DNA of 49,293 nt from a virus. Under the pieces are notes generated by a model. The model was not told the origin of the DNA, searched no databases, and was given only the letters and a program-made list of their open reading frames with translations. Positions 1 through 49,293 of the stretch are shown here, one piece after another. How positions within the stretch are numbered: position 1 is the stretch's first letter; each line of letters opens with the position of its first letter. The stretch covers positions 1 to 49,293 of the IMG/VR virus record IMGVR_UViG_3300018875_000066. One strand, 5' to 3'. A program made the translations under genes and the position numbers.

Positions 1-534
1 ATGATCAACCGCTCGATTGATCCCAGAAGGCCCTCTCCTGAACAACTCTGCTTCCGAAACCAGCACCGGAAGGCAAGAGAGGATCGGACCGACTACCTTC
101 GCATCGGCGTTGGATCAGCCCTCCTGACACTGGCACTCTTCGTTTTCGGGTTTCTGATGTACGGCGCCAGGGCGGAAACCGTGGACGGCCGGCGCATCGT
201 GATCATCGACGGAGACACGATCGACGTTCAGGGCGAGCGCATCCGGATCCTCAACATCGATGCTCCTGAGAGCTTCCGCTCAAGATGCGAGGCGGAACTG
301 AAGCTGGCGCTGCGCACCAAGGAGAGACTGGCCCAGCTCCTGCGCTCCGGGCCGGTTGAAATCAACCGGGAGGGCCAGGATCGCTACCGGCGCACATTGG
401 CGACGATCCGGATCAGAGAAGGCGATGTAGGGCGGATCTTGGTGAGGGAGAGCCTTGCTCTCCGTTGGCAGGAGGGGCCGGCGGCTAAGGAGTACCGACT
501 GAAAGTCTGGTGCGGCCAGAAGTCGACGCATTGA
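1..534 (+). CDS. Membrane-anchored thermonuclease (SNase-like) family protein
   Basis: The protein (177 aa from the first base of the window; a start further upstream cannot be excluded) has a basic N-terminus, one hydrophobic segment at about residues 35-56, and then a staphylococcal-nuclease-like fold. Family landmarks are visible: IDGDTI, RILNIDAPES, the CEAEL segment and DRYRRTLA, which supply the Asp, Arg and Glu residues that bind calcium and cut DNA or RNA in this family. The hydrophobic segment is either an uncleaved anchor or a signal peptide, placing the nuclease outside the cytoplasmic membrane. Such proteins are common on mobile elements of Rhizobiales; whether it belongs to the prophage is unclear. 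Confidence 0.75.
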   Translation: MINRSIDPRRPSPEQLCFRNQHRKAREDRTDYLRIGVGSALLTLALFVFGFLMYGARAETVDGRRIVIIDGDTIDVQGERIRILNIDAPESFRSRCEAELKLALRTKERLAQLLRSGPVEINREGQDRYRRTLATIRIREGDVGRILVRESLALRWQEGPAAKEYRLKVWCGQKSTH

Positions 535-578
535 AGCCAAAGCAATTGGCTTGAAGGATAAGAGAAGATCTGTGACGT

Positions 579-1043
579 TCAGCGCAATTGGCAGACCATT
601 TTACCACCCTTCATCGCGCAGGTGAGGCGTTTCAGGCGACGAGGAGAGTTTTCCTGGATTGCCGGGTTTGCATTCGACCTAAGGAAGAAATCCTGCACGC
701 GAATGGTTGAGCACCGCCGCATCAGGACGCTCGTTACCGTAAGTGGCACAACGGCACTGCTGTGCTCAAACACGGTTAGATCGCCCTCCTCAAGAGCAGC
801 GAGGATTTCGTCAGCGTGTCGCTCTAGAGTTTCGATCGTCTCCAAGATGGCCTCCCATTTCAGGGCAATCCGTTCATAGTCTTCCACGACCGGGGCAACA
901 ACGTCAGCCCTGCCGTGCTCGCAGGCTGCCTTCGTTACTGCGTTAAAGCGGACAGCGAAGCTCGCGGTCTCGGCGATCTTTTCCAGGGCTTTCCCATCGA
1001 ATTCCACCTCTGCAGGACGCGACCATGGCACCACCTCACCCAC
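579..1043 (-). CDS. Hypothetical protein, 154 aa
   Basis: No family recognised. The start is a GTG with GGGAG eight bases upstream. The first two thirds are acidic and mostly helical in character (VVEDYERIALKWEAI, ETLERHADEILAALEE), the last 30 residues are basic and Cys-containing. It is transcribed away from the small rightward cluster at 1187-2067 and shares with it an AT-rich divergent promoter region (1044-1186). It may be an accessory gene of the prophage left end. A coding gene is supported by length, start signal and composition, but function cannot be assigned. Confidence 0.5.
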   Translation of the reverse strand: MGEVVPWSRPAEVEFDGKALEKIAETASFAVRFNAVTKAACEHGRADVVAPVVEDYERIALKWEAILETIETLERHADEILAALEEGDLTVFEHSSAVVPLTVTSVLMRRCSTIRVQDFFLRSNANPAIQENSPRRLKRLTCAMKGGKMVCQLR

Positions 1044-1127
1044 GTCTTTGCTCCCTTGTTAATCGACGCGATCCTCTCCATATATTAAAAATACGCGGAA
1101 ACCAAGTGCTAAATAAAAAGTTAATCC

Positions 1128-1156
1128 TTGACTGATGCACAGTTTTTGAGTTAGGT
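1128..1156 (+). promoter_or_regulatory. Candidate promoter for the 1187-2067 cluster
   Basis: TTGACT at 1128-1133 is followed after 17 bases by TTAGGT at 1151-1156. The -35 is close to consensus, the -10 is weak. It sits in an AT-rich intergenic stretch 30 bases before the GTG start at 1187. Inference from sequence only. Confidence 0.35.
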
Positions 1157-1186
1157 GGACTTCTCCATCACCCCTGGGAGGTAGCA

Positions 1187-1417
1187 GTGACCGACAAAAC
1201 CAAGCAGTTGTCCTTCGTAGCTGACGAGGAAACGCTTGCGCTCATCAGCAAGTTGAAGAAGGAGCTAAAAGCTCCGACCACTGCCGCTGTGTTCCGAAAA
1301 GCATTGGCGCTGGCCAAGGTAGCGGCAGAGCAAGCTAAACAGTCTGATGGGGTGGTTACCGTTCGAGGAAAGTCGCAGTCTCCGTCTGAAGAAATCGCTG
1401 TAGCCCTTCGAGCTTAA
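1187..1417 (+). CDS. Small ribbon-helix-helix-like protein
   Basis: A 76 aa protein with a GTG start supported by the GGGAGGT sequence directly upstream (1176-1182). The N-terminal half (KQLSFVADEETLALISKLKK then AVFRKALALAKVA) has the strand-helix-helix spacing and the alternating pattern of small ribbon-helix-helix DNA-binding proteins such as those of antitoxins and phage regulators. No toxin-like partner is recognisable next to it; the following gene at 1430 encodes a membrane protein. Assignment rests on pattern only. Confidence 0.5.
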   Translation: MTDKTKQLSFVADEETLALISKLKKELKAPTTAAVFRKALALAKVAAEQAKQSDGVVTVRGKSQSPSEEIAVALRA

Positions 1418-1429
1418 GGCCTTGTATGC

Positions 1430-1813
1430 ATGGTCGAACCCACCCCACTCAGCGATTTAGCAAGCAAGTCGAGCGAGCCGATTTCACTCGACGCACTCGC
1501 TGACAGGTTTGATCTAAGCGACATTGATCTAAGAAAGCAGATCTTGAGCGAAAGAATAGCTCAAGGTATGCTACAACTCTTCAAGCTTTCGGTTGGATTT
1601 ACCGTCACTTTGACGATTGGGTTGGCAATCCTCGACTACATTTTTCTATGGAATGGAAAATTGCAGCCTGGGGATCGACTAATCACCGAGAAAGTTCTGT
1701 TTGCGGTGATTGGGGCGTCTGTCATTCAGCTTGGAACCGGGATGATTGCAGTCGTCTACTCACTGTTCAAGAGGCCATCCGGAGCAACTTCTGATGCCTC
1801 TGAAGCACAGTAA
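1430..1813 (+). CDS. Two-TM membrane protein of unknown function
   Basis: A 127 aa protein with a soluble N-terminal 45 residues rich in Asp, Leu and Ser, then two hydrophobic segments at about residues 52-74 (FTVTLTIGLAILDYIFLW) and 88-112 (VLFAVIGASVIQLGTGMIAVVY) and a short hydrophilic tail. It lies 12 bases after the gene at 1187 in the same direction and is likely cotranscribed. No family recognised. Base composition is visibly richer in A+T than in the phage structural genes, consistent with a recently acquired accessory cassette. Confidence 0.5.
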   Translation: MVEPTPLSDLASKSSEPISLDALADRFDLSDIDLRKQILSERIAQGMLQLFKLSVGFTVTLTIGLAILDYIFLWNGKLQPGDRLITEKVLFAVIGASVIQLGTGMIAVVYSLFKRPSGATSDASEAQ

Positions 1814-1869
1814 GCTGCATCGCCTGAAGCATCTCTAATTCCAGCTCTATAGCTAAGGATGATGCACGA

Positions 1870-2067
1870 ATGAGCGAGAACGACGAGATCAGCTGGCTAC
1901 GCACCAAAGTTGACGAACTCCAGTCAGCCTTGGAAGAGGAACGCCAGACCTCGGCGTGCCTGCGGCGGCAAGTCCACGATCTCACCCAGCGTCTTCAGCA
2001 GACCCAAAGAGAAGCTGAAAAAGTTGTTCGGTCAGTAAGCCGAGACCCACGGTTTCTCCGCGGGTAG
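1870..2067 (+). CDS. Small coiled-coil protein
   Basis: A 65 aa, highly charged protein predicted to be one long helix: the heptad-like run from WLRTKVDELQSAL through LTQRLQQTQREAEK covers residues 9-48. It follows the membrane protein at 1430 by 56 bases and converges on the phage late terminator at 2083. Function unknown; it could be an adaptor or stabiliser for the neighbouring membrane protein. Confidence 0.4.
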   Translation: MSENDEISWLRTKVDELQSALEEERQTSACLRRQVHDLTQRLQQTQREAEKVVRSVSRDPRFLRG

Positions 2068-2082
2068 CGCCATAGCAAAAGA

Positions 2083-2108
2083 GCCCCGCTGGCCGAAGCC
2101 AGCGGGGC
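2083..2108 (-). terminator. Rho-independent terminator of the leftward late operon
   Basis: An 11-bp perfect stem (GCCCCGCTGGC, 2083-2093, with 2098-2108) encloses a four-base loop read TTCG on the minus strand. On that strand the stem is followed by TCTTTTGC. This is the end of late transcription; the rightward gene ending at 2067 may use the same hairpin. Confidence 0.8.
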
Positions 2109-2169
2109 GGATTGCGCGGGCCGGGTTGTCTCCGGCACGGTTAGAATGGCTTGCGCTTCGACAGACGGG

Positions 2170-2334
2170 TCATGAGGCCGTCTGATCTCCCTTCCCGCAC
2201 CGAGCCGGACGCCCGATGCCGTGCTGGAACAAAGTATCATCCTGAGAGCCGGGCGGTATTGTCACATCGTTCAGGAAGCCGGAGCCTGAATAGGCCTTTA
2301 ATCTTACGCGCGCGCGACCTAGAAGGGCCCTCAC
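2170..2334 (-). CDS. Possible small phage protein, 54 aa
   Basis: A GTG start overlaps the TGA of the holin-like gene (GTGA), the coupling used throughout this operon. The predicted protein has a basic N-terminus and no recognisable domain. The ribosome binding site is weak and no homology is recognised, so this may be noise. If it is not a gene, the stretch 2109-2330 holds nothing recognisable. Confidence 0.3.
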   Translation of the reverse strand: MRALLGRARVRLKAYSGSGFLNDVTIPPGSQDDTLFQHGIGRPARCGKGDQTAS

Positions 2335-2507
2335 GGGCGTTTCCAAAGCTCGCGGACCTTGAGGACGAACTGAAACAGCAGCCACGCCACACCCAGAATG
2401 GGAGCGAGAGTGGCGCAGATCTGCGAAACATCCGCCAAGGTCGGAAGCCACAGCGGCGAGGCCACGGCGCCAACAGCGCTCGCGGTCGTAACTTTATCGG
2501 TGATCAT
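2331..2507 (-). CDS. Holin-like small membrane protein
   Basis: A 58 aa protein that starts MITDKVTTASAVG, has one hydrophobic stretch at about residues 28-48 (VSQICATLAPILGVAWLLFQFVL) and ends in a short basic tail (KVRELWKRP). A small membrane protein with a charged C-terminus directly downstream of an endolysin gene fits a holin, which permeabilises the inner membrane so that the endolysin reaches the peptidoglycan. AGGGG lies a few bases before the ATG. The family is not named with certainty; an alternative is a small accessory membrane protein. Confidence 0.65.
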   Translation of the reverse strand: MITDKVTTASAVGAVASPLWLPTLADVSQICATLAPILGVAWLLFQFVLKVRELWKRP

Positions 2508-2520
2508 GGTTGCCCCTGTG

Positions 2521-2550
2521 AGCGGGCCGCCTCTTCCGGGCGGCTCCGCT
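2521..2550 (-). other. Strong intergenic hairpin before the holin-like gene
   Basis: Stem of 11 bp (2521-2531 with 2539-2550) with a single bulged T at 2545 and a 7-base loop, in the 57-base gap between the gene ending at 2565 and the holin-like start at 2507. There is no T-tract on the minus strand, so it is more likely an RNA stability or processing element than a terminator. Confidence 0.4.
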
Positions 2551-2564
2551 CCGCTGTGGTTTCG

Positions 2565-3035
2565 TTACTTCGGCGCCGTAGCGACGGCGAGTTTGGCGGC
2601 CGAGGCCTTCTCGTCGAGATCGAGCAGGCGGAAGACCTTTTTGCGGATGCCCTCAGGGCCGCCGAGCCAGCGCACCAGCCAGGGAGCCCCCTCCCTCACC
2701 GCATACTGGACAGCCTGGGCGAGCACCTGATTGCCTACGTCCACCGTCAGGGTCTTACCCTTGGCCGCGCCCTCGACGGCGTTCAGGGCATAGTCACGGG
2801 CGTTTCGCACGAGCTGCTCGCCGAAGACGGCCGAGACCAAGAGGCGAATCGGCGCCGGAAGGAACGCGACGGCCACGGGGAAGAGAGCGACCCCAAGGGT
2901 GCCCACGATGTGAGCGACCTCGATCAGGTAATCGCCGTAGGAGATGGTGACGGTCGTGCCCTCGGCGGCAAAAGCGAGCGCAGGCACAATAAAAGCCGCG
3001 CAGGCGAGCGCGGCCAGTCGAAGAAGTCTGAACAT
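2565..3035 (-). CDS. Exported phage protein of the lysis region, unknown function
   Basis: The start at 3035 (MFRLLRLAALACAAFIVPALAFA) is chosen because AGAGGA lies at the right distance upstream and because it gives a clear signal peptide; 156 aa remain. The rest has a hydrophobic stretch near residues 40-65 (IVGTLGVALFPVAVAFLPAPIRLL) and an amphipathic C-terminal half. It sits between the endolysin and the holin-like gene, so a role in lysis or envelope passage (for example a spanin-like or holin-accessory protein) is possible, but no spanin lipobox is seen. Confidence 0.55.
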   Translation of the reverse strand: MFRLLRLAALACAAFIVPALAFAAEGTTVTISYGDYLIEVAHIVGTLGVALFPVAVAFLPAPIRLLVSAVFGEQLVRNARDYALNAVEGAAKGKTLTVDVGNQVLAQAVQYAVREGAPWLVRWLGGPEGIRKKVFRLLDLDEKASAAKLAVATAPK

Positions 3036-3045
3036 GTCGGGTCCT

Positions 3046-3579
3046 CTATGCCTCGTTTCGGGAAATGCCGCCGGCGGCCGCGAGGCGGATCGGCCTGACA
3101 TTGGCGGGTTGAGCGACGCGCCATTCCGGCCGGCGTGCGGCGTGGAGGCGGTTCTTGGCGATGCGGGTGATGCAGACCTGGTCGGACTGATTGCCGCCGA
3201 GCACGTGGAAGCAGGTGGCGTCCTCGCCGACGTAGAAGCCGACGTGCCCTCCCCCGTTGCGCTTGAAAGTCAGGATGTCGCCGAGCATCGGCTTGTCGGC
3301 CGCCTGGCCGAATTTCGACCAGTTCAGGGCCCAGAGCGGGTTCTTGACCGGATCCCAGCCGGCGCGCTTCATCACCGCGGCGGCGAACAGGCCGCACCAC
3401 GGGGTGCTGTCCGCGACGTAGACATCGTCGACGCCGACCTCATCGGCCCAGGCCAGGATGATGGCGTTGCTCTTGGCGCCCGGCGTCTCGAGGGTGCCGA
3501 AGAGCTTGAGGGCCTGAACCAGATGATTGGGCGCAGGCTCGCGGCCCAGCCACGCATACTGCGCCGGCAGGTTAGTCAT
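3046..3579 (-). CDS. Endolysin candidate, TIGR02594/CHAP-like peptidase
   Basis: A 177 aa protein with the arrangement of the TIGR02594 family, a phage-associated NlpC/P60-CHAP-like cysteine peptidase group: STPWCGLFAAAVMKRAG carries the candidate nucleophile Cys62, and RNGGGHVGFYVGED carries His112, the general base. Such enzymes cut peptide cross-links in peptidoglycan. There is no signal peptide, so release would depend on the holin. It is the first gene after the terminator at 3598-3617, so it may have its own promoter or depend on read-through. Confidence 0.75.
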   Translation of the reverse strand: MTNLPAQYAWLGREPAPNHLVQALKLFGTLETPGAKSNAIILAWADEVGVDDVYVADSTPWCGLFAAAVMKRAGWDPVKNPLWALNWSKFGQAADKPMLGDILTFKRNGGGHVGFYVGEDATCFHVLGGNQSDQVCITRIAKNRLHAARRPEWRVAQPANVRPIRLAAAGGISRNEA

Positions 3580-3597
3580 TTCATTGCTCCAAAGAAA

Positions 3598-3617
3598 AAG
3601 CCGCCCGGAGGCGGCTT
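3598..3617 (-). terminator. Terminator between tail and lysis genes
   Basis: Perfect 8-bp stem AAGCCGCC (3598-3605) with GGCGGCTT (3610-3617), loop of four bases. The minus strand continues into a TTTTTCTTT tract. It separates the tail fibre genes from the endolysin gene. Confidence 0.8.
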
Positions 3618-3641
3618 GGTCGGTGTTCGCGCTGGAATGCG

Positions 3642-3995
3642 TCAGGCTGGCAGAGCCGCCGCCTGCTCCATCAAGTCGTCGAGTTGCTCGTTCGAGATCC
3701 CAAGCGCGCCGGCTAACATCGGCACGAACATGCCGTCCCGGTCGAACACGTCGCCGCGCTCGAGCGCCTCTTCGGCGGAGGCTTTCTGCAGCGGGTCAGT
3801 GATCGCCGCGATGGCGGACTGCACCGCGTCGAACAGCGTTCCCTCACCCCAGGGCGTTACCTTCATGATCGTGCGGGCCCGCCACATGGCTATGGAGCGG
3901 ATCTTCGGTATCGCGAGATCGGCCTCCGGGAGGTTTAGCTCCACACTATCCACATCGATGATTTTACCGTCCCGCCAGACTTTTACCTTGCTCAT
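3642..3995 (-). CDS. Phage protein downstream of the tail fibre
   Basis: A 117 aa acidic protein whose ATG overlaps the TGA of the tail fibre gene (ATGA), so translation is probably coupled. The middle contains LFDAVQSAIAAITDPLQKASAEEALERGDVFDRDG; no family is recognised with confidence. Position directly after a tail fibre gene is typical of fibre chaperones or assembly proteins; that role is inferred from context only. Confidence 0.6.
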   Translation of the reverse strand: MSKVKVWRDGKIIDVDSVELNLPEADLAIPKIRSIAMWRARTIMKVTPWGEGTLFDAVQSAIAAITDPLQKASAEEALERGDVFDRDGMFVPMLAGALGISNEQLDDLMEQAAALPA

Positions 3996-6859
3996 GCCAG
4001 GTACTCCACGATCAGCTCCGAGCTGCTCTTGAGGTTGCCGGATGTGGCGAACAGCCGAACGTTAGTGAGAGCGGCCGTTGCAGGGTAGTAGCCCGCAAAC
4101 TTGTAGTTCCAGATGTCACCGTTCCCATCGGTCAGACCGCCGCTGCCAGACACACCGATCAGGCGGTTCGCACTCCAGTTCGCAATCAAGGCTTCGAGCA
4201 CCGGCGGGACGTTGCCGCCAAGCGCCGTGGTGGTCAGCTGAATGCGATCGGCACTGAGGCTGGTATGCGCCGGGGTAGCGCTGCCCGAGCCATAGAGCAC
4301 ACCGAACTTGTAGTCCGTCGCTCCAGCCTTGTAGGTCGCACCATTGTCGAAGCTGAAGCGCATTCCGAGGGCCGCGCTCGTGCCCACCGTCCACTGAAGA
4401 GCGCCAGTAATGCGGATCATTCTGGCGGCGGCCGGAATCGAAATGTCGATGGCGGCCACGTCCGCACCGAGCGTGATCCGATGGAGCGGCCGCCAGATCA
4501 GACCTGTGTTGTCGCGGGCCTGCTGCTTCTGCGCCTCGGTAAGGACTTGCACCGCGTCATAGCGCACGACCGGCATGATACCCGCCGCTTGAGCTCCTGT
4601 CAGATCCTCCGGGTCACCTGTTCCAGCCGAGACGCGCCCTTTGATCGTACCCGTCGCCATATCGGCCAGCAGCGTGTTGTCGACGCTGTTCGCGCCCACC
4701 GCTGGGCCTGCGGGGCCCCGGATGTCGACAGCCTGAGCAATACCGGCCACAAGCCCGGTGGTGCCGACATAGCTTCCCGTCGCGGGCTTCGCGCCGGCAC
4801 CCCCCACCCAATCGGTGACCTGAAGCACTCTCCGGGCGCCGTCGCTGACGATGGAGAAAACCGGCGACCAGCCCTTCTCGCCCTGGAGGCCCTGGGCGCC
4901 TTGAGCCCCGCGGATATCCACGGCTGCACCTATGGAGGCCACAAACCCGGTTGGGCCGAGATAGGAGCCAGTCGCGGGCTTCGTCCCCGCCCCTCCGGTC
5001 CAATCCGAGACCTGAAGGACGCGGCGCTCGCCGTCGGAGACAACCGCATAGACTGGCGACCATCCCTGATCGCCCGCCGCGCCCTTGTCTCCCGCTCGGG
5101 TGAAGCAGACGACGACCGGATCGTTGTTGGCGAACGGCGAAGCCGCGCTGAACGAAACGTTGGTCAGCACGAGCTTTGAGTAGTCGGTCGCGGCGATGAC
5201 GTTGCTGATGATGTTGAAGATCAGATACTTCGTCGGATCGGTAGCGTGAACAATCCGGATTTGGCCCTTCACAGAGTTGGTCGAGTCATCGAACGTGGAA
5301 AGGAGGTTCTGAACCGATGCCCCGCTCTGGTCGAGATGGTCGATGAAGATTTGGCTCGCAGCGTTCATCGTGGCGTTGTTGAAGCGCAGGAAGCCGTTGC
5401 CAGGGTCTGCGTCGGTCGTGACGGTGGAGACGGTGTAGCGCAACGTTACGGCCCCGCCGTGCGCACCCTGAATGCCTTGGACGCCCTGATCTCCCGTCCG
5501 CATGAACGAGAGAACAACCGGGTCGTTGTTCGCAAAGGCGGTTCCCGAACCGACATGCGCGATGCTGATGTTCTTGTAGCCAGTAGGCGACGCTACTGCC
5601 GTGACGGAGTACAGCGCCCACTTGGTCAGATCCGTCTCATGCTGCAGGCGGATAAAGCCTTTGACCGCCGACGTGCTGTCGTCAAACGTGTCCATGATCG
5701 GGCCGAAGGCCACGCCGTTGAGGGCGGTGTTCGATGCCCGCAGGACCGTCGCAGCATTCACGGCTCCCGACAGGCGCAGGAAGCCGACGCCAGGATCGGC
5801 GTCCGTCGTGGTGGTCGAGAAAATGTAGCGCGCGGTGAGGCCGCCATGCGCCCCTTGCGCGCCGGTGGCACCAAGGTTTCCGGTCCGCACAAAGGACAGA
5901 ACCAGCGCTTCGTCATTTCCGAAGGTGCCGTTGGAGGCGACCGGGGTGACGGCTATCGTCTTGTAGCCGGTGTTGGCCGTCACCGCACCCGTCACCGCAA
6001 AGATGACAAACTTCGACGGATCGCTCTCCGAGGTGAGTTGGACGTGCCCGCGCAGCGATGTGCTGGTGGAGTCGTCGAAGGTGTCGATCGCTGCGCCAAA
6101 GGCTGCACCTGATCCATTGGTGTTCGAGACGTAAAGCTGCGTCGAGGAGGCGAAGGTAGCGTTGTTGCCTCGCAGAAAGCCGGTACCGGGATCCTCGTTC
6201 GTGATCGTGGAGGAGTAGGAGTAGCGGGCGGTCATGCCGCCACCGGGCACTCCCTGAACTCCCTGAATGCCTTGTGGTCCACGGACGTCTATGGCTTGCG
6301 CCGGATCCGTGGTGAACCCAGCCTCTGCGACGAACAACGTCTCTCCCGTCCCTGACAGGACCGATGGCTTAGGGCCGACGCCGCCTGTCCAGTCCGTAAG
6401 CTGATAAATTCGCCGGTTGTTGTCGGCAACGATGCCGAAGACCGGCGACCAGCCGCGGTATCCCCGCAGATCGACGCCATTGCCGATGTCATCGGACAAG
6501 CCGATGTCCGTCACATACCCTGTGGCCGGCTTCGGACCTGTCCCGCCGATCCAGTCGATGATCCGGTGCACCACTCGGTCGCCGTCGGTGACCAAGGCGA
6601 GGACCGGCGTCCAAGCCATGTCGCCGCGGATGTCGGCGCCTTCCGTAATCTCCTGGGTCAGCCCGATGGCGCCAACATACCAGCCGATGAAGGGTGGCTT
6701 CTCGCCTTCACCGTCGATGTAATCGGCCACCCTGAGCACGCGGCGGTCGCCATCGACCTCTACTGCATAAACCGGCGTCCAGGCGGCATAGCCCCGCAAT
6801 CCCAGGGTGCCGCGCGCCACGATCCGAGGACGCTTCTGCATCTGAACACGAATGGTCAT
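3992..6859 (-). CDS. Modular tail fibre protein with collagen-like linkers
   Basis: A 955 aa receptor-binding fibre candidate. The start MTIRVQMQKRP at 6859 is chosen because it forms an ATGA overlap with the preceding gene. Two kinds of repeats alternate: five copies of a module of about 50 aa with the core WSPVYAVVSDG, RRVLQVSDWTGG and KPATG (three near the N-terminus, two near residues 610-730), and three copies of a module of about 125 aa with the cores DADPGxGFLR, TFDDSTS and FANNDPVVLSF. Short collagen-like G-x-x runs (GPQGIQGVQGVPGG, GDQGVQGIQGAHGG) join them. The C-terminal 170 residues are unique and likely carry the trimeric tip. Confidence 0.85.
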   Translation of the reverse strand: MTIRVQMQKRPRIVARGTLGLRGYAAWTPVYAVEVDGDRRVLRVADYIDGEGEKPPFIGWYVGAIGLTQEITEGADIRGDMAWTPVLALVTDGDRVVHRIIDWIGGTGPKPATGYVTDIGLSDDIGNGVDLRGYRGWSPVFGIVADNNRRIYQLTDWTGGVGPKPSVLSGTGETLFVAEAGFTTDPAQAIDVRGPQGIQGVQGVPGGGMTARYSYSSTITNEDPGTGFLRGNNATFASSTQLYVSNTNGSGAAFGAAIDTFDDSTSTSLRGHVQLTSESDPSKFVIFAVTGAVTANTGYKTIAVTPVASNGTFGNDEALVLSFVRTGNLGATGAQGAHGGLTARYIFSTTTTDADPGVGFLRLSGAVNAATVLRASNTALNGVAFGPIMDTFDDSTSAVKGFIRLQHETDLTKWALYSVTAVASPTGYKNISIAHVGSGTAFANNDPVVLSFMRTGDQGVQGIQGAHGGAVTLRYTVSTVTTDADPGNGFLRFNNATMNAASQIFIDHLDQSGASVQNLLSTFDDSTNSVKGQIRIVHATDPTKYLIFNIISNVIAATDYSKLVLTNVSFSAASPFANNDPVVVCFTRAGDKGAAGDQGWSPVYAVVSDGERRVLQVSDWTGGAGTKPATGSYLGPTGFVASIGAAVDIRGAQGAQGLQGEKGWSPVFSIVSDGARRVLQVTDWVGGAGAKPATGSYVGTTGLVAGIAQAVDIRGPAGPAVGANSVDNTLLADMATGTIKGRVSAGTGDPEDLTGAQAAGIMPVVRYDAVQVLTEAQKQQARDNTGLIWRPLHRITLGADVAAIDISIPAAARMIRITGALQWTVGTSAALGMRFSFDNGATYKAGATDYKFGVLYGSGSATPAHTSLSADRIQLTTTALGGNVPPVLEALIANWSANRLIGVSGSGGLTDGNGDIWNYKFAGYYPATAALTNVRLFATSGNLKSSSELIVEYLA

Positions 6860-7185
6860 GGCACGACTCCATCGACAATCTCGATCGTTCCGACGAGGAT
6901 CTGAGAGGTTCGACTGGCCCGGGTGAAGGTGACGCCCACATCGTAGTAGCCCGGCTGCAGCGGACGGGTGTCGATGGCCCAGGAGACGGTTGAGGCCTCC
7001 ACATCCACGGTGAGCAGGTCGTCTTGGGTACCTGCAAGTGCCGGGGCCTGGCTGCCGTGCGGGCGCATGGCAAAGGCGAATGCGCACCCGTCGAGCCCCG
7101 GGATCGGCGCGCCATCCTCGGTAAGCGCCAGGGTCTCTTCCCAGGTTTCGCGGTTGGAGATCTCGGGGAACTGGATCCGAAGCAT
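6856..7185 (-). CDS. Small phage tail-region protein
   Basis: A 109 aa protein, predicted mostly beta-strand (LRIQFPEISN, AFAMRPHGS, YDVGVTFTRAS, ILVGTIEIVDG). The N-terminal part resembles small immunoglobulin-like or beta-sandwich proteins often found before tail fibre genes. It overlaps the fibre start by four bases and follows the tail collar gene by seven bases. A structural or fibre-attachment role is inferred from position. Confidence 0.65.
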   Translation of the reverse strand: MLRIQFPEISNRETWEETLALTEDGAPIPGLDGCAFAFAMRPHGSQAPALAGTQDDLLTVDVEASTVSWAIDTRPLQPGYYDVGVTFTRASRTSQILVGTIEIVDGVVP

Positions 7186-7192
7186 CGAGCCC

Positions 7193-8443
7193 TCACAGCT
7201 TGATGTAAAAGGTGGTCAGCGCGACCGGAGGGAGGTTCCGATGCGCGGCGCTCAAGCCCTGATAGGCGTTGTAGACAGTCACTGGGTGGGTGTGCTGGCC
7301 GCTTGCCGGGATCGTGACCGTGTGGCTGTGGCTGCCGGCATCGCTGGTCGAGACCGTCTCACGCCCGATGTATGCCGGCGTACTGCCTGCCGCGACAACC
7401 TGCTGGTTGCCCGGCCTTGAGTAGCTGTGGTCGTGCGACCCCGCGCTGTTCGTTGAACCCGTATGAGTATGGGCCCCAGACTCGCCAATGGCGGCGGAAT
7501 TCGCATGCACGTGGCTGGCGAGCTCGTGCTCGGCGAGCTGGTGGAGCATCGAGCCTGCATGGGCGCCGAGCAGGTCCGAGTCGGAGAACGGAGAGTAGAT
7601 TGCCTGGATCCCGGCGCTGCTGGCCATGGCAGCGGCCGACAGAGTGACGGTGCCGTTGGCGTTGATCGCGGTGACCTTGGTGCCGACCGGAACGCCGGTG
7701 GCTGCCACGTAGTCGCCGACGGTGACCGTCTGCAGGTTGCCCGGCGTCGCGATGGTCGAGCCGTTGGTGATCGTGATGGTGCCGACCCGGCGCAGCACGT
7801 TGGCGTTGCCGCCGCCCATGCTGTCGCGTCCGGCGGGGGAGCGGCCACGCCAGTCCGGGAGAGCGATGTGCCGGTTGGCGTTCCAGTCCGCCAGCGCGGT
7901 GGCACCGCGCGTTGCCGGCGTCGAGCCGCCCTGGCCATACACGACCAGGTTGGGATCCGTATTCCAGAGGTACTCGAACAGGGCCTGGGCTCCGGCCGCC
8001 GCCATCTCGGAGGCACCGGAGGTGGCGCTGCCGATGGTCCGCCCGTTGCAGCGCACGAACCCCGCCAGAGCGCCGTTGCCATGGCGCATGATGATCATGC
8101 CCGTCTGCAGGACCGTGGTGGGATCGACGGTCCCGCCTCCGCCGCCGCCGCCTCCTGTGGCGACCACCTCGCCCTGGATGTCGTCGGCCGAGTCGATCAC
8201 GACCCCGGCGGGTGTGCAGATTTCGACCTTGTAGTTGCCCTCCCCGACGTAGATGACCGGAATCCGCCCAGCTCCATTGGTCAGCACCGGGTGGGGATGG
8301 GCGTTCTGCAGCAGGGGATCGGTGTAGACGACCTTCGGCGTGGTGGTGCCGGCGTCGTAAAAGAAGATCTTAGCCCCGGCGAGCGGCTTGCCCTTGAGCG
8401 GGTCGAAGATCGTCTGCAGGGACAACGGAACGAGTGCAGCCAT
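7193..8443 (-). CDS. Phage tail collar domain protein (second fibre/tip protein)
   Basis: A 416 aa protein from MAALVPLSLQ at 8443; the longer frame extends into the terminator at 8461-8480 and is rejected. The first 100 residues (IFDPLKGKPLAGAKIFFYDAG) look like a tail fibre attachment domain, a run of eight glycines follows, and the region FVRCNGRTIG through ALPDWRGRSPAGRDSMGG is the classic tail collar fold with its Asp-Trp-Arg-Gly motif. The His-rich HTHTGSTNSAGSHDHSYS and HSHTVTIPASGQHTHPV stretches fit metal-binding tips of fibres. Likely a host-recognition protein. Confidence 0.85.
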   Translation of the reverse strand: MAALVPLSLQTIFDPLKGKPLAGAKIFFYDAGTTTPKVVYTDPLLQNAHPHPVLTNGAGRIPVIYVGEGNYKVEICTPAGVVIDSADDIQGEVVATGGGGGGGGTVDPTTVLQTGMIIMRHGNGALAGFVRCNGRTIGSATSGASEMAAAGAQALFEYLWNTDPNLVVYGQGGSTPATRGATALADWNANRHIALPDWRGRSPAGRDSMGGGNANVLRRVGTITITNGSTIATPGNLQTVTVGDYVAATGVPVGTKVTAINANGTVTLSAAAMASSAGIQAIYSPFSDSDLLGAHAGSMLHQLAEHELASHVHANSAAIGESGAHTHTGSTNSAGSHDHSYSRPGNQQVVAAGSTPAYIGRETVSTSDAGSHSHTVTIPASGQHTHPVTVYNAYQGLSAAHRNLPPVALTTFYIKL

Positions 8444-8460
8444 GGGGGCTCCAATAAAAA

Positions 8461-8480
8461 AGGCCCCCGTGAGGGAGCCT
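8461..8480 (-). terminator. Terminator before the tail collar gene
   Basis: Stem AGGCCCCC (8461-8468) with GGGAGCCT (8473-8480), one G-T pair, four-base loop. The minus strand continues into six Ts. It lies between the accessory pair 8512-9166 and the tail collar gene. Confidence 0.75.
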
Positions 8481-8511
8481 GTGGAAGATTTTGCTGTGAG
8501 CGATAGTGCAA

Positions 8512-8814
8512 CTACCCAGACTGGCCTTTCGAATGACCGAAGACGAAGCCGAGCGCTCCCGTGATGATACCGATGCACCCCGTGATCAGCTCACGCCGCG
8601 GGAAATCGGTTGCAACAGGCGCGAACGCTGCAACCATGATGCCGAGGAAAGCCAGAGTGATCGCAAAGCCTGCGACATTCTCCGGCTTCTTGTCTCCGAA
8701 TAGTGAGCCGAGCAAGCCCATCTCCATTTGCTTCGTTGCGTGCTGAAGCTGCACATCGAGGATCTTTTCAGAAGGAGGATGGCCTTCCGGGATCCGGAAT
8801 TCAAATTTAGCCAT
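8512..8814 (-). CDS. Two-TM small membrane protein, moron candidate
   Basis: A 100 aa protein: hydrophilic N-terminal 45 residues (KFEFRIPEGHPPSEKILD), then two hydrophobic segments at about residues 48-67 (AGFAITLAFLGIMVAAFAPV) and 77-94 (ITGCIGIITGALGFVFG). It overlaps the end of the gene at 8807 and ends at its own terminator, so with that gene it forms a self-contained pair inside the virion module. No family recognised. Superinfection exclusion or another lysogenic function is possible but unsupported. Confidence 0.6.
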   Translation of the reverse strand: MAKFEFRIPEGHPPSEKILDVQLQHATKQMEMGLLGSLFGDKKPENVAGFAITLAFLGIMVAAFAPVATDFPRRELITGCIGIITGALGFVFGHSKGQSG

Positions 8815-9166
8815 TGGCTGCCTCCAAAAAGACTGTGTATGCCAATGACCTTGCGACTTTTTCCAACGGGATCGCGTGAACCATCAGGGCCAGCTTTACC
8901 GGCGCGCCGTCGAGATCTCCGATGTTGGCTGAATACGCCGTTCCAAAGGGATTATTGAAATCCGTCAACGTAATAACGCCGCTCGGACCATCTGTCTCCC
9001 AGGTTACCTTGGGCCTTTCAGTGTTTCTTCTGTCCTTAGACGTTAAGACAATCCTGAGCTTAAAACCCAAAATTGTTAGATCAATCGTCTGATCATCTTC
9101 AACTACTATAACCCCGGACGCGAGGACTGACTGCCCTCCCACCCTTACATCAGCTTGCGTTAGCAT
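8807..9166 (-). CDS. Hypothetical protein of the accessory pair
   Basis: A 119 aa protein if the ATG at 9166 is used (MLTQADVRVGG); TGGGGG lies just upstream. An earlier ATG at 9190 would add eight residues. The sequence is beta-rich (VLASGVIVVEDDQTIDLTILGFKLRIVL) with a hydrophobic C-terminus, and has no recognised domain. Base composition is lower in G+C than in the flanking structural genes, suggesting separate acquisition. Its stop overlaps the start of the membrane protein gene at 8814 by eight bases. Confidence 0.55.
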   Translation of the reverse strand: MLTQADVRVGGQSVLASGVIVVEDDQTIDLTILGFKLRIVLTSKDRRNTERPKVTWETDGPSGVITLTDFNNPFGTAYSANIGDLDGAPVKLALMVHAIPLEKVARSLAYTVFLEAANG

Positions 9167-9305
9167 GCGCGCCCCCATCGCATGTAACACTAGCGCTTAC
9201 CGGTTAGTGGTTCGTTGACGCTTCTTCCCTACCTTGCAACCCTCTCCCGCTACGCTCATGATCTAAGCGTGGCGGGGAGCCCCCACCCATGAGTGAGCCC
9301 GAGAA

Positions 9306-9509
9306 ATGAGCTATATGAAAGGAAGTCAGAAGCTTGAACGCTATGCTTGGACTGGCCTAGCTGCTGGTGCGCTTCTGATTTTCTTCGATCAGCGCGTTAT
9401 TGGCGGGATCATTTCCGCACTAGGCATCTACTTCTTTTATTCATCAATCATAGAGCGGCGCTTTGAGGAAATTGAGCGCCGGATCAACCGTCTTGAGGGC
9501 TTAGACTAG
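9306..9509 (+). CDS. Small single- or double-TM protein
   Basis: A 67 aa protein on the strand opposite to the virion genes. After about 12 polar residues (MSYMKGSQKLER) a long hydrophobic stretch runs through residues 14-46 (WTGLAAGALLIFFDQ and IGGIISALGIYFFYSSI), then a charged helix (ERRFEEIERRINRLE). No family recognised. The start signal is poor and MKGSQK at 9315 is an alternative start. It forms a rightward mini-cassette with the 37-codon frame at 9509. Confidence 0.45.
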   Translation: MSYMKGSQKLERYAWTGLAAGALLIFFDQRVIGGIISALGIYFFYSSIIERRFEEIERRINRLEGLD

Positions 9510-9622
9510 TGGATAGCCCCTCCGACCCTTTCTGGAACTGGCTCGGTAGGCTGATCATCCGATACCGCTTTCCGATTGCCACGACTCTTCTACTGTGGCT
9601 CTTCTTCCGTCTTACTATCTGA
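9509..9622 (+). CDS. Very small single-TM protein, 37 aa
   Basis: A GTG start overlaps the TAG stop of the gene at 9306 (TAGTG), with GAGGG upstream. The predicted peptide has a polar N-terminus (DSPSDPFWNW), a basic flank (RLIIRYRF) and one membrane segment (PIATTLLLWLFF). The 3' end overlaps the tail of the converging gene at 9590. Support is the coupling and the membrane pattern only. Confidence 0.35.
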   Translation: MDSPSDPFWNWLGRLIIRYRFPIATTLLLWLFFRLTI

Positions 9623-11740
9623 GGCCGCGCTTGGGCGAGCCCCGCTGGCCATCGGCCGCACAGTCATCGTAAGAGGCTGCCCTAGGTTGTCGTTCACGGC
9701 CGGGCCAAGTGATCGGACCAGGTAATCCTCTGCACCCCTGATAGCCTCCATAAGCCTCGGATTACGAGAAACCGTTTTCATCGCCTGCTGCAGGACCGCC
9801 GGATCATCGGAAGCCAGCATCTCGGCAACCTTCTGGGCCACACGAGCGTCCACCTTTGCGCGGCCCCGTGAAAGAGCCGCCGCAACCACACCCATGGCCA
9901 GACCTCTATTGTCGCCAGTCATCCAGGTAGCCCCACCGCCCGCGCTGACCAGTCCTAGTTCAACAAGCTGACGCGTCGTCGTGGAATTGCCCTGCAGGGC
10001 CTTTCTCGGAAGCTCCATCAGGTGCTCTACTCGGATGAAGGCCTCCAGCTCGGAAGCCTTGTCCTTGCCGAGGGCAACCTCGATCCGCTGCCTTGCCTGC
10101 GGTGAGCCGAAGATGCGGTTCACCACACTCTGCCGATCGGGCACGCGGTTGATCTGGTCGATGAGGTCTGAAGCAAAGCCTTCGGCGAACAGCTTGCGCT
10201 CCGGTTCTGTCATCCGGGCAACAGCCCTCCTGGCGTCATTAATCGAGACGTTCGACCTGACGAACTTCTGTCCGGCCTCAAGTGCATCTTCAGCATCGAA
10301 GGCGGAGGCGGCTCCCCGCCGCGCCTCCCTGTAGCTCGGCACGATCTCGTCGAGGCGGTTGCGTAGGGCGTCGCGAAGCCCGATCAGGTCTCCGGCCTCC
10401 CCACCCTTGCCATTGCGCTGCAGGGCGTTGATCTGGTCGTCTAGCCCCTGCTTCACCACATCCCAGAACTGAAGGTTCGGGGTTACGCCCTCTTGGAGCG
10501 ACACCGTTCCATCTTCGGCTACCACGAAAGGGTTTCTGACGGGCTTGAATCCCTGGCCCGCGGCCTTGTTGGCGCTGCGCCGGGCCGCATCCCGGATCTC
10601 CGCCTGAACGGCAGGCGCTTGGACGAGTTGAGCCAGGGTGTCGTCCCATACACCTTGTGAACCCTGGGCGTAGGCCTTCGCGTAAGCGCCTCGGTTAGCT
10701 GCCTTGGCCGCCTGCTGGAGGGTTTCTCGCGTCGCGCCTGCGTCGGCAGTGCCGACCATGCTGCGGATGAACTCGGTCACCCGGTCGGCCTGCGCTTCGT
10801 ATCTGGGATTTACTGTTCCATCGAGAATTGCCCGTCCTTCAGGTGAAACGTTCGCCGATGCACGAGCGAGGGCGCGAGTCTTCTCTCCGCCAGTATCGAT
10901 CACCCGCAACGGCTGACCATTGGCAAGACCAGCGGCTACCGTGGCCTCATCAGCAACGTCTCCTACAGCCGCATCTGCCGCACGAGCGGCCGTGATACGG
11001 CGGGCCGCCTCGGCTTCCGCGTTGATCGCGCCTCTTGCCGAGCCGGCGACAGAGCTGACGACATTGCCGATACTCTTGGCCACCGCCGTGACCCCGTTGA
11101 TGGCCGCCGGGACCGCCGCGCCAACGGCTCCTCCCGTGAGAGCGCCGACGCCGGCTCCGACGGCCCTGCCTTCGATGCCCTCACCTGCACCGGCTCCAGA
11201 TACAGCGCCATAAGCGGCACCAGCCTTCATGCCGCCGACAACGCCCGTTCCGCCTGGAAGAGCTGGCGCCGTTGCCACGCCACCGGCAATCTGCCCTGTC
11301 AGGTAGGTTCCAGGGTTCGTTTCCTGAGCGTCCCGATCCTGGCGCCGCGCAGACGCCAAATGGCGCTCGTAGGCAGCGCCCATGCCATTCGGCGCCTGCC
11401 CAGTCACCACATCATAGAGTGCGTTCACCCCCGAGGCGGCTTCGTCTAGGAAGTTGGCCGTCAACCCTTGAGCAGCACCGGTCAGGAAACTCTCCGTCCG
11501 GGTGGGGCGTCCCAACTCTTCGGCCTTGCCGATAAGACCTTCCTCGAGGGTTCTGCGCTCGCCGCCGCCTTCGCCTTTAAAGCGTTCATCGAACGAGGCT
11601 TTCGTCGGCGCTGCCTGCCCGAGGGCTTTCAGCAAGTCCTCATTGCTCAACCCCGACAGATCTGTGGCGGGAGCTTGAGCCGGAGCGGCTTTGAGCAGCC
11701 CCATCAGCTCGTCATCGGAGATCTTCGACAGGTCCGTCAT
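9590..11740 (-). CDS. Large internal virion/ejection protein candidate
   Basis: A 716 aa protein. The first 45 residues hold two copies of a short motif (LSKISDDELMGLLKA, LSGLSNEDLLKAL), residues about 130-250 are a Gly/Ala-rich membrane-like region (GGTGVVGGMKAGAAYGAVSGAGAGEG; GALTGGAVGAAVPAAING), and the remaining 450 residues are helical. Last of three genes after the gp10-like gene, in the place of ejection proteins of P22-like phages, which leave the head with the DNA and form a channel across the envelope. The N-terminal short motif repeat is also seen in other phage internal proteins. Its ATG overlaps the stop of the gene at 11737. Confidence 0.65.
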   Translation of the reverse strand: MTDLSKISDDELMGLLKAAPAQAPATDLSGLSNEDLLKALGQAAPTKASFDERFKGEGGGERRTLEEGLIGKAEELGRPTRTESFLTGAAQGLTANFLDEAASGVNALYDVVTGQAPNGMGAAYERHLASARRQDRDAQETNPGTYLTGQIAGGVATAPALPGGTGVVGGMKAGAAYGAVSGAGAGEGIEGRAVGAGVGALTGGAVGAAVPAAINGVTAVAKSIGNVVSSVAGSARGAINAEAEAARRITAARAADAAVGDVADEATVAAGLANGQPLRVIDTGGEKTRALARASANVSPEGRAILDGTVNPRYEAQADRVTEFIRSMVGTADAGATRETLQQAAKAANRGAYAKAYAQGSQGVWDDTLAQLVQAPAVQAEIRDAARRSANKAAGQGFKPVRNPFVVAEDGTVSLQEGVTPNLQFWDVVKQGLDDQINALQRNGKGGEAGDLIGLRDALRNRLDEIVPSYREARRGAASAFDAEDALEAGQKFVRSNVSINDARRAVARMTEPERKLFAEGFASDLIDQINRVPDRQSVVNRIFGSPQARQRIEVALGKDKASELEAFIRVEHLMELPRKALQGNSTTTRQLVELGLVSAGGGATWMTGDNRGLAMGVVAAALSRGRAKVDARVAQKVAEMLASDDPAVLQQAMKTVSRNPRLMEAIRGAEDYLVRSLGPAVNDNLGQPLTMTVRPMASGARPSAASDSKTEEEPQ

Positions 11741-13473
11741 TTCAGCAGCCCTCTGCGGCGAGCCTCAGCTTCGAGATCGGCCCGCGAGGGAGCCATGACG
11801 TTCGGTGCGTTAGGAGCTTGCTGCGGAGCCTCCTGCGCGCCCCCCTGCCCTTTGAAGAGGATCTCCGCAGTGCCCAGGCCCATGCGGATGCCCTCAAGCG
11901 CGGTACGACGGGCTTCGCGCTTCTGCTGAATTGTGGCGGCATCGTCGCCAGGGCGCGGTAGATAGATCGAGCCGTACTGCTCCATTTCCTGAGGTGTGAC
12001 GGCCGCGCCGGTATCCTTGCGCAGGATCACAGCCAGGAACTCACGGCCCGTCTGCTCCGCCCGGCGGTATGTGTCGGTCTTGAGGAAGTTCGACACGTTT
12101 CCACCGACAGCACTGAAACCATCGGTAAGCTCCTGATCCTGTTGATCGAGCCTATCAATGATTTTCGAGCCGCGATTGTAGAAGCCCACGTCCTTCGACT
12201 GGGTTTCGGTCAGCTTCGGCGGACCCTGAACGACTGCGCCACCCTGCGGGGCCGGCATCGGTATCCACTGACGGCTCTCAGGATCCCATTGAACAGTAAC
12301 CTCCGAACCATCCGCCTGCTTGATCTGGCGCGTGGTTGGAGCCTCAGGGGGCTTTTCGGAGCGGTAGATCTCGCGCCCGGTACTGGGATCGACCAGGACC
12401 GAACCCTGAGCAAGGCTCACGGGGTTTTGGCTCTTCGGGATCTGGCGAATGAGGTTGCCCTGGTTGTCCATGACGCCGATGGAGGTTCCGAGATCGACGG
12501 TCTTGACCTCGCCCTTGGCCAAGCCTCGGATCAGCTCGCCCGCCATCGCCCGGGTCTGCGGGTTGCGGGCCATCGCCACCAGCAGCTCGCGGCTCAGGCC
12601 GCCCGCGCGCGGCGCCTGCTGCCCCGGGACTACGAACTGCGCTTCCTTGGCGCCGGGAGCCGGAGCATCAGCCTGCGCGAGTTGAACCTGGCCCTGCGGT
12701 CCGTAGCCGTGGCTGAAGAACCGGTGATTGCCGATATCCCGGCCGGTGCCGTCGTCCCAGGAAGGAGCCTTACGACCGAGGGCTGCCTGGGCCTTCGGCG
12801 CGTAGAAATGGGTGGCTCCACCCGTCGGATCGGCGGCCTGCCCGCGCAACACCGGCTCCACGAGGGCGGCGAGCTGCTTGTACTCCGGCGAGTTCGGATC
12901 GAGGCTCTCCATGCGGGCGCGAGCGGCCGGATCGGACCATGGCTCGAACTGCCCCTTGGCGAGAACCACGTCCGTCGGCGTCATCCCGCTTTGCCGGGAG
13001 CGATTGGCAATGACGCTCGCCACGGCCCGCTGACCCATGATCCCCTCGCCGGCAGCCTCGCCGTAGACGGTGCGCACGACCTTATCGAGATCCTGGTCCA
13101 CGTTCATGCCCGTGGCCCGTTCGAGACGCTGCACGTCCTCCTCAGTCTCAGCGACGTGCACGGTGCCGCGCTCGATGTTCTTCCGGGGCGTTCCGCTGGC
13201 GGTAGCCGAGCCTGCCGGCACCGGTCCCGCAGCTCGCGGCTGCGCGATATCAAGGAGCGCCCCGGCCTTGCTGGTCGGCTGCTGGCCGCCGAGCTGTGCA
13301 TCGAAAGCGCGGGCGAGGAGTTCACCAGCTTCGTAGTCTTCTTTGGCTTTCAGCCGCTTGTCGTTGGCCTTGGTGATGCTGTCGCCGATCTCGGACAGCA
13401 TCCCGAAGACATTGACCGCCGGAGCCTGGAGGTCGGGGACAGCGAACCGCTGAAAACGAACAGGGATCGTCAT
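11737..13473 (-). CDS. Virion protein with SleB-type cell wall hydrolase domain
   Basis: A 578 aa protein. Residues about 130-250 match the SleB/Hydrolase_2 lytic transglycosylase-like fold: VVRTVYGEAAGEGIMGQRAVASVIANR with candidate catalytic Glu139, then QFEPWSD, THFYAP and NHRFF. The N-terminus (FQRFAVPDLQAP) and the Gln/Pro-rich C-terminal half look like phage internal virion protein. It probably opens a local hole in peptidoglycan during DNA entry, so it is a structural lysin rather than the lysis endolysin at 3046. It sits between two other ejection-protein candidates, coupled to the next by ATGA. Confidence 0.75.
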   Translation of the reverse strand: MTIPVRFQRFAVPDLQAPAVNVFGMLSEIGDSITKANDKRLKAKEDYEAGELLARAFDAQLGGQQPTSKAGALLDIAQPRAAGPVPAGSATASGTPRKNIERGTVHVAETEEDVQRLERATGMNVDQDLDKVVRTVYGEAAGEGIMGQRAVASVIANRSRQSGMTPTDVVLAKGQFEPWSDPAARARMESLDPNSPEYKQLAALVEPVLRGQAADPTGGATHFYAPKAQAALGRKAPSWDDGTGRDIGNHRFFSHGYGPQGQVQLAQADAPAPGAKEAQFVVPGQQAPRAGGLSRELLVAMARNPQTRAMAGELIRGLAKGEVKTVDLGTSIGVMDNQGNLIRQIPKSQNPVSLAQGSVLVDPSTGREIYRSEKPPEAPTTRQIKQADGSEVTVQWDPESRQWIPMPAPQGGAVVQGPPKLTETQSKDVGFYNRGSKIIDRLDQQDQELTDGFSAVGGNVSNFLKTDTYRRAEQTGREFLAVILRKDTGAAVTPQEMEQYGSIYLPRPGDDAATIQQKREARRTALEGIRMGLGTAEILFKGQGGAQEAPQQAPNAPNVMAPSRADLEAEARRRGLLK

Positions 13474-13476
13474 CGC

Positions 13477-14355
13477 TTAGCCTCCCATCATGGAAAAGAG
13501 CTTGCCGCCGACGGTGCCGCCATTGCCGGTGCCAAGGCCCAGAAGCTTCGTACCGAGGTCGACAGCACCCATCACCGCGCCGAAGCGGTTGGCCGCGGCC
13601 TGCTGGCCCGCCATCATGCCCTGCATGCGGATGGGTGCGATCTGCCCGGCGATGTCGAGGAGCAGGTTCGCCCGGTTGTTGGCCGCGTCGCTGTCGAGGG
13701 CGGCCCGGGCCATGTTGACACCCGCCAGCTTGTCCGCCCGGCCAACCTGCATCTGGGCCATGTCCTTGCCATAGCCGGTCTCCAGGTCCGCCATGCTCTC
13801 ATGGGCCCCGCTCAGCCCCTGGGCGCCCTGCGTGTACATCGAGAGGAAGGGCTGCAGGCGCGAGACGTAGTTCCCGAATTCCTGATTGGCGATGCCGGAA
13901 GCCTTCGTCATCAGATCGGAGGTCGTGTTGCCGCTTGAGAGCATTCCGCGGGAGGCAGCCGACCGGTTCACCGCGTCCAGCATCTCGTCCATGTTGAACT
14001 GATAGCCGGGACCGGTGTGGAAGTTGTTGACCGCCCGGCCATAGCCCTCGGCGCCGTTCGCGCCGGTGGCATCGGCATAGGCCGTCGCGCCGGCCTTGCC
14101 CTGGTCGTGAACGCCCTGCCAAGTGTCGATGCCGGCCTGGAGGTGCGGCTTGCTGGCGTCGTAACCGGCGGTCAGCGCCCCCATCCCGTTGGAGAAGCCC
14201 CGCTCGTAGAGGCGATAGCCACGACTGAGCCGCTGAGACGCCTGGTCGCGCCCCTGCCCGATCAGATCATAGGCCCGGTCCTGCGCATTGGAGAGAATGC
14301 CCTCGGCGGCGACGGCGGCATTGCGGCCTGCCCGACCCGAAAAGAAAGATGCCAT
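13477..14355 (-). CDS. Internal virion (DNA transfer) protein candidate
   Basis: A 292 aa helical, Ala/Gly/Gln-rich protein (RAYDLIGQGRDQASQRLSRG; SNGMGALTAGYDASKPHLQ) that ends in a hydrophobic Gly/Met-rich tail (GAVMGAVDLGTKLLGLGTGNGG). Composition, length and position after the gp10-like gene match the small ejection proteins of podoviruses such as P22 gp7. No catalytic motif is visible. The assignment is by context and composition. Confidence 0.65.
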   Translation of the reverse strand: MASFFSGRAGRNAAVAAEGILSNAQDRAYDLIGQGRDQASQRLSRGYRLYERGFSNGMGALTAGYDASKPHLQAGIDTWQGVHDQGKAGATAYADATGANGAEGYGRAVNNFHTGPGYQFNMDEMLDAVNRSAASRGMLSSGNTTSDLMTKASGIANQEFGNYVSRLQPFLSMYTQGAQGLSGAHESMADLETGYGKDMAQMQVGRADKLAGVNMARAALDSDAANNRANLLLDIAGQIAPIRMQGMMAGQQAAANRFGAVMGAVDLGTKLLGLGTGNGGTVGGKLFSMMGG

Positions 14356-14370
14356 GGGAGTATCCGAACG

Positions 14371-14514
14371 TTAGGGGATCGCCGCCCGGAGGGTTTCCAG
14401 GTAGCGCAGGACGGAGAGAAGAAAGTTGAAGGCCTCCGGTGTCAGGGTGCCCTGTGGCGTGAACCAGATCATGCCGGGAGGGGGAGCCGGAGGCGGCTTT
14501 GCAGCGACGGGCAT
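14371..14514 (-). CDS. Small phage protein, 47 aa
   Basis: The ATG shares its A with the TGA of the gp10-like gene (TGATG), so translation is coupled. The peptide has a Pro-rich N-terminus (AAKPPPAPPPGMIWFTPQG) followed by an amphipathic helix (EAFNFLLSVLRYLETL). No family recognised. It may be a head-tail or ejection accessory protein; small genes in this place are common in podoviruses. Confidence 0.6.
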   Translation of the reverse strand: MPVAAKPPPAPPPGMIWFTPQGTLTPEAFNFLLSVLRYLETLRAAIP

Positions 14515-15941
14515 CAGAAGATCCTCGCCTTGGTTTCCATGTTGCCGCCCATGAGGCTGACATAGACCGGATCGAAGACCCTCAGACGCCACACGCGTCC
14601 GACCTGGGAGCTCTGGCCGCAGTTGAGCACGGTCACGGCCTGGCGGGTGTCGCCTTGCCGTCCCAGGGCCCGTTTGACCGGCGTGCCGAACGTCGCGCCG
14701 CCGTCATCGGACCAGGTGATCTCCACCACGGGATCGGTCTGGATCGGAACGGCGCCGAGCTCGCTGCCGACGCCGACGACGAAGTCGAAATCCGCCCTCC
14801 GGCACTGCGTCGACGCCGGGAACGCCTTGACGGGAGCACTCCACACCTCCCAGGCGAGCGACTCGTCCAGCTCAAGCGCGCGGGTGCCATCGATCTCGAG
14901 CACGTCGGCAGTGAGCGTGTCCTGCATCAGCCAGCGATTGAAGGCCTGGCAGGAGAACGTGGCTCTCCATCGCCCCATGAGATGGGAAGACCTCTGGTGC
15001 CACGCCCCAGTGGTCAGATTGAACTCCCACGTCCACCCCTTGCGCTCGTCTGTAGCGTCGATGGCAGTCAGGCTCCACACCGCCATGTCGCCATCCACAT
15101 AGACCGAGGCGCGCAGCTCCCAGCCCATGCGTTTGGCTTGAAGGATGTCGCGCACCTGGTCCGACTCGGAGATGACCTCCGGCTGATAGCCGTTGAGGCG
15201 CCGCACCGTGCCGTCCGTTGCGACGAAGATCGGGGTTCCCTCCCAGCCGTCCTGCGCTCCCGTGGCGGCGAAGGCGCTCATGAGCCCCACCGGGATCACG
15301 GCCACACGCGCCAGGGGGAAAGGCGAGGATCCGACGTTCTGGAACACCTCGATCGACTGCGAGCCCAGGGCATAGAAGAGCTGGCCCGCCACGAGTCCGC
15401 GTAGGAGCCCGTCCGGGTTGCTCTCGGCCTTGGCATTCGAGAGGGCGTTGATGGCGGTGGTGTTCAGGCCGGTGGCGATGATGAAGCCTGCGGCTGTGGT
15501 GAACAGGAGATAGCCGTCCAGGGAGGCGACCGAATTCGGCTGCCCCACATCCGGATCGGGATAGGTGCTGATCTGGGTCGCGTCGACGGTATAGGCGCCG
15601 GCGCTCGAGACCACCACGACATCGGGCGATGCCGGGTTGGCATTGCGCGCGAAGCTCACGGGGCCGGTGCCGTCGAGATTGTTCAGGAGCGTCGTGGCCG
15701 CGCCCGTGGGATCGATCTTCACAAGCTTGTTGTCGGCGGCGACCAGAAGGTTCACGCCGTCGTAGAAGATGCCCCGCCCCTTGGTCAGCCCGGCAATCGC
15801 CTTGTGGCGCAGCAGGCCGGGCACGCGGCGGTGCTTGATGACGCTGCCTTCCTTGATCGCATAGGCGTTCACAAGGCGGCCCTGACCTTCGGACGGGCGC
15901 GCGCCGGGCCGGCTGGTTACGGGAAACGGGATCGCGACCAT
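14514..15941 (-). CDS. P22 gp10-like packaged-DNA stabilisation/tail hub protein
   Basis: A 475 aa protein; MVAIPFPV at 15941 is the start because it forms a TGATG overlap with the gp4-like gene. The N-terminus (GRLVNAYAIKEG, HRRVPGLLRHKAI), the repeated strand pairs of a beta-propeller type, the LRGLVAGQLFYALGSQSIEVFQNVG motif and the C-terminal strand-rich segment resemble P22 gp10, which with gp4 plugs the portal after packaging and forms the tail hub. Order gp4-like then gp10-like next to a P22-like portal supports this strongly. Confidence 0.75.
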   Translation of the reverse strand: MVAIPFPVTSRPGARPSEGQGRLVNAYAIKEGSVIKHRRVPGLLRHKAIAGLTKGRGIFYDGVNLLVAADNKLVKIDPTGAATTLLNNLDGTGPVSFARNANPASPDVVVVSSAGAYTVDATQISTYPDPDVGQPNSVASLDGYLLFTTAAGFIIATGLNTTAINALSNAKAESNPDGLLRGLVAGQLFYALGSQSIEVFQNVGSSPFPLARVAVIPVGLMSAFAATGAQDGWEGTPIFVATDGTVRRLNGYQPEVISESDQVRDILQAKRMGWELRASVYVDGDMAVWSLTAIDATDERKGWTWEFNLTTGAWHQRSSHLMGRWRATFSCQAFNRWLMQDTLTADVLEIDGTRALELDESLAWEVWSAPVKAFPASTQCRRADFDFVVGVGSELGAVPIQTDPVVEITWSDDGGATFGTPVKRALGRQGDTRQAVTVLNCGQSSQVGRVWRLRVFDPVYVSLMGGNMETKARIF

Positions 15942-16303
15942 CAGAAGTAGTCCGCTTCCGTCGGCTGGTCGCCGCGACCGGAGGGCTGGAACGACCGGAG
16001 AGTGCTCTCGGCGACGTCGGAGAGCATCTGGATGCCCGCGAGGTCCTGCCCCCCTACGCCGTAGCTCGAGGCCGCCCACTTGGCGACGACGGTGGCGAAC
16101 GGCAGAAAGGCCTCCGCCGGCACATCATCCGCTTCGAGATCCGGCACGAGGTAGCAGACGCCCTCCGACTCGCAGATCGCCGCCGTGCCGTCGATGATCG
16201 GCGTCATCGTCTCCATGTCTTCGGCGCTGATCGTCTGCCCGGAGCCGAGGACGCCGAGCACCCGGAGGGCCTGCGCCGCGATCTGCTGCTTGGTGTAGGC
16301 CAT
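15941..16303 (-). CDS. P22 gp4-like head-tail adaptor (tail accessory factor)
   Basis: A 120 aa protein starting MAYTKQQIAAQALRVLGVLG at 16303, where GAGGTG lies six bases upstream; a GTG at 16312 is possible. The all-helical pattern with a conserved N-terminal helix, followed by EDMETMTPIIDGTAAICE and a second helical pair, resembles P22 gp4, the adaptor that binds the portal ring. It is a little shorter than P22 gp4. Context with gp10-like and portal genes agrees. Confidence 0.7.
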   Translation of the reverse strand: MAYTKQQIAAQALRVLGVLGSGQTISAEDMETMTPIIDGTAAICESEGVCYLVPDLEADDVPAEAFLPFATVVAKWAASSYGVGGQDLAGIQMLSDVAESTLRSFQPSGRGDQPTEADYF

Positions 16304-16324
16304 GCCGCTCACCTCAAAGGAGAA

Positions 16325-16343
16325 GCCCCGCGCAGAGCGGGGC
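16325..16343 (-). terminator. Intergenic hairpin, possible weak terminator
   Basis: GCCCCGC (16325-16331) pairs perfectly with GCGGGGC (16337-16343) around a five-base loop. The minus strand continues TTCTCCTTT, an imperfect T-tract. It lies between the coiled-coil gene and the gp4-like gene and may lower expression of downstream genes. Confidence 0.5.
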
Positions 16344-16351
16344 CTCGGGGG

Positions 16352-16795
16352 TTACTTCTTGGCCGTCTTTGGTTCGGAGGCCTTCGCGGAGGCCTGGAGC
16401 TTCGCGATCTCCTCGCGTGCAGCGTCCAACTCGGCGGAAAGACGCTCATTGTCCGCCTTGGCAGACTTGAGCTCGCCGTCGAGGCGGGCAACCTCGTCCT
16501 GCGAGGCCTTCAGCTCGGCGGAAAGACGCTCATGGGCGGCGCGGCCGTCGGTGATGACCTTTTCCAGGCGCTCGATCCGGGTCTTGGCAACCGACAGATC
16601 GCCGTCGTCCTGAGCCTCGGAGCCCTCGATGGGCTTGTCGGTGACCTTGAAGAAGCGGTTGCCCTCAAAGCGCTTCAGGGCGTCCGGCTTGCTCACCGGG
16701 ACGGACTGGCCGGCGCGGAACTTGAAGCCAAACTGCGACGTGACTTCCGGGAACGACGGATCGTCCGCCGGCGGCGTGTAGGTGACATACTTCAT
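16352..16795 (-). CDS. Phage head-region protein with C-terminal coiled coil
   Basis: A 147 aa protein. Residues 1-55 form a compact domain (FGFKFRAGQSVPVSKPDALKR, FEGNRFFKV) and residues 65-135 are a continuous coiled coil (TRIERLEKVITDG, HERLSAELKASQDEVARLDG, LSAELDAAREEIAKLQ) ending in a Lys-rich tail. The N-terminal part resembles small head-completion proteins seen in other phages near the capsid. Specific role unknown. Confidence 0.65.
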   Translation of the reverse strand: MKYVTYTPPADDPSFPEVTSQFGFKFRAGQSVPVSKPDALKRFEGNRFFKVTDKPIEGSEAQDDGDLSVAKTRIERLEKVITDGRAAHERLSAELKASQDEVARLDGELKSAKADNERLSAELDAAREEIAKLQASAKASEPKTAKK

Positions 16796-16853
16796 GTGAG
16801 GAAATCCCCCGTGGAAGGGAGCGGGCAGCAGGAAACGCCGCCCGCCGCGCTCA

Positions 16854-17285
16854 TTAGTCGAGGACGTAGGACACCCACGCCTTCAGCTTGCCGGAAGCCG
16901 CGCCCGTGGCAGGGGCGGTCTTGACGGTGATGCTGATGACCGTGGAGGCCTCGTACTTGTAGAGGATGCCGGTGGTCTCGATCGCATCGTCGACGCCGCT
17001 GGTCTGGCCGACCGTCGAGCCTGCGATGAGACGATCGTCGTCACCGGTGTCGCCCAGGCCCAGGACGAGGGTCGGAGCGCCGTTGGTATCGAGATCGTCG
17101 GCAGCAATGCCGGCACCCACGATGCGAGCGCCGCGCGGGATCGCCAGCATCGGGATCACCTGGTTGAGCGTGAGAGCGGCCGAGAGGCTGTATTCCCCCG
17201 AGGCCACCTTCACGTTGCCGGCCACGCCATGGCCGCCGGCGTCTTCCTTACGAACCGCCTGGTTCGCGTTGAAATGGATGGTCAT
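16854..17285 (-). CDS. Small structural protein after the capsid gene
   Basis: A 143 aa protein. The start at 17285 (MTIHFNANQ) is preferred because GGGAGG is six bases away; the ATG at 17291 directly touches that sequence. The protein is beta-rich with two conserved-looking segments (LTLNQVIPMLAIPRGARIVGAGI and ILYKYEASTVISITV). Position right behind the major capsid gene and the fold pattern fit a head decoration or fibre-like capsid protein, which is an inference. Confidence 0.65.
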   Translation of the reverse strand: MTIHFNANQAVRKEDAGGHGVAGNVKVASGEYSLSAALTLNQVIPMLAIPRGARIVGAGIAADDLDTNGAPTLVLGLGDTGDDDRLIAGSTVGQTSGVDDAIETTGILYKYEASTVISITVKTAPATGAASGKLKAWVSYVLD

Positions 17286-17356
17286 TGCCATCCTCCCTAT
17301 TACGAAGATTGAGGATGGAAGGGCCGTGGCCCTCCCGATGATGTCAGGACGGCCGC

Positions 17357-18475
17357 TTACTCGTTCGGGGCCGCGACGAAGCCGGTGAAGACACCGTGAT
17401 CCTTGGCCGCGCCGTTGGCCTGCGACGGCTGGAAGCGGTTTTTCTCGATGCCGCGCAGCTCGCGGACGGCTACGCCGTTCACGAAGCCGTAGTCCCGGGC
17501 ATCGGTGGCGAACTTCGGATCGTGACCCACCGCGTAGCCGATGGCCTGGGCGCCGCAGAAGAAGAACGGCTCCACGTCGACGCCAGCGGCGCCCGCTCCG
17601 GAGAGCAGGAGCAGCTCGGTGATCTCCGGGATCTCCCGGATGATCACGTTGTCGATCATGTAGTCGCCCGGCTGGAAGAGCGGGTTGAGCACGCCGCGCT
17701 CCATGCCTTGCCGCAGGTCCGCCACCAGCTCTGGGTCGTTGCCGACGTGGTAGAACGAACGGGCACCGACGAACATGACGAAGCACTCGACCATGTTGCC
17801 GCCCTTGCCCGACATCTCCACTTCCTTGACCATCGCGGGACGGATCAGGGGCTTGGCGTTGCGGGCGAGCATGCGCGCCAGCTTCACGATCTTCTTCGAC
17901 AGCTTGTCGTTGGTGGAATCCAGCGTCGCCAGCGCTGTGGCGAAGGTGGCATTGTAGTTCTGCGCCGAGTTGCCGAACAGGACGCGGTCCTGGTTGGTGA
18001 CCAGCCAGGCATTGCGGGCAGCCGCCGAGAGCGGGCTCTCCACGGTGTCCTGAGCGCCGCCCTTGGAGTTCAGCGCCTTGATGATGTCGTTGCGGGTGAT
18101 CTCGGCCATGAGCTGGACGAGGGCCGCCTTGCCGGCATCGAGCAGGTCGATCTCGGTGCGGAACTGGTCATAGTTCGACACCGCCACACCGTCACCGACG
18201 AAGTCGATGGAGATGGGGAAGTTGTAGTTGGCCAGGCCCTGCTCGTTACCGGCAATCGGGGTGGCGCCGCGCTTCCCATTGCCGCCCAGCTTGGCCAGCA
18301 GCGGGATATTCACGGTATCGCCGGCCTCGTTGCGAAGCTCCTGGCGGACATGGATGATTTTGTCGTTGCTCGTGCCCATGAAGGGCTTGAAGCCCGACCC
18401 GCGCACGTACTCGTCGTAGCGCTTCGCCGTCCAGACCTTCTTGGCGGACGCAGAAGCAAGTTCGATGGTAGCCAT
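17357..18475 (-). CDS. Major capsid protein, N4-gp56/DUF4043-like
   Basis: A 372 aa protein. IIHVRQELRNEAGDTVNIPLLAKL, FVGDGVAVSNYDQFRTEIDLLDAGK and FVMFVGARSFYHVGNDPE are typical of the HK97-fold capsid proteins called DUF4043 or N4-gp56 family. The tail ends with MIDNVIIREIPEI and a sheet-rich region, as in that family. The gene follows the scaffold gene by 37 bases, the usual scaffold-capsid order. It forms the head shell. Confidence 0.85.
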   Translation of the reverse strand: MATIELASASAKKVWTAKRYDEYVRGSGFKPFMGTSNDKIIHVRQELRNEAGDTVNIPLLAKLGGNGKRGATPIAGNEQGLANYNFPISIDFVGDGVAVSNYDQFRTEIDLLDAGKAALVQLMAEITRNDIIKALNSKGGAQDTVESPLSAAARNAWLVTNQDRVLFGNSAQNYNATFATALATLDSTNDKLSKKIVKLARMLARNAKPLIRPAMVKEVEMSGKGGNMVECFVMFVGARSFYHVGNDPELVADLRQGMERGVLNPLFQPGDYMIDNVIIREIPEITELLLLSGAGAAGVDVEPFFFCGAQAIGYAVGHDPKFATDARDYGFVNGVAVRELRGIEKNRFQPSQANGAAKDHGVFTGFVAAPNE

Positions 18476-18512
18476 CGGCTATTCCTCGTTTTCAGGGGGT
18501 GGAAAGGGCCAC

Positions 18513-19316
18513 TCAGGAGCCGCCGAAGACGTGCTGGAAGGCTGATTCCGGCACGGTTTCCTTGAAGGCTCCCGCGCTGCCCGGCGCGGTTGCGACCGAG
18601 CGAGGCGGCGTGACAGGTTGGGTAGGCTGTGCGGGGGCAGCAGCTCCGCCTGGAGCGGCTACGACCGGCGCGGCTCCGGGAGCGGTACCGCCGGGAGCAA
18701 GTCCCTGAGCGGCCATGAGCTCCTGATAACGCTTCATCACCCAGGCGTCGGGGTCATCGCCCACGTTCGCCAGAGTGGTTTCACGCTTGTGCCACTTCAT
18801 GATCTCGGCGCCGGGATCGACCGAGCCGATGATCTTTTGCACGAGGACGGGATCACCCTTGTTCAGGAGAGCCTCGTATGCCTCTTCGAAGGCCTTTCCG
18901 TGCTTCTCCGCCGTGGCGTGCAGGTTCGCGTTGAGCATGCGCTCGGTGAACTTGCGCTCCATCTGTGCTGCGAGGTGCGCCTCCCAGGCTTCCGGATCTG
19001 CGAACAGATCGGGACGCTGCTGAGGCTGCTGCTCGAGTTCTTTAAGCTTGCGCTCTGCGGCTTCTCGAGCAGCCTTTTCCGCCTTGAGCTGATCCCGCGT
19101 GTCCAACAGGGCCGTGAGAGGCACATGATGGGACGGCTGCGGCTCGGTGGGAGCGGCAGGGGCAGCGGGGGCTGCAGGCGTCGCCGGAGCGGCAGCCGCG
19201 GGCTCTGCGGGCGCGGAGGGCGCTGCAGGAGCTGACGGTGCGGCCGGTTCGGCGGCAGATGGCGGAGTGAGGTTGGAAGTGTCCTCTTTGAGGAACGAGG
19301 GGGTGTTGTCGTCCAT
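18513..19316 (-). CDS. Phage scaffolding protein candidate
   Basis: A 267 aa protein with a long Ala/Pro-rich N-terminal stretch (residues about 18-62), a charged coiled-coil region (LLDTRDQLKAEKAAREAAERKLKEL), a helical middle (HGKAFEEAYEALLNKGD) and a Pro/Ala-rich linker before the last helix (ESAFQHVFGG). This low-complexity plus coiled-coil plan and the position between portal and capsid genes match scaffolding proteins, which guide capsid assembly and are then lost. Homology is not needed for the call but is not shown either. Confidence 0.75.
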   Translation of the reverse strand: MDDNTPSFLKEDTSNLTPPSAAEPAAPSAPAAPSAPAEPAAAAPATPAAPAAPAAPTEPQPSHHVPLTALLDTRDQLKAEKAAREAAERKLKELEQQPQQRPDLFADPEAWEAHLAAQMERKFTERMLNANLHATAEKHGKAFEEAYEALLNKGDPVLVQKIIGSVDPGAEIMKWHKRETTLANVGDDPDAWVMKRYQELMAAQGLAPGGTAPGAAPVVAAPGGAAAPAQPTQPVTPPRSVATAPGSAGAFKETVPESAFQHVFGGS

Positions 19317-19428
19317 GACCTGTTTCGTCGGTTCTCACGTGATCGCCCGGACCCCGGCGGCAGGGCTCCCGATACGAGGGGAAGCGCTCGGATCGCCCGT
19401 TGAGCCCGGCGGCGGCTTCAAACGACAA

Positions 19429-19446
19429 AGGGCCCCGAAGGGCCCT
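19429..19446 (-). terminator. Intergenic hairpin between portal and scaffold genes
   Basis: AGGGCCC (19429-19435) with GGGCCCT (19440-19446), loop CGAA (TTCG on the minus strand). Only three Ts follow on the minus strand, so it is at most a weak terminator or attenuator within the 151-base gap. Nothing else is seen in this gap. Confidence 0.45.
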
Positions 19447-19467
19447 CTCCCGTGATCTCTGGTCTGG

Positions 19468-21444
19468 TCAGCCCGCGAACTGCGCCATGTGCGCGCCGCC
19501 CGGGACGGAGCCGGGTCCTGCGGGCTGCTGCGGCTGCTGCACCTCGTGCGCCATCTTCACGATCTTGGCCGCGATCTCCTGCGTCTTGGCGCGGGTGTGC
19601 TCGGTCTCGGCCAGCTTGCCGTCGAGCTCGGCCTGCACGACCTCAGGCGGAGGATGCCCGGCGCCGGCCTGCTGCTGGCTCTGCTGCTCGATGAAGTCGA
19701 GGATCTGCTTCTTGTTACGCAGCATCGACGCCATGATGATCGCCTGCGGCGGGATCGGCATGCCGGCCTTGGCCAGCTCCACGAGCTCGGAGAACTGTTC
19801 GGCCACGATGGAGGCGCTCGCCGGCACACGGTCGACGATGAGGTCGACCCCCATCTCGGCAATGCGGTTCTGCATGATGGGCTTGGGCGGTACCGTCTGC
19901 ACCTGGCCCGTGCGGGGGTCGATCACTGGCATGCCGGTCTGAGGATCGAACTGCACCTGCGGGTAGCCGTTGGCGTCCACAACGGGTTCGAACCCCACGA
20001 CCTCGTTGAGCTGGATGAACTTCGGAGCCTCCAGCTCATCCGTCACCCGGATCCACATGGGCTCGGTCCAGAACTGCCGGGCACGGGCCCAGATCTGGCG
20101 GAAAATGCGCAGCATCCAGTCGTTGTGGGCAGAGAAAACCGTGGCGAGCTCGGCGAGACCGGCCTGCTGCTGCGCCAGGATCGCCCGGCCGGACTGGTCT
20201 TCAGTGCCCCTGCCCTGCAAGGCATTGTTCGGTCCGAGTCGATCGAGGAAGGCCTTGGCCTCGGCAAGCAACTCGGCCTGTCCCTGCATCTGCAGGTTCG
20301 TGTCGATGATGCCGATATCCTCGCCCCACGTGGCCGTGCGCGCGATCACGACATCGCCGTCGGGCTTGTTCAGCTCCCGGCGCATCTTCTGCGGGTCCTT
20401 GCCCGAAATCGCGCCCTCCTTCCGGAAGGTCTGCCGGGTGTTGAGCAGGTGCAGCAGCTTGGAGCGGCGGGCGTTCACCTCGTCCTGAGGCGAGCGCTGG
20501 TCCCGGATCAGGCCATACCGGTTGTTGTCGTCGTCGACGTAGCAGGAGACCAGTTCGATCGGGTTGGTAGGCACGCCATCCTCGTTAAGGTAGGCGCTGG
20601 GGCTATCCTCGATCACACCGCCACCCGTAAAGACGGTGCGGTGCCACTGCAGGCCCTCGCGGTAATAGGCTTCGACCACCAGCACGCGCCGGCGCTTCTT
20701 GTCGGCCCAGGTGTGCAGGGGCCGGTCCTCGTAGGAGTCGAACCCGGCGCCGCGGGAGCCGTAGAGGCCACTGTCGTTGAGAGCGGCCTCGACGGGCCCC
20801 TTCGCCTGCTCCCCAAAGAAGGCTATGGCGTCGTCGGCGTCCATCCATTGCGCCAGACCCATGTAGCGGGCGTCGGAGAAGTCGGTCTCGCGCGCATAGG
20901 GGTCGTAGAAGATCGTTTCCCAGCGCAGCTTGCGGATCTTGATCTCGTAGCGAGGCTCCGAGGGCGTCATGGCCGTCGTGCTCATGAGCTGGGCTCGGTT
21001 CGGACCCTTCTGCTCGACCTCCACCATGGCCCCGCCGGTGCCGCGCACGATCATGTCGCGCAGCACGTCGATGCGGGTCTTGGCAAACCGGTTCTTGTCG
21101 GTGACGTAGCGGAGGGTATCGGTCGCGATCTCAGCGGCCTTCTCGTCCTGCGGGGTGCGGGGCCAGGCCTTGGGGCTGGTCTCGGTGTTCTCCTCCACGC
21201 CGCAGATGCTCTCGATCTTCGAGCGCACCAGGTTGTAGGTGATCGGCGGCTGCTTGCGCTTCTTGAGGGTGTTGAGCTCGGCCTGCGTCCACTGCTTGCC
21301 GTGGTAGTAGTTGCTGTCGATCTCGGCTTCCTTGCGCGACTCCTGGGTATTGTCGCGCGCCTCCTCGAACATCTCCTTAAAGCGCGTCAGGCGCGCGTTC
21401 GGATCAGGAGAGCCCGCCTCCTGCTGCTGTGGGTTCATGTCCAT
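19468..21444 (-). CDS. Portal protein, P22-like
   Basis: A 658 aa protein of the size and pattern of the P22-type portal family: N-terminal YYHGKQWTQAELNTLKKRKQ, the PPITYNLVRSKIESICGVE segment, WETIFYDPYARETDFSDARY and a long helical C-terminus with Gln-rich segments (IEQQSQQQAGAGH), where P22 has its barrel. It forms the dodecameric channel through which DNA enters and leaves. Start at 21444 (MDMNPQQQ); it follows TerL by nine bases. Confidence 0.85.
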   Translation of the reverse strand: MDMNPQQQEAGSPDPNARLTRFKEMFEEARDNTQESRKEAEIDSNYYHGKQWTQAELNTLKKRKQPPITYNLVRSKIESICGVEENTETSPKAWPRTPQDEKAAEIATDTLRYVTDKNRFAKTRIDVLRDMIVRGTGGAMVEVEQKGPNRAQLMSTTAMTPSEPRYEIKIRKLRWETIFYDPYARETDFSDARYMGLAQWMDADDAIAFFGEQAKGPVEAALNDSGLYGSRGAGFDSYEDRPLHTWADKKRRRVLVVEAYYREGLQWHRTVFTGGGVIEDSPSAYLNEDGVPTNPIELVSCYVDDDNNRYGLIRDQRSPQDEVNARRSKLLHLLNTRQTFRKEGAISGKDPQKMRRELNKPDGDVVIARTATWGEDIGIIDTNLQMQGQAELLAEAKAFLDRLGPNNALQGRGTEDQSGRAILAQQQAGLAELATVFSAHNDWMLRIFRQIWARARQFWTEPMWIRVTDELEAPKFIQLNEVVGFEPVVDANGYPQVQFDPQTGMPVIDPRTGQVQTVPPKPIMQNRIAEMGVDLIVDRVPASASIVAEQFSELVELAKAGMPIPPQAIIMASMLRNKKQILDFIEQQSQQQAGAGHPPPEVVQAELDGKLAETEHTRAKTQEIAAKIVKMAHEVQQPQQPAGPGSVPGGAHMAQFAG

Positions 21445-21453
21445 GAAGGGTCC

Positions 21454-22923
21454 TTAGAGACGCCAGCTGTCGTCTTCGTCGTCAGTGTCGAAACGGTAGG
21501 TGTCGTCGGGCTGGGGAGCCTTTTCAGGCGGAGCATCGGCCAAGCCCACATCCACCTTGTCGAGGAGCTGGCCGAACAGCCCAAGGGCGTCGACCTGGTC
21601 ATCGTGCTTGCCGGCCGGGAAGGTGGTCAGCTCAGAGATGAAGGGCTCCGTGAAGGCCTTATGCCTTGGCACGTAGAGCCCCCGCATGGAGATCCGGCCT
21701 CGGATGGACTGCGCCCTCACCGCCTTGTCCCCGCGGGTGGGGAAGCTGTGGAGCACCGTCCAGGCCTTGCGCTCGTTGGCCCGCTGGTCCCGGAAGGGTC
21801 CGATGCCGGAGCGGATCTGCCCCAGCTCTTCGGCCGCGTTATCCGGCGCCCATTGCAGCACCAGATCGCACCACGCCTCGATCCACACGTCGGGGCTGGT
21901 CTGCCCGCGCCACAGGTCCAACAGGTACATATCGCCCTGCGGATCGATGCCGATGACGATGTGAACCGTCCAGTCGCCGCCATCGGCCGTCACCGCATAG
22001 TCGGAAGCGATGTAGGTCCGGAGCGTCCCACGAGCCGGGGCCGCGTCGTAGAACCGGAACCAGGCCTTGCGGAAGAAGTCGCCGTCCTCCGGCGCCGGGC
22101 GCTGCTGGTAGAGCGAGGCCCAGGTGCGCGGATCGGCGGTCCTGTGCTTCTGCCTCAGCAGGTCCGCGTAGCCGTATTCGCCCTCCCAGAGCCATTCTCC
22201 GGGCTGGCGGCCCAGCGGGTCGTTAGCCTCGGCGATGGCAGGCAGCGAGATGATCTCGAGCTGCTCGCCCGTTTTGCGGGCCCTCTCGATCCATCGGCCG
22301 GCGAGGTCATCCTCGTGCCAGCGCGTCATCACCAGGGCGCGGCCGCCGCCGGGGATGATGCGGGTGTCGAAGTCGTCGTTGAACCACTCCCAGACCCGAT
22401 TCCGGATCAGGGCGCTCTCGGCGTCCTGACGGGACCGGAACGGATCGTCGATGAGCCCCAGCTTGGCGCGGAAGCCCGCGATGCCCGTGCCGACGCCGGC
22501 GGCGAGGTATTCCTGCCCCCGCGTGGTCATCCAGCGGCCGGCGGCTGCGCTCTCCCCTGAGACGCCATATCCCAGCGTCAGGCTCTGGCTCATGGCCCAG
22601 CCGCGCACCTTGCGGCCGAACCGCTCCGCCAGCTCCGTGGAGTGCGAGGCCGCGATGATGTTCCCGGCATAGGCCTGAGCGAAGTACCAGGCCGGGAAGA
22701 GCTGCGAGGTGTAGGTGCTCTTAGCCGAACCCGGCGGCATGAAGACCAGCAGGTTCGGGATCCTACCCTCTCCGAAGGCCTGCAGCTTGGACGCCAGGAG
22801 CTGGTGGTGCGGCGCGGGCTCGATCCCCGTGGTGCGGCAGAACTCCAGAAACGAGCGCCGGATCGCCCTACGGCGCAGCAGCTCCCTTGCTGCGTCCTGC
22901 TGCGAGAGCAGCGAGTTCGTCAT
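21454..22923 (-). CDS. Terminase large subunit
   Basis: A 489 aa packaging motor. The ATPase domain has Walker A MPPGSAKS (62-69), an IIAASHSTELAERFGRKVR motif, and Walker B LGLIDDP with Asp159 and Asp160. The nuclease domain shows the acidic residues of the RNase H fold: YIASDYAVTADGGD, DMYLLDLWRG, and KHDDQVDALG near residue 455. The enzyme cuts concatemeric DNA and drives it through the portal. The start overlaps the end of the small-subunit gene by 56 bases. Confidence 0.93.
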   Translation of the reverse strand: MTNSLLSQQDAARELLRRRAIRRSFLEFCRTTGIEPAPHHQLLASKLQAFGEGRIPNLLVFMPPGSAKSTYTSQLFPAWYFAQAYAGNIIAASHSTELAERFGRKVRGWAMSQSLTLGYGVSGESAAAGRWMTTRGQEYLAAGVGTGIAGFRAKLGLIDDPFRSRQDAESALIRNRVWEWFNDDFDTRIIPGGGRALVMTRWHEDDLAGRWIERARKTGEQLEIISLPAIAEANDPLGRQPGEWLWEGEYGYADLLRQKHRTADPRTWASLYQQRPAPEDGDFFRKAWFRFYDAAPARGTLRTYIASDYAVTADGGDWTVHIVIGIDPQGDMYLLDLWRGQTSPDVWIEAWCDLVLQWAPDNAAEELGQIRSGIGPFRDQRANERKAWTVLHSFPTRGDKAVRAQSIRGRISMRGLYVPRHKAFTEPFISELTTFPAGKHDDQVDALGLFGQLLDKVDVGLADAPPEKAPQPDDTYRFDTDDEDDSWRL

Positions 22924-23569
22924 CGGAGAGTTCTTCAGCTTTCGTCAGGCCGCCGCTCAGCTCCAGCTTGTCCTTGAACATGCCGAGGTGGCGGCCGATG
23001 TCGACGAGGGCGCCCTTCTTGTCGTGCATCTTGATCGCGAGGCCCTCCTTGGTCTGGCGAACCTCGGAGATGGCGGCGGCCGTGTCGTCATCGATCTCAT
23101 CGGAGGGAACCAGGGCGATGTCCGTATGGGCCCGAAGGGCAATGGTGCCGGTTGGGGCGATGCGGCGGTTGCGTTTCAAGGCCCCGCCATGGGCCTGCCC
23201 TTCCAGCTCCTCATCAATATCGTCCTCGGGGAAATCAGCCTCGCTGCCATCGGTCCGGATGAACACATCCGCCACCTCAGGGGAGCACGGCACCATCACG
23301 GTGGCACCCCATTTCACGGCCTTACGGATGTCCGCGAAGCCGATCTTGGCCAGCTCCTGCAGGACGCGGTCAGCGGTGATCTCGGTGCGCCTGGAGCGGG
23401 CTTCCATGGCCTCCTGGATCGCGGCGGCGATTTCAGGTTTTCTCAGGTTCTCCTCGCCGATGGAGCCTGCCGTCTTCTGGCTGTAGCCCGCCCGGATCGC
23501 CGCCTGGGTGGCGTTCAGATCCACGAGGTATTCCTTGACGAACCTCTGTTGCTTGTCGGTCAGGGCCAT
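22868..23569 (-). CDS. Terminase small subunit (Terminase_2 type)
   Basis: A 233 aa protein starting MALTDKQQRFVKEYLVD, the standard N-terminus of the family; a GTG nine bases upstream is the alternative. ATQAAIRAGYSQKTAGSIGEENLRKPEIAAAI is the helix-turn-helix that binds the packaging site. The middle part is acidic and the C-terminus (LSGGLTKAEELSDDELAALAAG) is the usual end that contacts TerL. It is the first gene of the leftward late module; its promoter must lie in 23570-23715, shared with the divergent moron. Confidence 0.88.
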   Translation of the reverse strand: MALTDKQQRFVKEYLVDLNATQAAIRAGYSQKTAGSIGEENLRKPEIAAAIQEAMEARSRRTEITADRVLQELAKIGFADIRKAVKWGATVMVPCSPEVADVFIRTDGSEADFPEDDIDEELEGQAHGGALKRNRRIAPTGTIALRAHTDIALVPSDEIDDDTAAAISEVRQTKEGLAIKMHDKKGALVDIGRHLGMFKDKLELSGGLTKAEELSDDELAALAAGRSKGAAAP

Positions 23570-23715
23570 GGGTTTCACGAATGATGGAGGCGAGCGAGAC
23601 GCTCAAGCCCGTCTTGGGATTAAGGATAAGCATAAGCGCCCGCAGCTTAGCCCTTGAGGGCGAGACATCCGCCAGTCAAACTGCAACGATGATACCAACC
23701 TTGGTCGGTGCACCC

Positions 23716-24387
23716 ATGCCCAACATTGAACCCGCGGCGACCTCTCAGACAGTTGAAGGTATGGACTGGCTCACCTTCATTTCGAATTTCATCAGCTCTG
23801 TCGCTTGGCCGCTGGTGGCGGTGCTGTTCATTTTAGTTTTCAAGAAGGAACTCGGCGCCTTGGCCCGCCGTGTCACGAAGATGTCTCTCCCGGGAGGTGG
23901 CGACGTAACGTTTGGGCAAGCGCTTGATGCTGCGACACTGCAGACTGAAAAAGTTGAAGCAAAGATCGAAGCTGAGGTTAAAGCGAAGGCACCTGAGCTT
24001 GAAGATCAACCACCATCGAAGTCCCCACACGTCGACCCGTCGCAATCAGCTGCATTTGATTCTTACCTATGGCTTGCCGAGCACAATCCGCATGCGGCCG
24101 TCCTAGAAGCTTACAGAGAGATTCCCAACGCACTGAATGAGGCTCGGATCATAATATCGCAGCCTGACCTCTCTGAGCGACAAATATTGTCAGTCTTACT
24201 AACCGAGAGCGTTCTTTCCGATGAGATGTTCGGGTTATTCGGTCGCCTCAGAAAGCTGCGAAATAAGGCTGCGCACAGCCGAGAAACAGTGATCACTCCA
24301 TCGGAGGCTCTCGAATATCGAAATCTGTGCCAGCGATTTGCTGAAGCAGTCATATACGCGGCAAAGTTGCACCAAATAATGCAATAG
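23716..24387 (+). CDS. Membrane-anchored HEPN-like/DUF4145-like moron protein
   Basis: A 223 aa protein from MPNIEP at 23716 (an ATG at 23689 is possible). One membrane segment at residues 22-42 (ISNFISSVAWPLVAVLFILVF) is followed by a conserved-looking SLPGGGDVTFGQAL patch, an acidic/basic linker, and a helical C-terminal domain holding LRKLRNKAAHS: Arg182-Asn183 and His187, matching the R-x4-6-H signature of HEPN domains, many of which are RNases in toxin and defence systems. It is rightward inside a leftward region and visibly AT-richer, hence a moron. Non-catalytic DUF4145-like proteins share the motif, so RNase activity is not certain. Confidence 0.6.
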   Translation: MPNIEPAATSQTVEGMDWLTFISNFISSVAWPLVAVLFILVFKKELGALARRVTKMSLPGGGDVTFGQALDAATLQTEKVEAKIEAEVKAKAPELEDQPPSKSPHVDPSQSAAFDSYLWLAEHNPHAAVLEAYREIPNALNEARIIISQPDLSERQILSVLLTESVLSDEMFGLFGRLRKLRNKAAHSRETVITPSEALEYRNLCQRFAEAVIYAAKLHQIMQ

Positions 24388-24395
24388 CGACAGCG

Positions 24396-25430
24396 TTATA
24401 GAAACCCCTTGCCGGCATGGTTCTTGAAGGCCTTTGCCCGGCGGTCGTAGGCCTTGAGGGTCTTCACTTCCCGGTGGCGGGTCACGTCCATGACCTTCAG
24501 GAGATCGGCTCCCGCCTCGAGGGCGGAGGTGACGAAGCCTGCTCGCAGCGAGTGGCCGGAGAAGGTTTCCGGGTCCAGGCCTGCGGCCTTGGCATGGCGC
24601 TTTACAATTTCAGCGACAGAGCCCTCACAGAGGCGATCCGGGTTTACAGATCCGCCCTTTCGGATTGACCGGAAGACCGGACCGGCCTCGATGGCGGCGG
24701 AGCGCAGCCAATCCTCCAGCGCCTCGACGGGCTTGAGCTTCGAGCCTCGCGGCACCGCGACCTGGTGGCCCTCGCCTTCCTGGTCAGTCTTCGACCTGCG
24801 GATATGGACGAGGATGCCTTCCGGCATCCGCTCCAGGTCGTTGACATCTAAGTCAACCAGCTCGGAGCGGCGGAGCGCTGCGGCGAAGCCGAGGAGGAGC
24901 AGCGCGCGATTGCGCTTGCCCTGCAGGGTGTCGGGAATCCGCCGGACCATTCTTGCGATGGCTTGAGCCGTCGCCGGATCCTTGCGGGTCACGGCGGCCC
25001 CGATACGGCGGCGAATTCCCCGGAGCACGGCTTTCACCGGCTCCGCATTGGTGGGCGGCTCCAGATCCCGCATCCGGTGCACGTAGCCGATGGCGGCTGC
25101 GCGGCGGTTGATCGTGGCGGCCTTGAGTCCCTTGTCCGCGAGCTGAGCGAGGTAGGCGGCCGCCGTCTCGACCGAGGACGGGAGGGCGGAGGCCCGCACA
25201 CTCTCGCACCAGGCATGGAAGTCGCGGAAGTCGGAGAGATACGCCCGCCGGGTGGCCTCGGCCTTCTCCGACAGGGCGTACTCCGCGGCCGACCTCAGTG
25301 CATCCGTGAGGGTCGGCGTGTGATCCGCCGGCGCGACCGGCACCGGCAGGCTCATGTTGGTTTTTTCGACCTCTTCGGAGGTGATGAAATGCTTACGTGC
25401 TAAAAGGTTGAGCCCTTCGCGATTGGTCAC
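24396..25430 (-). CDS. Tyrosine recombinase embedded between early and late genes
   Basis: A 344 aa (or 319 aa from the ATG at 25355) site-specific recombinase. The SAM-like core-binding domain is at residues about 35-140 and the catalytic domain keeps Arg187 (ALRRSEL), Lys214 (RRSKTD), His293-Leu-Arg296 (SGHSLRAGF), His319 and the nucleophile Tyr328 (LKAYDRR). It looks functional. It lies at the end of the early leftward operon and not near an attachment site, and a different integrase sits at the right border. It converges on the moron at 23716 with an eight-base gap. Confidence 0.85.
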   Translation of the reverse strand: MTNREGLNLLARKHFITSEEVEKTNMSLPVPVAPADHTPTLTDALRSAAEYALSEKAEATRRAYLSDFRDFHAWCESVRASALPSSVETAAAYLAQLADKGLKAATINRRAAAIGYVHRMRDLEPPTNAEPVKAVLRGIRRRIGAAVTRKDPATAQAIARMVRRIPDTLQGKRNRALLLLGFAAALRRSELVDLDVNDLERMPEGILVHIRRSKTDQEGEGHQVAVPRGSKLKPVEALEDWLRSAAIEAGPVFRSIRKGGSVNPDRLCEGSVAEIVKRHAKAAGLDPETFSGHSLRAGFVTSALEAGADLLKVMDVTRHREVKTLKAYDRRAKAFKNHAGKGFL

Positions 25431-25437
25431 GGGAAGG

Positions 25438-25458
25438 GTGATTATCGTGAGTAATCAC
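25438..25458. repeat. Palindrome GTGATTA-N7-TAATCAC upstream of the recombinase
   Basis: Perfect 7-bp arms (25438-25444 and 25452-25458) around a 7-base spacer, directly before the longest start of the recombinase gene at 25430. Arm and spacer geometry resembles a core site of a tyrosine recombinase, but an operator is equally possible. Confidence 0.55.
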
Positions 25459-25718
25459 GGCCTCTTCTTGGGCCGCTTCTCGAAGGGGATCACATCGCCG
25501 GCTGGCGTGATGATCGGGTTCTCCTGAACGAAGGCTCTGGCCGGCGGCGCGATGGTGATGTTGCCGGCCATGACGTTGGCCAGGTTCAGCATCCGGAGCG
25601 CCAGCTCCTCACGGGCCTCATGGAACGCATGGGGATTCCGCCGGTCGGGCGGCGGCAGACGGCGCGCCTCATCAGCGAGGTTGCGCAGCTCGGCGGCGCA
25701 TTTGTCGATGATGCCCAT
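25455..25718 (-). CDS. Small phage protein, 87 aa
   Basis: The protein is helical in its first 60 residues (DKCAAELRNLADEARRLPPPDRR, HEAREELALRMLNLANVM) with a hydrophilic tail ending PFEKRPKKRP. No family recognised. It is the last early gene before the recombinase, and its stop lies inside the palindrome at 25438-25458. It follows the terminator at 25876, so it may be transcribed from read-through or a local promoter. Confidence 0.5.
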   Translation of the reverse strand: MGIIDKCAAELRNLADEARRLPPPDRRNPHAFHEAREELALRMLNLANVMAGNITIAPPARAFVQENPIITPAGDVIPFEKRPKKRP

Positions 25719-25875
25719 GGGCGTTACATTGTGAGGGAAGCTGAAAAGGAAAGTGACGCGGGCCGGGCGCTACTCCGGCTGTATCCCCATTTCACGCGAC
25801 TCGTTGATGGTGGCCGAGATACGAAACGGTCATCTGCGTGTCTGCTTTCCACGCCGCCGCGTCATCCAATGAAAA

Positions 25876-25903
25876 GCGCCCCAAAGCCGTGAGGCCGGGG
25901 CGC
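25876..25903 (-). terminator. Terminator of the leftward replication operon
   Basis: GCGCCCC (25876-25882) pairs with GGGGCGC (25897-25903); an inner GCC/GGC pair closes the loop. The minus strand continues TTTTC. It lies behind the gene ending at 25983. Apart from this hairpin, nothing is seen in the gap 25719-25982. Confidence 0.7.
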
Positions 25904-25982
25904 AATTCAGTTGAGGCTAGTTTTCTGACGTCTCAGGTGTCAGATGTCAAGCGAGCTCATAGGTGGCGGTGAAGATGCGGCG

Positions 25983-26540
25983 CTATTTCGGAATGCGCCA
26001 GTGATCGGCCAGGGCGTCGAGACCGTCCCTGAGCCATCCGATTTCGCTCAAGCCGATGATCGGCATGTTCTGTTCGCAGCAGTCCCGGACGGTGCGGCTT
26101 TCCAGGAATCCGGCGCTGTCGAGCGCATCCCGGGCCTTGTGTAGGGTATCCGACAGTTCCCGCGACCGTTCGATGGCCGTTGGATCCTCGCTCCGGTCCA
26201 TACCCCGGCCCCGGTTTTCCACGTGGAGGGCGGCGAGGCCGGATTTCGGGGCCAGACCCGTTTCGCCCTGGTCCTTGCGCCAGAGCTCGACCAGGTTCAT
26301 CCACCGCTTGCCGGCCTCGAATTGCCGGGCTTCGATCCGGCTTCTCAGGAAGAGTCTCCCGATCTCGGTGCCCCACATGGGGTCCCGCATACCGAGGAGG
26401 GCAGCGTCCCGTAGGCGTTTCACCTCGTTCGGGCTCTTGGTGTCGAGGTCCTTCTTGGTGGCGCGGCTCAGACGCCCGTTCGGCTCGCGCTCTCCTTGCT
26501 CGCGTTTGCGCCCGAGCTTTGCCAGCTTCCTGGCCTTCAT
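25983..26540 (-). CDS. Phage protein of the early operon, unknown function
   Basis: A 185 aa basic protein. The first 35 residues are Lys/Arg-rich (KARKLAKLGRKREQGEREPNGRLSR); then VKRLRDAALLGMRDPMWGTEIGRLFLRSRI and FEAGKRWMNLVELWR look like a helical core that I have the impression recurs in alphaproteobacterial phages next to replication genes; no function is known to me. The basic N-terminus suggests nucleic acid contact. It is the last gene before the terminator at 25876. Confidence 0.6.
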   Translation of the reverse strand: MKARKLAKLGRKREQGEREPNGRLSRATKKDLDTKSPNEVKRLRDAALLGMRDPMWGTEIGRLFLRSRIEARQFEAGKRWMNLVELWRKDQGETGLAPKSGLAALHVENRGRGMDRSEDPTAIERSRELSDTLHKARDALDSAGFLESRTVRDCCEQNMPIIGLSEIGWLRDGLDALADHWRIPK

Positions 26541-26708
26541 GGGTAACCCCTACGGCTTAGGTTGTTGTTAGGAGCAAGTTCCGTGAGGAGTGGACCCACT
26601 TTCAACAGGAAAATAGAACATCATTAGAACTCTCGGACATTACTGAATTTTGTCTGTTGCCGACGAACGCGACAGTTCCGAAAGTTGGTTGCAGTGAGGG
26701 GCATGGGT

Positions 26709-27266
26709 ATGGCTTCGTGGTTAACTGGGGTTTTGATCATCGCATTGGGCTTGTGGTGGGCTCGTCGCTTCTTGAATAGAGAAGATCGGAATGCGACGCG
26801 GCACTCTGATAGTCTGCATCTATCCCCGCTTTCCCTGCCGCCCACACCCTTGAGAAGCGGCTCGCCTTCATCGGGCAAGCAAGCCGCAAGTGGTCGCTCC
26901 TATGCCTACCTCTTTGACGCTAGAACCAAGGCGTTTACGCCCATCAGCCGAGATGAGATTGAGGCTCGCCTTAGTGATATAAGAGCCAATCTGCCGAAAT
27001 GGCGCCGCCTTGAACAAAGGGCAGCAAAATCTGCTCAGGATTGGAAGCCGGACCCAAAGCTTAGAAATGAAATCCAGAAGGAGCTGCCGATCATTGAAAG
27101 GTCAGCAGGAACGGTGGAAAAGTTCCTTGACGATCTTTCTTTCGAAAACGACCGATCGCAAGAAAAATACTATAATTTTTGGGACGAGATCGTTGGAATT
27201 CAAACTGATCTGGAAATGTACTTGAAAGATCTGATCGAGGCGGAAGCTAACCCAGAAGAAGAGTAA
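26709..27266 (+). CDS. Membrane-anchored protein, moron inside the early operon
   Basis: A 185 aa protein with start MASWLTGVLIIALGLWWARRF at 26709, chosen because GAGGGG lies seven bases upstream. One N-terminal membrane segment (residues 3-19), a Ser/Pro-rich linker (residues 35-70) and a charged helical C-terminal domain (ISRDEIEARLSDIRANLPKWRRLEQ, KELPIIERSAGTVEKFL). It runs against the leftward operon and its coding sequence is AT-richer than its surroundings. No family recognised. The plan, one TM plus cytosolic helical domain, resembles that of the moron at 23716. Confidence 0.55.
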   Translation: MASWLTGVLIIALGLWWARRFLNREDRNATRHSDSLHLSPLSLPPTPLRSGSPSSGKQAASGRSYAYLFDARTKAFTPISRDEIEARLSDIRANLPKWRRLEQRAAKSAQDWKPDPKLRNEIQKELPIIERSAGTVEKFLDDLSFENDRSQEKYYNFWDEIVGIQTDLEMYLKDLIEAEANPEEE

Positions 27267-27272
27267 TCCACT

Positions 27273-27671
27273 TCACGGGCGGATGCAGGGAATTCCATCC
27301 CGGTTCAGGCATTCGGCGATGATGCGGCAGGCCTTGTGCCGCTTGCGGCGGAAGTTCTCCCGAGGCCAGCCCCGTTCCCGGCACTCCTCCCGGATGGAGC
27401 GGCCGGAGGCCCGAGCTGAGGCCCAGGCGAGGAGGAAGCGCCGCTCGTCGGAGTTCCGGGACAGGTAGCGCGCCGAGAGCGAGATCAGATCGAGTTCGGC
27501 GGGCCGGGCGGTGCGCGGCAGGGCCGGTTGCAGCAGGTTCTCCCGCGGGCTGTAGACCGGCACCCTCGGCAGTTGGCGGAAGGCCTCGATCATGCGCTCG
27601 CACACCAGCTCCGGCGTCCATTGCGGGAGGGGATCAGTGATGGGCAGCGGCGGCGCCGTTCGGCTTACCAC
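27273..27671 (-). CDS. DUF6362-like phage protein
   Basis: A 132 aa protein. A GTG at 27671 is taken as start because GGAGG lies six bases upstream and longer frames look non-coding; it overlaps the preceding gene by 38 bases. WTPELVCERMIEAFRQLPRV at the N-terminus and the C-terminal helices SIREECRERGWPRENFRRKRHKACRII resemble the DUF6362 family, whose C-terminus looks like a helix-turn-helix. Downstream of replication genes this could be a late-gene regulator; that is inference. Confidence 0.6.
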   Translation of the reverse strand: MVSRTAPPLPITDPLPQWTPELVCERMIEAFRQLPRVPVYSPRENLLQPALPRTARPAELDLISLSARYLSRNSDERRFLLAWASARASGRSIREECRERGWPRENFRRKRHKACRIIAECLNRDGIPCIRP

Positions 27672-28623
27672 GCATAGCCTCCTCGAGTGCGGCCTTCTCG
27701 GCCTGGATGATCCCCTCCGCCTCGCGCCAGACGTCATCGGGCACCGGGCATCCCGACACCCCGCGGCGAGGCCCCCAGCTGTCGGACCAGCGGCCTTCCA
27801 GGAGGTAGCCCTTGGCCCAGGCGAGATGCACGCGGCGGATCTTGGCGGGATCGTCGGCGGCCGGCGGCTGGGCATTCTCAGGCGCCGACGGCACGGCGTT
27901 CTGGTCCCGGACGGCCGGCACGATGTATTTCCAGTTCGACCAGCGCTTGCCCTGGGCTTTCAGGCTGCGCACCACCGGCAGGATGTGCCTTTCGAGGTCG
28001 TAGCCCTCGGCGATGAGCGCATGGACTGGCCCCACCACGAACAGGTTGGGGCTGGGATCGTTTTCCATCCCGGCTGCCTGGCGCAGCGCCGCCTCCAACG
28101 TTCGATCGTCGAGCGTCGGTTTTCGATCCGACGTCTCTGATAGCTCTACGCTATGCTGCGTCTTCTCTTCTCTAGTCTTCTCTTTTAGGCTTCGATTGCT
28201 TTTAAGCGCCGCTTCACCCGCATCGTTATTTTTCAATGACTTATCGGGATCGCGCTCGGCGTTTTTTGGAGAAATCTCAGACTTTCCGGAGTTTTTCCGG
28301 ACCTTTGCTGAGATTTTTCCGCCTTTTCCCGCATTTTCGCGGTTCTTTTGGACGGCTTCCAACTCCACGGCGGCACGTGCATTGGCAATCCGTCCCTCGA
28401 CCATGGTCAGCTTTCCGAGGGCGAGCAGCTCGTCGAGGTGCTTACGGAAAGTCTTGATCGACTGGTTACAGCGACCAGCGATTCCACGTTCGTTGAGCAT
28501 GATCGGCCCCTCGTTCAGATAGATGAGCTGGCAGACCACGTGATAGACCCTGTAGGCCCCGTCGCTGAGCGCTTCGGTGCCATCCATCCAGGCCGGTATG
28601 TCGTGCTTGTAGAAAGCAACCAT
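27634..28623 (-). CDS. DUF1376-type phage replication protein
   Basis: A 329 aa protein. The N-terminal domain (VAFYKHDIPAWMDGTEALSD, YRVYHVVCQLIYLNEGPI, IAGRCNQSIKTFRKHLDELLALGKL) has the winged-helix pattern of DUF1376 proteins, which act as replication initiator or helicase loader in phages. A low-complexity linker (residues about 100-165, Lys/Asn/Ser-rich, with NENAGKGG repeats) precedes a C-terminal helical domain. It ends directly next to the helicase gene and is probably its loader partner, like lambda O/P or DnaT-type proteins. Confidence 0.7.
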   Translation of the reverse strand: MVAFYKHDIPAWMDGTEALSDGAYRVYHVVCQLIYLNEGPIMLNERGIAGRCNQSIKTFRKHLDELLALGKLTMVEGRIANARAAVELEAVQKNRENAGKGGKISAKVRKNSGKSEISPKNAERDPDKSLKNNDAGEAALKSNRSLKEKTREEKTQHSVELSETSDRKPTLDDRTLEAALRQAAGMENDPSPNLFVVGPVHALIAEGYDLERHILPVVRSLKAQGKRWSNWKYIVPAVRDQNAVPSAPENAQPPAADDPAKIRRVHLAWAKGYLLEGRWSDSWGPRRGVSGCPVPDDVWREAEGIIQAEKAALEEAMRGKPNGAAAAHH

Positions 28624-28624
28624 T

Positions 28625-30085
28625 CTATGCCCCGTATCGGCTCTGGAGGTCCCGGACCGCGTTCAGGGCAGGGTTCACCCAGGCCTGCACGACCTGGTTC
28701 GAGCGCCCCGCGCGGTTCTTGTCGATGATGATTTCGAGGGCGTGCTTGGCCGCCTCGTATTCGTCGTGGGTGGCGATGTCGCCTTCCCGGTATTTGGCCG
28801 ACCGCTCGATGTAATAGGCCGGCCGGTAGAGGAACACGACTGCGTCGGAGTTCTCCTCGAACGCGCCGGCGCCGCGTACGTCGGCGAGCGAGGGCCGCTT
28901 GTCGTCGCGGCCTTCGGTGTTGCGGTTGCACTGCGCCAGCAGCAGCACCGGCACGTCGAGGCGCTTGGCCAGCGCCAGGGCGCCATCGGCGATCTCCTTC
29001 AGGCCCTCGTCCTCACGGTTGTACTTCCGTCCCGGCCGGACGATGTGCGCGTGGTCGATGACGATCGGGCCCGCCGGGATGCCCTTGCGGACATAGGCGT
29101 TCATGAGCCGCTCGCTCGAGGCGGCGATCTCCTGAATCGTCCGGCCGCCGCCGTCCTCGATCATGATGTGGAGGGCCGCGAGCTCGTGCACGGCATAGGC
29201 CACCTGCTGCGCCTCCTCCGCGGTCAGACCCTTCGGCGCCATGATGCGGGCAAAGGGAATTTTCTTGCCCTGGCGCTCGAGCCAGGACGAGGCGAGGCGC
29301 GCCATCACCTGCTCCTTGGGCATTTCGAGGGAGTGATAGATGCCCCCGAAGCCCTGGCGGGCGGAGTTGAGCACCACTTCGAGGCCCAGGATGGACTTGC
29401 CCATGCTGGTGCGGGCCGCCAGCGTGGTGAGGGACGAAGGCCGCAGGCCACCGCCGATCTCGGCATCGAAGCGGGTCAGGCCGGTGGATGCCAGCGCGGG
29501 GCGGTTCCCCTTCAGGTCGGCTTCGATCATGGCCATGAGGGCGCTTCCTGCGGCTGAGAGGGTGACCGTCTTGAGCTGCTTGTCCATCCGCAGGGCGCGC
29601 AGCTCGTCGAGCTTCTCAAAGCGCTCGTCCAGGAAGGCGCACGGGTCATAGCCCTGGCGTTGACCGATCTCGGTGCCGATGGCCTCCACATGCCGGAGGA
29701 CGTACAGATCTCGCACCATGCGGGCGTGGGTCAGAAGCGGCGCCCCGGGCATGCCGCCGATGCGGGCGAGCTCGGCGAGGTACTGGCGCACGTTCACGTC
29801 CTGGGTGATGGCCGTCTCGGCGATCTTCTTCCCCAGGCGCTGGTAGAGCTGCCCGGCGGTGGGCAGGCCATCGGCGGCGGCGATCTCGACGATGGCCGCA
29901 TAGATCAGCTGGTGCAGCTGCTCAAAGAAATATTCCGGCTGCAGGATGGTCTGGACGCGCGCGATCTCCGCCGGCACCGCCAGGAGCGCGGCCAGCACCT
30001 CCTGCTCCATGTCCGTGTTGATGGCCGGATTCCGATCGAGGCGGTCGCCTTGGCGCGGTGGGTCGAAGGGCAGGACGTTGTTCAT
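28625..30085 (-). CDS. Replicative DNA helicase, DnaB family
   Basis: A 486 aa hexameric helicase. The N-terminal domain (NTDMEQEVLAALLAVP) is followed by the RecA-like motor: STGLTRFDAEIGGGLRPSSL, Walker A AARTSMGKS (223-231), Walker B PIVIDHAHIV near 345, and LLLAQCNRNTEGRDDKRPS then ADVRGAGAFEENSDAVVFLYRP, the H3/H4 motifs of DnaB. It unwinds DNA at the phage fork. The ATG overlaps the stop of the methyltransferase gene (ATGA); one base separates it from the loader gene. Confidence 0.92.
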   Translation of the reverse strand: MNNVLPFDPPRQGDRLDRNPAINTDMEQEVLAALLAVPAEIARVQTILQPEYFFEQLHQLIYAAIVEIAAADGLPTAGQLYQRLGKKIAETAITQDVNVRQYLAELARIGGMPGAPLLTHARMVRDLYVLRHVEAIGTEIGQRQGYDPCAFLDERFEKLDELRALRMDKQLKTVTLSAAGSALMAMIEADLKGNRPALASTGLTRFDAEIGGGLRPSSLTTLAARTSMGKSILGLEVVLNSARQGFGGIYHSLEMPKEQVMARLASSWLERQGKKIPFARIMAPKGLTAEEAQQVAYAVHELAALHIMIEDGGGRTIQEIAASSERLMNAYVRKGIPAGPIVIDHAHIVRPGRKYNREDEGLKEIADGALALAKRLDVPVLLLAQCNRNTEGRDDKRPSLADVRGAGAFEENSDAVVFLYRPAYYIERSAKYREGDIATHDEYEAAKHALEIIIDKNRAGRSNQVVQAWVNPALNAVRDLQSRYGA

Positions 30086-30633
30086 GCCGCCACCTCATCG
30101 AACTTGGTGGCCTCGTTGCCCCATGTCGCCCAACCCTTGCGGGACTGACGAGCGAACAGCTCGCAGCAGAAGGCCCGTGGCGCGAATTTCTCGGCGACGC
30201 GGTAAGCCTGCTCCGGCTTCCGGGAATGCTCTCGAGCGCCGCCGCGAATGATGTTCGGGACAGAGCGTCCGTCGAACTGCGGCTTGCCGATCGTGCCGAT
30301 GAGGAAGGGCTCCGCGACCGAGCGCATGATGTAGCCAGTGCCCCATCGCTCCTTGTCCCAGGCACCGAAGGTACGGTACCTGAAGCCCCAGGCGCGCATC
30401 ACGGTTATGGCTACATCGAGTTTCGGAGCGGTGGCCCACAGCCAGAGGACGCAGTCGCCGCGGGCAAGCTCGTACACGGGAAGAGCGGCAATAGCCTCGT
30501 CGCTCATGGTTTCGTACTGAGCCATGGCGGATTTCTTCATGCCCTTTTCCGACCACAGGTCGTAGGACCAGGGCGGATCGGCCATGATGAGGCCGTAGGA
30601 GAGCGGACGCAGGTCGCCGAAAGGCCAGGTCAA
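30082..30633 (-). CDS. MT-A70 family adenine N6-methyltransferase
   Basis: A 183 aa enzyme with the catalytic DPPW motif at residues 19-22 (GLIMADPPWSYDLW), the segment GDCVLWLWATAPKLDVAI and the C-terminal GAREHSRKPEQAY and FARQSRKGWATWGNE of the MT-A70 family. The TTG start at 30633 has GGAGGG nearby and forms a TTGA overlap with the upstream gene; longer frames are not supported. It transfers a methyl group from SAM to adenine in DNA, possibly to protect the phage genome from host restriction. Confidence 0.85.
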   Translation of the reverse strand: MTWPFGDLRPLSYGLIMADPPWSYDLWSEKGMKKSAMAQYETMSDEAIAALPVYELARGDCVLWLWATAPKLDVAITVMRAWGFRYRTFGAWDKERWGTGYIMRSVAEPFLIGTIGKPQFDGRSVPNIIRGGAREHSRKPEQAYRVAEKFAPRAFCCELFARQSRKGWATWGNEATKFDEVAA

Positions 30634-30938
30634 GCCGCCCTCCCCTGCTCGCGCTCTTGCTGGCGCCGGTCGGCGATCTCCTGAGCCTTGTCCTCCATGG
30701 TGGAAAGGCACGTCTCGACCCACGCCTCATCGACCTTTACGGCCATGGCGGCGAGGCGGTTCAGCGTGTGACTGCAGGCTCTCCGGGCGCGCACGTAATC
30801 CGGGTACTTCTCGGCGAGCTTCTCATTGGTGCGGATGAAGGTCAGAAAACCCTCAAGCGCCTGCTCGTCGGTGATCTTGAGGACCTCGGCCTGGCGCCAG
30901 ATCGGCACCGATGTCGGATAGGCAGGATCGTAGGTCAT
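30630..30938 (-). CDS. Small phage protein, 102 aa
   Basis: An acidic/basic helical protein (VLKITDEQALEGFLTFIRTNEKLAEKYPDYVRA; VKVDEAWVETCLSTMEDKAQEIADRRQQE) with no recognised family. It overlaps both neighbours by four bases and is part of a chain of coupled genes from RusA to the helicase. The coupling suggests an equimolar early factor. Confidence 0.6.
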   Translation of the reverse strand: MTYDPAYPTSVPIWRQAEVLKITDEQALEGFLTFIRTNEKLAEKYPDYVRARRACSHTLNRLAAMAVKVDEAWVETCLSTMEDKAQEIADRRQQEREQGRAA

Positions 30939-31399
30939 GCCGCCTCTCCCTCAAAAAGGGTCGGCTGCACCGGGCGCGGTTGCTGGACGGCGGGTGCGCT
31001 GTCCTCCAGGCTCCGGATCTCTACCCAGAGCCCTGGGACGTCACCATAGCGCTTCCAGCAATGCCCGCTGGCCACCTGGGCGTCATCGTCCCAGGCGATC
31101 AGGTTAAGTGCGTCCTCAACGATCTTCTCGATATTCGACCGATCCGGCTTGCTGGTCTTCCACGTCGTCTCGGTCCTGCGCTTCTTCGACCAAGAGGCCG
31201 GATAGGGAAAGACAGCGAGGATCCGCAGCTCAATCGGTCCCTTGAGAGGCGGGCGTCCAGCCATGGCCTCGGACGCGTTATTCTTGATCACCGCCATGTA
31301 GGAGCGCTGCTTCTCAGGGGTGAAGTGGATGCCGGCTTTACCGAGCCGGGCGCGAGCCCACGGCACGACCTCTCCCGGCACGGTAAAGGAGATCATCAT
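30935..31399 (-). CDS. RusA-type Holliday junction resolvase
   Basis: A 154 aa protein starting MMISFTVPGEVVPWARAR at 31399 (ATGA overlap with the upstream gene). The RusA signature is in KPDRSNIEKIVEDALNLIAWDDDAQV (85-109): Asp86, Asn89 and the Asp104-106 cluster, with Lys92 further along. The second Asp of the usual D-x-D-N motif is Ser88 here, which could lower or change activity. Phage RusA enzymes resolve branched replication intermediates before packaging. The C-terminus is Pro/Gln-rich. Confidence 0.8.
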   Translation of the reverse strand: MMISFTVPGEVVPWARARLGKAGIHFTPEKQRSYMAVIKNNASEAMAGRPPLKGPIELRILAVFPYPASWSKKRRTETTWKTSKPDRSNIEKIVEDALNLIAWDDDAQVASGHCWKRYGDVPGLWVEIRSLEDSAPAVQQPRPVQPTLFEGEAA

Positions 31400-31920
31400 G
31401 CGACCGCTCCGGTCTGCTCCGGCATAGCCGGGGGATCGGGGAACACGACCGCAGGCGCATCCTCGGCGCGCTCGGCACGCGGCGGGGTCGGAGCCTTGTG
31501 AGCGGTCTGGCCGAAGCTCTTGGCAGCCTCGTCGAGCGGGAGACCTTCCGATCCCTTGGGGTGCCCCTTCCTCGCCTTGGCGTCCTCCTCGGCGGCGCGG
31601 GCGGCCGTGGCGATCCGGTCGCCGATGTCGTCGAACATGTCCTTCTGCTTGCCCCAGCCCATGAGCTCGTAGCCCATGAGGATCTGGCGCACGGTCTCGT
31701 CGCGCTTGGAATCCTCCATGTCCGCCAGCTGCAGGATGATGCCGAAGGGCTTTTTGCCGAAGCCGCTCTTGTTGCAGAAGTCGCTCACGGCCGTGGACTT
31801 GCTGCTCGAGGCGTTCTTCGCACGCACCTTTGCGCCGTTGGCCTCCCGAACGGCGTTCTGGAAGTCGACGGCGGTGGTCTTGATGGTCTTCTGCTCCTTG
31901 GCCTTCTTCTGTCTCGGCAT
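31396..31920 (-). CDS. Hypothetical early phage protein, 174 aa
   Basis: Start MPRQKKAKEQKTIKTTAVDFQ at 31920. The N-terminal 35 residues are Lys-rich; the middle is helical with GKKPFGIILQLADMEDSKRDETVRQILMGYELMGW and KDMFDDIGDRIATAARA; the C-terminus is Pro/Ala-rich. A conserved-looking core suggests a real phage protein in the replication operon, but I do not recognise it. Confidence 0.6.
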   Translation of the reverse strand: MPRQKKAKEQKTIKTTAVDFQNAVREANGAKVRAKNASSSKSTAVSDFCNKSGFGKKPFGIILQLADMEDSKRDETVRQILMGYELMGWGKQKDMFDDIGDRIATAARAAEEDAKARKGHPKGSEGLPLDEAAKSFGQTAHKAPTPPRAERAEDAPAVVFPDPPAMPEQTGAVA

Positions 31921-31922
31921 GG

Positions 31923-32255
31923 TCAGTTCTCCAGGGTGGCATGCGCCGAAGCGTGGCGCGGATTGGTTCTCAGCGGAGAGAATTCGGCAGGAGCGGCGGG
32001 CCATATCTGGCCAGTCTTCTTGCGCTTGCGCCGCAGACGGACGTGCTCGCGCACCACGTTGATCAGGTGATGCGCCTGGATCTTCACCTCGCCATAGCGG
32101 CCTATGATCCGGCGAACCCAATGCTCAGAGGCACCGACGCGCCCGGCGACAACCTTCACGGCCTGCATCATGCAGCCGCAATCGGCCTTTGCCTCCGCAA
32201 GGAGGTCCACCAGCTTCGGGCGGACGCGGTCGAAGGCGCGCTTAGGGGTCCACAT
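31923..32255 (-). CDS. Putative small helix-turn-helix protein
   Basis: A 110 aa protein from MWTPKRAFDRV at 32255, with GGGA about eight bases upstream; an ATG at 32285 would add 10 residues. VVAGRVGASEHWVRRIIGRYGE resembles a helix-turn-helix with a recognition helix, and the C-terminus is basic (HVRLRRKRKKTGQ). It overlaps the preceding small gene by 14 bases. A regulatory role in early transcription is possible. Confidence 0.55.
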   Translation of the reverse strand: MWTPKRAFDRVRPKLVDLLAEAKADCGCMMQAVKVVAGRVGASEHWVRRIIGRYGEVKIQAHHLINVVREHVRLRRKRKKTGQIWPAAPAEFSPLRTNPRHASAHATLEN

Positions 32256-32496
32256 TTTGCAGTCCCGCAAAATCAGCCGTGCCATAGCTGCCAAGGTGAG
32301 CTCCCTGCGCAACCGGCAGGGAAGAAAGCGGGCGGGCGTCATGAAGGCGCCCGCCCAGGTGCGAACGGCCCTCGTGTGGGGGCTTGCGTACCGAAGCGCC
32401 GCTCGGGGAAGGGATGGAGGAATGAGCCAGAAACCAGCCGTCGGGGCCAAGATGCTCCCGCTCGCCGCGCTCGTTTGTGCGGACGAGGCGGCTCAT
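32242..32496 (-). CDS. Small early phage protein, 84 aa
   Basis: The ATG at 32496 shares its A with the TGA of the Cro-like gene (TGATG) and has GAGGTGG upstream. The first 40 residues (SRLVRTNERGEREHLGPDGWF) look compact; the C-terminus is Arg/His/Ser-rich and of low complexity. No family recognised. The coupling supports a real gene, but the second half could be fortuitous. Confidence 0.45.
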   Translation of the reverse strand: MSRLVRTNERGEREHLGPDGWFLAHSSIPSPSGASVRKPPHEGRSHLGGRLHDARPLSSLPVAQGAHLGSYGTADFAGLQNVDP

Positions 32497-32762
32497 CACG
32501 CCACCTCGGAAGCGGCGGCGCCCAGGCTGGAGGGGCGATGGTCCGCACCAGCTCGCCGCTGGGCAGCCAGACAGATTGCCATGAACTGCTCTGCGGTCAC
32601 TTTGCCACCCGTTGCCTCCTCGACCTGAAGAGCAAGGGTCATGCTGACATTCCGCTCTCCCCGAAGGGGACGGGTGATAGAGGAAGGGGCACAGCCGATG
32701 CGCTCTGCGAGCTTTGAGGCGTTGTCGCCCGTCTCTGAGAAATATTGTTCCAAAGCGTTCAT
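32496..32762 (-). CDS. Cro-like transcriptional regulator
   Basis: An 88 aa protein with an XRE-type helix-turn-helix: NASKLAERIGCAPSSITRPLRGERNVSMTLALQVEEATGGKV, then a short variable tail. It is the first gene of the leftward early operon and is divergent from the CI-like gene at 32881, the classic lambda-like cro/cI arrangement. It probably competes with CI for the operators at 32797-32846 or for the palindrome at 32771-32792, and commits the phage to lytic growth. Confidence 0.8.
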   Translation of the reverse strand: MNALEQYFSETGDNASKLAERIGCAPSSITRPLRGERNVSMTLALQVEEATGGKVTAEQFMAICLAAQRRAGADHRPSSLGAAASEVA

Positions 32763-32770
32763 TGGCGATC

Positions 32771-32792
32771 CGCTGAGTGATCCAACTCAGCG
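32771..32792. repeat. Inverted repeat CGCTGAGT-N6-ACTCAGCG in the cro leader
   Basis: Perfect 8-bp arms with a 6-base spacer, nine bases ahead of the cro start codon. It could be a second operator type, for example for Cro, or a hairpin in the leader RNA close to the ribosome binding site. Confidence 0.55.
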
Positions 32793-32793
32793 C

Positions 32794-32822
32794 TACTTGC
32801 CAAATAGGCAACAAATCGTCAA
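32794..32822 (-). promoter_or_regulatory. Candidate leftward early promoter (PL/PR-like) for cro
   Basis: On the minus strand TTGACG (32822-32817) is followed after 17 bases by CAAGTA (32799-32794). The first operator (32797-32811) lies exactly between these boxes, so a bound repressor would block polymerase. The -10 is weak, therefore moderate confidence. Confidence 0.4.
32797..32811. promoter_or_regulatory. Operator 1, TTGCCAAATAGGCAA
   Basis: Perfect palindrome of the type TTGCC-N5-GGCAA between cro and cI. The same 15-mer (or its reverse complement) occurs at three other places, see 32832, 35610 and 35644. Confidence 0.8.
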
Positions 32823-32831
32823 CGAGGAATT

Positions 32832-32846
32832 TTGCCTATTTGGCTC
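32832..32846. promoter_or_regulatory. Operator 2, TTGCCTATTTGGCTC
   Basis: Reverse-complement orientation of operator 1 with one degenerate half (GGCTC for GGCAA). Centre to centre it is 35 bp from operator 1, about three and a third helical turns. It lies 35 bases before the cI start, so it may serve autoregulation. A further hairpin (32850-32855 with 32865-32870) lies between it and the start codon. Confidence 0.75.
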
Positions 32847-32880
32847 TGGCGTAGGACCGTTGGGCCTACGAATTTGTCGT

Positions 32881-33627
32881 ATGGGCAAAAATGATACGAT
32901 TCAGCCGAATCGAATTCGAGAGGTCCGCGAAGCTCGCGGAATGACCCTGGAGCAGCTCGAAGAGATCTCCGGGTTCTCCACCTCGTACCTCTCGCGCATG
33001 GAGGGCGGGAAAAGGAACGTTTCCCTCAAGAACCTTCAGAGAATTGCGGAGGCGCTTGGGGTCACGGTGCGCGACTTAATCTCCGACGGCGGACAACACT
33101 CCAGGCCAGAGCTACCGTACCTAGGAAGCTCAGTCGAAGAGCTCCCAGCTCATGGCTCCTTCCGCATGGCCAAGGTTGACGGGGAGGTCCAGGCCGGAGC
33201 TTTTCTCGCCCTCGAGGTGTTCGACGACGACCTGGGCGAGGTGATCTCAGCGCCGCGGGACCCGGTCTTCCCCTTCGCCCGGCAGCGGGCCTACCGGGTC
33301 AAGGGCGACTCCATGAACCAAGCCAAGCCCAAGCCGATGAACGAGGGCGACTACATCATCTGCGCCCTCTGGGAGGACCTGGGGATGGAGCCCAAGGACG
33401 GTCTGAACGTGGTGGTCCAGCAGACCACGGCCGACGGCCAGCTCCGGGAGCGCTCCGTCAAGGAGCTGCGGGTCTTTCCGGATCGGGTCGAGTTCCACCC
33501 CCGCTCGAGCAACCCGGCCTACAAGCCCATCGTCGTAAACCGGGACTATCACACGGACGACGGCAAGGAGGTCACCATCGTTGCCCTGGTTCGGTACGTC
33601 TTCGATAACCAGGCGTTGCCGGTGTGA
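32881..33627 (+). CDS. CI/LexA-type prophage repressor
   Basis: A 248 aa protein starting MGKNDTIQ at 32881. Residues 8-68 are an XRE helix-turn-helix (MTLEQLEEISGFSTSYLSRMEGGKRNVSL). The C-terminal domain is of the S24/LexA type with the cleavage site Ala105-Gly106 (GEVQAGAF), nucleophile Ser144 (YRVKGDSM) and general base Lys194 (ERSVKELRVF). This predicts RecA-dependent self-cleavage and SOS induction. It most likely binds the four TTGCC-N5-GGCAA operators and maintains lysogeny. The upstream extension of the frame crosses the operators and is not coding. Confidence 0.9.
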   Translation: MGKNDTIQPNRIREVREARGMTLEQLEEISGFSTSYLSRMEGGKRNVSLKNLQRIAEALGVTVRDLISDGGQHSRPELPYLGSSVEELPAHGSFRMAKVDGEVQAGAFLALEVFDDDLGEVISAPRDPVFPFARQRAYRVKGDSMNQAKPKPMNEGDYIICALWEDLGMEPKDGLNVVVQQTTADGQLRERSVKELRVFPDRVEFHPRSSNPAYKPIVVNRDYHTDDGKEVTIVALVRYVFDNQALPV

Positions 33628-33636
33628 GGATCTAAA

Positions 33637-34743
33637 ATGGCATGGGCGGAACAGGAATATACAAAACAGCAAATTAATGCTGCCGGGAAGAGGATCACCG
33701 CAATCCTGAATATTGATGGTCGGCCCCTAACTAGAGATGAAATCGATGAGTACTTTGCACAAAAGGTTATCGTCGATAACTGGCGCGCCTGCCACGGTTA
33801 TCCTCTCAACGTCCTACAAACAAATTTGCGCAGAGCCGCCCGAAAATTCGATAGCGCGCCGCTTATCGCTCAGCGCACCAAGCGGTTTGCGTCGATCGCT
33901 TTGAAGCTTGGGTTGCGGCCCACAATGAAGCTCACTCAGATGCAGGACATTGGGGGGTGCCGGGCGGTTCTCAGGTCTGTTCAGGCTGTAAGACAGGTTG
34001 ATCAGTTCTACCGGTCTGGAAGCCAGATGAAGCATACGTTGGCCACAAGGGACGACTATATCACTACCCCCAAGCCGACCGGCTATCGAGGAATTCATCT
34101 AGTTTATAGGTATTTTTCGGATAAGCCGGCTGGTGCCAAGTGGAACGGCCTCAAGATCGAGATGCAAATTCGATCACAATATCAGCATGCCTGGGCCACA
34201 GCAGTGGAAACAGTCGGCACTTTCCTAGGGCAGGCGTTGAAATCATCATCTGGCGCAGATGAATGGCTTAGGTTCTTCGCTCTTATGGGCTCTGTAATTG
34301 CCCTGAGGGAAAGGTCGCCTCTCGTACCAGAGACCCCAGCGGTTCGATCAGAGCTGATCGCCGAATTAGATCATCACGCATACACTCTGAATGTTGCTGC
34401 GCGGCTCCAGGCATATAGCGATGCCCTTCAGAAACTAGAACAAGAAACGCGCGATGCTAAGTTCTACCTGTTGAAACTCGATCCAACTTCCAGCCAGTTG
34501 GTAATTACCGGTTTCCGCGCCGATGAGTTTGACCGCGCACAAAAAGCCTACTCTGAAGTTGAACAGCCCCTTGAGGGCAAGATGGGCACTGATGCCGTCC
34601 TAGTATCAGTCGACTCTCTTGCCGCTCTCCAGCGCGCCTATCCTAACTATTTCGCCGATACGCGGGTTTTCGTTGAACTATTACGCCAGGCCCTGAGCGG
34701 CCATCAGCGCAGGATTTTCACCGGAGGCCTCTCGTTTTCATAA
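33637..34743 (+). CDS. RelA/SpoT-domain nucleotide synthetase in the repressor operon
   Basis: A 368 aa protein nine bases behind cI, with GAGGAT before the ATG. The synthetase motifs are present: RTKRFASIALK (80-90), MQDIGGCRAV with Asp104 and Arg109, the G-loop KPTGYRGIH with Tyr150, and EMQIRSQYQHAWA with Glu175. There is no hydrolase (HD) domain. About 110 C-terminal residues (LDPTSSQLVITGF, DAVLVSVDSLAALQRAYPNYF) form an extra domain. Family enzymes make (p)ppGpp or (p)ppApp, or pyrophosphorylate tRNA. Coexpression with the repressor implies activity in the lysogen. The gene is clearly lower in G+C than its neighbours. Confidence 0.8.
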   Translation: MAWAEQEYTKQQINAAGKRITAILNIDGRPLTRDEIDEYFAQKVIVDNWRACHGYPLNVLQTNLRRAARKFDSAPLIAQRTKRFASIALKLGLRPTMKLTQMQDIGGCRAVLRSVQAVRQVDQFYRSGSQMKHTLATRDDYITTPKPTGYRGIHLVYRYFSDKPAGAKWNGLKIEMQIRSQYQHAWATAVETVGTFLGQALKSSSGADEWLRFFALMGSVIALRERSPLVPETPAVRSELIAELDHHAYTLNVAARLQAYSDALQKLEQETRDAKFYLLKLDPTSSQLVITGFRADEFDRAQKAYSEVEQPLEGKMGTDAVLVSVDSLAALQRAYPNYFADTRVFVELLRQALSGHQRRIFTGGLSFS

Positions 34744-34867
34744 CTGGGATTGCGACTCCGTTTGTAAGCCTATGATTCATAATATCTTTTTGTAGCGCCA
34801 GCTCTCTCCATGAAGGAACTTGGGGGTTAACTTTCATCCATTGACTGCAACCAGGAGGCCTCCTCAT

Positions 34868-35194
34868 CTACCCGACAACGGCGGATGGGGAGGTCTTTCT
34901 GCGGGGCGTTCGCTTCTCAGTCGAGCCCGTCCGAACCCAAGCTTCGCACTCTTCAGGAACGCGCCCAAACGCTGCCAGCACGTAGGGTATGACAAAGCGG
35001 CCGTGCCGCCTCTCCTCGGCCCATTCGAAAGCGATGACCCCAGCTTTGCAGGACCTGAACGCCAGCGCTAAATTCGCCGCCTCCGAAGCGCTGGATGCGT
35101 CCAGCGGCATCTCTGGCACGAGCTGCCCATTCAACTCCGTGAAGGTCTGCACGACGTAATAGGAGAGCGCCCCATTCCCCTCTCCCCTGTCCAT
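34868..35194 (-). CDS. Hypothetical protein, 108 aa, coupled to the zinc-ribbon gene
   Basis: Start MDRGEGNGALSYYVVQTFTELNG at 35194, one base behind the stop of the zinc-ribbon gene, with CAGG upstream. The core (ASSASEAANLALAFRSCKAGVIAFEWAE) is compact and alpha/beta in pattern; the C-terminus is basic (KRTPRRKTS). No family recognised. The gap 34744-34867 holds the palindrome GGAGGCCTCC at 34856-34865 and otherwise nothing; both flanking genes converge on it. Confidence 0.55.
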   Translation of the reverse strand: MDRGEGNGALSYYVVQTFTELNGQLVPEMPLDASSASEAANLALAFRSCKAGVIAFEWAEERRHGRFVIPYVLAAFGRVPEECEAWVRTGSTEKRTPRRKTSPSAVVG

Positions 35195-35195
35195 T

Positions 35196-35486
35196 TCAAC
35201 CTGCGTAGCCCTGGGCATCGGTCTCGTCCTTGATGAACACCACATCTCGGTAGCTGGCGTGCTGGCAGCCACACTCCACGCATTCGAAATGAATGCGGTC
35301 GATGACCCCGCTGTCGTAGAAGTCATCCCGGGTGGCTGGATCGTTCGGCTCATCGTAGAGGGTCATCTCCAGCGGGTGCTCATGGCCACAGTCAATGCAC
35401 CTCAGGGATACCTTGAATCGCCGCTCCTGGAGGATTGGCCGAGCCGCGGCACTGCCGCGGGAGGACGGAGGAAGTAAGACAGACAT
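35196..35486 (-). CDS. Small zinc-ribbon protein
   Basis: A 96 aa protein with two pairs of cysteines: RCIDCGHEH and FECVECGCQH, separated by about 35 residues, a typical zinc ribbon. AGGAG lies seven bases upstream of the ATG. It is divergent from the recombination operon and its promoter region contains operators 3 and 4, so it is probably controlled by the repressor. DNA or RNA binding, or use as an anti-host factor, are possible. Confidence 0.65.
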   Translation of the reverse strand: MSVLLPPSSRGSAAARPILQERRFKVSLRCIDCGHEHPLEMTLYDEPNDPATRDDFYDSGVIDRIHFECVECGCQHASYRDVVFIKDETDAQGYAG

Positions 35487-35609
35487 CAGTTGCTCCTACG
35501 GGTTTGTTCTTATTTTGTTCACGACGTTTTAGGAGTCGAGTCTCTTTCCGGTAGGGTGTGGATAGCTGGGATAACTCGCTAGGGTACGTTTGAGGCCAAG
35601 CACAGGTTT

Positions 35610-35624
35610 TTGCCAAATAGACAA
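35610..35624. promoter_or_regulatory. Operator 3, TTGCCAAATAGACAA
   Basis: Matches operator 1 at 14 of 15 positions. Located in the 203-base divergent region between the zinc-ribbon gene and the rightward recombination operon. Confidence 0.78.
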
Positions 35625-35643
35625 ATATCCGCTTGACCACTCT

Positions 35644-35658
35644 TTGCCTATTTGGCAA
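35644..35658. promoter_or_regulatory. Operator 4, TTGCCTATTTGGCAA
   Basis: Exact reverse complement of operator 1. Centre to centre 34 bp from operator 3, the same pair geometry as operators 1 and 2. A TTGACC at 35633-35638 between the sites may be the -35 of the rightward promoter. Confidence 0.8.
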
Positions 35659-35689
35659 CCTGTTGTCGTCCACTCAACGGATGGCACCC

Positions 35690-36055
35690 ATGTCCAGCAA
35701 CGTTCACCCCGCCTTCGCCCCCGCTCTCAAGCTCGCCGCCGCGCCGGTCCAGCCTCGCGCCTTCTACCTGGTCGAGAGCAAGTGGAAGCAGCAGACCTTC
35801 ATCTACGAGACCGACCTCGCAAAGGCCGATCTCGACACCACCGTGAAGATGATCGCCGAGGGCGAGTACGACACGGGCGAGATCACCGCGATCTACCGCT
35901 GCGTCCCGTCCGCCCGGATCATGGAGGACGACACCCAGGCCGTTCTTGAGGCGGTTGCGGCTTACCTGAACCGCACCGAGACGGTGCCCTGCGAGGCCGT
36001 CGCCCGCCTGCTCTGGCAGAACGGCATCGCCTTCCGCGCCGCGGCTGCGGAGTGA
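35690..36055 (+). CDS. First gene of the rightward recombination operon, unknown
   Basis: A 121 aa protein from MSSNVHPAFAP at 35690. The core contains RAFYLVESKWKQQTFIYETDLAKADLDTTVKMIAEGEYDTGEITAIYRC, a compact alpha/beta pattern, followed by a helical C-terminus. It lies 32 bases behind operator 4, so it should be among the first products when repression is lifted. No family recognised. Confidence 0.6.
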   Translation: MSSNVHPAFAPALKLAAAPVQPRAFYLVESKWKQQTFIYETDLAKADLDTTVKMIAEGEYDTGEITAIYRCVPSARIMEDDTQAVLEAVAAYLNRTETVPCEAVARLLWQNGIAFRAAAAE

Positions 36056-36060
36056 GGGCG

Positions 36061-36327
36061 ATGACCCTCCTCTACGCCCTCCCCGTCGCCATCGCTCTCG
36101 GCATCGGCCTCGGCTTCGTCCTCGCGAACTGGATCTGGCACCGCCAGGAAGAGCGCCGCCGCGAAGAAGCGCTTGAGCCCTTCCACGAGCCCATCGAGCC
36201 GCTCTCCGCCGAGGCGAACGATAACGACAGCCTCTGGATTCGCCTGGGCGAGACCAACGCCGTCCGCGCGGCCGCCGTGCTGCGCGAGAACGCCTCCCCG
36301 AAACCCCTTCCTGACGCTGCGGAGTAA
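36061..36327 (+). CDS. Small single-TM protein
   Basis: An 88 aa protein starting MTLLYALPVAIALGIGLGFVLANWIW at 36061 (GAGGG just upstream; a GTG nine bases earlier is less likely). One N-terminal membrane helix, then a charged helix (RQEERRREEALEPFHEPIEPL) and a polar tail. It lies between two recombination operon genes. It could be a host takeover or exclusion protein; nothing specific is recognisable. Confidence 0.55.
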   Translation: MTLLYALPVAIALGIGLGFVLANWIWHRQEERRREEALEPFHEPIEPLSAEANDNDSLWIRLGETNAVRAAAVLRENASPKPLPDAAE

Positions 36328-36331
36328 ACCT

Positions 36332-37258
36332 ATGAGCATAGCTGCCGATCTCGCCACGCCGGCCAACCCCTACGAATGGTACTTCGCTGCGTTGGACGGC
36401 AAGAATCCGCCCGTGCGTCCTCAGACCCCGGAATGCGGCTTCTTCCGCAAACCCGGCAAGGATCAGCGCACCCGTGAGCAGATCTGGATTCCGGTCGCGA
36501 TCTTCTATGACGGCGGCTTTCTGACCGCCATCGAGGGCAAGCGCACCATCACCGATTACGACGCCATTGTGGAGCTGTTCGGTTGGTGCATCCAGCACCC
36601 GGTGCCGGAGGAACAATGGCGTGCCGTCGTGGAGCGCGGCGAACGCTGGCCCGACGAGCTGCCGCCGCGGGAGGTCGATTTCTCCAACCTGCCGAGCGAC
36701 CCGCTCGAGAGCATCCTGCTCGAGCTCGCCGGCGAGAAGGCGGAACTCGAAGCCTTCCTGCAGAACGGCATTCAGACTCAGGACCAGGCGGATCGCGCCG
36801 CCAATTGGAAGGGCCGCATCACCGAGATCGGCAAGCGCGCCGAGGAGATGCGCAAGGCGGAGAAGAAGCCACATGACGAGGCAGCCGCCGCCGTCCAGCG
36901 CCGCTTTAGGCCGGCCTTGGAGCTGACCGACGAGCTGAAGCGCTCGATCGATGCCGCGATGACGCCGTACCTCAAGGAAAAGGCCCGCAAGGAAGCTGAG
37001 GAGCGCGCCCGGCTCGCCGCCGAGGGCCAGGAAGCCGCGCGGCCCAAGGGCGCCAAGGCCGGCACCATTGGACGCACCGTGGCGCTCACCACCGTCAAGA
37101 CCGGCAGGATCGTGAACGCGGAGGAGTTCGCTCTCTACCTCGTGCGCATGACCCACGTCGACATGATGGAGCTGCTCCAGCAGCTCGCCAACCGCATCGT
37201 GCGCGCCGGAGCCACGGCGCCCGGCATCGAAACCATCACCGAGCAAGTCGCCCGCTAA
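36332..37258 (+). CDS. Phage recombination-operon protein, 308 aa
   Basis: Start MSIAADLATPANPYEWYFAALDG at 36332 with GGAG eight bases upstream. The N-terminal 110 residues form a globular domain (IWIPVAIFYDGGFLTAIEGKR, YDAIVELFGWCIQHPV). The middle is a long charged coiled coil (residues about 135-235). The C-terminus (VNAEEFALYLVRMTHVDMMELLQQLANRIVRAG) is a helical tail that recurs in phage proteins near RecT. Directly upstream of RecT, it may be an accessory factor; no nuclease motif is seen. Confidence 0.55.
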   Translation: MSIAADLATPANPYEWYFAALDGKNPPVRPQTPECGFFRKPGKDQRTREQIWIPVAIFYDGGFLTAIEGKRTITDYDAIVELFGWCIQHPVPEEQWRAVVERGERWPDELPPREVDFSNLPSDPLESILLELAGEKAELEAFLQNGIQTQDQADRAANWKGRITEIGKRAEEMRKAEKKPHDEAAAAVQRRFRPALELTDELKRSIDAAMTPYLKEKARKEAEERARLAAEGQEAARPKGAKAGTIGRTVALTTVKTGRIVNAEEFALYLVRMTHVDMMELLQQLANRIVRAGATAPGIETITEQVAR

Positions 37259-37273
37259 CCCAGAGAGGCTCCC

Positions 37274-38413
37274 ATGAACGCTATCGCCCCCATTGATCCC
37301 CCGAAGCGCGGTGAGGCTATCCAAGTCTACGATGCCATCCCGCTTCTCGACACCAGCCGTTTTGAGCACATGCAGCGCATCGCCAGCACCATGGCGGCCT
37401 GCAGCCTGATCCCGGAGGCCCTGAAGGGCACCACGCCTCAGGCAACACTGGCCAACTGCTTCCTGGTCGTGAACCAGGCGGTCCGCTGGAACATGGACCC
37501 CTTCGCAGTCGCCCAGAGCGTCTCCGTCGTGCACGGGAAGCTCTGCTACGAGGGCAAGCTGGTCGCGGCCGTGCTGGAGCAGAAGCTCGGCATCCGCCTT
37601 CGCTACGAGTGGAACAACGGCACCGGCGATGCGCTGGGCATCAAGGTCGCCGGCGAGTTCCCGGATGGCCGTGTAGAAACCATCGAGGGCACAGTCGGGC
37701 AGTGGAAGACCACCGGCAACAATTCGCCCTGGGGCAAGCTTCCCAAGCTGATGCTGGCCTATCGCGGATCGCGGGAATGGGCCCGCCTCTTCGCCCCGGG
37801 CGTGATGCTGGGCGTTTACACCGACGACGAGCTGCAGGAGATGCAGGACGGCGCAAGGGCCGTCCGCGCTCGTGATGTCACGCCGGCTCCTGGTGAGCGT
37901 CCTGCCCTGTCCTCGCCGCCGGCTGCAAGCCGTCCCGCGACGCCACCGGTGGCCGAACGGCCTGCAACCCCTCCTCAGGCTCAGCAGCCCGCGAGGGCGG
38001 TGCAGTCAGCAGAGCCGGAGCCGGACCTTGAGGAACTGGTCAAGCAGTTCGAGGAGGACTCGCTGACCGCTCAGACCATTGAGGACCTGCAGGACTGCGC
38101 GTCACAGCTGCTCCCCTACGTCAACGGCGATCTCATGCACCTGATGGGCCGCGAGCTGCGCACCCGGGCGGAGAATGCCTGGACGGATGCGGAGAAGCGC
38201 ATTGCACATGGCGAGATCCGTCAGCCGCAAGACCAGCAGGAAGAAGAGGAATCCGCGCGCGAGCAACTCCTCAGCCGGGCCCGCGAAGCTGCCATGAACG
38301 GCTCGAAGAGGCTCAAGTTCTTCCTGGGCAAGTTGACGCCAGAAGAGCGCGAGCTGCTGACGGACGAGGATATCCAGCGCCTCGAAACCGCTGCAGCGCG
38401 GGCAGAGGGCTGA
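37274..38413 (+). CDS. RecT-family single-strand annealing protein
   Basis: A 379 aa protein. The N-terminal 180 residues carry the RecT/Bet-like pattern: SLIPEALKGTTPQATLANCFLVVNQAVRWNMDPFAVAQSVSVVHGKLCYEGKLVAAVLEQ, followed by strands (IRLRYEWNNG, ALGIKVAG) and SPWGKLPKLMLAYRGSREWARLFAPGVMLGVYTDDEL. A Pro/Ala-rich linker precedes a helical C-terminal part. Such proteins anneal complementary single strands during phage recombination. No lambda-type exonuclease is recognisable next to it. GAGAGG is the ribosome binding site. Confidence 0.82.
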   Translation: MNAIAPIDPPKRGEAIQVYDAIPLLDTSRFEHMQRIASTMAACSLIPEALKGTTPQATLANCFLVVNQAVRWNMDPFAVAQSVSVVHGKLCYEGKLVAAVLEQKLGIRLRYEWNNGTGDALGIKVAGEFPDGRVETIEGTVGQWKTTGNNSPWGKLPKLMLAYRGSREWARLFAPGVMLGVYTDDELQEMQDGARAVRARDVTPAPGERPALSSPPAASRPATPPVAERPATPPQAQQPARAVQSAEPEPDLEELVKQFEEDSLTAQTIEDLQDCASQLLPYVNGDLMHLMGRELRTRAENAWTDAEKRIAHGEIRQPQDQQEEEESAREQLLSRAREAAMNGSKRLKFFLGKLTPEERELLTDEDIQRLETAAARAEG

Positions 38414-38417
38414 CGTC

Positions 38418-38645
38418 ATGACCACGAATGACGTCTCTCTCCGCATGCTCCGGTCCCGCGCGCGCCAAGCCGAAGCTTATGGCGCTATCCGCTCCCAGAT
38501 CGCCCAGGCCGACGTTCAGGCACGCCAGCGGGCTATCACCCTGCCGACGCTGAAGAGCGTCTACGGTGGCCGCCCCGTCACCTACGAGAACGGGCGGCTC
38601 ATGGCAGGAGGTGTGGTGGTGCGTGTTCGGAGGGTACGGCCGTGA
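38418..38645 (+). CDS. Small phage protein, 75 aa
   Basis: A basic helical protein (SLRMLRSRARQAEAYGAIRSQIAQADVQARQRA) with a short beta-hairpin-like C-terminus (PVTYENGRLMAGGVVVRVRRVR). No family recognised. The stop overlaps the GTG of the next gene (GTGA), so the two are coupled. Confidence 0.55.
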   Translation: MTTNDVSLRMLRSRARQAEAYGAIRSQIAQADVQARQRAITLPTLKSVYGGRPVTYENGRLMAGGVVVRVRRVRP

Positions 38646-38857
38646 CATTCACAGCCGAGCAGCTCGCGGCCTGCGCCGAGTGGGAGGTGAAGCAGCGCCG
38701 TCGCGTCTATCCGCAGCGTGTCGACGATGGTTACATGTCCCAGGATCTCGCGAACATACAAATCGCGATGATGGAGCAGTTCGCCCGCGAGTATCGCGCA
38801 AAGGCAATTGCTGAGGCGGCCAAAGATGGCCTGTTCGGAGGCGAGCCATGTCCTTGA
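38642..38857 (+). CDS. Small phage protein, 71 aa
   Basis: A GTG-started helical protein (AEQLAACAEWEVKQRRRVYPQRVD, LANIQIAMMEQFAREYRAKAIAEA). Its start overlaps the previous gene and its last ten bases overlap the next. No family recognised; small coupled genes in this operon are likely host-modulating factors. Confidence 0.55.
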   Translation: MTFTAEQLAACAEWEVKQRRRVYPQRVDDGYMSQDLANIQIAMMEQFAREYRAKAIAEAAKDGLFGGEPCP

Positions 38858-39603
38858 TCTGCCCAATGTGTAAAGGTCCAAGCAATCCGCCCCTATCTCG
38901 TATGCTCAAGTCGAGCTACATCTGCCACGATTGCTTCAGGGCTCGCCAACGGAAGTATAGGCGTACCGAGCGGGAGAAGCGCGCCGCCAAGCAAGGACGC
39001 GAGTACCGCCCGAGGGAGAGCCTAAAACCCTGGACGGAGCAGGAAGACGAAGCCCTGCGGGACGGCGCCACGGAACTGCCGGGACGGACGAAGAAAGCCA
39101 TCGTGTTCCGGCGTGCGGTTCTCGGCGCCCAAATCAGGCCGAATTTCACGGCAGATGACATAGCCTTCATCAAGCGCCACTACAAAACCAAGACGCATAA
39201 ATGGATCGGAGAACAGCTCGGACGCTCTACCGGCAGCATTCAGCAGTTTACAACCCGGAATGGGCTTCTGAGTGGACAAAAGAACAAGGGTGTTAAACGG
39301 CCGCGCCTAACCGGCCGCCAACGCGCTTGCATACCGGCAGAGGTTCAAGCGGCGGTGCCGCGCACAATGCCGAAGCACATCAGAGACGAGATTGTGAGCA
39401 TGATGGTATTAGACGCCCTTGAGCGCCGGCTTGAGTTCAAGGCCATCAAGGATGCGTTCAAAACCTATCGCACCCGCTACTATGCGATGCACCCTGAGAA
39501 AGGCGCTCCTCTGTCCTTGGATACGCCGCTCTTCGAGAATGGCTCGGCGACGTTGGGCGATACGATCAGTTCCGATGTCGCTATGTGGGAGCGTGTCGCA
39601 TGA
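38848..39603 (+). CDS. Zinc-ribbon and Myb/SANT-like phage DNA-binding protein
   Basis: A 251 aa protein. Residues 5-30 carry CPMCKGPSNPP and CHDCF, a zinc ribbon. The region KPWTEQEDEALRDGATELPGRTKKAIVFRRAVLG is a Myb/SANT-like repeat, followed by FTADDIAFIKRHYKTKTHKWIGEQLGRSTGSIQQF, a second helix-turn-helix-like unit. The end, ISLDTPLFENGSATLGDTISSD, resembles a short motif in sigma factors and other phage regulators. It probably binds DNA and may regulate transcription or replication. GGAGG precedes the ATG. Confidence 0.6.
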   Translation: MSLICPMCKGPSNPPLSRMLKSSYICHDCFRARQRKYRRTEREKRAAKQGREYRPRESLKPWTEQEDEALRDGATELPGRTKKAIVFRRAVLGAQIRPNFTADDIAFIKRHYKTKTHKWIGEQLGRSTGSIQQFTTRNGLLSGQKNKGVKRPRLTGRQRACIPAEVQAAVPRTMPKHIRDEIVSMMVLDALERRLEFKAIKDAFKTYRTRYYAMHPEKGAPLSLDTPLFENGSATLGDTISSDVAMWERVA

Positions 39604-39698
39604 TCCCTGAGGACAACGAACGGCCCTATCCCACCTGGTTCCCGTGGGTTCTCCTGGTTGTCGGCCTGTTGCTGCTGGCAGCAAGCTTTTCCGTCTGA
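39600..39698 (+). CDS. Single-TM microprotein, 32 aa
   Basis: The ATG overlaps the TGA of the preceding gene (ATGA). The peptide has an acidic, Pro-rich N-terminus (MIPEDNERPYPTWFPW) and one hydrophobic helix (VLLVVGLLLLAASF). Acidic N-terminal part outside or inside is undecided. Coupling and the clean membrane helix support translation. It may modulate a host membrane protein, as many phage microproteins do. Confidence 0.55.
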   Translation: MIPEDNERPYPTWFPWVLLVVGLLLLAASFSV

Positions 39699-39706
39699 GG
39701 CTTTCC

Positions 39707-40174
39707 ATGACTGCCCGCACAATCATTGGACCTGACCTCGAATTCACAGCCGTAGAGGTTGCCGAAAAGCTCCGCTTGAGCTTGCGCACGCTAGAGACGA
39801 TCCTAGGCTCTGACGCTGCCCGGCCAGTCGACGACAAGAGGTTCCAGTTCCATGTTCGCCGCGGCCGCAAGCGCTTTTGGACCGAAGAGGGCTTCCGATG
39901 CCTGAAACTCGCTATCGAAAGGGAAAGCGCCCCGGGCGGCGTTCTCGCGGGCTCCAGCTCACGGAAAGGGACGGTTATTGGCACGTACACGGGACCGTGC
40001 GCGCCGCAGGACGTTCAATCCGTGTGCGCCGAAGTCTTGGACTTCCCGCTCACGCCGAAACACAGGACGAAGCCGAAGCGCTCATCAACGCGATCCGGGA
40101 CGATGTCACCGCGGAGGCCACCGGGCAGAAGCGCAAAGGTGATGCCGTTGCCATTGCGGCCCGGGCTTATTTGA
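39707..40174 (+). CDS. Excisionase-like helix-turn-helix protein overlapping int
   Basis: The start MTARTIIGPDLEF at 39707 has GAGG upstream. EFTAVEVAEKLRLSLRTLETIL and HVRRGRKRFWTEEGFRCLKLAI give the pattern of a MerR/Xis-type helix-turn-helix that bends attachment-site DNA for excision. The first 65 codons are convincing; the frame continues for a further 90 codons inside the integrase gene (277-base overlap), in a composition that looks less like a protein. The gene probably is translated to the stop, but the tail may be unstructured. Confidence 0.65.
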   Translation: MTARTIIGPDLEFTAVEVAEKLRLSLRTLETILGSDAARPVDDKRFQFHVRRGRKRFWTEEGFRCLKLAIERESAPGGVLAGSSSRKGTVIGTYTGPCAPQDVQSVCAEVLDFPLTPKHRTKPKRSSTRSGTMSPRRPPGRSAKVMPLPLRPGLI

Positions 40175-41166
40175 CGGCGCCACGGGAGCGACCGCTCGCC
40201 CCGTCGGCCATCCGGATCGTCCAGGAGATCACCAGGAAATTCGGCCCGCGGCGCCTGAACGACATTCCGCAGAAGGATTGGACCACCTGGGTGGACGCCC
40301 GCCAAAAGGGCAACAAGGCCGCGACCCGAGAGCGGTTCCTCAATGGGGTGGTCGCTTTCCTCCGCTTTGCCGCCGGGCATCACGGACTCCAGGAGGTGCC
40401 GAAGTTCGTCCGGGACAAGAAGGCCCGGAATCCGATCCGGCGCACCCGCCGGCGGGTCGAGGACCTCAGGCCGGACCTCATCTGGCGGCTCTTCAATGCC
40501 TGCCACATCACCGTCAGGGCCCAGCTCGCTGCTGAGTGGTCGACCGGCGGCCGCGTGTCCTCGATCCTCTATGGCAGCCGGGTCGCGGACCTGATCCTGG
40601 CGCCCGGCCGGGAGCAGATCACCTATCGCAACACGAAGAACGGCAAGGACGTCTCGGCTGCGCTGAGCCCGACGGCGGCGGCGATCCTGCGCGAGTATGT
40701 GGAGTGGCGCCGGAACCTGCACGACCGGGAAGCGCCTTTGTTCCTGACCTACAAGCGCCAGCCCTACGCGGACAACGGCAAGGCCTGGGGAGGGCAGAAC
40801 AAGACCGCCTTCAACGCAGCCAAGCGTCGGGCCCGGCGCGCCATCCTCGAGGAAGCCTTCCAGGAGGCGCGGCGGCTCCGGGCGGCAGGGAATCGGTCCG
40901 GAGCGCTCGAGGTGCTTCTGTCGGCCCGCAACGACGCTCGCCTGATGCGCCGGGTCACTCAGCACTGGTTCCGGCACCTTATGGCGACCCGGATGGCTCA
41001 CCGGGATCTGCGCGGCACCATGGAACAGGGCGGCTGGGACGATCACCGCTCGGTCATGGGCTACGTCCACGACGTGCCGGAACGCCGGCGCTCACTCGTG
41101 TCGGAATTCGACGATTTAGGCACGTTTTTGACACGCGACGAAAAAGGCACGCGGAAAAAGGGTTGA
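39898..41166 (+). CDS. Prophage integrase (tyrosine recombinase)
   Basis: A 422 aa enzyme with a basic N-terminal arm-binding domain (TRYRKGKRPGRRSRGL, HVHGTVRAAGRSIRVRRSLG), a core-binding domain and a catalytic domain with Arg219 (STGGRVSSIL), Lys near 247-250, His356-x-x-Arg359 (QHWFRHLMATR), His383 and the nucleophile Tyr389 (HRSVMGYVHD). The start at 39898 has GAGGG upstream. It ends 30 bases before the tRNA fragment, as expected for an enzyme encoded next to its attachment site. Overlap with the Xis-like gene implies coordinated expression. Confidence 0.92.
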   Translation: MPETRYRKGKRPGRRSRGLQLTERDGYWHVHGTVRAAGRSIRVRRSLGLPAHAETQDEAEALINAIRDDVTAEATGQKRKGDAVAIAARAYLTAPRERPLAPSAIRIVQEITRKFGPRRLNDIPQKDWTTWVDARQKGNKAATRERFLNGVVAFLRFAAGHHGLQEVPKFVRDKKARNPIRRTRRRVEDLRPDLIWRLFNACHITVRAQLAAEWSTGGRVSSILYGSRVADLILAPGREQITYRNTKNGKDVSAALSPTAAAILREYVEWRRNLHDREAPLFLTYKRQPYADNGKAWGGQNKTAFNAAKRRARRAILEEAFQEARRLRAAGNRSGALEVLLSARNDARLMRRVTQHWFRHLMATRMAHRDLRGTMEQGGWDDHRSVMGYVHDVPERRRSLVSEFDDLGTFLTRDEKGTRKKG

Positions 41167-41196
41167 GTGGCAACCCCTTAGCTGTGCCCATCCGCG

Positions 41197-41244
41197 CCCT
41201 TGGTAAGGGAGAGGTCGAGAGTTCGATCCTCTCTGGCAGCACCA
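41197..41244 (+). repeat. 3' half of a tRNA-Thr(GGT): right attachment site
   Basis: Anticodon loop TTGGTAA (41200-41206), 3' anticodon stem, variable loop AGGTC, T-arm GAGAG-TTCGATC-CTCTC (41217-41233), acceptor strand TGGCAGC (41234-41240), and ACCA. The D-arm and 5' acceptor strand are missing: the sequence upstream is phage. The 5' anticodon stem has a mismatch at the second base (G against A), so identity to the tRNA starts at about 41197. This is the duplicated att core; the intact gene should be at the other prophage end. Confidence 0.85.
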
Positions 41245-41324
41245 GCCCTTCATGCTGGATTTACGCTAACTTCAAGCAGGACTTCAGGTTTCGGACGCCC
41301 GTTTGGTACACAAGGGTGGTCCAC

Positions 41325-42965
41325 ATGGTCCTCGCGATGACACGTCCCCGCAAACACCCCAGAACAGGCGTCTACGAGTTCCGCAAGCGCGTCCCCGACC
41401 GGCTGCGTCCTCTCGTCGGCAAGCGCGAGGTGAAGCGCTCCCTCAAGACCAAGGACCCTGTCCTCGCCCGTGAGCGGCACGCCGCCGTCGCCGCCGAGAC
41501 CGAAGCGCAATGGAACCTCTTGGCGTCGGGCGGGAGCACGCTTGGTACTCCGACGCCGGTCAGGCTGACCCACAAGCAGATCGTCGCCCTCTCGGGCGAG
41601 TTCTACCGCCGGACGGTGGCCGCGCATGAGGACGAACCCGGTGAAGCGGACTGGTGGGCGCAGCTTGCCAGCATCGATTGGCGCTCGCCTCATGCAGGAC
41701 CTCCCGATGCGGCCGCTACCGGTGCGCCCATATGGCCCCGCAACGAAGCTCATAGTCGGATCATCTACGACGTCCGCCGTTTTCTTACCCAGCGGAAGAT
41801 CGTCGTCGATCCGGCCGATCTTTCACGGATCGCGCAAGAGGTCGGTCGGGCGCTCACCCTGGCGTTCGCGCGGCTCCACCAGAACGCGACCGGAGACTAC
41901 AGCCCCGATCCGAATGCGGCCCGCTTTCCATCCTGGGCTGACGTGACCCCGAAGGACTTACCCAAGGCCGAGTTCGAGGAGGTATGGGCAAGCTTCGTCA
42001 AGGAGGCAAAGCCGAAGCCGGGAACCATCAAGCGATGGAAGCCTGTGCTCGACCGCTTCTTTGCCCATGCCAAGACAACCGATCTCGCAGCGATCACCCG
42101 GGAGCAGGTCATTGCCTGGAAGGATTCATTGGTCGCGTCAGGCCTGAGCGGGAGCACGATCGCCAAGGTTCATCTCACGGCTCTCAAACGGATCTGTGCC
42201 TGGGCTCTGGTCAACGCCCGCATCGGCTCGGATCCCTCGGCCGGAGTGAAGGTCGCGAAGCCGAAGAAGATCAAGGTTCGTGAACAGGGTTTCACCTTGG
42301 AGGAAGCGGAAACGATCCTGTCGGCCACTTTCCAGCCTGCTAGTGATCGAGCCTCGAAGGAGCTTCAAGCGGCACGGCGGTGGGTTCCGTGGCTCTGCGC
42401 CTATACCGGCGCCCGTGTGAACGAGATGACCCAGATTCGGAAGGACAGTGTCTACCTTAAGCGCGTTCAGGATCAGGGGGAGGCTTGGATGATCAGGATC
42501 GCCGACACAAAGGCTAATGCCTATCGCGATGTTCCAGTCCACCCGCACCTGATCGAGCAGGGGTTCCTCGAGTTCGTCGATTCCAGTTTTCCAGGGCCAC
42601 TGTTCCACAATGAAGCGCGCGGACGTGGCGGTCAGGAGCCGGGCCATGTCCATGTTGGCGGCAAGCTAGCGAAATGGGTTAGGTCTCTCGGTGTCCGCGA
42701 TCCCAACGTCGACCCCAACCACGGCTGGCGCCACCGTTTCAAATCGCTGGCGCGAGCAGTCGACATGCGCGAGGAGGTGTTCGACGCCATCCAGGGGCAT
42801 GCGCCCGCCTCGGTCGGGCGCGATTACGGTGATCTGTGGCCGATCGTTATGCAACGAGAGATCGCCAAGATCCCACGCTACCGCGTTAGCCCGAAGCAGC
42901 CGGATCTGATACTGCCGGAGCGGAGCGTCGACGGGGAGGCAGATCCATTGGATACGCTAGCCTAA
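41325..42965 (+). CDS. Second integrase (DUF6538-type tyrosine recombinase)
   Basis: A 546 aa enzyme with the N-terminal domain TRPRKHPRTGVYEFRKRVPD typical of DUF6538-type integrases. AAGGGTGG is the ribosome binding site before the ATG at 41325. Catalytic landmarks: YTGARVNEM (Arg), ADTKANAYRDVP (Lys), HGWRHRFKS (His-x-x-Arg) and GHAPASVGRDYG with the nucleophile Tyr. It lies 80 bases downstream of the tRNA fragment and reads away from it, the usual place of an island integrase. It differs in size and family from the prophage integrase. Confidence 0.9.
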   Translation: MVLAMTRPRKHPRTGVYEFRKRVPDRLRPLVGKREVKRSLKTKDPVLARERHAAVAAETEAQWNLLASGGSTLGTPTPVRLTHKQIVALSGEFYRRTVAAHEDEPGEADWWAQLASIDWRSPHAGPPDAAATGAPIWPRNEAHSRIIYDVRRFLTQRKIVVDPADLSRIAQEVGRALTLAFARLHQNATGDYSPDPNAARFPSWADVTPKDLPKAEFEEVWASFVKEAKPKPGTIKRWKPVLDRFFAHAKTTDLAAITREQVIAWKDSLVASGLSGSTIAKVHLTALKRICAWALVNARIGSDPSAGVKVAKPKKIKVREQGFTLEEAETILSATFQPASDRASKELQAARRWVPWLCAYTGARVNEMTQIRKDSVYLKRVQDQGEAWMIRIADTKANAYRDVPVHPHLIEQGFLEFVDSSFPGPLFHNEARGRGGQEPGHVHVGGKLAKWVRSLGVRDPNVDPNHGWRHRFKSLARAVDMREEVFDAIQGHAPASVGRDYGDLWPIVMQREIAKIPRYRVSPKQPDLILPERSVDGEADPLDTLA

Positions 42966-43202
42966 ACGCCCTCAGCGCTCTTCCTCCAGTCAATGCACCC
43001 TCGTAGAGAAACCGATTGTTAACCATGCCACCATGTGGCCCTCGGCTGACGCTTGCCAAACGTTCTGAGGCGCCCTTAATTTCGGAGGGCTGGGGCACCC
43101 GTCCCGGTGGGACTGGACGGCCACAAAGGCGGCTACCGGCGCGACGGCAATCGCGCCAGCAGCCTGGCCATCCCGGTCTCCTGCTGTCACAGGAGAATCA
43201 AG

Positions 43203-43568
43203 ATGGTTGACTCCATCTCTATCCGAGTTGCGTCCTCACGCAACTCCCACATCCCCGCCCCCACCGTCCTGAGCGACATCGTCGCCCCCGCCCTGCCCGC
43301 GCTCAGCCCGGCAGGTGACCTCGACGTCACGGCGCAGCCCGCCATCGCGCTCGCTGCGGACCCGCAGGTCTCCCCCGCCCTCGCTGCGTTTGTGCTCGCC
43401 ATCCTCGCCGAGGTGGGCCACGCCGCGCTCGATGAGCTCTGCGCCTGCCTTCCCTGGCACCCGCAGCCCGCCGCCGCCATCCTGGCACTCGTGCGAGCCG
43501 GCCAGCTGCGGCTCGACCTGACGCAGCCCCTCTCGGGCGCAACGCAGGTCTGGCACGCGGCGGCCTAA
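43203..43568 (+). CDS. Small winged-helix-like protein of the AAA+/nuclease cassette
   Basis: A 121 aa protein with AGGAG before the ATG. The N-terminal 50 residues are Ala/Pro-rich and probably disordered. The C-terminal part (SPALAAFVLAILAEVGHAALDELCACLPWHPQPAAAILALVRAGQLRLDL) has a pattern compatible with a winged helix. It is the first gene of a three-gene rightward set with 43687 and 44298. The gap 42966-43202 holds nothing recognisable. Regulator or adaptor role is inferred from context. Confidence 0.55.
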   Translation: MVDSISIRVASSRNSHIPAPTVLSDIVAPALPALSPAGDLDVTAQPAIALAADPQVSPALAAFVLAILAEVGHAALDELCACLPWHPQPAAAILALVRAGQLRLDLTQPLSGATQVWHAAA

Positions 43569-43600
43569 CGCCCCCTCCCCGTCTTTCTGCCTGAAACGCT

Positions 43601-43617
43601 GACGGGCTCTGCCCGTC
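43601..43617 (+). other. Perfect hairpin between cassette genes 1 and 2
   Basis: GACGGGC (43601-43607) pairs with GCCCGTC (43611-43617) around TCT. No T-tract follows, so more likely an RNA stability or processing element than a terminator. Confidence 0.5.
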
Positions 43618-43686
43618 GGCCACCCTTCCCCTTGTTCATTCTTTCCCCGCCGGAGGCCCTGCGCCGGCGTACCCTGGAGCACACCC

Positions 43687-44217
43687 ATGCGCCTGCCCCG
43701 CATCGAGATCATCTTCCCCATCGAGAACTCCGAGATCGCCCTCTTCCGCAGCGGGATCGTCCGCGTCGAAGTCATCCGCGCCCGCTGGTCAGACCTGCCC
43801 ATCCTCCGGCGTCACCCCTTGCTGCAGCAGGCCGCCACCTACTTTCTGGCAGGGATCGACCCGGTCACCGGCAAGCTGTGCCTCTACAACGGCGAGGGCG
43901 GGCGCCTGCCCTACCGCCTGCCTGACCACCGCCGGAATGCGGACCTCGCCTTTGTCGAAACCCTGTACATCCTGACCAGCGACCTCTTCGAGAAAACTGA
44001 CGTCGTCTACTTGCAGGAGAGGCTCAGCACCTTGATCCAACAGGCTGACACCGTGCGCCTCGTGCAGGGCTGCGGGCCTACCTCGCAGCCGATCAGCGCG
44101 GCAAAAGCGAAGGAGTTGGACCTCGTGCTGCACTTCGGCCTCCAGCTGCTCGAGCAGGCCGGCTGCCCTGGCCTGCAGGCGCTGCCCTCCGCGCTGGCGC
44201 ACCTGCGGGTCGCCTGA
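43687..44217 (+). CDS. Diverged GIY-YIG nuclease-like protein
   Basis: A 176 aa protein. The segment ATYFLAGIDPVTGKLCLYNGEGGRLPYRLPDHRR follows the GIY-x10-YIG layout (Tyr52, Tyr67, Gly69) with the Arg77 and His81 of the first helix; FEKTDVVYLQERLSTLIQQAD corresponds to the helix with the catalytic Glu, but Gln110 stands at the usual place and Glu111 is next to it. The family cuts DNA in repair, restriction and mobile elements. Here the catalytic residue may be lost or shifted. It precedes the AAA+ gene by 80 bases. Confidence 0.55.
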   Translation: MRLPRIEIIFPIENSEIALFRSGIVRVEVIRARWSDLPILRRHPLLQQAATYFLAGIDPVTGKLCLYNGEGGRLPYRLPDHRRNADLAFVETLYILTSDLFEKTDVVYLQERLSTLIQQADTVRLVQGCGPTSQPISAAKAKELDLVLHFGLQLLEQAGCPGLQALPSALAHLRVA

Positions 44218-44226
44218 CGCACACCA

Positions 44227-44249
44227 GGGGAGCCGGGCTCCGGCTCCCC
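44227..44249 (+). other. Perfect hairpin between cassette genes 2 and 3
   Basis: GGGGAGCCGG (44227-44236) pairs over 10 bp with CCGGCTCCCC (44240-44249) around a three-base loop. No direct T-tract. It may reduce read-through into the ATPase gene or protect the upstream message. Confidence 0.55.
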
Positions 44250-44297
44250 GCCTGCCTCACTCTGCTTTTGCGCCCTACAGCACAATCGAGATCTCCC

Positions 44298-45857
44298 ATG
44301 GCCAAGCACCCCTACGCCAAAGTCACCAGCTCCTCGCGCCCGCCGAGCCGCCTGGCAGCCCTGCGCCGCCCACCCACACACGACGAGGGGATCGCGCTCG
44401 AGGACCTCGCCGGAGCGGTGACCCCGCGTGGCCAAGCTCCGGCAACCCTGCCGCGCTTGCTCGAGCTGGTGCTCGCACCTGATCTTGAGCCGTATGTACT
44501 CAAGCCGGAGATCGCCAGGATGATCACACAAGGCGTGCCGGCGCTGGCCGAGGCTGCTCAGGAGTGGGCCGGCGGCGGGGGTGACGGCGAGAGCCTGGCG
44601 CAGCTCTTGGCCGAGCGGGCGGTGGAGCGTGACGCGCCGGGACTGGCGCGCCTGTCACAGGAGGTGGCGTTCCTGACGCTGGCCACCGTCCGCGAGCGCG
44701 GCGCTTCCTCGTTCTCCTGCACCGTGGTGAGCCGGATCCGCGAGGCTTATGACCGGCTTGACCCGCTCTCGGTCGATCCGCTCGTGCGCGAGCGGCTGCG
44801 CAGGCTCGTGCTGTGCTGGCAGGCCTGGGCCGGGGGCGCGGGTGGGCTGCATGCGGCGTTCGTCGACGCGCACCGCATTGTGCGTGATCTGGCGGTGGGG
44901 TTTGGGCCCGAGCCGCAAGACAAGAGCGAGAGCGCTGACGAGGCGCTCTCGCCCGTGCCGGAGGTGAGCGAAGAGCCCGCCACCCCAGCCGATCCCCGGA
45001 TGACGCGCGTCGTTCTGCCAGCGCTGCCGCTCGCCGGCTCGCGCGAGGCACGTCAGGCCCTCGACGCCTTCGAAGCGATTGAGGCTCTGCCCCTGCCGCT
45101 CGTGCCGGCGCCGGACTTGGCGGCCGTCAGAGCGCGCCTGCTGCGGCAGCTGCCGCACTGGGAGAACATCCTTGATGCCGTGCTGCGCCAAGTGGGCACG
45201 CGGCCCTATGTCCAGCTTCGCCTGCTGCTCGTCGGTCCGCCCGGCGTTGCCAAAACCTATGGCGCGGGCCTGATCCTGGAGGCGCTCGGCATCCCACACC
45301 GGGTGATCGACTGCGGCTCCCTCTCGGACGCCATGGTCATGGGCTCGTCCAGAAAATGGTCGAACGGCGCCCCCAGCTTGCTTTGGGACGTGATCCTGGC
45401 CCATCGCACCGCTGGCCCTGGCCTAATCTTAGACGAGATTGAGAAGGCGGGCGGCTCGAACCGGAACGGGGACGTCAAGCGCTCCCTCCTGGGCCTACTC
45501 GAGCCGGCTCGGGCCTCAGCCCTGCTCGATCCCTATCTCGAGGTACCGGTGGATCTGTCCGGGGTGAGCGTGATCCTGACCGCGAACGAGACCAGAGGCT
45601 TGTCGCGCCCGCTGCTCGACCGATTGCACGTGGTGGAGGTGCCACGGCCCGGACCGGAGCACCTGAAGGCTCTCGCCGCGTCTCTGCTGCGCACCGTCTA
45701 CCGGGAGCGCACAGGCGATGAGCGCTGGGCTGCTCCGCTCACGGGAAGCGAGATCGATCTGCTGCGCCGGCACTGGCGATCAGGTTCGATCCGCAGCCTG
45801 CGCCGCCTCGTGGAGCAGGTGGTCATCACCCGCGAGAGGTTCATGATCCAGCACTGA
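44298..45857 (+). CDS. Lon-like AAA+ ATPase of the island cassette
   Basis: A 519 aa protein. About 230 N-terminal residues are helical and unlike known domains to me. The AAA+ module follows: Walker A GPPGVAKT (313-320), Walker B LILDE (376-380), sensor 1 TAN (428-430), candidate Arg finger in SRPLLDRLHVVEVP, and sensor 2 in SIRSLRRLVEQ (Arg499). The module is closest to Lon, but no Ser-Lys protease domain follows. It probably remodels a protein or DNA complex, perhaps together with the GIY-YIG-like protein. Start at 44298 (MAKHPYAK). Confidence 0.75.
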   Translation: MAKHPYAKVTSSSRPPSRLAALRRPPTHDEGIALEDLAGAVTPRGQAPATLPRLLELVLAPDLEPYVLKPEIARMITQGVPALAEAAQEWAGGGGDGESLAQLLAERAVERDAPGLARLSQEVAFLTLATVRERGASSFSCTVVSRIREAYDRLDPLSVDPLVRERLRRLVLCWQAWAGGAGGLHAAFVDAHRIVRDLAVGFGPEPQDKSESADEALSPVPEVSEEPATPADPRMTRVVLPALPLAGSREARQALDAFEAIEALPLPLVPAPDLAAVRARLLRQLPHWENILDAVLRQVGTRPYVQLRLLLVGPPGVAKTYGAGLILEALGIPHRVIDCGSLSDAMVMGSSRKWSNGAPSLLWDVILAHRTAGPGLILDEIEKAGGSNRNGDVKRSLLGLLEPARASALLDPYLEVPVDLSGVSVILTANETRGLSRPLLDRLHVVEVPRPGPEHLKALAASLLRTVYRERTGDERWAAPLTGSEIDLLRRHWRSGSIRSLRRLVEQVVITRERFMIQH

Positions 45858-46075
45858 TGCGGTTGTGGCCGCTGGACCAACATGCTCCATACCGGCCATC
45901 ACGGCTACTGTGGTTCAGCACGCGCCTCGAGTTGGAGCCGAACATCAGTGATCCTGGTGAATGGGAACCTCTGACCTATCAGGGGTTCAGTAGGAGTTCA
46001 CCGCGTGTTCACAGTGAAAGTGTCAACCTCCCACGTGCTCATGCCCCACAAAATCGTGCGACGTTCATGTGCTGA
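45857..46075 (+). CDS. Doubtful small ORF behind the AAA+ gene
   Basis: The ATG shares a base with the TGA of the ATPase gene (TGATG). The 72 aa product is rich in Pro, Arg and Ser and shows no fold pattern. Coupling is the only support. Confidence 0.25.
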   Translation: MRLWPLDQHAPYRPSRLLWFSTRLELEPNISDPGEWEPLTYQGFSRSSPRVHSESVNLPRAHAPQNRATFMC

Positions 46076-46495
46076 ATCACTGACCTCACAACGATCCTGA
46101 ATGATCGATGGGTGGTATGTATTAGAGGCTTTTCACTAGATGTGAGAAATGTCCGCGAAACAGGGATTTTGCAGACTTTCCTTCAGTTTATCTGACTGGA
46201 GATCAATGACCTACAAAGTCATGTCACAAACGAATTTCGTTGAACATAGATTATGGAACCTGAACTCGTTCCCAAACGGGTCTGCGTGATTGCGTAAGGT
46301 TGCATTCAGACGAGCGAGAAGTCCTGACCGAATACGCGTCTATGTTCCCATCTACGACCGAGACTTAACCAATAAATTACTACAACAGTAGTATCCTGCA
46401 ACCTGTTGATGCCAGCCTGGTGAGCTCCGACGGCCCAGCCAATCTGAGCAGAAGATCAAGTTCACAGCCAAAGGGGCTGTGCGGCAGGAGCTCCA
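46076..46495. other. AT-rich non-coding stretch
   Basis: No credible gene in 420 bases; base composition is lower in G+C than the surroundings and stops occur in all frames. Short inverted repeat ACTAC-AAC-GTAGT-like at about 46378-46392. It may hold the promoter of the gene at 46496 and the right border of the second element, but no attachment repeat was found. Confidence 0.4.
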
Positions 46496-46975
46496 ATGAT
46501 CCAGACATTTGCATTTAAGCTATTGAATTGGCGACGGGCCATGCCAATCGTCTTAGGTCTTGGTGCAGTTGCCGGATGGAGCATGTTTGTGGCCTCAGGG
46601 CACTCCGCCGCTGAAACCGAACGTCAGCTACGGGAGCAAATTGTCGATCTCCAGGCAGCTCAAATGCGGCTGCAACCTGAACAGGAGCAGCTTCAGAGCG
46701 CCACGACAGAGATCGCACAGCTGCGAAAGCAGCTCAGAATGGCTCAGGATGAGGCCGTTCGCCTGGCCCAAGAAAGACGTCCAGCTCAGCCCTCACATAG
46801 CGCAAATTCACCCGCTGCTCGCCCACCACAGAACTCTAGTGCTCAGGCAAGCTCAACCAGCAGCATGCCCCCTCCTCCGCCCCGGCCACCAGCGCGCCAC
46901 GCTGGATCAGCACTCGTGAAGCCCAAGCCGGGTGTTCTGATTGCGGAGACTGGCCCAGGCGACGGGAAGCGCTAG
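46496..46975 (+). CDS. Membrane-anchored coiled-coil protein
   Basis: A 159 aa protein, AGGAG upstream of the ATG. A single membrane segment (residues 17-36, IVLGLGAVAGWSMFVASG) is followed by a coiled coil (residues 38-92; RQLREQIVDLQAAQMRLQ, EIAQLRKQLRMAQDEAVRLAQ) and a Pro/Ser-rich, low-complexity tail. It looks like a small cell envelope protein of the host. No specific family recognised. The 245-base gap to the next gene has nothing clear besides a possible promoter. Confidence 0.55.
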   Translation: MIQTFAFKLLNWRRAMPIVLGLGAVAGWSMFVASGHSAAETERQLREQIVDLQAAQMRLQPEQEQLQSATTEIAQLRKQLRMAQDEAVRLAQERRPAQPSHSANSPAARPPQNSSAQASSTSSMPPPPPRPPARHAGSALVKPKPGVLIAETGPGDGKR

Positions 46976-47220
46976 GACCCAAGCTCACCACAGCACTATC
47001 GGCAGCTCACCCAGCTGACCCGAAGCCCTGTATCGTCCGCTCCACCGTCACACCATCGGCAGGTCGGATCCAACAAAAACGGAATTTGGGCCGTTAAGGT
47101 TAACCGGATGAAAACGCACAGGTGCGAGGCTCCAAAAGAGCTGAGTGCGGCGGTCCCTCAAGTCTGAGTTTGCTTCGCTTGCTCTAACAATACCAACACA
47201 GCGCTTTCGGGGCATTCCAC

Positions 47221-49293
47221 GTGGCTTTCAAATTACGATCGATCAAAAGCCGGGTTCTTCTACTGGCTGGCATTGGCTTTGTTGGCGCAAGCGCCATTCT
47301 GACCTTCTCTGGCTCTCTGATCATGATGAGCACCAGCCGAACTGAGTCGGTTTCAGCAGCCCGTACACTGCTCAACCAGTATAGGAGTGTCGTTCAGGAG
47401 GAGATCGGACGAGCCATCCTGACTGCAGGTGTCGCCACTTCGGCCGTGGAAGGCGTTGTCGCGGATCGCAAGCTTGATCGCGATGAACTCGGCGAAGTCA
47501 TGACCAGGATCATTAGAAGCCAACCGGCCCTGGTCGGCATGACCCTGGCCTTTGAACCAAATGCTCTTGACGGACGTGATGCGGAGTACAGGCAGCATCA
47601 ATACTCTGACACAACTGGTCGTTTTGTCCCCTATTTCTTCTGGACGCCTGAGCGCTCGATTGGGATCGAGCGCTTGGTCATGACGAAAGAGGCCGGCATC
47701 GAGAACTGGTACGAGAAGCCCCTGCGGGAAAAGCAGACGCTTATCACGCCGCCGTACATCTATCCGGTGAATGGCAAGGACGTCCTGATGACGACCGTGA
47801 GCGCTGTTGTGAAGCGGGGAAGTGACGGGATCGGCATCGTCACAGCCGATCTGGCTCTGAACAAGATTGCCGAAATCATCGGCGGTCTGAAGCCCTTTGG
47901 TGAGGGATCTGCAGCTCTGGTCGGATCCGGAGGGCTGTGGGTTGCTCACAAGGACAACAATCTTCTCGGCAAGCCGGCAGAGGATAAACTGCTAACTGAA
48001 CTGGCCGGCAAGATCGATGCGGCTGGATTTGCCGATACGACCGTAACCGGCCCCTCTGGCGTCGAACTCTACCGAGCTGTGATGTCGATCGGCTTCCCAG
48101 GAGTGAAGGAGACCTGGCTTCTCTCTGTCTCTGTTCCGGCTGATGCGATGATTGCCGGCGCGCTGGAGGCTCGGCAACTCATGCTGCTGGTCGCCGCGGG
48201 TCTACTCGCGCTGGCTCTTGCCGGCGCATGGCTGGCCGCCCGGTCCTTGGCTGACCCGATCGCCCGGATGACAGCGACCATGAAGGTCCTCGCGGACGGC
48301 AACACCAGTGTTGAGGTCACGGACAAGGATCGTTCCGACGAGATTGGCGGTATGGCTGCGGCCGTGCAGGTGTTCAAGGACGCGCTGATTGCCAAGAAGC
48401 AGGCTGATGAGGCAGCAGCTCTCGAGGCTGACGCCAAGATGCGTCGTGCGGAGCTGCTGGACCAGATCACGCGGCGCTTCGAGAGCAACGTGTCGGCCCT
48501 GACGCAGGGTCTGTCCTCGGCTGCCACCGAGATGGAGGCCACCGCCCAGACCATGACGGCGGTCGCCTCCCAGACCACCCAGCAGTCGGTCACCGTCTCG
48601 TCTGCCGCCCAGCAGACCTCAGCCAACGTGCAGACCGTGGCGGCGGCCACCGAGGAGCTGTCCATCTCCATCCGGGAGATCGCCTCCCAGGTGGCGCAGT
48701 CCTCGCAGATTGCCGACCGGGCCGTGCAGGGCGCGCGCCGCACCGACGCGGCCGTGCAGGACCTGGCCTCCACGGCCAGCCGCATCGGCGACGTGGTGCA
48801 GCTGATCAACACCATTGCCGGCCAGACCAACCTGCTGGCGCTGAACGCCACCATCGAGGCGGCGCGGGCGGGCGAGGCCGGCAAGGGCTTTGCCGTGGTG
48901 GCCACGGAAGTGAAGGAGCTGGCCTCCCAGACCGCCAAGGCCACCGAGGAGATCTCGGCCCAGATCGGCTCGGTGCAGCAGGCCACGCAGCAGACGGTGG
49001 CGGCCATTCAGGAGATCGCCCGCACGATCACCGAGATGAGCCAGATCTCCACCTCGATTGCCGCCGCCATGGAGGAGCAGGGGGCGGCCACGGCCGAGAT
49101 CGCCCGCAACGTGCAGGAGGCGGCGCGTGGCACGGAGCAGGTAACCGGCAATATCGACGATGTTCGTAAGGGCGCGGGAGAGACAGGAGCGGCCGCTTCG
49201 CAGGTGCTCAGCTCTGCTCAGGAACTCGCTCGCCATTCCAGCACCTTGGGGAGGGAGGTCGATGACTTCCTGTCTGGCGTCAAGGCTGCATAA
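47221..49293 (+). CDS. Methyl-accepting chemotaxis protein
   Basis: A 690 aa receptor that ends at the last base of the window. GTG start at 47221. First TM at about residues 12-35; periplasmic dCache-type sensor domain at about 45-310 ([35 protein letters not shown]); second TM at 318-338; HAMP domain ([18 protein letters not shown]) to about 390; and the MCP signalling domain with the hairpin tip ([44 protein letters not shown]). It senses an extracellular ligand and controls CheA. Host gene. Confidence 0.92.

What the first reader, a model, noticed from the sequence alone, without database searches (positions are those of the whole stretch)
33637..34743. RelA/SpoT-type synthetase placed in the prophage repressor operon
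The sequence shows intact synthetase motifs (Asp104, Tyr150, Glu175) without a hydrolase domain, an own C-terminal domain of about 110 residues, low G+C compared with neighbours, and a nine-base distance to cI. Established: prophage-encoded synthetases such as CapRel (phage SJ46) and Phrann gp29 act in anti-phage defence or superinfection exclusion, and toxSAS enzymes modify nucleotides or tRNA. Inference: this is a lysogen-expressed defence gene, with its C-terminal domain as sensor or neutralising domain. The C-terminal domain does not look like the zinc-finger domain of CapRel.
Basis: partly seen in the sequence, partly recalled or inferred. Interest (0 to 1): 0.78.

Follow-up and report, generated by a model that had tools for sequence, protein, structure and literature searches.

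The report
CapRel phage-defence gene behind prophage repressor
A dormant virus in a bacterial genome carries, right behind its repressor gene, a member of the already known CapRel family: a toxin fused to its own off-switch and predicted to shut down protein synthesis when a rival phage infects.

Summary
The ORF is real: 33637-34743 (+), 368 aa, 9 bases after cI, GC 52% (GC3 0.55, against 0.82 in cI). It is a fused CapRel. It matches solved CapRel-SJ46 by sequence (E 1.8e-43, residues 43-350) and by fold (top three PDB hits), and PADLOC PDC-S33 over its full length (1e-114). It keeps the G-loop Tyr (Y150), the adenine-site arginines (R80, R109) and the autoinhibitory YXXY motif (Y335-P-N-Y338). 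Residues that set trigger specificity in SJ46 are not kept, so the trigger is unknown. In a tree it lies apart from housekeeping Rel. The gene is cargo: sister phages with 63-66% identical cI lack it. Among 47 phages with related cI and a common right-hand neighbour, this post-cI slot is empty in 9 and over 600 bases long, with diverse cargo, in 35, including a second, phylogenetically separate CapRel and a BstA. Verdict: a new member of a known defence family, in a post-repressor slot of the kind already known for rexAB and bstA. Function and trigger are untested here.

The parts
33637..34743 (+). capRel: fused toxSAS toxin-antitoxin gene, 368 aa
   Evidence: ORF; PADLOC PDC-S33 1.1e-114; PHROG 4773 1.2e-92; PDB 7ZTB/9ERV 1.8e-43
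33772..34326 (+). synthetase (toxSYNTH) domain, about residues 46-230, with R80, D104, R109, Y150, E175
   Evidence: Pfam RelA_SpoT 79-188; residue map on CapRel-SJ46; AlphaFold2 model. Outer limits are approximate
34345..34440 (+). connecting (anchor) helices, residues 237-268
   Evidence: AlphaFold2 model; variable in the family, mean entropy 2.8 bits over residues 231-272
34462..34608 (+). pseudo-zinc-finger sensor/antitoxin domain, strands 276-282, 287-293, 319-324 and helix 295-312
   Evidence: AlphaFold2 model; fold match to CapRel
34639..34650 (+). YXXY autoinhibitory motif, Y335-P336-N337-Y338
   Evidence: maps to Y352/Y355 of CapRel-SJ46; kept in most of 60 relatives
32881..33627 (+). 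cI-type repressor, 248 aa: HTH_3 plus Peptidase_S24, with LexA-like A105-G106, S144 and K194
   Evidence: Pfam; alignment of four cI proteins
32496..32762 (-). divergent small HTH protein, Cro-like
   Evidence: Pfam HTH_3/Cro weak matches, PHROG 35 repressor 2.3e-8
34868..35353 (-). convergent ORF that marks the right edge of the cargo slot; directly behind cI in sister phages
   Evidence: ORFs in L099 and L100; nucleotide homology resumes at 35004-35008

Best explanation
The gene encodes a fused CapRel toxin-antitoxin protein that the prophage carries as cargo right behind cI and most likely expresses with cI in the lysogen. In the resting cell the C-terminal pseudo-zinc-finger folds back and places its YXXY motif in the ATP site of the synthetase domain, so the enzyme is off. 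When another phage infects, a phage protein (or a phage-host complex) binds the variable C-terminal region and frees the active site, and the enzyme transfers pyrophosphate to tRNA 3' ends, stopping translation and the infecting phage. Shown here: family membership, conserved catalytic and autoinhibitory residues, predicted fold, cargo position, empty site in sister phages. Inferred from published CapRel-SJ46 and CapRel-Ebc work: autoinhibition, tRNA pyrophosphorylation, trigger binding, protection. Unknown: the trigger, and how the prophage avoids setting the protein off during its own induction.
For: Sequence match to CapRel over residues 43-350; top fold hits 9ERV and 7ZTB, E 7.8e-23 to 1.3e-21; full-length PADLOC and PHROG family matches; all mapped catalytic and interface residues kept except A341 to Ser324; YXXY and strand 8 as conserved as the catalytic domain while the rest of the sensor varies; position inside the CapRel tree apart from long Rel proteins; acquired composition; insertion relative to sister phages; second independent CapRel and a BstA in the same slot of related phages. 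Mechanism from PMC9712102.
Against: No activity, expression or protection data. Identity to CapRel-SJ46 is only about 33%, and the residues that bind the SECphi27 capsid protein (L280, L307) are not kept, so the trigger need not be a capsid protein. Full-length TM-scores to CapRel are moderate (0.66-0.72) with 8-9 A rmsd, which would fit a different domain orientation but was not resolved.
Confidence: 0.8

Rival explanations
1. A fused toxSAS of the CapRel fold that makes toxic (pp)pApp or (p)ppGpp instead of modifying tRNA: still a defence toxin, with another chemistry.
For: The synthetase fold is shared; weaker matches to (p)ppGpp-making SAS enzymes YjbM and RelP; FaRel-type toxSAS make (pp)pApp (PMC11782079 abstract).
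Against: The closest family by far, by sequence and by fold, is CapRel, described as a tRNA pyrophosphokinase.
Confidence: 0.1
2. A prophage regulator: an alarmone synthetase that tunes lysogeny or couples prophage induction to starvation, with no role against other phages.
For: It lies directly behind cI, so it could act in the lysogeny switch.
Against: Sister phages do without it; the slot holds unrelated genes in other phages; S24 repressors are found upstream of few CapRel relatives (3 of 50 upstream ORFs); the autoinhibition lock is kept.
Confidence: 0.06
3. A decaying or silent passenger gene without function in this prophage.
For: Its composition is foreign to the phage (GC3 0.55).
Against: The frame is open over the full family length, all family-invariant residues are present, and a plausible ribosome site overlaps the cI stop.
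Confidence: 0.04

Closest known systems
CapRel-SJ46 (Salmonella phage SJ46; PDB 7ZTB, 9ERV)
   Same: One fused protein with synthetase domain, anchor helices, cysteine-free pseudo-ZFD and YXXY motif; same active-site and interface residues; carried by a temperate phage.
   Different: About 33% identity; capsid-binding residues L280/L307 not kept. In SJ46 the gene follows a maturation control gene and faces lxc in a P1-like phage, not a cI.
CapRel-Ebc (Enterobacter chengduensis)
   Same: Fused CapRel with a sensing C-terminal domain (PMC9712102).
   Different: Sensed trigger is T7 Gp0.4 in complex with FtsZ (PMC13423816); sequence not compared here.
PhRel/ATphRel of mycobacterial phage Phrann (gp29/gp30)
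   Same: Prophage-encoded toxSAS; its toxin and antitoxin are related to the two halves of CapRel and block superinfection (PMC9712102).
   Different: Two separate proteins, here fused. Not among the phage-collection matches at E 1e-5.
BstA of prophage BTP1, and lambda rexAB (post-cI defence genes)
   Same: Same strategy of place: a defence gene downstream of the prophage repressor (PMC8585504). A BstA occupies the same slot in a related phage, L123.
   Different: Unrelated proteins and mechanisms; BstA has a DNA self-immunity element (aba), none was found or expected here.

Membership tests
Fused CapRel toxSAS | Synthetase domain with G-loop tyrosine and adenine-site arginines, no hydrolase domain | tested here: met
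   Y150, R80, R109; Pfam RelA_SpoT only
Fused CapRel toxSAS | C-terminal pseudo-zinc-finger (three strands and a helix, no zinc cysteines) with anchor helices | tested here: met
   AlphaFold2 model, pLDDT 89.4; fold hits 7ZTB/9ERV; no Cys after residue 108 in the translation
Fused CapRel toxSAS | YXXY autoinhibitory motif and conserved interface residues | tested here: met
   Y335/Y338, A78, V321, L322, A334 kept; A341 is Ser324
Fused CapRel toxSAS | Groups with CapRel and not with housekeeping Rel in a tree | tested here: met
   Tree of 70 rows; small alarmone synthetases such as RelQ/RelP were not in the tree
Fused CapRel toxSAS | Non-toxic until triggered by a phage protein; pyrophosphorylates tRNA; protects against phages | not testable with these tools
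   needs expression, biochemistry and phage challenge
Fused CapRel toxSAS | Recognition of a major capsid protein (as SJ46 does) | tested here: inconclusive
   SJ46 L280/L307 not kept, but this region varies within the family and other triggers are known
Housekeeping RelA/SpoT/Rel | Long protein with hydrolase and regulatory domains, in the Rel clade | tested here: not met
   368 aa; no such domains; four long Rel proteins apart at 100/100
Post-cI prophage defence cargo (bstA/rexAB type position) | Directly downstream of the repressor on the same strand and absent from related phages at that place | tested here: met
   9-base gap; empty in L099 and L100
Post-cI prophage defence cargo (bstA/rexAB type position) | Transcribed with the repressor in the lysogen | not testable with these tools
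   spacing and strand are consistent; no RNA data

The most novel reading that the evidence does not exclude
The position directly behind this S24-type cI family is a dedicated swap-in slot for lysogen-expressed defence genes. CapRel entered it at least twice from separate lineages, a BstA and other known or candidate defence proteins also use it, and many of its unmatched cargo families are undescribed defence genes.
Probability: 0.45. Interest if true: 0.55.

Novelty: new member of a known kind. Interest (0 to 1): 0.36.

Why it matters
It extends CapRel, characterised in enterobacterial systems, to a prophage of a high-GC host (probably an alphaproteobacterium) with a sensor domain whose trigger cannot be guessed from known members, so it is a clean case for testing how CapRel sensors diverge. 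It also points to a compact, addressable place (between cI and its convergent neighbour) in which to look for further prophage defence genes by comparing occupied with empty sites.

Tried and rejected
A single-protein scan of IMG/VR with the window protein gave no relatives; only the alignment query did. A DNA search of phage records with the 5 kb around the gene found nothing. No tRNA genes in the window. The promoter/terminator scan was at chance level. No direct repeats of 8 bases or more flank the cassette. The idea that CapRel genes usually sit next to a repressor was rejected: Peptidase_S24 matched 3 of 50 upstream ORFs, one of them the selected L035 case (gene calls in GC-rich loci are noisy). 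A PADLOC control on 63 non-slot ORF families also gave matches, the listed ones DNA methyltransferases, but only the first 25 of 110 families are shown, so enrichment of defence genes in the slot is not quantified. Host identification is only approximate: short 73-78% matches of a flanking chemotaxis gene to Azospirillum, Skermanella and relatives.

Full report
Observation. The ORF at 33637-34743 (+) is intact, 368 aa, with an ATG 9 bases after the cI stop. Its N-terminus (MAWAEQEY) lines up with the starts of relatives, which supports the start. Pfam gives only RelA_SpoT (79-188). GC is 0.522 and GC3 0.55, against GC3 0.82 in cI and 0.90 in the 28625-30085 gene, which marks it as acquired.

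Identity. By sequence the best solved relatives are 7ZTB and 9ERV (E 1.8e-43 over residues 43-350); the fold search names these as the Salmonella tRNA pyrophosphokinase CapRel and CapRel bound to Bas11 Gp54. PADLOC's only match is PDC-S33, full length, E 1.1e-114, and PHROG 4773 matches at 1.2e-92. The phage collection holds SJ46 itself at 33% identity.

Residues. Mapped on CapRel-SJ46, G-loop Y155 is Y150, adenine-site R79/R116 are R80/R109, YXXY Y352/Y355 are Y335/Y338, and interface A77, V338, L339, A351 are A78, V321, L322, A334. Only A341 differs (Ser324). In SJ46, substitutions at A77, R116, V338, L339, A341, A351, Y352 or Y355 made the protein toxic without infection, and Y155 is the active-site tyrosine (PMC9712102). 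D104, R109, Y150, E175, H184 and W186 are invariant in the 60-protein alignment. SJ46 L280 and L307, needed to bind the SECphi27 capsid protein, have no counterpart or are Gln.

Structure. AlphaFold2 with a 60-sequence alignment gives mean pLDDT 89.4: synthetase domain, connecting helices, strands 276-282 and 287-293, helix 295-312, strand 319-324, the YXXY turn and a C-terminal helix 343-354. This is the pseudo-ZFD plus anchor layout described for SJ46.

Conservation. Mean column entropy is 1.75 bits in the catalytic domain, 1.57 in strand 8 plus YXXY, and 2.6-2.8 in the connecting helices, the rest of the sensor and the C-terminal helix: a constant lock within a variable sensor.

Phylogeny. 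In a synthetase-domain tree the window groups with two IMG/VR proteins (L019, L020; 100/97) inside the CapRel set that contains SJ46; four long housekeeping Rel proteins are apart at 100/100. One very divergent outgroup row (L109, branch length 10) is uninformative, and small alarmone synthetases were not included.

Position. Sister phages L099 and L100 (cI 64-65% identical in the scan, 63-66% in the alignment) match the window on both sides of the gene but lack it: homology stops at 33623-33629 and resumes at 35004-35008. In L100 the convergent gene ends 19 bases from cI; in the window the corresponding ORF end lies 1,240 bases away. L035 carries a 44% identical CapRel 3 bases behind a related cI; in the tree it lies in a different subclade from the window protein, so the two most likely entered this position separately.

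Slot. A wider cI search gave 54 analysable loci. In 47 a common convergent small gene marks the right edge: the slot is empty in 9 (abutting or overlapping by 4 bases), 221-243 bases in 3, and over 600 bases in 35. One large ORF from each of 34 occupied slots falls into 24 sequence families (the CapRel-bearing L125/L035 contig left out). Cargo matches include BstA (L123, 1.6e-115), a PD-T4-6/mad6-type kinase (L124, 8e-53), DUF3800 proteins (L127, L138, L154; L127 also PDC-M04A 1e-32), AlbA_2/HATPase proteins (L128, L130), PDC-M06B (L153), PDC-M24B (L121), and weaker PDC-M41A (L141) and PDC-S42 (L162). A control set of non-slot genes also gave PADLOC matches, so enrichment is suggested, not measured. 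PDC models are candidate families and weak evidence on their own. L110 and L112 in this scan are the same contigs as L099 and L100. The window and its sisters have a different right-hand neighbour from these 47, so the slot is the same with respect to cI but not proven to be one continuous locus type.

Precedent. A post-repressor position for defence genes is known: bstA lies downstream of cI in BTP1 and of repressors in many homologues, and lambda has rexAB there (PMC8585504). CapRel triggers differ between members: capsid protein and Gp54 for SJ46 (PMC9712102, PMC11578894), Gp0.4-FtsZ for Ebc (PMC13423816). No paper in the held library contains 'CapRel', 'prophage' and 'cI repressor' together, weak evidence that this placement is undescribed.

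Mechanism and open points. The best reading is an autoinhibited tRNA pyrophosphokinase expressed with cI and released by an infecting phage's protein. Family, residues, fold and cargo position are shown; expression, chemistry, trigger and protection are inferred. Because this cI keeps LexA-like residues (A105-G106, S144, K194), its loss on induction would also end new CapRel synthesis if they share a promoter, which might help the prophage escape its own defence; that is inference.

Noticed in passing
L113-L163, directly downstream of cI: A hypervariable cargo slot between an S24-type cI and a convergent small gene (FIIVPP family): empty in 9 of 47 phages, over 600 bases with diverse cargo in 35, including a BstA and several unmatched families.
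   Followed up: partly
window 32881-33627, L099 4980-5717, L100 4983-5738: The cI proteins of the window and its sisters share the S24 half closely but have different DNA-binding N-terminal halves, as expected for different immunity types.
   Followed up: no
L007, L008, L010, L011, L012: Very similar CapRel genes appear in contigs assigned to several DPANN archaea and a Dojkabacteria bin; either a mobile gene crossing these lineages or a binning error.
   Followed up: no
L016 757-1765: The small Proteus plasmid p3M-2B (with qnrD1) carries a CapRel relative whose reading frame is disrupted near the C-terminal end: the match comes in two pieces and the annotated CDS lacks the YXXY region.
   Followed up: no
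window 47221-49293: A methyl-accepting chemotaxis protein gene at the right end, beyond the integrase (about 40003-41166), indicates host DNA, so the record is an integrated prophage with flank.
   Followed up: partly
window 9590-23578, - strand: Head and lysis module: terminase subunits, portal, major head protein (17357-18475), head closure, DNA ejection and endolysin families.
   Followed up: no
L032, L035, L039, L041, L059, L075, L077, L078, L081: CapRel relatives with a changed YXXY motif (YPNF, YPNL, YPAF or FPNY), so one tyrosine can be replaced.
   Followed up: no
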